29,203 nucleotides of DNA from a virus. The position numbers and the translations under genes were made by a program. Shown in pieces: positions 1 to 29,203 of the stretch. The stretch lies in IMG/VR virus record IMGVR_UViG_3300025917_000049, positions 1 through 29,203 of that record. One strand, given 5' to 3'. The notes below the pieces were generated by a model that saw nothing but the letters and a program-made list of their open reading frames with translations, was not told the DNA's origin and did no database searches. Within the stretch, counting starts at the first letter, position 1; each line of letters starts with the position of its first letter.

Positions 1-657
1 GCCGCGGCGGGCACGCTCGCGAAGCGGGCCCCCATCACCGTGGAGCCGCGCGACGGGCGCTACTACGTCAAGGACGGCAACGCCACCGTGCAGGTGCTCA
101 TGCTGGCGGGGCGGAGGCTCGTGCCTGCGCAGATCTTGCAGCCCGGGACCCAGCAGGAGGCCGCCGACGACTGCCACTGGGTCACCATCGGGGGCCGTCG
201 CATCTGCATCACGGGCGGGCACAGTCACCCCGGCCGGGCGTCGGCCCCACCCTCCCCGCGGCCGGGCGCGCACGAGTCGACCCTGGTCGACCGCCTCAAG
301 ACTCCGGACGGGGGCTTTACCTACAACGCCACCGACAACAGCGAGCCCAGCCGGGGCTTCGCGGTGAGCCCCTACCCCGACCGCTCCAAGGTGTTCGCTG
401 CCGCCAGCCTCTCGGAAGACGACCTGACGGGCTACATCGTCAAGAACTGGGACCTGCTGCAGCAGCCGGGGCACCACCTCGGCGCCTGGCACGATCCGAA
501 GACCGGCAAGATCTTCCTCGACATCTCGGTAGTGAAGAACTCCGCCAAGGCGGCCAAGGCGCTGGCGCTCAAGCGCGACCAGATCGCCTACTTCGACCTG
601 GGCAAGGGGGTCTCGGTTGACGTGAACCGGCAAGCCAAATCGGGGCAGGCCCCTTGA
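1..657 (+). CDS. 3' part of a polyvalent phage protein (ParB-like fragment, CHWIT motif, C-terminal domain)
   Basis: The frame is open from the first base, so the gene almost certainly begins upstream; a GTG at 40 is possible but has no clear ribosome site. About 13 residues precede that GTG. Then comes a stretch around D-G-N-A-T-V followed by G-R-R-L-V-P-A. This resembles the end of a ParB/sulfiredoxin-like domain, which normally carries DGxHR. Counting from the GTG, residues 38-63 hold one copy of the Cys/His motif that recurs seven times in the giant protein at 9710-16738, again preceded by QQEA. The remaining 140 residues form a globular domain with the segment L-G-A-W-H-D-P-K-T-G-K-I-F-L-D-I-S. 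I recall such segments from phage polyvalent proteins but cannot name the domain. The architecture suggests a second cleavable, head-associated multidomain protein. The reading frame is certain; the function is inferred. Confidence 0.7.
   Translation, partial: AAAGTLAKRAPITVEPRDGRYYVKDGNATVQVLMLAGRRLVPAQILQPGTQQEAADDCHWVTIGGRRICITGGHSHPGRASAPPSPRPGAHESTLVDRLKTPDGGFTYNATDNSEPSRGFAVSPYPDRSKVFAAASLSEDDLTGYIVKNWDLLQQPGHHLGAWHDPKTGKIFLDISVVKNSAKAAKALALKRDQIAYFDLGKGVSVDVNRQAKSGQAP
151..228 (+). repeat. CHWIT motif, copy 0 (outside the giant protein)
   Basis: Protein-level repeat: Q-Q-E-A, then C-H-W-V-T-x2-G-R-R-I-C-I-T-G-G-H-S-H. It keeps the C-x10-C-x4-H-x-H spacing. At DNA level, bases 192-222 are identical to 14725-14755 in copy 6. 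Confidence 0.9.
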
Positions 658-684
658 CATTGACTGTGCTATCCTGGAGGCACT

Positions 685-831
685 ATGGCCGAGAAGCTGA
701 AGCTCGTGATCGTGAAGCCGACCGCGGAAGGCGTCGCCACGCTCCTGCGCAAGCTCACCGGCAAGGAGCCGGACCTGGCGAAGATCCGCGAAGGGCTCAA
801 GCCGATCGCGGACACGGAGCGGCCCGCCTAG
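685..831 (+). CDS. Small hypothetical protein (48 aa)
   Basis: A short reading frame starts with ATG at 685. A strong Shine-Dalgarno sequence (GGAGG at 676-680) lies 4 bases upstream, and the frame begins only 27 bases after the preceding stop. The product is Lys/Glu-rich and soluble, starting M-A-E-K-L-K-L-V-I-V-K-P. A beta strand followed by two helices (V-A-T-L-L-R-K-L and L-A-K-I-R-E-G-L) looks likely. No family was recognised. The ribosome site, the strand and the position between co-directional genes support it as real despite its size. It is the first complete gene of the accessory cassette upstream of the terminase. Confidence 0.6.
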   Translation: MAEKLKLVIVKPTAEGVATLLRKLTGKEPDLAKIREGLKPIADTERPA

Positions 832-859
832 CTGCCCCACGCGTGGCGCCGGGGGCGGC

Positions 860-1195
860 ATGATCAGCCTGCCCGGCGCCATCCCCCTCACGCAGTCGCC
901 CGACCTGGAGTTCCGTTTCGGGCGGGACGTGATCGCCAAGCTCGACAGCGTCACCCGTCCGGCCACCGGCCGCTCCTGGTGCGGCATTCGTGTGGTGGTC
1001 GATGAGTGCATGCCGCCCGAGGTCTGGCGGCTGTTCGCGGGCACCCGCATGGTCGCGACCAACGAGTGTCGCTCGACGCACGGGGGCGCCGGGTACGCGG
1101 CGGGCAGTGAGATCGAGGTCTACGAAGGCGAGCGGTTCGTGCGCTGCGGGGGCTGCGGCACGCGGGTGCCCTACGTGGCGGGGCGCGGGCTGTGA
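860..1195 (+). CDS. Hypothetical protein with C-terminal CxxC (111 aa)
   Basis: ATG start at 860, with a weak G-rich stretch upstream. The stop overlaps the GTG of the next gene (GTGA at 1192-1195), which supports the frame. Five cysteines are present: single ones in S-W-C-G, D-E-C-M and N-E-C-R, and a C-terminal pair in R-C-G-G-C-G. This could be half of a zinc ribbon or a structural metal site. No domain was recognised. Long antisense frames cover the same DNA but do not fit the operon. Confidence 0.6.
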   Translation: MISLPGAIPLTQSPDLEFRFGRDVIAKLDSVTRPATGRSWCGIRVVVDECMPPEVWRLFAGTRMVATNECRSTHGGAGYAAGSEIEVYEGERFVRCGGCGTRVPYVAGRGL

Positions 1196-1410
1196 GCGAG
1201 GGAGCGCCACTGGAGGCGCCGATCCATCTCCGGCGCGAAGACATCGTCACGCTGGAGCAGGTGCACGCCCTCGTGGGCGATGGGCCCCCGGACGACTGGG
1301 AGGCGCGCGTCCTCGGCGCGGCCAGTCTTGATCCGCGGCGGTATCGCCTGGAGCGGCTCCACGCGCTCTGCGCGTTCCGCATCGTGCGGCGCACGGCGAC
1401 GACCCCGTGA
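1192..1410 (+). CDS. Small hypothetical protein (72 aa)
   Basis: The GTG start overlaps the upstream stop by 4 bases, and the stop at 1408-1410 overlaps the GTG of the glycosyltransferase gene in the same way, so the frame is wedged between two coupled genes. The product is charged and soluble, with probable helices around L-R-R-E-D-I-V-T-L-E-Q-V-H-A-L-V and R-Y-R-L-E-R-L-H-A-L-C. No transmembrane segment, signal peptide or known motif is visible. It may be an accessory subunit of the glycan-modification cassette, but only position suggests this. Confidence 0.6.
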   Translation: MSEGAPLEAPIHLRREDIVTLEQVHALVGDGPPDDWEARVLGAASLDPRRYRLERLHALCAFRIVRRTATTP

Positions 1411-2330
1411 GTCGCCCGCTCCGCTCCGTCCTCATCGGCGACGTCGACCACTACCCGAGCGAGTACGCCTTCGGCGTCAACCAGGCCATGACCATGGCCG
1501 GGCATTGGCACACGAGCGTGAACATCCGCCTGGACATGGGGGCGATCGCCAAGCGCGTGCGCGAGATGCAGCCCGACATCATCTGGGGGCACATGCTGCT
1601 CTGGGCCCCGGGCGATCACTACAAGACACCCGATCTCCTCGACCTCTGCGCGGCGTGGCGCAAGCGCGGCACGCGCGTGCTCCTGCACGACGGCGATGCG
1701 CGCACGGACACCCGCTGTCCGATGGACGTCTCTACCGCCATCGACCTGGCCCTCTGCAATCACCGGGCCCCGCGGACGGTCTGGCACATCCCGCAACTGC
1801 ACTGGCCCTACTTCTGCTTCTGGCAGGAGGCGCGCGTCGAGCCAGTGCCGGAGTTTCAGTGCGACCTCGCCTTCGCGGGGCGTCTGGATGGCAGCGGGAT
1901 CTACCAGCACCGCACCGAGTTGGTGCTGCAGTTGAAGGACAAGCTGGGCGACCGCATGAAGATCTTCCCGGGGGGTGACCAGCACACCGTCTTCCGCACG
2001 CCCGAGGTGGCGGCGAGCGCCAAGGCGGTGCTCGGCTACGGCCGCCCGGGGCGGAACGGCTGGCTCGACGTGCGCGTCTTCCAGTATCCCGGGGCGGGCG
2101 CGATCCTGCTCCACGACGACGTGGGCGAGATGCTCAAGCCCCACGCCCACTACATACCCTACGAGTCCGGCAGTGTCGACGCGATCCTGGCCGCACTCGA
2201 TCTGGTGACGAGCATGTCGGACAAAGCTCAGCACGACTTCCGGTGGCTTGCCTTCAGCTATACCCAAGCGATGCACTCGGCCTCGGCGCGCGTGAAGCAG
2301 GCGCTCGAAGCGGTCGGGCTGCACGCGTAA
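1407..2330 (+). CDS. Glycosyltransferase, GT-B / CgeB-like
   Basis: A 307-residue protein that resembles GT-B glycosyltransferases of the CgeB / Glyco_trans_1_2 type. The N-terminal half reads V-L-I-G-D-V-D-H-Y-P, then I-I-W-G-H-M-L-L-W, as in a first Rossmann-like domain. The C-terminal half contains D-V-R-V-F-Q-Y-P-G-A-G-A-I-L-L-H-D-D followed by H-Y-I-P-Y-E-S-G, typical of the nucleotide-sugar-binding half of this group (R-x-F-E, then a Gly-Ala turn, then an acidic pair). The GTG start overlaps the preceding stop by 4 bases. Three further glycosyltransferases and a methyltransferase are in the window, suggesting a set that modifies virion protein, DNA or host surface glycans. Donor and acceptor cannot be told from the sequence. 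Confidence 0.72.
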   Translation: MSRPLRSVLIGDVDHYPSEYAFGVNQAMTMAGHWHTSVNIRLDMGAIAKRVREMQPDIIWGHMLLWAPGDHYKTPDLLDLCAAWRKRGTRVLLHDGDARTDTRCPMDVSTAIDLALCNHRAPRTVWHIPQLHWPYFCFWQEARVEPVPEFQCDLAFAGRLDGSGIYQHRTELVLQLKDKLGDRMKIFPGGDQHTVFRTPEVAASAKAVLGYGRPGRNGWLDVRVFQYPGAGAILLHDDVGEMLKPHAHYIPYESGSVDAILAALDLVTSMSDKAQHDFRWLAFSYTQAMHSASARVKQALEAVGLHA

Positions 2331-2345
2331 AAAGGGAGATTCTCC

Positions 2346-2570
2346 ATGCCGCTCGTCCTCTCGCCCGGGCTGATCGTCCTGGTCGCCCTCGTGGTGCTCA
2401 TCGTGGTCCTGGTCGGGCGGCAGGAGCAGCCGCCGATGACGCCGACCCGGACCTTCCTGATCCTGGCCGCGCTCTGCTTCGTCTTCGCCACGCTCGGCCT
2501 GCCCTGGGTCCCATGGCTGCCGCTCGGGCTCTTCTGCCTCGTGGCCGCGCAGTTGGTGAGCCCGCGGTGA
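2346..2570 (+). CDS. Small two-helix membrane protein (74 aa)
   Basis: ATG start with a good ribosome site (AGGGAG at 2333-2338). Two hydrophobic segments are evident: about residues 7-24 (L-I-V-L-V-A-L-V-V-L-I-V-V-L-V) and about 37-70 (F-L-I-L-A-A-L-C-F-V-F and P-L-G-L-F-C-L-V-A-A). A short polar loop contains R-Q-E-Q-P-P. The size and topology would fit a holin-like or superinfection-exclusion membrane protein, but nothing specific identifies it. It lies between a glycosyltransferase and a GroES-like gene rather than beside lysis genes, so a holin assignment is not favoured. Confidence 0.65.
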   Translation: MPLVLSPGLIVLVALVVLIVVLVGRQEQPPMTPTRTFLILAALCFVFATLGLPWVPWLPLGLFCLVAAQLVSPR

Positions 2571-2800
2571 TCCCGCGCAACAAGCGCCTGATCGTCACCC
2601 CGGAGCCGCTGACCCGGATCATCCAGCTACCGGACGGGACGCCCGACGGGGGCACGGTCGGGATCATCCAGGCCGTCGCGCCGGGCTCAGATTTCAAGGT
2701 GGGGCAGCGCATCGCGTACAATCGGGCGGAGACGATTCTGATCGACGGCGAGCCCGTGATCCTGGTGCCGGAGGAAAGTGTCCTGGTGGTGCTCGGATGA
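2567..2800 (+). CDS. GroES/Cpn10-like small protein (77 aa)
   Basis: The GTG start overlaps the upstream stop by 4 bases. The sequence follows the co-chaperonin pattern. An N-terminal beta strand leads to G-T-V-G-I-I-Q-A-V-A-P-G, then F-K-V-G-Q-R-I-A-Y-N, then I-L-I-D-G-E-P-V-I-L-V-P-E-E-S-V-L-V-V-L. These match the Cpn10 'G-x-V-x-A-V-G-x-G ... v-k-x-G-D-x-V-x-y ... l-x-x-x-D-i-l-a' framework. It is shorter than bacterial GroES (about 95-97 residues), and the mobile loop that contacts GroEL is short (around L-P-D-G-T-P-D-G-G). Phage co-chaperonins such as T4 gp31 replace GroES for capsid folding, so a capsid-folding role is a reasonable inference. The fold assignment is by eye. Confidence 0.6.
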   Translation: MIPRNKRLIVTPEPLTRIIQLPDGTPDGGTVGIIQAVAPGSDFKVGQRIAYNRAETILIDGEPVILVPEESVLVVLG

Positions 2801-3012
2801 AGGATCTGCTGCTGAAGCTCTGGGGCTGGGTCCTGGGCGTTCCCACCTACCGCTTCTATCTGACCGAACAGGATCGCGTGGTGCGGCGCCTGGCCGCGCG
2901 GCCGTTCGCCGAGGCCCGGCAGCATGGCCACTGCCCGGTCTGCTTGGGCGAGGCGTCCCACGGCACGCACGGCATGCACTGCCCCACCTGTGGCGTCATG
3001 GGCCTGCCGTGA
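2797..3012 (+). CDS. Small CxxC zinc-finger-like protein (71 aa)
   Basis: ATG at 2797 overlaps the GroES-like stop (ATGA), and the stop overlaps the GTG of the next gene. The C-terminal third has two CxxC knuckles, C-P-V-C and C-P-T-C, separated by a Gly/His-rich loop (G-E-A-S-H-G-T-H-G-M-H). This is a plausible treble-clef or zinc-ribbon site. The N-terminal half is Leu/Trp/Arg-rich (L-L-L-K-L-W-G-W-V-L-G-V) and could be an amphipathic helix. No family was recognised. Confidence 0.65.
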   Translation: MKDLLLKLWGWVLGVPTYRFYLTEQDRVVRRLAARPFAEARQHGHCPVCLGEASHGTHGMHCPTCGVMGLP

Positions 3013-4361
3013 CGGGGGCCGCCGTGATGACGGTGCGCTCGGAGTCGCCCTACGCCACCGCCGTCTTCCGCGCCGCGGTGGACTGCGCGCGGCTGCGGCT
3101 GCCCGACCTGCCGCTGGTGCTGGTCGATGACTGCAGCCCCGAGCCCGGCCTGCGCGCGGCGCTCGCGGACTGGGATCGCCACGGGCCCGACATCCATGTG
3201 ATCTACATGGGCGCCCCGCGCGCGGTCGGCCTATATCAGCCGCCCCAGGACGTGCAGCCGGGCCCGACCAGCTACGGCCATGCGCCGAGCCTCGACCGCG
3301 GGCTCTGGTACGCCTACCACGTGCTCCACGCGCCGTGGGCCCTGACGCTCGACGGCGACGTCTTCCTCCTGGCGGAGGACATGCCTGCGCGCGTGGCCGC
3401 GGCGGCGGCCCATCTCTCGGACGACTGCGTGGTGGCGGGCGAGTGGGTCGGGACGCCGAGCGACTACCAGGCCGTCCACTGGTGCGATGCCGTCGGGCAC
3501 AGCACCAACGGGCACGTCACCCCCAAGGCGCTGGAGCCGGTCGGCAGCGCCATCCGCGCCTACGGCTACATCAACAAGCAGTGCTCGCTCGTGTATCTGC
3601 CGCAGTTCTGGCATCCGCTCGCCGAGCCCTTGCAGAACTCGGGCTGGGTCTCCAACACCTGGTTCTACTCGCAGATGGCGCTCGGGCGGCGGGCGTGGTA
3701 CGTGCCCTTCTTTCGCGATGAGACCGCCGTGCACCTGGGCGCCGTCGCGGTGGCGCCCGGCCGCGGCTGGGGCGAGACGGGCAACGTGGAGGGGCGCCGC
3801 TACGGCCAGAAGCACGGCGGCAACTACTACGCCGGATACCTGCAGATCCCGGACCTGCCGAGCTTTCAGCAGAAGCTGGCCGCGCGCTCGCCCGGCGAGC
3901 CGGTCCCGCGCGCCTGGTTTCGCGCGCCCGCGGATCAGAGCCCCGAGTACCCCTGGCGCTATCTCCGCTACGGCACCGCGCCCGCCCAGCCGCTGATCGA
4001 GGACCAGACGCTCACCTTCGAGTGGGTCGACCGGCCCTCGGGCGATACGGTGGTGGCGCACGCCGAGACGGTGCTGGAGGGCGAGGTCTGTCGGATCGTC
4101 ACCGTCGACGGGGAGCCCACCGCGGCGCGCGAGTGCTACCAGGAACTCTTCGAGCACACCACGGCGCTGCGCCGCAGTCGCGTGTGGACGCCCACCGCGC
4201 TGGCCACGCGCCTCACCGTGGACCGGCAGGTGGACGAGCAGGTCGACGGTTACAACGTCTTCTTCTGGCGGCACATCATTCGCAGCGGGCCCCGGTGGCG
4301 CTGGGCCGAGCACTTCGGCTGGGGCAACGCCGGGCGCCGCGTCCTGGAGACGGCGGCATGA
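3009..4361 (+). CDS. Glycosyltransferase family 2-like protein (450 aa)
   Basis: The GTG start at 3009 overlaps the upstream stop by 4 bases. An in-frame ATG six codons later (3027) is an alternative. The N-terminal domain reads S-P-Y-A-T-A-V-F-R-A-A, then P-L-V-L-V-D-D-C-S-P-E-P, the usual GT-A opening of family 2. A metal-binding D-G-D at residues 115-117 (L-D-G-D-V-F-L) follows. Aromatic segments such as N-S-G-W-V-S-N-T-W-F-Y and G-G-N-Y-Y-A-G-Y follow in the catalytic half. The last 120 residues are a separate, probably beta-rich region. The reaction should be transfer of a sugar from a nucleotide donor; the acceptor is unknown. Its stop overlaps the methyltransferase start, so the two products are made together. 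Confidence 0.75.
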   Translation: MTGAAVMTVRSESPYATAVFRAAVDCARLRLPDLPLVLVDDCSPEPGLRAALADWDRHGPDIHVIYMGAPRAVGLYQPPQDVQPGPTSYGHAPSLDRGLWYAYHVLHAPWALTLDGDVFLLAEDMPARVAAAAAHLSDDCVVAGEWVGTPSDYQAVHWCDAVGHSTNGHVTPKALEPVGSAIRAYGYINKQCSLVYLPQFWHPLAEPLQNSGWVSNTWFYSQMALGRRAWYVPFFRDETAVHLGAVAVAPGRGWGETGNVEGRRYGQKHGGNYYAGYLQIPDLPSFQQKLAARSPGEPVPRAWFRAPADQSPEYPWRYLRYGTAPAQPLIEDQTLTFEWVDRPSGDTVVAHAETVLEGEVCRIVTVDGEPTAARECYQELFEHTTALRRSRVWTPTALATRLTVDRQVDEQVDGYNVFFWRHIIRSGPRWRWAEHFGWGNAGRRVLETAA

Positions 4362-5503
4362 AGGTCTACGACGAACTGAATCTCCTCGATCCGAAAGTCG
4401 TCGTGGGCCAGCACGGCATCTGGCTGCCCGACCAGCAGATCAAGGTCCCGTTCCAGTGGGGCGGCTCGATCCAGAAGTACCAGAAGATCACCGAGCAGCG
4501 CTACGACCGGACGCTCATCGGCGAAGAGGTCGCGCTCCTGCGGGCGCTGCACATGATGGGCTGGGCGCCGCGTATCGGGGACTGGGTCTACTTCAAGACC
4601 GTGATCAGCACGCACCCCGGCGGCTGGTGGGCCGATCCCTGCGGGGCCTACGGCTACGAGATGGCGGATGCGCGCCAGGGCCCGGCCGGAAGCTACACGT
4701 TCGAGGCCTTCCGCGACTCGGGCCTGGTGACGGGCACGCCCGGGGCCTGGAACGATCTGAAGAAGCCGGGCAACACCGTCAACGGCTACCTGATCGACGT
4801 GCGACGCAGCGGCTGGGATCGGCTGCGCTGGCGGGCCGAGCCCGAGCCCGTGCCCGTCTACGAAGAGCCGCGCGACACTCTCATCGCCGATCTGATGCGC
4901 GAGGGGCAGTTCCCCTTCCGGGAGCGGAGCCAGGCGTACCAGGAGTTCCTGTTGGGCGGCGAGTGGCACGCGGCGGAGCGCGAGGTGCGCCAGCGCGCGG
5001 AGATCCTCGGCTTCCAGCCCTGGCACGGCGAGACCATCCTCGACATCGGCACGCAGTTGGGGGGCTTTCTCACCTACGCCGCCACGCGCCTGTCGCGCCC
5101 CCATCACGCCGAGTACGTGGGGCTCGACGTGCAACCCGAGTACGTCGGCCTCGCCCGCCGCCTGGCCCGGGCCAACGGGTTCAACCTCTGCTTCCGGGAG
5201 TTGAACGCCTTCGTGGAGCCCTACGAAGTGAGCCGCTGGCTGGCGGACCTCTGGCCGGGCGGGGTCGGCCACTGCCTGCTGCTGAGCATGCTGAAACACC
5301 TGCCCCACGGGGAAGCCGACATCTGGGCCCTCTACCATGCGCTCCGGCCCAAGCACTACTACCTGGAGACCAACGCGGTGAAGGACGGCGCCGAGCCCCC
5401 GCTGCACCAGGGCGTGAAGCTCCGGGGCGGGGTCCTCACGGGCTGGTCGGCGGATCGCAACCGTCGGGCCTGCTACAAGATCACCCGCCGGGAGGATGCA
5501 TGA
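4358..5503 (+). CDS. Class I SAM-dependent methyltransferase-like protein (381 aa)
   Basis: ATG at 4358 is coupled to the upstream glycosyltransferase stop. The C-terminal half has a Rossmann methyltransferase layout. Motif I is I-L-D-I-G-T-Q-L-G-G-F (D229), where the usual GxGxG is relaxed. It is followed by E-Y-V-G-L-D-V-Q-P-E-Y as the acidic strand-2 motif, then L-L-L-S-M-L-K-H-L-P-H. The first 170 residues are an extra Trp/Tyr/Gly-rich domain (G-G-W-W-A-D-P-C-G-A-Y-G-Y) that I do not recognise. There is no DPPY/NPPY signature, so a DNA N-methyltransferase is not supported. Methylation of a sugar or small molecule, in step with the neighbouring glycosyltransferases, is the simplest inference. 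Confidence 0.7.
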   Translation: MKVYDELNLLDPKVVVGQHGIWLPDQQIKVPFQWGGSIQKYQKITEQRYDRTLIGEEVALLRALHMMGWAPRIGDWVYFKTVISTHPGGWWADPCGAYGYEMADARQGPAGSYTFEAFRDSGLVTGTPGAWNDLKKPGNTVNGYLIDVRRSGWDRLRWRAEPEPVPVYEEPRDTLIADLMREGQFPFRERSQAYQEFLLGGEWHAAEREVRQRAEILGFQPWHGETILDIGTQLGGFLTYAATRLSRPHHAEYVGLDVQPEYVGLARRLARANGFNLCFRELNAFVEPYEVSRWLADLWPGGVGHCLLLSMLKHLPHGEADIWALYHALRPKHYYLETNAVKDGAEPPLHQGVKLRGGVLTGWSADRNRRACYKITRREDA

Positions 5504-6261
5504 CCGACGACGCCGCCACCCCCGAGACGCCGCCCGATCCGCGCGCGGCCCTGCCCGTCCGCCGTCGCACGCGCGTGCGCGGCCGTCGCGTGCGCGCCTT
5601 CATGGGCGTGCCCGGGCTCATGCCGCGGGAGATCGACTTCCTCAAGGCCTTCATCCGCCACTACCAGCGGACCGGGCGCTGGAATGCGTCGCTGGCCGCG
5701 ATCACCATCGGCCTCTCCCCGAACGGGGCCAACACCGAGGGCCATCGCATCCTGCACCTGCCCCACGTCAAGCTCGCGTGGGAGGCCTGGATGCAGAAGG
5801 CCGACCGGGCCGCCGACATCGAGCCCGGCGAGGCCACGATCCGCCATCGCCAGCACCTGGAGGCCCTCGCCCACTCCAACATTCTCGACGGCTCCAGCCT
5901 GGTCGCGGACGAGCAAGGCAACCTGCGCTTTCAGATCCTGCCGAGCGCGCAGTGGTCGACCGCCTTCGCGCGCGCGGTGAAGCGGATCAAGCAGAAGGAG
6001 ACGATCCGCACCATCGACGCGGAGCGGAATCTCACCGAGACCACGATCGAGTTGGAGTTCGAGCTACACGACAAGAACGCGGCCCTCCGGCTCGAAGCCC
6101 AGGAGCGCGGGCTCGCGAAGGGCAACAAGGTCCTCCTGCCCGACGGCACGGAGATGGAGACCGAGGGGGGTATTCACGTCTATCAGGTGAACCGCTTCGA
6201 GTTGCCCGACAACGGGCGCGGCCCGAAGCCGGTGGCCGTGGCGAATGGCGCGCCCAGCTAA
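5500..6261 (+). CDS. terS: Terminase small subunit
   Basis: ATG at 5500 overlaps the methyltransferase stop (ATGA) and is preceded by GGGAGGA at 5490-5496. The 253-residue product has a basic N-terminal tail (R-R-R-T-R-V-R-G-R-R-V-R). A Terminase_2-like helix-turn-helix region follows: R-E-I-D-F-L-K-A-F-I-R-H-Y, N-A-S-L-A-A-I-T-I-G-L-S and G-H-R-I-L-H-L-P-H-V-K-L-A-W-E-A-W. It lies directly before, and overlaps by 17 bases, the large terminase gene. In this family the small subunit recognises the packaging start site and regulates the motor. Position and the helix pattern support the call; the protein itself is divergent. Confidence 0.75.
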   Translation: MTDDAATPETPPDPRAALPVRRRTRVRGRRVRAFMGVPGLMPREIDFLKAFIRHYQRTGRWNASLAAITIGLSPNGANTEGHRILHLPHVKLAWEAWMQKADRAADIEPGEATIRHRQHLEALAHSNILDGSSLVADEQGNLRFQILPSAQWSTAFARAVKRIKQKETIRTIDAERNLTETTIELEFELHDKNAALRLEAQERGLAKGNKVLLPDGTEMETEGGIHVYQVNRFELPDNGRGPKPVAVANGAPS

Positions 6262-7825
6262 CCCCGCGCCACGCTCTACCTCAACTCGTCGCTCCCCACC
6301 CAGCCGCGCCAAGCGCAAGGCCGCGGTCGAAGTCTCGGTCGCGACCTTTGGCCCGCAGTCCGGGCCCCAGGAACTCTTCTTCCAGAGCCCGGCCGACATC
6401 GCCATCTACGGCGGCGCCGCGGGGGGTGGCAAGACGTGGGGCCTGCTCATCGAAGCCGCGCGCTGGCTCCGGGAGGTCTCGGGCTACGGCGCCGTCATCT
6501 TCCGGCGCACGCATCCGGAGATCCGCAATCAGGGCGGCATGTGGGATGAGAGCTTCAATCTCTACCAGGCCGCGCCGCTGTCCGGCATCCCGAACGAGAC
6601 GCGGCTGGAATGGACGTTCCCGCCCTACGGCAACACGGTCACGTTCGCCCACATGCAGCACGAGCACGATCGGTTCAAGTGGCAGGGCGCGCAGATCCCG
6701 CTCATCGGCTTCGATGAGTTGACGACCTTCACCCGCGCCCAGTTCTTCTTCATGCTCTCCCGCAACCGCTCGGCCTGCGGCATCCGGCCCTACATCCGGG
6801 CCACGACGAACCCCGACGCCGATAGCTGGGTCGCGGAGTTCATCGCCTGGTGGATCGACCAGACCACGGGGCTGCCGATCCCCGCGCGCGCGGGCGCCTT
6901 GCGCTGGTTCAAGCAGGACCCCAGCAGCGACAAGGTCATCTGGGCCGACACGGAGGCGGAACTGCTCGATCCCGACGATCCGGACAACCGCCCGTTGTCG
7001 GTGACCTTCATCCCCGCCAACGTTTACGACAACACGGTCCTCCTGGAGCGCGACCCCGAGTATCTCCGCAAGCTCATGCAGTTGCCCTACGTCGAGCGTC
7101 AGCGCCTGCTCGGCGGCAACTGGAAGATCCGGCCCTCGGCCGGACTCATCTTCAACCGCGGCTGGTTCGACATCGTGGACGAAGTGCCGCACAACGTGCT
7201 GGCCCGGGTGCGCTACTGGGACAAGGCCGCGACGCCGCCCGCCCCGCCCCAGCCCGGCAAACCGGCCAAGCGGCCGAGCAGTTCCTGGGCGGTGGGGGCT
7301 CGGCTGGCCGTCACGACCGATGGGCGCTTCTTCGTGGAAGACATCGTCCGGGGGCAGTGGCTGGCCCCGGAACGCAACCGGGTCATGCTCCAGACGGCCG
7401 AGCGGGACGGGCACATGGTCTTCGTCTGGATCGAGCAGGAGCCGGGCTCCGGGGGCAAGGAGTCTGCCGAAATCTCGCAGGACCAGTTCAGGAAGGCGGG
7501 TATCCTGGCCGAGATCGAACGCGTCACGGGCGAGAAGGTGGTGCGGGCGCAGCCCATGTCCTGGCAAGCCGAGCAGCGCAACGTCAAGCTCGTGCGGGCG
7601 GACTGGAACGAGGCCTACCTGGCGGAGTTGGATCGGTTTCCGGACGGCCTGGCGGATGACCAGGTCGACGCGAGCAGCGGGGCGTTCAACAAGCTCGCGC
7701 GGCTGTACGAGGAGGTCGTGCAGTACGGCTTCCAGCCGGACGACGTGGGGACCGAGATGCACGAGGCGCCGCCCGTGGTCGAGGTCGGTGATCCCATCAT
7801 CGAGTCCGAGATCTTCCAGTCTTGA
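6245..7825 (+). CDS. terL: Terminase large subunit (packaging ATPase and nuclease)
   Basis: A 526-residue DNA-packaging motor. The N-terminal ATPase has Walker A at residues 56-64 (G-G-A-A-G-G-G-K-T), Walker B in I-P-L-I-G-F-D-E-L-T, and a coupling-motif-like A-T-T-N-P-D. The C-terminal RNase H-like nuclease begins at V-R-Y-W-D-K-A with an acidic residue. It continues through W-I-E-Q-E-P-G-S-G-G-K and ends with D-G-L-A-D-D-Q-V-D-A-S-S-G-A-F, giving the catalytic acidic cluster. The length is normal. The start overlaps the small subunit by 17 bases; the extra 30 N-terminal residues are basic and low complexity, as is common. It pumps DNA through the portal encoded next. Confidence 0.93.
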   Translation: MARPANPAPRSTSTRRSPPSRAKRKAAVEVSVATFGPQSGPQELFFQSPADIAIYGGAAGGGKTWGLLIEAARWLREVSGYGAVIFRRTHPEIRNQGGMWDESFNLYQAAPLSGIPNETRLEWTFPPYGNTVTFAHMQHEHDRFKWQGAQIPLIGFDELTTFTRAQFFFMLSRNRSACGIRPYIRATTNPDADSWVAEFIAWWIDQTTGLPIPARAGALRWFKQDPSSDKVIWADTEAELLDPDDPDNRPLSVTFIPANVYDNTVLLERDPEYLRKLMQLPYVERQRLLGGNWKIRPSAGLIFNRGWFDIVDEVPHNVLARVRYWDKAATPPAPPQPGKPAKRPSSSWAVGARLAVTTDGRFFVEDIVRGQWLAPERNRVMLQTAERDGHMVFVWIEQEPGSGGKESAEISQDQFRKAGILAEIERVTGEKVVRAQPMSWQAEQRNVKLVRADWNEAYLAELDRFPDGLADDQVDASSGAFNKLARLYEEVVQYGFQPDDVGTEMHEAPPVVEVGDPIIESEIFQS

Positions 7826-7842
7826 GGGGGTGAACGGAGCCC

Positions 7843-9753
7843 ATGGCCAAGAAGCGGAGCAGTCGAGCGGCGGCCCAGCCCAGCGAGGCGGCCCTCCGCC
7901 GGGAACTGCAGCGCGCCGAACTGGAGTTGTCGCTCACGGAGGCCAAGTACACCGCGGGCCTCATGCAGCAGTTGATGGGCGCCGAGCAGCGCCTCTCCGA
8001 GGCGCAGATGGTCATGGCCGAGCCCGAGGATCGGGGCTGGGACCCGATCTCTTCCGGCAGCAGCCTGAGCCCGAGCAAGCCCATGCTGGGCGAGAGCCGT
8101 GATAGCCAGACCCTCCGGCGGCAGATGTATCGCTTCTGGCGCTACCACGCCCACGGACGCGGCATCCTGCGCAACTTCGTGCGCTTCATCATCGGCACCG
8201 GCTTCAGCCTCGACTTCGATGACATCGACCGCGGCAACTGGACCGACAGCAAGAAGACCGCGGTCAAGATCACCACCAAGGATGACGATCCGGTCCTGGC
8301 CAATCTGATCTGGAGCGACTTCGTCAAGCGCAACGTCTTCAAGCAGCGAGCGAAGGAGATCATCCTCCGCGTCTTCCGCGACGGCGAGATGTTCCTGCGG
8401 AAGTTCGAGCGCGCGGGGCGGATCACCGTGCGCTTCGTGGAGCCGGAGCGCGTCAGCAACGGCATGCAGACCAACCTCGTGGGTACGGTCCAGGCCGGAG
8501 ATCTGGAGGATGACAGCCAGGTCGGCGAACCCACGCGCGTCATGCAGGGGATCGAGTTCCTGCAGGACGACATCGAGACCGTGGTGGCCTACCACACCCA
8601 GGTCATGGTGCCGGGGCAGGGGACGGTGCTGAAGCAGGAGCGCATCCCCGCCAAGGACATGATCCACGTCAAAGCGCTCTGCGACATGAACGACCTGCGC
8701 GGCATCCCCATGCTGGAGGTCGTGGCCAAGAAGCTCGTGAACTACGACCAGTGGGAAGAGTACCGGCTGATCCTCAACAAGATGCGCACCGCGGTGGCGC
8801 TCGTGCGCAAGGTCACGGGCACCTCCAGTCAGGCCGAGGCCATCATCGCCAACCGCATGAGCCCGCGCCAGCAGCCCCAGCGCCTGGAGCCCGTCACCGG
8901 CTCGGGCCGTCGCGAGGCCATGTTCCGCCCCGGCACCACGCTGACCCCGAGCCCGGGGGTCGAGTACGACTTCATCAGCCCGAACCTCCAGGCCCGCGAT
9001 GCGGCGGAGGACGGGCGACGCTTTCTCATGTCCATCGCCGCGGGCGTGGGCCTGCCCGAGATGCTGGTCACGGGGGATTGGTCCAACGGCAACTTCGCCA
9101 GCGCGGTGACCGCCCAGACCCCCGCGGTGCGCGAGTGGGAGGACTGGCAGGAGTTCTTCGAGCCGTGCTTCCAGAAGGTCTACGAGTGGGTGATCGAGGC
9201 CGCGGTGGCGGGCCTGGGCGCGCCCGAGGACATGAGCCGCGAGGTCACCATCCAGTGGCCGCCGCTCATCGCCAAGGACGCCTTCCGCGAGACCGAGCGC
9301 CTCATGAACCTCTGGGCCTCCGGGGTGTTGAGCAAGCAGACGTGGTCGGCGCAGGAGGACCTCAACTTCGATGACGAGCAGGAGAACCTCCACGACGAAG
9401 CGGTGATGGAGGCCGAGAACCCGGTGCCCGTGCACCAGGTCGACGTGGCGACGCTCCCGACCCGGCCGAAGGAAGGGCAGAACGCGGGGCCGTTGCCTAG
9501 CCCGAAGACCGGCAAGAATCCCTACGTGGCCGACATCCGCAGCACGATCGCTACCGCGACCGAAGCCAAGGACGCCTTCCGCGAGAGCCTGGCCCTGCTG
9601 GAGGCCGATCTGGACGGCGTTGCGGACCCCGCGTTGCGGGGCAGCCTGGAGCGCTACATGGCCACCGCCAACCGGGTGCTCGCCTTCACGGGGCGCCCAG
9701 GGAGTACGCATGCGCCACGTCCGGCGCACCGTCGGGCGCGCGCGCGACGTTAA
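7843..9753 (+). CDS. Portal protein
   Basis: A 636-residue, lambda-like portal that forms the dodecameric ring for DNA entry and exit. Typical segments in order are a charged N-terminal coil, R-R-Q-M-Y-R-F-W-R-Y-H-A-H-G-R-G-I-L-R-N-F-V-R, and a central strand-rich part. Then come the stem and clip with N-Y-D-Q-W-E-E-Y-R, R-M-S-P-R-Q-Q-P-Q, D-G-R-R-F-L-M-S-I-A-A-G-V-G-L-P-E, and N-F-A-S-A-V-T-A-Q-T-P-A-V-R-E-W-E-D-W-Q. The ATG follows a GGAG at 7834-7837. The C-terminus is basic and runs 44 bases into the giant head protein gene in another frame. Confidence 0.9.
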   Translation: MAKKRSSRAAAQPSEAALRRELQRAELELSLTEAKYTAGLMQQLMGAEQRLSEAQMVMAEPEDRGWDPISSGSSLSPSKPMLGESRDSQTLRRQMYRFWRYHAHGRGILRNFVRFIIGTGFSLDFDDIDRGNWTDSKKTAVKITTKDDDPVLANLIWSDFVKRNVFKQRAKEIILRVFRDGEMFLRKFERAGRITVRFVEPERVSNGMQTNLVGTVQAGDLEDDSQVGEPTRVMQGIEFLQDDIETVVAYHTQVMVPGQGTVLKQERIPAKDMIHVKALCDMNDLRGIPMLEVVAKKLVNYDQWEEYRLILNKMRTAVALVRKVTGTSSQAEAIIANRMSPRQQPQRLEPVTGSGRREAMFRPGTTLTPSPGVEYDFISPNLQARDAAEDGRRFLMSIAAGVGLPEMLVTGDWSNGNFASAVTAQTPAVREWEDWQEFFEPCFQKVYEWVIEAAVAGLGAPEDMSREVTIQWPPLIAKDAFRETERLMNLWASGVLSKQTWSAQEDLNFDDEQENLHDEAVMEAENPVPVHQVDVATLPTRPKEGQNAGPLPSPKTGKNPYVADIRSTIATATEAKDAFRESLALLEADLDGVADPALRGSLERYMATANRVLAFTGRPGSTHAPRPAHRRARARR

Positions 9754-12700
9754 CACCCACCTCCAGGATCACTTCCTGCGCCGCGCGATGCTGCAGCGGC
9801 GCTGGGAGAATGCCGCCTGCCGGGACGTGGACACCGTCCTCAAGCAGACGACCACCGCGATCACGAGCCTCGTGCACAACGCTGGGATCTTCCCCCCGCG
9901 CAAGCTCACGCCCGCAGAGCGGCCGGGCTTCGCCTTCCTCGATCCGGTCCGCCACGACAAGCTCAAGCTCCTGCTGAGCCAGATCGCGATGACGCTGGCG
10001 CACTACGTGCGCGGCAGCGTGGAATCGCTCCGCGGAGACCTGCGCTCCCTGGCCCAGGTCGAACTGCACCTGGTGCCGAAGGAGATGCAGGACATCCTCG
10101 ATCACCACGTCAAGAAGCACGGGCTCATGGAGGCCGCAGCCGACGACTGTCATTGGATTACCAAGAACGGTCACCGCATCTGTATTTCCGACGGGCATGC
10201 TGAGCACGGCCACGTCGAGATAGACCCCACGCTCGCCCCGATTGCGGGGCGCATCCAGCGCGTGGTGGGTCGCCTGAACCAGAAGTATGGGCCGCTCGTT
10301 ACAGCCGTGAAGTCCAGTGGCCTGACGGGAGACGTCCTCGCCCACAAAAGCAAAGACACCATCTATCTACGCTCCGATAAGGCCCTGGACACGGAGTTCT
10401 GGCGGCAGCACGAAAAGGAGTGGGCCGGACTCCGGATCGATCCCTCGCTGGAGGGTGTTCTCACCCACGAGTACGGACATGTGTTGTTCACGCGTGCCCT
10501 GAACACTGATCCCGAACGGTACAATCAGGAGATCGCCCCGCTGGCCGCTGACACCGCCGTGGCCACCTCCGCGTATGGCCAGGAGCACTCGGTTGAAAAC
10601 GAGGCCGAGGCCTTCGCGGCGATCGAAGCGGGCCGTCACGCATGGGGCCTGGAGACCGAGATGACCGGGCAGGCCATGGCGCGGGCCCGGCAGATGGTGT
10701 CGGCGGCCATGGCTATCCTGAAAGGCCAGACTCAACAGGAGGCCCTGGACGACCCCACGGCCGACGACTTCGACCCCGACCTCTACTTCACGTCCGGCCG
10801 CAAGGCGCTGATCCCGCCCGCCCCCACCCCGCTCCCCAAGATCCTGCGCGGCAGCCCGAACAGCTTCCTGACGGAACTGCTGGGCACCCCGCTCGGCGGG
10901 GCCTTCTACCAGACCTCCTTCGCCGATCTGGGCGCGAGCCTCGTGAGCGGCATCCGCAACATCCTCCTGGGCGGGCTCATGAGCGGCGAGGGCGTCGCCC
11001 CCGTGGCTCGACGGCTCCAGGGCCTGCTCGGGGGCGCCCGCTACAAGTCCGAGCGCATCGTGCGGAGCGAGTTCGGGCGCGTGGCCAACCAGGCCGCGCT
11101 CACGTCCTTCGCCCAGAACAGCGACGTCATCCAGGCCGTGCAGTGGATCTCGACGCTCGATGATGCGACGTGCTTGCAGTGCGGGGAACTGGACGCGCGC
11201 ACCTGGGAGAGCTTCGCCGCCGCCCCCGTGCCCGTGGCCGACACGCATCCGAACTGCCGCTGCCGCCTGATCCCGGTGGTCAAGGGCGCCGAGGATCTGG
11301 GGCTGCCCGAGGGCACGCGCGCGAGCTTCAACGGGCAGGTGCCCGCGAGCCTCGACTACGAGACCTGGTTCGATCAGCAGGACGACGCCTTCCAGCGGGA
11401 GGTCCTGGGCCCGACCCGCTATCGGCTCTACGCCTCCGGGCAGGCCGACCTCTCCGACTTCGCCACCGCCAGCGGCGTGCGGCGCGTGCGCGATGTCCTG
11501 GCGGATCTCGCCGAAGCCAACGTGGGGGAGTGTCACTGGATCACGAAGCACGGGCGGCCCATCTGCATCACCGGCAGCCACCTGCATCCGACCCCGCCAC
11601 CGAGTGGCCCGATCCAGGCCACGCTGCCCGGCCTGCGGGACTGGACGCCCCCGACCCCCGAAGATCTGGCGCGCCAGGAATGGCTCGACGCGCAGCGGGC
11701 GGCCGATCTGGACGCGATGCACGCGCTCTGGGCCACGCTCGACGGCACCGAGGTCGAGGTCCCGGGCCCCGAGACCTGGGCCGCGCTGACCGAGGCCCAG
11801 CAGGAGCAGGTCCAGAACGCGTGGGAAGACGCGCACGTCGAGGACTACATCGACCAGGCCAAGGAGGACTGGATCAACGACACGGGCGCGGCGGACGTCA
11901 CGCAGGCGATGAACGACGACACCGATCTGCAGCGCCGCGTCGTGGAGAAGGCGCTCACCAAGGCGCTCGGCCCGGAACGCGCCGCCGCCCTGCTCGACAC
12001 CGAGGACGTCGCGGCGAACCTCCGCAGTCTGGCCGGAGGATCACTCAGCATCCGGTCGGTGGCGGGCAACGACGCGGCGACCCAGGAGGAAGCGCGCGTG
12101 ATGTACCTGGAGGCGGGCCGCCTCTGGGAGGACGAATACAACGAGCGCATCAGCGATCTGGAGGTGCCGGAAGATGTGACCCAGGGTGCCTACGAGGCGG
12201 CCTCGGAGGCCTTCGCGGGGTTGGACGACGAGTCGAAGGACGAACTCGCCAAAGCGATGTTCGGCGGCGCGCAACGGGTCGACCTCACGGCACCGGACCG
12301 TTGGCGGGTGACGCTCGATCCGCACGCGTCCGCCGAGGCGCGCGATGAATACCTTGCGACGGGCCGGATTGCGAACGCGCTGGTCGCGGCCCGAGCCGAT
12401 CAGTTGTGGCGCGCCCGCTACCCGGAGGAGTCGACGCCCGATTTCCAGAACCTCGCGTCCGGCTTCTGGCGGGACTGGAAGAAGGACTCCTTCCATGAGG
12501 GCACCCTCGACATGCACCAGGCGCTGGTGCAGGAGTTGAGCGCCAACACGCGTGGGCAGGAATACGCCACCGCGGAGCGCAAGGGCATCGAGACGCTCAC
12601 GCCCAGCCACGCCGACCGGGTCTACACGCGCGCCCTCTGGGATACGACCCAGTTCCTGCTCACGAAGGCAGGGGTGACCGAGATGGATCTCTACCGCTCG

Positions 12701-15700
12701 ATCATCCTGCCCGCCGAGGTCGCGCACCGCGAGCCCACGCTGCCGATCACGCCTGCGGCAGCCTCCGGGTCGGGCTCGGCGGTGGATCTGCGGATTCCTC
12801 CCGGAGGCTACGTCAAATATCCCTCGCTCGCGCTGCAGCAGAATCCGGCGCAGTCGTTCACCTTCTCTGATCAGGTCGCGAACACCTGGGACGGCGTGGG
12901 CTCCTCGCCGCCGGGTGGCCAGCGGGTCGTGCTCCGCGCCAAGGTGCCGAGCACCGCGATCTGGTCGCTGCCGCTCTACGGCAAGAACATCCAGCACGAG
13001 CAGGAGGCGGTGGTGCTGGGCACGCCGTGGAAGAAGTGGGACGCCTGGATGGGCTTCGCGCCCCCGCCCGCCGTGCTGGCCCTGGAGGCGCTGGTGGAGG
13101 CGGGCCCCATGCAGCAGGACGGCACGCCCGCCCGGCCGGAGCAGTTCGTGATCGACCTGGCCAACCCCGCGTTGACCGGCGGCCAGCACTGGCTCTGGCA
13201 CGGGCGGTTCGTAGACACGCAGCAGGAAGCGGGCACCGACTGCCGCTGGATCACCAAACACGGCCGCCGCATCTGCATCGCCCCGGGCCACGCCCACACC
13301 GACCCCGGCGCGACGCAGGCGCTGACGGGCCACCTCCCGGCCGCGGCCCGGTTCCTCACCGATCAGGGCTGGCTGCACGTCTCGGCCTCCCCGACGGAGG
13401 AGGGGCAACACCAGTCCATCGTCTACCGCGAACCGCAGAGCGGCGACCGGATGACCGTCTTCGCCAACGGCGACTGGGTGCACGTGTTCGCCGACGGCAC
13501 GGCGACCGAGGGCCACCGCCTCGCCGGGCTCAAGCTCCACCTCTTCGCGCGGGACTTCCTGGGGCCAACGCTCCGCGATCCCTCCGCCCAACTGGAAGCG
13601 GCCGACGCCGAGGCCTGTCACTGGATCACCAAGAATGGCCGTCGCATCTGCATCACGGGCGGCCATACCCACGCTGCGCCCGTGCGGTTCGCGGCCTCGC
13701 TCGGGATCGAGCGCAAGAACATGCCCCAGATCCGGGCGAAGGACATGGGGGAGTTCCTGGCCTGGGTTTCGGAGCAGGGCGTGACGATCACGCGCGAGAC
13801 CGTCCCGGCCTCCAGCCTGCGCCCCGCCCAGGCGCACTTCAACCCCGAGCAGGTCGCGCAGATGCAGCGCGAGAACATGACCAAGCCGCTCGTGGTCTCC
13901 CGCGATCACTACATCCTCGACGGCACGCATCGCTGGGTGCGGTTCACCCAGGACGATCCCACGCAGGCCGTCACCGTGCTGCGGATCGATCGGCCCGCGA
14001 CCGAGGCCATCGACCTCATGAAGCGGTTCCCGAAAGCGGAGGTGCAGGACATCACCGACATCGGGGCGCCCCGCGGCCGAGCGCTCGCGCCTGCCCTGGC
14101 GGAAGCCGCGGATGCCGACTGCCGGTGGATCACCAAGAACGGCCGCCCGATCTGCATCCGCCAGGGGCACGGCGAGCACGAGCGGATCGGTACCGTCGCG
14201 AGTCTGCCGAAGCGGACCTCCGTTCCCGTCACCGGGCTCGTCCAGATCTCCAAGGGCTCAGAGTCCAAGGTCTACGACGGGCGCGTCAAGGCCGGGCGCC
14301 CCGTCATCGTCTATCGCGGAGTCGGCACCCTGAAAGAGATTGATGATGCCGTGGCCGCGGGCGCATGGGAATCGCAAGGCGACTGGGTCACCCAGTGGGA
14401 GGGCCGCACCCAGGTCGCGACGGGCCCGCTCGATCTCGCGTTGACGGCGCAGTACCCCTTCCTCGTCCAGGTGGACATCCAGGGCTTGCCGGTCCGAGCC
14501 GTGCATTTCACCACCGGCCCGAACCGGGTGAACGTGAAGTCCGGAACCGTCTCCGGCCTGGATCACGCGATGGGCCTGGGCGTGACGGCGCCCATCCCGC
14601 TCGATCGCATCAAGAACATCTGGAGCGTCGAACGTCCCTCGCTGAAGCTCACGAGCGTCAAGTCGCTCTTCCCTACGCTCGCGCTCCAGGAGGCGGGCGA
14701 GGACTGCCACTGGATCACGTACCAGGGCCGTCGCATCTGCATCACGGGCGGGCACGCCCATGCGGGGGCGTCGTCCACCGTCGTCACCACCACCGAGGAA
14801 GCCGCGCTCAGCCCGAAGGATCGGGCGAAGTTCGAGAAGGGCCTGGCCGCCTACGGGCTCACGCGCGAGGGCATGCGGGCTGAGATCCTCGCCAAGATCT
14901 CGAATGCCGACGGCACGGTCAACGTGCAACTCCTGGCGGAAGCGCGGCACTGGTATCCCGACGCGCACGCCTTCGCCACCGATCTGATGGGCAAGGCTCC
15001 CATCACCCTGGAACAGGCGGTGGGCGTGATCGCGGCGCTCTCGCCCCAGAATCCGTGGGAGTACAAGACCCAGTACGGCCTGGCGGGCAACAAGGTGGAC
15101 GCGGCTTCCGTCGTCCGCTACTTCGCCGACCACACCGAAGATCACCAGACGCCCGCGGAACTAGCCGCGGGCGTGAAGGCGCTCTACGACCCCAACGGCC
15201 ACAATGCCGACCGGCACCTGGGTCCCGGCATGCTCTCGCCCACGTCGAGCGTCGAGAAGGCGTTCTCGATCCTGCGCGACGGTTCGGCCGCCAACCTCGC
15301 CGAGCAACTGGGCACGCTCAAGACCGCGAGCTTCTACAACAACATCCTCGCGCCCGGCCAGACGCGCGCGGTGACCATCGACGGCCACATGGCCAAGGCC
15401 ATCGCCTACGCGGCGCTGGCGCAGGGCCGGGCCATGCCCAAGGACGGCCCGGGCCCGAAGGGCGAGCGCCTGGGCAGCGTCACCTCGATGATGGACGCGA
15501 AGGTCTGGGGCTCCATCGGTCACGTGCTGGTGGCGGATCAGGTCCGGCAGGTCGCCGACACCCTGCACGAGAGCCCCGACACGATTCAGGCCGCCTACTG
15601 GCTCGCCGTCCAGCCGAACAACCCGTTCAAGGGGACGTACGAAGCATGGCGCCCCGGCGCGTTCGGCTGGCGGCGCGACCAGACGGTCAGTGAGGCAGAC

Positions 15701-16738
15701 CAGGACCCGCCGAAGCTGCTGGCGCTGCGTCCCGCCATGCCGTGGGGCGATGGCCTCCCGCTGGAGCCGGAGGCGATCGAGGCGCGGCTGGGTCTCCGGA
15801 CGCTCGGGGAGGCTGGCGACGCCTGTCACTGGATCACCTACCGCGGACGGCGCATCTGCATCGGGGACGCGGCGCACCAGCGGCACGGGGACATCGAGCC
15901 CAAGATCTACATGCGGCCCGACGACCTGGAGCCGGTCGATAGCTGGGGCGGTGAACAGAAGTGGAAGGACAAGAAGCATGGCGATCTGCTGAGCGCTCCC
16001 ATCTCGAAGGCTGACCTACCGCCGACCCTGTACCACACCACCGTGGCCGCCCCCGCTATCGAGAAGGCGGGCCTACTGCTCGCGCAATCGGATGGCGGCG
16101 GCATGGGGGGCGGTGCGGGGCGTCCCGGCGTGAGCTTCACCACCAGCCAGGCTGACGCCGAGTTGATGCTGAAGGAACTGGGTCGCGAGATCGACCTGGC
16201 TCACCGCGCGCCCGACATGTCCGGCGCTATCACCCGCGGCCTCCTGGAGACCTGGGCGCGCGAGGATGAGCAGCGCATGGGCCTGCCCGCGGGCACCTTC
16301 CAGCGGGCCGTCGACTATGCCATGGGCAACTACGAGGCGAACGTGAAGCCGGTCACGCACGTCTTCGATATGGAGAAGTACGGCGGCTATGCCGACGACG
16401 TGCTGCGGCCTCAGCCCGAACTGGACAAGGGGCTGCGCAGCCTCGGCCACGACGCCCACAGTGCCTACATGCAGGCGCGCGAGACCGACGCGATCAAGGC
16501 GCTCGGGGCCGACTACCAGGCGTTTCGTGTCGAGGATCGCTATGCGCCCGTCAAGAATCCGCTGATCTTCGGCGACGCGGAAGCCTTCAAGGCGCTCGAC
16601 AAGCAGCATCTCGGTATCGTCACGGTTCCGACGGCCGCGATTCCCGATGGGGCCCTGATCCGCAAGGGCAGCGATGATTTCCTCCACGAGGTCCGCGTCC
16701 ACGCTGACGTGCCTCTTCACGTACAGGAGCCCGCATGA
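9710..16738 (+). CDS. Giant MuF polyvalent polyprotein (peptidase, MuF, ADP-ribosyltransferase-like, ParB-like and other modules)
   Basis: 2342 residues from ATG 9710, which follows AGGGAG with 5-base spacing; the upstream ATG at 9620 lacks this. Domains in order: helical N-terminus (1-140); zinc metallopeptidase with H-E-Y-G-H at 253-257 and N-E-A-E-A-F downstream; MuF head domain (about 345-600) with T-L-D-D-A-T-C-L-Q-C and H-P-N-C-R-C; a helical region, then an ADP-ribosyltransferase-like domain with R996, S1049 and E1097-x-E1099; a small unknown domain (1197-1293); a ParB/sulfiredoxin-like domain with D1404-G-T-H-R; a possible transferase-like domain (V-Y-R-G, R1536); a possible HhH-GPD-like domain (1685-2030); and a final ADP-ribosyltransferase-like domain with H2109, S2142 and E2327. 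Seven CHWIT motifs, each preceded by [LQ]xEA, separate the modules. MuF proteins attach at the portal, so the fused enzymes are probably packaged in the head. MuF and peptidase are the surest calls. Confidence 0.85.
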   Translation: MRHVRRTVGRARDVNTHLQDHFLRRAMLQRRWENAACRDVDTVLKQTTTAITSLVHNAGIFPPRKLTPAERPGFAFLDPVRHDKLKLLLSQIAMTLAHYVRGSVESLRGDLRSLAQVELHLVPKEMQDILDHHVKKHGLMEAAADDCHWITKNGHRICISDGHAEHGHVEIDPTLAPIAGRIQRVVGRLNQKYGPLVTAVKSSGLTGDVLAHKSKDTIYLRSDKALDTEFWRQHEKEWAGLRIDPSLEGVLTHEYGHVLFTRALNTDPERYNQEIAPLAADTAVATSAYGQEHSVENEAEAFAAIEAGRHAWGLETEMTGQAMARARQMVSAAMAILKGQTQQEALDDPTADDFDPDLYFTSGRKALIPPAPTPLPKILRGSPNSFLTELLGTPLGGAFYQTSFADLGASLVSGIRNILLGGLMSGEGVAPVARRLQGLLGGARYKSERIVRSEFGRVANQAALTSFAQNSDVIQAVQWISTLDDATCLQCGELDARTWESFAAAPVPVADTHPNCRCRLIPVVKGAEDLGLPEGTRASFNGQVPASLDYETWFDQQDDAFQREVLGPTRYRLYASGQADLSDFATASGVRRVRDVLADLAEANVGECHWITKHGRPICITGSHLHPTPPPSGPIQATLPGLRDWTPPTPEDLARQEWLDAQRAADLDAMHALWATLDGTEVEVPGPETWAALTEAQQEQVQNAWEDAHVEDYIDQAKEDWINDTGAADVTQAMNDDTDLQRRVVEKALTKALGPERAAALLDTEDVAANLRSLAGGSLSIRSVAGNDAATQEEARVMYLEAGRLWEDEYNERISDLEVPEDVTQGAYEAASEAFAGLDDESKDELAKAMFGGAQRVDLTAPDRWRVTLDPHASAEARDEYLATGRIANALVAARADQLWRARYPEESTPDFQNLASGFWRDWKKDSFHEGTLDMHQALVQELSANTRGQEYATAERKGIETLTPSHADRVYTRALWDTTQFLLTKAGVTEMDLYRSIILPAEVAHREPTLPITPAAASGSGSAVDLRIPPGGYVKYPSLALQQNPAQSFTFSDQVANTWDGVGSSPPGGQRVVLRAKVPSTAIWSLPLYGKNIQHEQEAVVLGTPWKKWDAWMGFAPPPAVLALEALVEAGPMQQDGTPARPEQFVIDLANPALTGGQHWLWHGRFVDTQQEAGTDCRWITKHGRRICIAPGHAHTDPGATQALTGHLPAAARFLTDQGWLHVSASPTEEGQHQSIVYREPQSGDRMTVFANGDWVHVFADGTATEGHRLAGLKLHLFARDFLGPTLRDPSAQLEAADAEACHWITKNGRRICITGGHTHAAPVRFAASLGIERKNMPQIRAKDMGEFLAWVSEQGVTITRETVPASSLRPAQAHFNPEQVAQMQRENMTKPLVVSRDHYILDGTHRWVRFTQDDPTQAVTVLRIDRPATEAIDLMKRFPKAEVQDITDIGAPRGRALAPALAEAADADCRWITKNGRPICIRQGHGEHERIGTVASLPKRTSVPVTGLVQISKGSESKVYDGRVKAGRPVIVYRGVGTLKEIDDAVAAGAWESQGDWVTQWEGRTQVATGPLDLALTAQYPFLVQVDIQGLPVRAVHFTTGPNRVNVKSGTVSGLDHAMGLGVTAPIPLDRIKNIWSVERPSLKLTSVKSLFPTLALQEAGEDCHWITYQGRRICITGGHAHAGASSTVVTTTEEAALSPKDRAKFEKGLAAYGLTREGMRAEILAKISNADGTVNVQLLAEARHWYPDAHAFATDLMGKAPITLEQAVGVIAALSPQNPWEYKTQYGLAGNKVDAASVVRYFADHTEDHQTPAELAAGVKALYDPNGHNADRHLGPGMLSPTSSVEKAFSILRDGSAANLAEQLGTLKTASFYNNILAPGQTRAVTIDGHMAKAIAYAALAQGRAMPKDGPGPKGERLGSVTSMMDAKVWGSIGHVLVADQVRQVADTLHESPDTIQAAYWLAVQPNNPFKGTYEAWRPGAFGWRRDQTVSEADQDPPKLLALRPAMPWGDGLPLEPEAIEARLGLRTLGEAGDACHWITYRGRRICIGDAAHQRHGDIEPKIYMRPDDLEPVDSWGGEQKWKDKKHGDLLSAPISKADLPPTLYHTTVAAPAIEKAGLLLAQSDGGGMGGGAGRPGVSFTTSQADAELMLKELGREIDLAHRAPDMSGAITRGLLETWAREDEQRMGLPAGTFQRAVDYAMGNYEANVKPVTHVFDMEKYGGYADDVLRPQPELDKGLRSLGHDAHSAYMQARETDAIKALGADYQAFRVEDRYAPVKNPLIFGDAEAFKALDKQHLGIVTVPTAAIPDGALIRKGSDDFLHEVRVHADVPLHVQEPA
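10127..10213 (+). repeat. CHWIT motif, copy 1
   Basis: L-M-E-A precedes C147; C158 and H163, H166 and H168 follow. It separates the helical N-terminus from the metallopeptidase domain. Confidence 0.9.
11510..11587 (+). repeat. CHWIT motif, copy 2
   Basis: L-A-E-A precedes C608; C619, H624 and H626 follow. It marks the end of the MuF domain. Confidence 0.9.
13220..13297 (+). repeat. CHWIT motif, copy 3
   Basis: Q-Q-E-A precedes C1178 (C-R-W variant); C1189, H1194 and H1196 follow. It ends the first ADP-ribosyltransferase-like module. Confidence 0.9.
13589..13672 (+). repeat. CHWIT motif, copy 4
   Basis: Q-L-E-A precedes C1303; C1314, H1319 and H1321 follow. It lies before the ParB-like module. 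Bases 13637-13662 are identical to part of copies 0 and 6. Confidence 0.9.
14096..14179 (+). repeat. CHWIT motif, copy 5
   Basis: L-A-E-A precedes C1471 (C-R-W variant); C1482, H1487 and H1490 follow. It separates the ParB-like module from the next module. Confidence 0.9.
14684..14761 (+). repeat. CHWIT motif, copy 6
   Basis: L-Q-E-A precedes C1666; C1677, H1682 and H1684 follow. It precedes the possible HhH-GPD-like module. Bases 14725-14755 are identical to 192-222. Confidence 0.9.
15803..15886 (+). repeat. CHWIT motif, copy 7
   Basis: L-G-E-A precedes C2039; C2050 is followed by H2056 and H2059, so the Cys-His gap is one residue longer than in the other copies. It precedes the last ADP-ribosyltransferase-like module. 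Confidence 0.85.
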
Positions 16739-16971
16739 CCCCACCCACCAAGAAGCGCAGCCGTCACATCACGGTCGCGATCCTCGCGCGCTGGCTCGAC
16801 GTGAACGAAGAAACCGTGCTGCGCTGGATTCGCGGACGCAAGCTCCCCGCCCTGAACGTCGGCGGCACCGGCAACGGCGCGCCTCGCTACCGGATCTTCC
16901 GCAAGGACATCGTGACGTTCCTGCATCGCCGTGGGCTGACCCACGATCACATCTCGGAACTGTTCGTCTGA
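16735..16971 (+). CDS. Excisionase-type helix-turn-helix protein (78 aa)
   Basis: ATG overlaps the stop of the giant gene (ATGA). After a basic tail (K-K-R-S-R-H), residues 12-65 read as an HTH_17/excisionase-type winged helix-turn-helix. Helix one is V-A-I-L-A-R-W-L, and the recognition helix is N-E-E-T-V-L-R-W-I-R-G-R-K-L-P-A. A wing G-G-T-G-N-G-A-P-R-Y-R-I and the closing helix R-K-D-I-V-T-F-L-H-R-R-G follow. Such small proteins bind DNA as excisionases or regulators. No integrase is in the window. Three 10-bp direct repeats begin 17 bases after its stop and are natural candidates for its binding site. A regulatory gene inside the head-gene block is unusual. Confidence 0.8.
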   Translation: MTPPTKKRSRHITVAILARWLDVNEETVLRWIRGRKLPALNVGGTGNGAPRYRIFRKDIVTFLHRRGLTHDHISELFV

Positions 16972-16988
16972 ACCGGAAAAGCACCACC

Positions 16989-17018
16989 AAGCTCGACTAA
17001 GCTCCACTAAGCTCTACA
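16989..17018 (+). repeat. Three tandem 10-bp direct repeats (candidate operator)
   Basis: Three head-to-tail units, AAGCTCGACT, AAGCTCCACT and AAGCTCTACA, have a period of exactly 10 bases. They place the same bases on one face of the helix. They sit in the non-coding gap between the HTH gene and the protease-scaffold gene. The arrangement fits a multi-copy binding site for a small HTH protein; binding itself is inferred. Confidence 0.6.
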
Positions 17019-17055
17019 CGTAAGCCAGCGAATCCATAGGCGATTTTCGCCACGC

Positions 17056-17075
17056 TGCCGTCATCCTAGACGGCA
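17056..17075 (+). promoter_or_regulatory. Hairpin abutting the start codon of the protease gene
   Basis: TGCCGTC, a 6-base loop ATCCTA, and GACGGCA form a perfect 7-bp stem that ends at the base before the ATG at 17076. A smaller inverted repeat, GGCGA-TTT-TCGCC, lies at 17039-17051. No good Shine-Dalgarno sequence is visible before this ATG, unlike most genes here. Translation of the protease-scaffold may therefore be controlled through this structure. The gap from 16972 to 17075 is also visibly less GC-rich than its surroundings and could hold a promoter, but I could not assign -35 and -10 boxes. Confidence 0.45.
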
Positions 17076-19139
17076 ATGGGCAAGAAGACCGAAGGCGGTC
17101 AGCAGTTCAGTAGCGGCGCCTACCTTGTTGTGCCCAACCCGGATGAGCCCTCGACCTGGAAGCTGCGCGTTGAGGAGACCCCGGGGAAAGTGACGACCGC
17201 GCAGTTGGGGCGCGCGGCGGCGGCGCTCGGGCCCGGCTTCCGCGGCAACAAGGTCAGCCTGAGCCCGGCCGAGCGGGCGAGCGCGCTGCGCAAGCTCCGC
17301 GGGCTCTACAAGAGCCAGGGCTCCAGCGGGGACGATCTGCCCGCGGTGCTCCAGCAGGCCGTCTCCCAGGTTGCCGGGCGGCGCCTGCGCACCAACGTGG
17401 CGAAGCTCATGGCGCAGATGGAGGCGGCCCCCGCCACCCTCAAGGCGGAGATCACCGAGGACCTGGAGTGCCTGCAGGAGAGCCTCTACCTCTACGGGCT
17501 CGCGGCCATCCAGGGCGGCACGCTCAGCTTCGAGACCGTGATCGCCGCGGTGCAGGACGCCTGCGACGAGATCGAGGACGGCGAGGACGACGACAGTCAC
17601 CCCGAGGTCGCGCCGTCGCGCCACCAGGTCATCGCGACGTTCCCGGGCACCGCGATCTATGCGTGCCAGGAGGGCTCGCTCTACCAGGTCTCCTACCACA
17701 TCGAAGGGACGGAGGCCGTCATCGAGGGCGAGCCGGTCGAGGTCACGGCCGAGTTCAGCCCGACCGAGCAGCCCGTCCAGGAAGCCGCCGCGCTCGCTGA
17801 GGCGCAGGCGCTGGTCGAGTCGCGCCCCGCAGGGCCCTGGGGCACGGGCCACATCAATCGCGAGACGAACACGATCGAGGGCACGACGCTCATCACCTCG
17901 GCCTCCTCGAACGGCGTCAACCGCAAGCGCAAGTACAGCGAGAACGCGCTCAAGCAGATCGCCAGCATGGCCGAGGGCATCCCGGCCTACGCCAACCACG
18001 TGAGCCCGGAACTGGCGTTCAAGCCGCGCGACGTCAAGGATCTGATCGGCCGCCACGTCAACGTCCGCTACGACGCCCCGACGGGCAGCGTGAAGAGCGA
18101 CCTCCAGTTGCTGGAGCACCACGCGCCGTGGGTCTTCAGCCTGGCCGAGCGCCTGGGCGATCAGGTCGGCAACAGCCTGGTCAGCAAGGGGCTCGTGCGG
18201 ATGGAGGGCGACACCGAGGTCGTGGATGAGATCGTCGCGCTGCGCTCGGGCGATCTGGTCAGCGATCCGGCCAGCACCAAGGGCCTCTTCGAGGCGCAGG
18301 GGGCGGACGAGGACGACAGCCAGGCCTTCCTGCGCGTCGACCGCGCCATCTTCCAGACCATCGCCGAGGCGGGCCCCGAGGCGCAGGTGGCCAGCCTGCT
18401 CTTTCCGAAGGCGACCTGGCAGGCGAGCGCCGCGCAGGCCTGGGCCAAGGCGCACGGCTTCAAGACGCTCGTGGAAGACACCGACACCGCGCACCGGCTG
18501 GTCCAGGCGCCGGAGTCCTTCAAGCGCACGCAGACGATCCGGCTGACCCCCGCGGGCGCGAGCCCCGACGTCGCCGCCGTGATCGGCTTCCCCACCACCA
18601 CTCAGGAGGCTATCGACATGGAGATGAACGCGGTCACGATCACCCAGTACCTGAAGGAGCACGCCGACGTTCAGAAGCAGGTCGGTGATCTGCTCGGGTT
18701 CGTCCCGAAGGCGGATGCCTCCAAGCTGCAGGAGTCCATCGACGCCGCGGCCCAGGAGAAGAAGACCCTGACCGAGTCGGTGGCCACCATCACCAAGGAG
18801 CGCGACGGCCTGAAGGTCGAGGTGGACGCCTTCAAGGCGAAGGAGGCGGTGGCCGCCAAGCGCGTGAAGCTGCAGGAGGCCATCGACAAGCACGACCTCG
18901 GCAAGAAGTTCGGGAAGGTCAAGGAGGTCGTGTCCGAGGTCTTCGTCTCCTCGCTCATGGAGGCCGACGAGGCGAAGTGGGGCGGGTTGCTGGACGACCG
19001 CTACACCTCGATGACCAAGGCGCAGGGCGGCCAGCGTCCGCGGTCCGAGGGCAAGGCAGGGGTCCTCACCGAGGGGCAGGACGGCGGCGAGGGCAGCGGC
19101 GATCTGCACCAGCGGCTCCGCGAGGCAGTGATCCGCTAG
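17076..19139 (+). CDS. Prohead protease fused to scaffold
   Basis: 687 residues. Residues about 12-85 form a small domain (A-Y-L-V-V-P-N, A-A-A-A-L-G-P-G-F-R-G, A-L-R-K-L-R-G-L-Y) often found with phage capsid proteases. A helical linker with an acidic stretch (D-E-I-E-D-G-E-D-D-D) follows. The protease domain covers about 250-405: R-K-R-K-Y-S, Y-A-N-H with H308 as the likely catalytic His, V-G-N-S with S367 as the likely nucleophile, and G-D-L-V-S-D-P-A-S with D393. Residues about 515-660 are a charged coiled coil typical of scaffolds. LxEA sites lie on both sides of the protease (E242|A243, E406|A407) and in the scaffold (E601|A602, E629|A630), suggesting self-processing. The protease matures the head and is the obvious candidate to cut the giant MuF protein. 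Confidence 0.82.
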   Translation: MGKKTEGGQQFSSGAYLVVPNPDEPSTWKLRVEETPGKVTTAQLGRAAAALGPGFRGNKVSLSPAERASALRKLRGLYKSQGSSGDDLPAVLQQAVSQVAGRRLRTNVAKLMAQMEAAPATLKAEITEDLECLQESLYLYGLAAIQGGTLSFETVIAAVQDACDEIEDGEDDDSHPEVAPSRHQVIATFPGTAIYACQEGSLYQVSYHIEGTEAVIEGEPVEVTAEFSPTEQPVQEAAALAEAQALVESRPAGPWGTGHINRETNTIEGTTLITSASSNGVNRKRKYSENALKQIASMAEGIPAYANHVSPELAFKPRDVKDLIGRHVNVRYDAPTGSVKSDLQLLEHHAPWVFSLAERLGDQVGNSLVSKGLVRMEGDTEVVDEIVALRSGDLVSDPASTKGLFEAQGADEDDSQAFLRVDRAIFQTIAEAGPEAQVASLLFPKATWQASAAQAWAKAHGFKTLVEDTDTAHRLVQAPESFKRTQTIRLTPAGASPDVAAVIGFPTTTQEAIDMEMNAVTITQYLKEHADVQKQVGDLLGFVPKADASKLQESIDAAAQEKKTLTESVATITKERDGLKVEVDAFKAKEAVAAKRVKLQEAIDKHDLGKKFGKVKEVVSEVFVSSLMEADEAKWGGLLDDRYTSMTKAQGGQRPRSEGKAGVLTEGQDGGEGSGDLHQRLREAVIR

Positions 19140-19173
19140 GCCCACCGGCCCACACCAGGAGGACGAGGAGCCC

Positions 19174-19788
19174 ATGAGCAACTTCCAGAGCTACTACATC
19201 AAGGTGGGCCAGTTGCGCTTCTACAGCGGCAACACGCCCCCCTACTTCTTCGAGGTACCGTTCCGCGGGGCGGTGACGGGGCCCGTGGATCGGGCGCGGG
19301 CGGGCGAGACGCTCGTGCTCGATCGGGGCCGGTTCACCGCGGACAGCCACTACGTGAGCCCGCCGGACGATCCGTTGCTCGCCCCGCTGCCGTTCTCCTG
19401 CAACTTCCGGCTCGCGAACTCGGAGCCGAACTTCTCCAAGATCCTCACCATCATCAAGACGCCCGGTGGGGTGAACTTCAAGAACATCGGCGGACGCTCG
19501 TGGCTGTCGTCCAAGGCCACGACCCAGATCCGGAACAGCGATCCGCTCGGCCAGGTCCTCGCGACCACGCCGCCGTTCTCGGACTCGGAGAAGCACACGG
19601 TGACGGTCGAGGTCCTGTGGACCGATCCGCAGGGCGTCTCGAACCGCGGCATCAAGTGGGGCGAGGTCTACTTTCCGCCCGATCAGAAGATCACCGAGGC
19701 CGTGGACACGGTGACGGTCGATCTCAACGGCGAAGTGTACGGCGCCATCAGCCTGATCACCGCCTTCGACGCGGGCACCGAGTCGTAA
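19174..19788 (+). CDS. Probable virion structural protein (204 aa)
   Basis: ATG 19174 follows a strong AGGAGG (19157-19162) and a further GAGGAG. The protein is beta-rich and has no signal peptide or membrane segment: Y-Y-I-K-V-G-Q-L-R-F-Y-S, F-F-E-V-P-F-R-G-A-V-T-G, H-T-V-T-V-E-V-L-W, V-D-T-V-T-V-D-L-N-G-E-V-Y-G. Its place between the protease-scaffold and capsid genes makes a head component such as a decoration protein likely. No family was recognised. Confidence 0.65.
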   Translation: MSNFQSYYIKVGQLRFYSGNTPPYFFEVPFRGAVTGPVDRARAGETLVLDRGRFTADSHYVSPPDDPLLAPLPFSCNFRLANSEPNFSKILTIIKTPGGVNFKNIGGRSWLSSKATTQIRNSDPLGQVLATTPPFSDSEKHTVTVEVLWTDPQGVSNRGIKWGEVYFPPDQKITEAVDTVTVDLNGEVYGAISLITAFDAGTES

Positions 19789-19794
19789 CGCGAC

Positions 19795-19929
19795 GTGACC
19801 CAGTTCCTGCCCCGGCCTTCGCGGGTGGCCCAGCATGCGGCGCAAGTCGCAACGGTGGGCTTCGTGTCTCACGACGCGACGGGGCTCCACATTTTCCGGG
19901 CGGCAGTACCGGTGCGCTCTGACCGCTGA
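19795..19929 (+). CDS. Possible small ORF (44 aa), doubtful
   Basis: A GTG-started frame fills most of the 174-base gap between two virion genes. It begins 6 bases after the upstream stop and reads M-T-Q-F-L-P-R-P-S-R-V-A-Q-H-A-A. There is no convincing ribosome site and no recognisable motif. It may be an untranslated spacer; otherwise I see nothing in this gap. Confidence 0.25.
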   Translation: MTQFLPRPSRVAQHAAQVATVGFVSHDATGLHIFRAAVPVRSDR

Positions 19930-19962
19930 CCCCGACCCGGTGACAAGGAAAGCAGGTACAAA

Positions 19963-20505
19963 ATGAGCTACCGCGCACGCTGGGATCTCTCGGCCAACCC
20001 GAAGTCGCTGAAGCAGTACCGCTACGCCTCGGGCGACGCGCCCGCCATCGGGGACCTGATGTGGTACGACCGCCGCGGCGTCAGCGGCGTGGCGGGCGGC
20101 TGCGCGCGTCCGTTCTCCAGCACGTCGGCCTGGACCGGCTCGACCGCGGGCAGCCAGGCGAAGGTCGCCGAGGCCTTCCTCGGCGTCTGCCAGTCGGTCG
20201 ACACGGTCAACCTGCTCTGCAGCATCACGGGTCGCGGCGTGGTCGGCATGCCCACGGACACGCCCTACACCTTCGACGTCGGGGACCTCATCGTCCCGGT
20301 CAAGGACCCGTCGGGCAACCTGCTCTACTCCCAGGTCGTGGCGAAGGGCACGGTCACCGGCCCCCAGGACTTCAACAGCCTGTCGCGCGAGATCGCGATC
20401 GGCAAGGCGCACAAGCGGTACGCGGCTGTGAGCGGAGTGGTCGAGTTCGAGATCTGCGGCATCCACGAGTCGGGCGCTGGCCCCCGCCAGTTCCTGACCA
20501 GCTAA
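19963..20505 (+). CDS. Capsid decoration-like protein (DUF2190-like, 180 aa)
   Basis: ATG 19963 is preceded by AAGGAA at 19945-19950 and an AGG at 19953-19955. The sequence has the layout of small head-decoration proteins: A-I-G-D-L-M-W-Y-D, A-F-L-G-V-C-Q, G-R-G-V-V-G-M-P and Y-T-F-D-V-G-D-L-I-V-P-V. It ends with a beta-rich tail, V-S-G-V-V-E-F-E-I-C-G-I. Its position immediately before the major capsid gene is the usual one. Such proteins sit on the capsid surface and stabilise it after expansion. A 10-bp hairpin lies between this gene and the capsid gene. Confidence 0.7.
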   Translation: MSYRARWDLSANPKSLKQYRYASGDAPAIGDLMWYDRRGVSGVAGGCARPFSSTSAWTGSTAGSQAKVAEAFLGVCQSVDTVNLLCSITGRGVVGMPTDTPYTFDVGDLIVPVKDPSGNLLYSQVVAKGTVTGPQDFNSLSREIAIGKAHKRYAAVSGVVEFEICGIHESGAGPRQFLTS

Positions 20506-20525
20506 GACGGAGCGACCTGACAACC

Positions 20526-20549
20526 CTGCCGGGGCCCGCGCCCCGGCAG
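20526..20549 (+). terminator. Perfect GC hairpin between decoration and capsid genes
   Basis: CTGCCGGGGC and GCCCCGGCAG pair perfectly over 10 bp around a 4-base loop. No T-run follows, so it is more likely a partial terminator, an RNA-processing site or a stability element than a strong intrinsic terminator. The capsid gene's ribosome site starts 15 bases downstream and stays outside the stem. Confidence 0.55.
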
Positions 20550-20579
20550 AGAGCACCGCCCTCAAGGAGGCGACGACTC

Positions 20580-21803
20580 ATGCTGAAGACCGAAGACGTC
20601 AAGGACATCTACCGCGCCGCCGGTGGTACGCGTGGGTTCGTCGGCCTCATGGCCGACCTGCTGGAGGGCAAGGATCAGACGGGCAAGTCGATCCCGAAGG
20701 TGCGGCCCGACGACTTCTCCCTCCGCGCCCTCTGGGAGGGCCTGGTGGGTCCGGCCGAGGAGACGCTCGCCGGATACGCCCGGGCCGGTCGCTTCAACTA
20801 CCTGACCATGCAGGAGGCGGTGGACAGCACCGCCTTCCCGTCGGCGACGGGCGTGCTCATCGCCGCGAAGGTCATCGAGGCGTACAACGCCGTGCCGATG
20901 ATCGGCGACCGTCTCACCCAGGTCATGCAGTCGAAGCTGAAGCAGGAGCGCATCGTCGGGTTCACCTCGCTGGAAGGCCCGACCGAAGTGCCCGAGGGCA
21001 TGCCGTACCAGGAGAGCGGGTTCGCGGAGAAGTACGTCACGACCGACACCGCGAAGAAGGGCCGCATCCTGGAGGTGACCGAGGAGGCGATCTTCTTCGA
21101 CCAGACGGGCCAGGTGCTCATGCGGGCGCAGCGGCTCGGGGAGATGACCGCCGAGGAGAAGGAGTTGGCCATCCTCTCCGGCGTCATCGACGTGGGCTCC
21201 GGCGCGCCGGGCTTCAAGGACGTCTACCGGCCGAGCGGTTCGGTGGCCACGCTGTATGCCACCGGCAACAGCAACTACCAGTCCACCACCACCGCGCTGC
21301 AGGACTGGACCGACATCGATGAGACCCTGCAGTACGCGGCGGCGAACCTCAAGGACGACCGCGCCATCGTGTCGGAGCGGCTGCCGATCACCTTCACTCC
21401 GCGGGTGCTGCTGACTTCGCGGAAGAAGGCGGCGACGGCCGCGCGCATCATCCAGGCGACCACGGTGCGGGTGGGCAACACCGCGACCGCGGGCGGCGTG
21501 CAGGAAGAGGGCGCGGCCATCGTCTCCTCCATCGCGCCGGGGCTGGTGCCGCTGTCCTCGCCCCTGCTCGACTACCTCGCCGGGATCTCCGGCAGCCGGT
21601 ACAGCCAGTCGGACGACTGGTTCATCGGCGATCCGCAGAAGCAGTTCATCTGGCAGGAGATCTGGCCGCTGCAGACCCTGCGGGCGCGCCAGGACGACGA
21701 GGCGGCCTTCCGTCGGGACGTGGTGGCGCGGTTCAAGGTGCGCTACTACGGCGGCATCGCCGCGATCGACAACAAGTATTTCATCAAGGTCAAGGGCGCC
21801 TAA
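20580..21803 (+). CDS. Major capsid protein
   Basis: 407 residues from ATG 20580, with AAGGAGG at 20564-20570. The sequence fits a HK97-fold major capsid protein. There is an N-terminal arm, then S-A-T-G-V-L-I-A-A-K-V-I-E-A-Y-N-A-V-P, then an E-loop-like Gly-rich region with V-P-E-G-M-P-Y-Q-E-S. The C-terminal A-domain ends in D-D-W-F-I-G-D-P-Q-K-Q-F-I-W-Q-E-I-W-P-L-Q-T, then F-R-R-D-V-V-A-R-F-K-V-R-Y-Y-G. Its place after protease, scaffold and decoration genes is standard. Possible cleavage points in the arm are L-L-E29|G, L-W-E53|G and M-Q-E79|A. Strong hairpins lie before and after the gene, which may give it a separate, abundant transcript. Confidence 0.87.
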   Translation: MLKTEDVKDIYRAAGGTRGFVGLMADLLEGKDQTGKSIPKVRPDDFSLRALWEGLVGPAEETLAGYARAGRFNYLTMQEAVDSTAFPSATGVLIAAKVIEAYNAVPMIGDRLTQVMQSKLKQERIVGFTSLEGPTEVPEGMPYQESGFAEKYVTTDTAKKGRILEVTEEAIFFDQTGQVLMRAQRLGEMTAEEKELAILSGVIDVGSGAPGFKDVYRPSGSVATLYATGNSNYQSTTTALQDWTDIDETLQYAAANLKDDRAIVSERLPITFTPRVLLTSRKKAATAARIIQATTVRVGNTATAGGVQEEGAAIVSSIAPGLVPLSSPLLDYLAGISGSRYSQSDDWFIGDPQKQFIWQEIWPLQTLRARQDDEAAFRRDVVARFKVRYYGGIAAIDNKYFIKVKGA

Positions 21804-21852
21804 CCGGCGCTCGCGACCTGAGCCGCTTCCGGCGGCGGGAGGGGATGCGGCC

Positions 21853-21899
21853 CCGCGGGCGGGGCGTCGACACCGCGCTAGTGTCGGCGCCGCCCGCGG
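21853..21899 (+). terminator. Long inverted repeat after the capsid gene (probable terminator)
   Basis: CCGCGGGCGG and CCGCCCGCGG form a perfect 10-bp outer stem. An inner stem pairs CGTCGACAC with GTGTCGGCG through one G-U pair, leaving two unpaired G's and a 7-base loop. A short pyrimidine run (TCTCTCTC) follows. It is the only extensive structure in the 118-base gap between the capsid gene and the next gene. A terminator or mRNA-stabilising 3' end for the capsid transcript is the likely role. Confidence 0.6.
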
Positions 21900-21921
21900 T
21901 CTCTCTCGCCGCCGGTTTCCC

Positions 21922-22596
21922 ATGAACGGGATTATCGGCATCCTCACGGGCAAGGGTCCGGCCTGCGATGAGTTGCAGGCCTGGCTCGATACGCTCCAGC
22001 CCTATCAGCCGACCCAGGTGCTGCGCATCCCGGGCAACCAGATCGCGCACCAGCGCAACCTGGTCGCCCAGCAGATGCTGGTGCAGGACCGCCCCTGGGT
22101 GCTCTTCGTGGACAACGACTGCATCCCGCCTCCGGGCGCCATCGAGCGGCTACTGAGCCACGATCTGCCGCTCGTCAGTGGCGCCTGCGTCGAGCGCGTC
22201 GCCCCCTTCGACCTCTGCGCGATCCGGAGCTTCGAGCCGTTCACCCGCTACCGCGCCACGGATCTCAAGGGGCAGACCGAGCCCTTCCCGGTGGTGGCGG
22301 CGGGCACGGGCTGCCTCCTGGTGCGCCGGGAGGTCTTCCTGGCCCTGGGCGCGCCGTGGTTCCGCTGTGGACAACTCTCGGCCGACCTCCTGGCAGAAGA
22401 CACGGATTTCTGCCTGCGCGCCGCCGAGGCGGGCTTCCCCGTCTACCTCGATCCCCTGGTCAAGGTCGGCCACGACGTGCGCTGTGTGCTCTACCCCGGC
22501 GACGAGGGCCTGTGGGCCCAGTGGTCGGGACCATTCGGGCTGCTGCCCTACCGGGAGCCGCTCGGGGACGAGGTGGCCCGTGTCGTTCACCTATAG
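21922..22596 (+). CDS. GT-A glycosyltransferase-like protein A (224 aa)
   Basis: A compact GT-A fold protein. An N-terminal strand G-I-I-G-I-L-T is followed by N-Q-I-A-H-Q-R-N-L-V, then the metal-binding D64-N-D66 in L-F-V-D-N-D-C-I-P-P-P. Further on are G-T-G-C-L-L-V-R-R-E-V-F and the catalytic-acid-like stretch A-E-D-T-D-F-C-L-R-A-A-E-A-G, ending with K-V-G-H. It is a paralogue of the gene at 23483: same order, same motifs, same W-F-R-C-G-Q. No signal peptide or membrane segment is present, so it acts in the cytoplasm on a nucleotide sugar. Lying between capsid and connector genes, it may glycosylate a virion protein; the acceptor is unknown. The ATG has no strong ribosome site. Confidence 0.78.
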   Translation: MNGIIGILTGKGPACDELQAWLDTLQPYQPTQVLRIPGNQIAHQRNLVAQQMLVQDRPWVLFVDNDCIPPPGAIERLLSHDLPLVSGACVERVAPFDLCAIRSFEPFTRYRATDLKGQTEPFPVVAAGTGCLLVRREVFLALGAPWFRCGQLSADLLAEDTDFCLRAAEAGFPVYLDPLVKVGHDVRCVLYPGDEGLWAQWSGPFGLLPYREPLGDEVARVVHL

Positions 22597-22984
22597 TCAG
22601 CCCTGGACCGGCGCCCGCGACTACGTCCGCTTCCTGATCCCGGACACGGTGGGCGCCACCGCGCTCTTCCAGGATGAGGAACTCGACAGCCTCCTGAGTA
22701 ACTGGTCGGGTGACGCCCGCCTGGCCGCGGCCGAGGCGCTGGAGGCGCTGGCCGGGCTCTACGCGCGCAACGCCATCAGCTACTCGGTCACGGGCTTCAG
22801 CCTGGACCGGAAGTCCGTCTCGCGGGCGCTGCTGGACCGGGCCAAGGCCCTGCGGGAGGCGGCGCTGGCGGTGCCCTTCGAGTTCGAGTCGGTGGCCGAC
22901 CACATGATCGACAGCGCGGGGGTCGATCGCTCGAACTACGACAACACGCCCGCCGACGGCGCCCCGGAGGGCTTCGCGCCGTGA
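22580..22984 (+). CDS. Head-tail connector / adaptor protein (134 aa)
   Basis: The GTG start at 22580 lies within the end of the glycosyltransferase gene (17-base overlap), with GAGG at 22570-22573 upstream. The mostly helical protein has the layout of small gp6-like adaptor proteins: F-L-I-P-D-T, F-Q-D-E-E-L-D-S-L-L, A-A-A-E-A-L-E-A-L-A, then A-L-L-D-R-A-K-A-L-R-E-A-A. A disordered Gly/Pro/Asp tail follows. Such proteins sit under the portal and form the neck. The position after the capsid gene supports the call. Confidence 0.72.
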   Translation: MSFTYSQPWTGARDYVRFLIPDTVGATALFQDEELDSLLSNWSGDARLAAAEALEALAGLYARNAISYSVTGFSLDRKSVSRALLDRAKALREAALAVPFEFESVADHMIDSAGVDRSNYDNTPADGAPEGFAP

Positions 22985-23076
22985 CCGAGGTCGCCCGCGC
23001 GATCCGGGCCTGGGGGCGCATCATCCTCTGGAACCTGCCCCGGGTGGTCTGGCTCTTCCTCCGGAGGCGGCCATGA
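22981..23076 (+). CDS. Micro-ORF bridging two connector genes (31 aa)
   Basis: The GTG overlaps the upstream stop (GTGA 22981-22984) and the TGA overlaps the next ATG (ATGA 23073-23076), exactly bridging the gap. The product reads M-T-E-V-A-R-A-I-R-A-W-G-R-I-I-L-W-N-L-P, then a Trp/Leu-rich stretch and R-R-R-P. It looks like a short amphipathic or membrane-associated peptide. The perfect double overlap supports translation; alternatively it only serves to keep ribosomes on the message. The next gene's ribosome site (CCGGAGG) lies inside it. Confidence 0.5.
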   Translation: MTEVARAIRAWGRIILWNLPRVVWLFLRRRP

Positions 23077-23486
23077 GCGGCCAGATGTCGCCGCTCGACT
23101 TCGTCCTCCCATCGGAGGCGGCCCTGATCGCCCAGGACGCGCTCGGGGTCACGGCCGATCCGCAACTGGCCCGGCCGATCACCTACCGGCGCTACACGGG
23201 CCGCAGCTTCACCCCGAGCACGGGGGCCTGGACCCCGAGCTACGACGTGAGCAGCCTGACCGCGGTGCGCTCGATCCTCTCGGCGGCCGAGGTGGCCGCG
23301 GCGGCGGGCGTCTACAAGACGGGCGACGTGCGCTACCTGATCGCCACCGCCGTGCTCGCGGCGCCGCCCGACGATGACGACCAGATCCTCACCGCCGAGG
23401 GTGATCTCTTCGATCTGGTGCGCTGGGACACCGATCCGGTCGGGGCCTTCTACCGGCTGGTGATGCGCCAGGTGAAGGCGGCGTGA
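23073..23486 (+). CDS. Head-closure / neck protein (137 aa)
   Basis: ATG 23073 has GGAGG at 23062-23066. The protein begins S-P-L-D-F-V-L-P-S-E-A-A-L-I-A-Q-D-A-L-G-V. It then has a beta-barrel-like region: I-T-Y-R-R-Y-T-G-R-S-F, A-V-R-S-I-L-S, K-T-G-D-V-R-Y-L-I-A, and D-D-D-D-Q-I-L-T-A-E-G-D-L-F-D-L-V. This order resembles small head-completion proteins that plug the connector after packaging. Location between a connector and further late genes agrees. Its stop overlaps the next GTG. Confidence 0.68.
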   Translation: MSGQMSPLDFVLPSEAALIAQDALGVTADPQLARPITYRRYTGRSFTPSTGAWTPSYDVSSLTAVRSILSAAEVAAAAGVYKTGDVRYLIATAVLAAPPDDDDQILTAEGDLFDLVRWDTDPVGAFYRLVMRQVKAA

Positions 23487-24187
23487 GCACCCCGCCCCCC
23501 TTCCGCGCGGTCTCGCGCCCCCGGGTGGCGGGCGTCGTCTGCGTGCTCAACCGCGGCGAGGTCGACTGGGGCCTGGCGCTCTGGCTGCGGGCGCTCCCCG
23601 CCGACGTGCACGTGATCGGCCCCAAGGGCAACTCGATCCCGCGCCAGCGCAACCTCGGGGTGGCCCACACCGCCGGGGACTGGGTCCTCTTCGTGGACAG
23701 CGACTGCCAGCCGCCCCCGCACACGCTCGATCAGTTGCTGCAGTGGCGCGTCGACATCGTCGGCGGCGTCGTGCTCGAACGCTTCCCGCCGCACCGGGTG
23801 GCGGCGATGCGCACGATGGAGCCGCCCGTGCGCTGGCTCTTGCAGGACCTGCCGCTCTCGGGCTTGGAGGCCGTGCCCGCCATGGGGACGGGCTGCCTGC
23901 TGGTCCGCCGTCCCGTGTTCGAGCGGCTGGAGATGCCGTGGTTTCGCTGCGGCCAGGTGCCGACCTGCGAGGACCTCTTGCTAGAGGACTTCGAGTTCGG
24001 CCTGCGCTGCGGCAAGGCCGGGCTCACCACGTTCCTCGACTGCGGCCTGCGCGTCGGCCACCGCGTGCAGGCCACGCTCTGGCCGGGCCGAGACGGCAAG
24101 CCCTGGGTGCAGTGGGACGGCGGCGCGGTCGACAGCCGGGCGCCGCTGGAGGATCTCATCAGCATCGGCGAGACGGCGTGGACATGA
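23483..24187 (+). CDS. GT-A glycosyltransferase-like protein B (234 aa)
   Basis: The GTG start overlaps the neck-protein stop. Paralogue of the protein at 21922. Shared motifs in order are I-P-R-Q-R-N-L-G, D72-S-D74 in L-F-V-D-S-D-C-Q-P-P-P, M-G-T-G-C-L-L-V-R-R-P-V-F, W-F-R-C-G-Q, L-E-D-F-E-F-G-L-R-C-G-K-A-G, V-G-H and W-V-Q-W-D. The N-terminus has an extra 15 residues. Two related transferases on either side of the connector genes may add successive or alternative sugars, or arose by a local duplication. Acceptor unknown. Confidence 0.78.
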   Translation: MSTPPPFRAVSRPRVAGVVCVLNRGEVDWGLALWLRALPADVHVIGPKGNSIPRQRNLGVAHTAGDWVLFVDSDCQPPPHTLDQLLQWRVDIVGGVVLERFPPHRVAAMRTMEPPVRWLLQDLPLSGLEAVPAMGTGCLLVRRPVFERLEMPWFRCGQVPTCEDLLLEDFEFGLRCGKAGLTTFLDCGLRVGHRVQATLWPGRDGKPWVQWDGGAVDSRAPLEDLISIGETAWT

Positions 24188-24660
24188 TGATCCTCCACAG
24201 CCGCCTGCCCCGCAATCGTGAGCACGAGGGCCAGTTCTGGGTCGAGGCCGAGGGGCGGACGCTGCTCGGGCCCTGGCGCTGCCGCGGCGAAGCGGACAAC
24301 CAGAATGCCGCCCGGGCCAACAACGTGATCGAGGACCCGACGCGCGTCGGCGGCGATCACCCGGCCGGGACCTACCGGCTCGTCAAGGCCGTCTCGTTTC
24401 ATCCGACAGACACCGCGCACTTCCCCACCTTCGGGCCCTGGTTCTTTCTCCTGGACCCGCTCGACGGAGAAGCGCTGGTCGCCAAGCAGCAGGGGCGCAC
24501 CGGCCTCGGCCTGCATGGCGGCGCCCCGGGCCCCGGCGACATGCTCCGGGCGACCTACGGCTGCCTGCGGCTCTTCAACGACGGCGTGCTGCGGCTGGCG
24601 GGGCTCATCCTTCCGCTGCCGCCGGACCTGCACTACATCTGCGAGGTGCTCGCCGGATGA
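24184..24660 (+). CDS. L,D-transpeptidase-like (YkuD-type) protein (158 aa)
   Basis: The ATG overlaps the upstream stop (ATGA). The second half contains H111-G-G and, 16 residues on, Y-G-C127-L-R129-L. This matches the catalytic signature of YkuD-type L,D-transpeptidases (HG...[S/T]xGC[I/L]R). Y-R-L-V-K-A-V-S-F-H and F-G-P-W-F-F precede it. Cys is the expected nucleophile and His the general base. There is no signal peptide, so export would need a holin or virion delivery. In context (membrane proteins follow at once) it could edit or cut peptidoglycan during lysis, or act in a virion; related DUF2778/Tlde1-type enzymes are toxins. The family call is by motif only. Confidence 0.65.
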   Translation: MMILHSRLPRNREHEGQFWVEAEGRTLLGPWRCRGEADNQNAARANNVIEDPTRVGGDHPAGTYRLVKAVSFHPTDTAHFPTFGPWFFLLDPLDGEALVAKQQGRTGLGLHGGAPGPGDMLRATYGCLRLFNDGVLRLAGLILPLPPDLHYICEVLAG

Positions 24661-24980
24661 GCGAGTTCTTGATCTTCGCCGCCTTCGTCACCCGGACCAT
24701 GGCCGTCGTGTTCCTGGCCCTGCTCTGGTTCTACTTCAAGCGGTCGGACGGGCACCTGGTGTCCTCCTTCCGCCAGATGTTCCTCTGCTTCTGGTTCCTG
24801 CTCGCGTGGGTCGAGATTGCCTCCATCGCCGAAATCGTCGGCTTCATCGAGCAGGCGCACGCCACCGTTGAGTACAGCGCCAACTGGATCTGGATTCCCA
24901 ACCTGATCATCGACATCGGGGCGGGACGCCTCCTCTGGCATCTCTACAAGCACGCGCGGGGAGGCCGCCACCATGGCTAG
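24657..24980 (+). CDS. Three-helix membrane protein, holin candidate (107 aa)
   Basis: The ATG overlaps the stop of the transpeptidase-like gene. Three hydrophobic segments lie at about residues 5-27 (F-L-I-F-A-A-F-V ... F-L-A-L-L-W-F-Y-F), 41-63 (M-F-L-C-F-W-F-L-L-A-W) and 76-96 (W-I-W-I-P-N-L-I-I-D-I-G). The C-terminus is basic (K-H-A-R-G-G-R-H-H-G). Size, helix count and position beside a peptidoglycan enzyme fit a class I holin, but no sequence signature proves it. Confidence 0.65.
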   Translation: MSEFLIFAAFVTRTMAVVFLALLWFYFKRSDGHLVSSFRQMFLCFWFLLAWVEIASIAEIVGFIEQAHATVEYSANWIWIPNLIIDIGAGRLLWHLYKHARGGRHHG

Positions 24981-25347
24981 CCGATCGGCCGTGATCCGCC
25001 GCACGCCGTTCCAGGACTTCATCGCGCCGGGACGGCGCCGCACCGACAACCCGCTGGTGGTCGGGACCATCTTTCTCTGCGTGATCCTGATCACCATCGC
25101 CGCGGGGGCGCAGATCGTCTGCATGATCTGGTTCGGCAACCAGTTGAAACTCGCCGCAGGCGTGGCCCGTGCGCGTGAAGCGAAGAGCGACGTGATCCGC
25201 CAGGCGCTGTTCAAGAACACCGAGTCCCAGGCCATCGTCCTCCGACGTCTCTGCCTGAACACTGCAAAGACGGATGACGACAAGAAGGAGTGCCTGACGG
25301 TGGGGCCGGTCCTCACCATTGAGGTCAAGCCTCATGGGGAGAAGTAG
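24973..25347 (+). CDS. Single-helix membrane protein with C-x12-C tail (124 aa)
   Basis: ATG 24973 is preceded by GGGGAGG and overlaps the upstream stop by 8 bases. Residues 1-28 are basic and polar. About 29-54 form one transmembrane helix (V-V-G-T-I-F-L-C-V-I-L-I-T-I-A-A-G-A-Q-I-V-C). A helical region follows, and then R-L-C-L-N-T-A-K-T-D-D-D-K-K-E-C-L. The C-L-N-T-A ... E-C pattern with 12 residues between the cysteines recurs with the same spacing in the next gene. Membrane anchor plus an outside helical tail would suit an inner-membrane spanin-like role, but this is only an inference. Confidence 0.62.
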   Translation: MASRSAVIRRTPFQDFIAPGRRRTDNPLVVGTIFLCVILITIAAGAQIVCMIWFGNQLKLAAGVARAREAKSDVIRQALFKNTESQAIVLRRLCLNTAKTDDDKKECLTVGPVLTIEVKPHGEK

Positions 25348-25350
25348 CGG

Positions 25351-25668
25351 ATGCCCGCGACGAAGCCGATCCGGAAGCCGTCTGATCCCGTGGCCATGCC
25401 GCCGCTGGACGGGGCGCCCTGGTACGTCAAGCTCGGGATCTGGCTCCTGGTCTGGTTCGGGTTCCCGGTCTTCATGTGCGTGTTCTTCCTCATGCTGATC
25501 GTGGGATACATCCCCTCGCCGATGACGGAGACCAAGGCGCTCATGGCCGACCATATCCGGGACATGCAGCGCGTGATGGCCTACGTCGACACCTCGACGC
25601 GGATCTCCCGCCAGATCTGCCGGAACACCGCGAGCAATCCCGTGGAGCGTGGCGAATGCGATCGCTGA
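25351..25668 (+). CDS. Single-helix membrane protein with C-x12-C tail, paralogue-like (105 aa)
   Basis: It starts 4 bases after the previous stop. A Pro/Lys-rich head (residues 1-20) is followed by one long hydrophobic segment, about 28-55 (L-G-I-W-L-L-V-W-F-G-F-P-V-F-M-C-V-F-F-L-M). A helical stretch and C-R-N-T-A-S-N-P-V-E-R-G-E-C-D-R end the protein. Topology and C-terminal motif match the upstream gene, so the two may be diverged duplicates working as a pair. Function unknown. Confidence 0.62.
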   Translation: MPATKPIRKPSDPVAMPPLDGAPWYVKLGIWLLVWFGFPVFMCVFFLMLIVGYIPSPMTETKALMADHIRDMQRVMAYVDTSTRISRQICRNTASNPVERGECDR

Positions 25669-26096
25669 GGCACGGCCTGCTCGCGGCCCTGCTGCTGGTC
25701 TCCGTGGCGGGGGCGCAGGTGCCCCTGCCCTACGACATCACCGTGCGGGAAGATGCCGACGGCGTCCTCGTGTCGATTGGGGATCTGCGCGAGCGGCCGA
25801 TCCCGGCGACGATCGCCACCGCGGTCGGCTTCCTGGTGGACTGGCGCCGCGGGCGGCTGCCGAGCACCCTGCCGGTCACCGTGGGCGGCATCGCGCACCC
25901 CCTCGGCAGCGTCACGCTCGGGCTGCCGATCCGCGGGCTCACGCTCCTGGCAGAGACGGATACCACCGCGCTGGTGGGGTTCGGGGCGGTCACCGTGCAC
26001 ACCCCCGCGGGATCTCTGACAGGACCGGGCACGCTCGCTCTGCGGCGCGACGCGCCCGATGCGCGCTGGCAGGTGGCCAGCGTCGAGGTGCGCTGA
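25656..26096 (+). CDS. Secreted protein with signal peptide (146 aa)
   Basis: I chose the ATG at 25656, which overlaps the upstream gene by 13 bases. It gives a textbook signal peptide: M-R-S-L-R-H-G, then L-L-A-A-L-L-L-V-S-V, then A-G-A|Q as the likely cleavage site. The mature part is beta-rich (Y-D-I-T-V-R-E, G-V-L-V-S-I-G-D-L, L-P-V-T-V-G-G-I, A-V-T-V-H-T-P-A-G). There is no lipobox Cys, so an outer-membrane lipoprotein spanin is not supported. It might act in the cell envelope during lysis or exclusion. Family unknown. Confidence 0.6.
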   Translation: MRSLRHGLLAALLLVSVAGAQVPLPYDITVREDADGVLVSIGDLRERPIPATIATAVGFLVDWRRGRLPSTLPVTVGGIAHPLGSVTLGLPIRGLTLLAETDTTALVGFGAVTVHTPAGSLTGPGTLALRRDAPDARWQVASVEVR

Positions 26097-26431
26097 TGGC
26101 GACGGTGACCCCGAAGGCGCTGCTCGACGGCACGCTACTGGCCAACTCGATTGCGACCCTCTACGTGGTCCCCGCCGCGATGTCGGCCGTCGTGCGCTCG
26201 ATCACCCTGTGTAATACGGACTCGGTGGATCACGCGGTCACGCTGCACTTCGTGCCGTTCGCGGGCTCTCCCTCCGGCGCCACCATGATCCTCAATGCCC
26301 TCCCGATCAAGGCCGGGCAGACCATCGAGGATGATCTACTCCGCGTGCTGGGGACCGGCGGGTCGATCCGGGCATTCGCCGACGCCGCCAACGCGGTGTC
26401 GATGCGCGTGGACGGCTCCGAGGTGACATGA
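26096..26431 (+). CDS. Small virion-associated protein (111 aa)
   Basis: ATG 26096 overlaps the upstream stop by one base, and its stop overlaps the fibre gene's ATG. The protein is beta-rich: L-Y-V-V-P-A, A-V-V-R-S-I-T-L-C-N-T-D, A-V-T-L-H-F-V-P-F, L-P-I-K-A-G-Q-T-I-E-D-D, S-M-R-V-D-G-S-E-V-T. This pattern of N-T-D and A-G-Q-T is common in small phage structural proteins near tail fibres. It may be a fibre attachment or baseplate-like component; this is inferred from position. Confidence 0.6.
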   Translation: MATVTPKALLDGTLLANSIATLYVVPAAMSAVVRSITLCNTDSVDHAVTLHFVPFAGSPSGATMILNALPIKAGQTIEDDLLRVLGTGGSIRAFADAANAVSMRVDGSEVT

Positions 26432-29203
26432 GCCTGCGGTATCTCCCCGACCCGCTCTCGGACGCCATCTCCGCGATCAGCGGCTCCGTCTCGGCCGAGG
26501 CCTCGGCGCGGGTGGCGGCCGATGCCAACGAGGCCTCCGTGCGGGCCGCGGCCGACGACGTCCTGTCCAATGCCATCAGTGCCGTCAGCCAGGCGGTCTC
26601 GGCCGAGGCGGGCGCGCGCGGGGCGGCGGACGCGAGTGAGGCCAGCGCCCGCGCGGCCAAGGACGACAGTCTCTCCAACGCCATCTCGGCCGTGAGTCAG
26701 GCCGTGAGTGCCGAGGGGAGTGCGCGGGCGGCCAAGGACGACCTCCTGAGCCAGGCGATCAGCGTGGTCAGCCAGGCGGTCTCGGCCGTGCTCTCGGCCC
26801 TGCTGATCGTGAGCGCCCTGGTGAGCACCGCCCAAGCGACGGGCGATCGCGCCTCCAACGCCGCCAGCGTGATCAGCCAAGCCGTGAGCGTGGAAACCGC
26901 GGCGCGCGTGGCGGCCGACGCGGCGCTCGCGACGCGGATCGACACCCAGAGTCAGGGCGTCTCGGTCCTCAGCCAACAGGTCAGCGCCCTCAGTCAATCG
27001 CTCTCCGCGCAGGCGGCGGGTCTGTCCACGCGCATCGACACGGCGAGCAATGCCGCCTCCGTCGTGAGCCAGGCGGTCTCGGCGCTGAGCACGCAACTGT
27101 CGCTTCAGGTCAGCGCGCTCTCGCAGGCTCATAGCGCCCTCTCGCAGAGCCTGTCGGCGCAGGCCGCGGCGCTGTCGGGTCGCATCGACACCCAAAGCCA
27201 AGGGGTCAGCGTCCTGAGTCAGCAGGTGAGCGTCCTGAGCCAGCAACTCTCGGCCCTCTCGCAGGCGCACAGCGCCCTCAGCGCGGCCCACACCTCGCTG
27301 GTGGATCGGGTCTCGGCCAATTCCGGCACGGGGGGCAGCGGCAGCGTGACCTCGCAGGAGGTGAGCGCGGCCGTCGCGGCCGAAACGTCCAACCGTATCA
27401 GCGCGGATACGGCGCTTTCGACCGCCATCAGCGCCGTCAGCCAGCAGCTATCGCTCCAGGTGTCGGCGCTCTCCCAGGTGGTCAGTGCCCTGTCCAACCG
27501 TCTGAGCAACCTCTCGGACCGGGTCTCGGCCCTGGAGGCAGCCCCGCCCGGCTCGGCCAGCGTCACGTCCGCCGAGTACCTCTCGCTGGTCAACCGGGTC
27601 TCGGCCAACAGCGTGGCCGCCACCGGTAGCGTGACCTCGGCCGAAGTCGTGGACGCGGTGTCCGTGGAAACGGCCAACCGGGTGGCGGCCGACAACGCCC
27701 TCTCCGGCGCCATCAGCGCCGTGAGCCAGCAACTGTCGCTCCAGGTGTCGGCGCTCAGTCAGGTCCATTCCGCCCTCAGCGCCAACGTAGCCGGGCTCAG
27801 CACGAATCTGTCCGCGCTGTCGACTGCCGTCTCCGTGCTGTCGGCCACGCTGTCGACGCAGGTCTCGGCCCTGAGTCAGGTGCACTCGGCCCTCAGCGCC
27901 AACGTGGCCGGGCTCAGTACCAACGTCTCCGCGCTCTCGACGCGGCTGTCGGCCCTCTCGGCCATCGTGTCGACTACGGCCAGCGCGCTCAGCCAGCAGA
28001 TCAGTGTCGTCTCGAACGCGGCGAGCAACGCACTCTCGGTCGCGAATGCCGCCAGCAACGCGGCGAGCGTGGTCAGCCAAGCTCTGTCCGCGGAAACCGC
28101 GGCGCGCGTGGCGGCCGACAACGCCCTGTCCGGGCGCATCGACACGCAATCACAGGGCGTGTCGGTGCTCAGTCAGCAGGTCTCGGCCCTCAGCCAGCAG
28201 ATTTCGGTGCTGAGCCAGCAGGTGAGCGCCATCAGTGCCCTGGGGCCGCTCGTCACCTTGCAGAACGTGGACGCCTCTGCGGTCTCGGCGGGCACACCCG
28301 TCTACGCCTTCACCAGCGCCAACACCTTCAAGAAAGCCAATGCCAGCGCGGTCGCCACGAAGCCCGTGCTCGGCCTGGTTCTCGACGCCGCCATCGGCGT
28401 GTCGGCGACGGGGCGCGTGCAAACCGACGGCCTGGTCACCTTGACCACGGGGCAGTGGGATGCGGTCACGGGCGGCACGGGCGGCCTGACGCCGGGCAGT
28501 CTCTACTACCTGGATGTCGCCGCGGGGCTCCTGACCGCCACCGCGCCGAGCACGGGCGCCGTGCGGCCGGTCGGCGTGGCCCTGAGCCCCACCGCCCTGC
28601 GCCTGACCCTGGCCATGGTCGATGACCCGACCTCCGCGCTGAGCACGCTCTCCACCGCGGCCTCGAATGCCCTCTCCGTGGCCAACGCGGCGAGCCAGGC
28701 CGCCAGCGTGGTCAGTCAGGCGCTGTCGGCAGAAACGGCGGCCCGGATCAGCGCCGACAACGCGCTGAGCGGGGCTATTTCGGCGGTGAGCCAGCAACTC
28801 TCGCTGCAGATGTCCGCCATCTCCCAGGCCCACAGTGCGCTCAGTCAGCAGGTCTCGGCCCTGAGCCAGAGCCTCTCCAGCCAGGCCGCGGGCCTCTCGG
28901 TCCGGATCGATACCGCCTCGAACGCGGCGAGCATCGTCTCCACGGCGGTCAGTGCGCTGAGCGTGCAGCTATCCCTCCAGGTCTCGGCCCTCTCGCAGCG
29001 GGTGTCGGTGCTGAGCCAGCAGGTGAGCGCCCTCTCGCAGACGGTGTCGGCGGGCGATGCCGCGCTGTCGGTGCGGATCGACACGCAATCGCAAGGCGTC
29101 TCGGTCCTCAGCCAGCAGGTGAGCGTGCTGAGCCAGCAGGTCTCCGCGCTGTCGGCCGCCCACGTCTCCCTGGTCAACCGCGTGTCCGCCAACAGTGCAG
29201 TGG
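26428..29203 (+). CDS. Long coiled-coil tail fibre or spike shaft, 3' end outside window
   Basis: ATG 26428 overlaps the preceding stop. The frame stays open to the window's end (over 925 codons). Most of the chain is a low-complexity Ser/Ala/Val/Gln-rich series of heptads such as V-S-A-L-S-Q-Q and V-S-V-L-S-Q-Q, with V and L at the a and d positions, as expected for a long trimeric coiled coil. A second-order unit, [AV]-E-T-x-x-R-[VI]-x-A-D-x-A-L-S, recurs five or more times. A globular beta-rich insert at residues about 605-730 breaks the coil (A-G-T-P-V-Y-A-F, G-L-V-L-D-A, L-T-P-G-S-L-Y-Y-L-D-V). No receptor-binding tip is in the window. It is the likely host-recognition shaft. Confidence 0.8.
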   Translation, partial: MSLRYLPDPLSDAISAISGSVSAEASARVAADANEASVRAAADDVLSNAISAVSQAVSAEAGARGAADASEASARAAKDDSLSNAISAVSQAVSAEGSARAAKDDLLSQAISVVSQAVSAVLSALLIVSALVSTAQATGDRASNAASVISQAVSVETAARVAADAALATRIDTQSQGVSVLSQQVSALSQSLSAQAAGLSTRIDTASNAASVVSQAVSALSTQLSLQVSALSQAHSALSQSLSAQAAALSGRIDTQSQGVSVLSQQVSVLSQQLSALSQAHSALSAAHTSLVDRVSANSGTGGSGSVTSQEVSAAVAAETSNRISADTALSTAISAVSQQLSLQVSALSQVVSALSNRLSNLSDRVSALEAAPPGSASVTSAEYLSLVNRVSANSVAATGSVTSAEVVDAVSVETANRVAADNALSGAISAVSQQLSLQVSALSQVHSALSANVAGLSTNLSALSTAVSVLSATLSTQVSALSQVHSALSANVAGLSTNVSALSTRLSALSAIVSTTASALSQQISVVSNAASNALSVANAASNAASVVSQALSAETAARVAADNALSGRIDTQSQGVSVLSQQVSALSQQISVLSQQVSAISALGPLVTLQNVDASAVSAGTPVYAFTSANTFKKANASAVATKPVLGLVLDAAIGVSATGRVQTDGLVTLTTGQWDAVTGGTGGLTPGSLYYLDVAAGLLTATAPSTGAVRPVGVALSPTALRLTLAMVDDPTSALSTLSTAASNALSVANAASQAASVVSQALSAETAARISADNALSGAISAVSQQLSLQMSAISQAHSALSQQVSALSQSLSSQAAGLSVRIDTASNAASIVSTAVSALSVQLSLQVSALSQRVSVLSQQVSALSQTVSAGDAALSVRIDTQSQGVSVLSQQVSVLSQQVSALSAAHVSLVNRVSANSAV
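26470..29203 (+). repeat. Degenerate 21-bp coding repeats in the fibre gene
   Basis: Heptad coding gives a 21-base period, for example repeated GTCAGCCAGGCGGTCTCG-like and CTCAGCCAGCAGGT-like blocks. Larger repeated blocks near 27700-27790 and 27850-27920 encode the same V-S-A-L-S-Q-V-H-S-A-L-S-A-N-V-A-G-L-S stretch. The repeats stay in frame throughout, so selection acts on the protein. Copy number may vary by slippage or recombination. Confidence 0.75.

Follow-up and report, generated by a model that had tools for sequence, protein, structure and literature searches.

The closest described counterparts are proteins that travel in the phage head and enter the host with the DNA. T4 IPI-III and Alt are carried in the head, cut by the prohead protease gp21 after x-x-Glu and delivered with the DNA (PMC9026906, PMC7411985); they are encoded by separate genes and lose a short N-terminal targeting peptide. 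For gp21 the cleavage follows L/I-x-E, a specificity initially noticed at a Glu-Ala bond (PMC9026906), and gp21 relatives cleave after AxE in SPN3US (PMC10052503) and after SxE in phiKZ (PMC5694885). Polyvalent proteins (Iyer et al. 2017, PMC5512222) unite ParB-like, zincin and ART-like domains in a single polypeptide, and their genes lie next to those for virion proteins. According to this survey some of them are processed, release is due to embedded peptidases, and C-terminal assemblin-like peptidases have roles in virion assembly; the passages compared mention no repeated joint that combines a prohead-protease site with a lineage-private tag. In MuF-fused toxins a MuF carrier bears C-terminal effectors (PMC5576092). 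P1, with DarA/DdrB, likewise has a MuF carrier with C-terminal effectors; its capsid protein (between E120 and S121) and DarA are cut, which has been attributed to the prohead protease Pro (PMC12810830, PMC9024508).

The window, i.e. the whole stretch of DNA analysed here, comprises 29,203 nucleotides (positions 1 to 29,203 of IMG/VR record IMGVR_UViG_3300025917_000049). Two of its genes, one open at the left edge and one encoding a 2342-aa MuF protein, share a repeated joint (Table 1). Both probably encode head-packaged cargo polyproteins whose joints are cut by the prohead protease in such a way that a tag stays on the modules. By architecture, as read from the sequence, the system belongs to the polyvalent proteins and MuF fusions; the 2342-aa protein joins at least two unlike domains in one chain and its gene adjoins virion genes. 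Like T4 IPI-III and Alt the cargo is predicted to be head-carried, cut after x-x-Glu and delivered with the DNA. Unlike in T4, many domains lie in one chain, and the conserved tag is located after the cut and would remain on the product. In contrast to MuF toxins and P1, the phage also has cargo inside the MuF protein, each module with its own joint, and a second cargo gene without a MuF domain in view. In the literature compared, the coverage of which is incomplete, neither the repeated joint nor a lineage-private tag shared by separate genes has a counterpart.

Table 1. Positions of the features of the window that are treated in the text
Feature	Position	Strand	Remarks
Left-edge gene, 5'-open, putative second tagged cargo protein	1..657	+	218 aa in view; open frame, GC3 13/13 before GTG at 40
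ParB-like fragment (tentative)	1..150	+	PHROG_1033 ParB-like partition protein, E 0.008, aa 10-42
QQEA, proposed prohead-protease site	151..162	+	predicted cut between E53 and A54; identical kind of site before all eight tags, also in capsid protein
Tag CHWVTIGGRRICITGGHSH	172..228	+	modelled beta hairpin 58-63/66-71, low confidence
Unnamed C-terminal domain, aa 88-210	262..630	+	common to other phages and actinobacterial elements
MuF head-morphogenesis polyprotein, 2342 aa, seven tags	9710..16738	+	modules: zincin-like HEYGH, MuF, ParB-like, ART-like, DUF7178, others
LMEA + tag 1, start of putative zincin cargo inserted in MuF protein	10124..10204	+	comparison with relatives
QQEA without tag, end of inserted putative zincin cargo	10733..10744	+	comparison with relatives
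LAEA + tag 2, exactly where relatives' MuF proteins stop	11507..11587	+	comparison with relatives
QQEA + tag 3	13220..13300	+	
QLEA + tag 4, ahead of ParB-like putative cargo module	13592..13672	+	
LAEA + tag 5	14096..14180	+	
LQEA + tag 6, ahead of DUF7178 module	14684..14765	+	
LGEA + tag 7	15803..15890	+	
Candidate prohead protease-scaffold gene	17076..19139	+	predicted T4 gp21-fold domain at 17763-18320
Major capsid protein (Phage_capsid_4)	20580..21803	+	Q78-E79-A80 at 20811-20819

With the separator of the left-edge protein as a profile query, seven further places were detected in the record, all in one long frame, with E values from 5e-6 to 3e-13. The joint is therefore present in eight copies, one in the left-edge protein and seven in the 2342-aa protein. 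The back-translated core pattern of the tag yielded six matches compared to 0.00 expected in shuffled sequence. The tag is short, rich in Cys and His, and follows the pattern CHWITxxGRRICITGGHxH. In the alignment of the eight copies A, C, W, T, G, I, C and I were invariant; the left-edge copy reads CHWVT instead of CHWIT. [L/Q]xEA was found a few residues before the first cysteine in 8/8 copies with a spacer of varying length. Assuming independent copies, the chance occurrence of [L/Q]xEA before the seven tags of one gene was estimated at about 1e-8; the assumption does not hold because tag copies within one phage are mutually related. Among 2.9 million viral contigs the tag was found, apart from this record, in L009 and nowhere else, and a relaxed pattern gave elsewhere only chance matches (NHWVTTAGRFVCI) in short membrane-like frames. 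The tag is thus nearly private to this phage, as L009 stems from practically the same phage, of which it contains the right part of the polyprotein and what follows.

Frame 1 of the left-edge gene was uninterrupted from base 1 up to the TGA ending at 657 and contains QQEA-ADD-CHWVTIGGRRICITGGH. The protein starts with the weakly ParB-like fragment, which is followed by QQEA, three residues and the tag; a disordered region then leads to a compact domain some 120 residues long. The first-pass annotation had located the separator in a separate gene about 9 kb upstream of the large one, and this was borne out with the ATG of the large gene at 9710 being 9.05 kb away. The ParB-like assignment made there, which would place the fragment in the ParB/Srx superfamily, is tentative: the PHROG match, with roughly the last 40 residues in view, is weak, and a Pfam search of the fragment gave nothing above cut-off. 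It is improbable that a short unrelated gene starts at the GTG at 40, because no Shine-Dalgarno sequence was found before this GTG, all of the 13 codons upstream of it carry G or C in third position, and residue 10, where the ParB-like match sets in, lies ahead of it. The record starts at base 1, its only companion L009 spans the right part only, and a search for similar phage DNA that might extend it leftward found none besides L009. Because the gene is truncated by the contig end, its own targeting part would lie outside the view; no MuF domain was detected in the 218 aa of this incomplete gene. The frame that directly follows, at 685-831, has 48 codons and is preceded by a strong Shine-Dalgarno sequence (ggagg); it may be a small partner of the left-edge gene or an unrelated gene.

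The C-terminal domain of the left-edge protein was modelled confidently (pLDDT 92-97) and had no match in Pfam, NCBIfam or PDB. The best VIA hit, eIF4E with a Z of 3.8, is not meaningful and was rejected as a source of a named fold. We found the domain in 22 predicted viral proteins, with 57% identity in a polyprotein of phage G006/L041 whose gene adjoins virion genes, and in actinobacterial mobile elements. A similar region is also present in a protein of Synechococcus phage S-CBP42 that is annotated as an internal virion protein (E 4e-4). No joint is located directly before the domain in L041 and L043, which indicates that the joint is an added part in the present phage. The initial proposal that the separator is a part of its own which several proteins of the phage employ is upheld by eight copies in two genes and by a partner domain that occurs in other phages without the separator; what the proposal lacked were a mechanism and the near-privacy of the tag. 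The domain was also seen in proteins encoded on a Microbacterium plasmid and in further actinobacterial genomes (L029 11632-12393; L036-L039) near genes for ATP-binding proteins and M23 peptidases, neighbours that suggest conjugative elements.

The MuF domain of the 2342-aa protein was identified by PF04233 (E 4e-10) and TIGR01641 (E 7e-13). In relatives found via the protease and capsid genes the MuF protein is one uninterrupted chain of about 375 residues; in L015, L016 and L030 this chain ends where the present phage has DLAEA. Inside the MuF protein of the present phage the putative zincin cargo, with its zincin-like HEYGH module at about 10202-10732, is inserted between LMEA with a tag and a plain QQEA, a place at which the relatives have no cargo. 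The EA sites bounding the insert and the C-terminal cargo starting from DLAEA show that the cargo is delimited by the proposed cut sites. L015 and L030 possess the protease, and tagged cargo beside MuF is absent from both. Between the polyprotein and protease genes, at 16735-16971, a small helix-turn-helix-like protein is encoded that resembles an excisionase or MerR-type regulator, an unusual location for a regulator.

The gene at 17076-19139 is predicted to encode a T4 gp21-type prohead protease with the gp21/herpesvirus assemblin fold. A Pfam search with the gene gave no match. Foldseek comparison of its conserved central domain with the PDB had the three chains of 5jbl as the top three hits (E 2e-4 to 5e-4). 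VIA-align 2 superimposed the protease model, which is of middling confidence with a mean pLDDT of 66 (the other four models were far lower), on T4 gp21 with a Z of 9.8 and 2.9 A over 135 residues; the next unrelated fold reached 5.5 and herpesvirus proteases 4-5. The protease of a relative matched the PHROG head maturation protease (E 6e-6), and H79, S138 and D164, a candidate His-Ser-Asp triad, were invariant in six relatives. At the level of sequence, [L/Q/M]xEA is present both at the joints and in the capsid protein, where MQEA ends at residue 80, the place at which the end of a propeptide would be expected. The capsid QEA is kept in aligned relatives, with LFEA in the most distant one, a conservation that is also expected from general sequence similarity. 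Prophage hosts sought through the capsid protein were not found.

In the relative G003 the cargo is a separate 3034-aa frame with ten copies of an unrelated tag, [VI]TRTxDGKFASxGPCPESGCGRxxGHxGAH. All internal copies (9/9) directly follow EA, whereas the first copy constitutes the N-terminus of the protein itself and lacks EA; its start GTG overlaps the stop of the portal gene. This is the pattern expected if EA is the cut and the tag the N-terminus of a finished piece. A tag that is a natural N-terminus also argues against a targeting peptide of the T4 type, which is removed. In the unrelated phage G008 (L044 4000-11200) a third private tag, DWDEDLHPRDDxGKFT, which is of the type [MLF][GA]D[WF]xxDLHPRxxxGKF, occurs in seven copies without EA. 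The copies are distributed over four adjacent genes, the products of which have ParB-like, ART-like and zincin-like parts. The protease of G008 looks Mu-I-like, and none of the gp21 type was seen in L044. This window is therefore not the only case of a phage that uses one private tag in several of its genes. Among the few phages compared, the EA site was seen only alongside a gp21-like protease.

For the present phage we infer the following course of events. The joint would consist of two parts, a [L/Q]xEA site cut between Glu and Ala by the phage's own gp21-type protease, and the Cys/His-rich hairpin tag behind it. Both cargo polyproteins would enter the prohead, the MuF one via its portal-associated MuF part. 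During head maturation the protease would mature the capsid and cut every joint, and each cargo domain would become a separate small protein starting with Ala and the tag. In the left-edge protein the cut would separate the ParB-like domain from the phage and mobile-element domain of unassigned activity. The freed pieces would be small enough to pass portal and tail and would be injected with the DNA. The least certain part is the role of the tag once free, which is most likely that of a handle by which the piece is held or led inside the head or upon ejection; the placement of the tag at each new N-terminus suggests such a handle for retention or ejection. The tags of the present phage and of G003, otherwise unlike, each carry two Cys and two His, which suggests metal binding.

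The same residues would suit a zinc-bound element in a joint that is a mere flexible or metal-binding linker, the polyprotein being packaged and injected whole and the hairpin spacing domains or binding DNA. There is precedent for this in the N4 virion RNA polymerase and some other polyvalent proteins, which are packaged unprocessed (PMC5512222). Yet a linker leaves unexplained why EA precedes every internal tag and is absent at the N-terminal one of G003, why cargo boundaries fall exactly on EA sites and why a second, tagless EA exists at 10733. Thus we consider a mere linker unlikely. Less likely still is release of the cargo by a protease within the polyprotein, the zincin-like HEYGH module, as proposed for DdrB of phage P1. 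One such module is indeed present, and polyvalent proteins often carry zincin-like peptidases that are thought to be self-processing (PMC5512222). However, the joint site fits the Glu specificity of gp21-type proteases and the capsid site, and the left-edge protein is without a zincin within the window.

The variation of modules among phages and the recurrence of joints within one gene might also point to a cassette border at the DNA level, a repeat for module recombination with the protein sequence as a by-product. This was examined by means of the codons. Identical residues were encoded by identical codons between copies in 63.0% of cases compared to 64.0% expected from the codon usage of the gene (P 0.56), and the same test with the tag copies of G003 gave 46.9% observed and 47.9% expected (P 0.69). 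Because codon agreement is no higher than codon usage predicts, no DNA sequence is conserved or recently copied and selection acts on the protein rather than on a DNA repeat. The reading as a DNA repeat or recombination site was rejected as largely refuted by this test, and we regard it as highly improbable. The codons indicate that the joints are old or silently saturated copies maintained at the amino-acid level.

If cleavage of tagged cargo by the prohead protease is true, it explains how one carrier protein loads many unrelated effectors that are delivered as small free pieces. A sequence rule, the Glu-Ala cut site plus a repeated private tag, would then make it possible to find injected effectors in uncharacterised phages and to place their ends exactly, and the tag would offer a ready means of probing what marks proteins for phage ejection. 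It is conceivable, though we hold it with considerable doubt, that some phages use an address code, in which a lineage-private N-terminal tag on each effector domain in any gene, exposed by prohead-protease cuts, retains or guides the piece within the head and on its way through the tail, and modules would be exchangeable plug-ins.

Finally, the late structural genes of the window are interspersed with several glycosyltransferase-like ones, at 1407-2330, 21922-22596 and 23483-24187. A long repetitive protein with heptads of the QVSALSQ/AISAVSQ type, which runs off the right edge (26428-29203), is probably a fibre.
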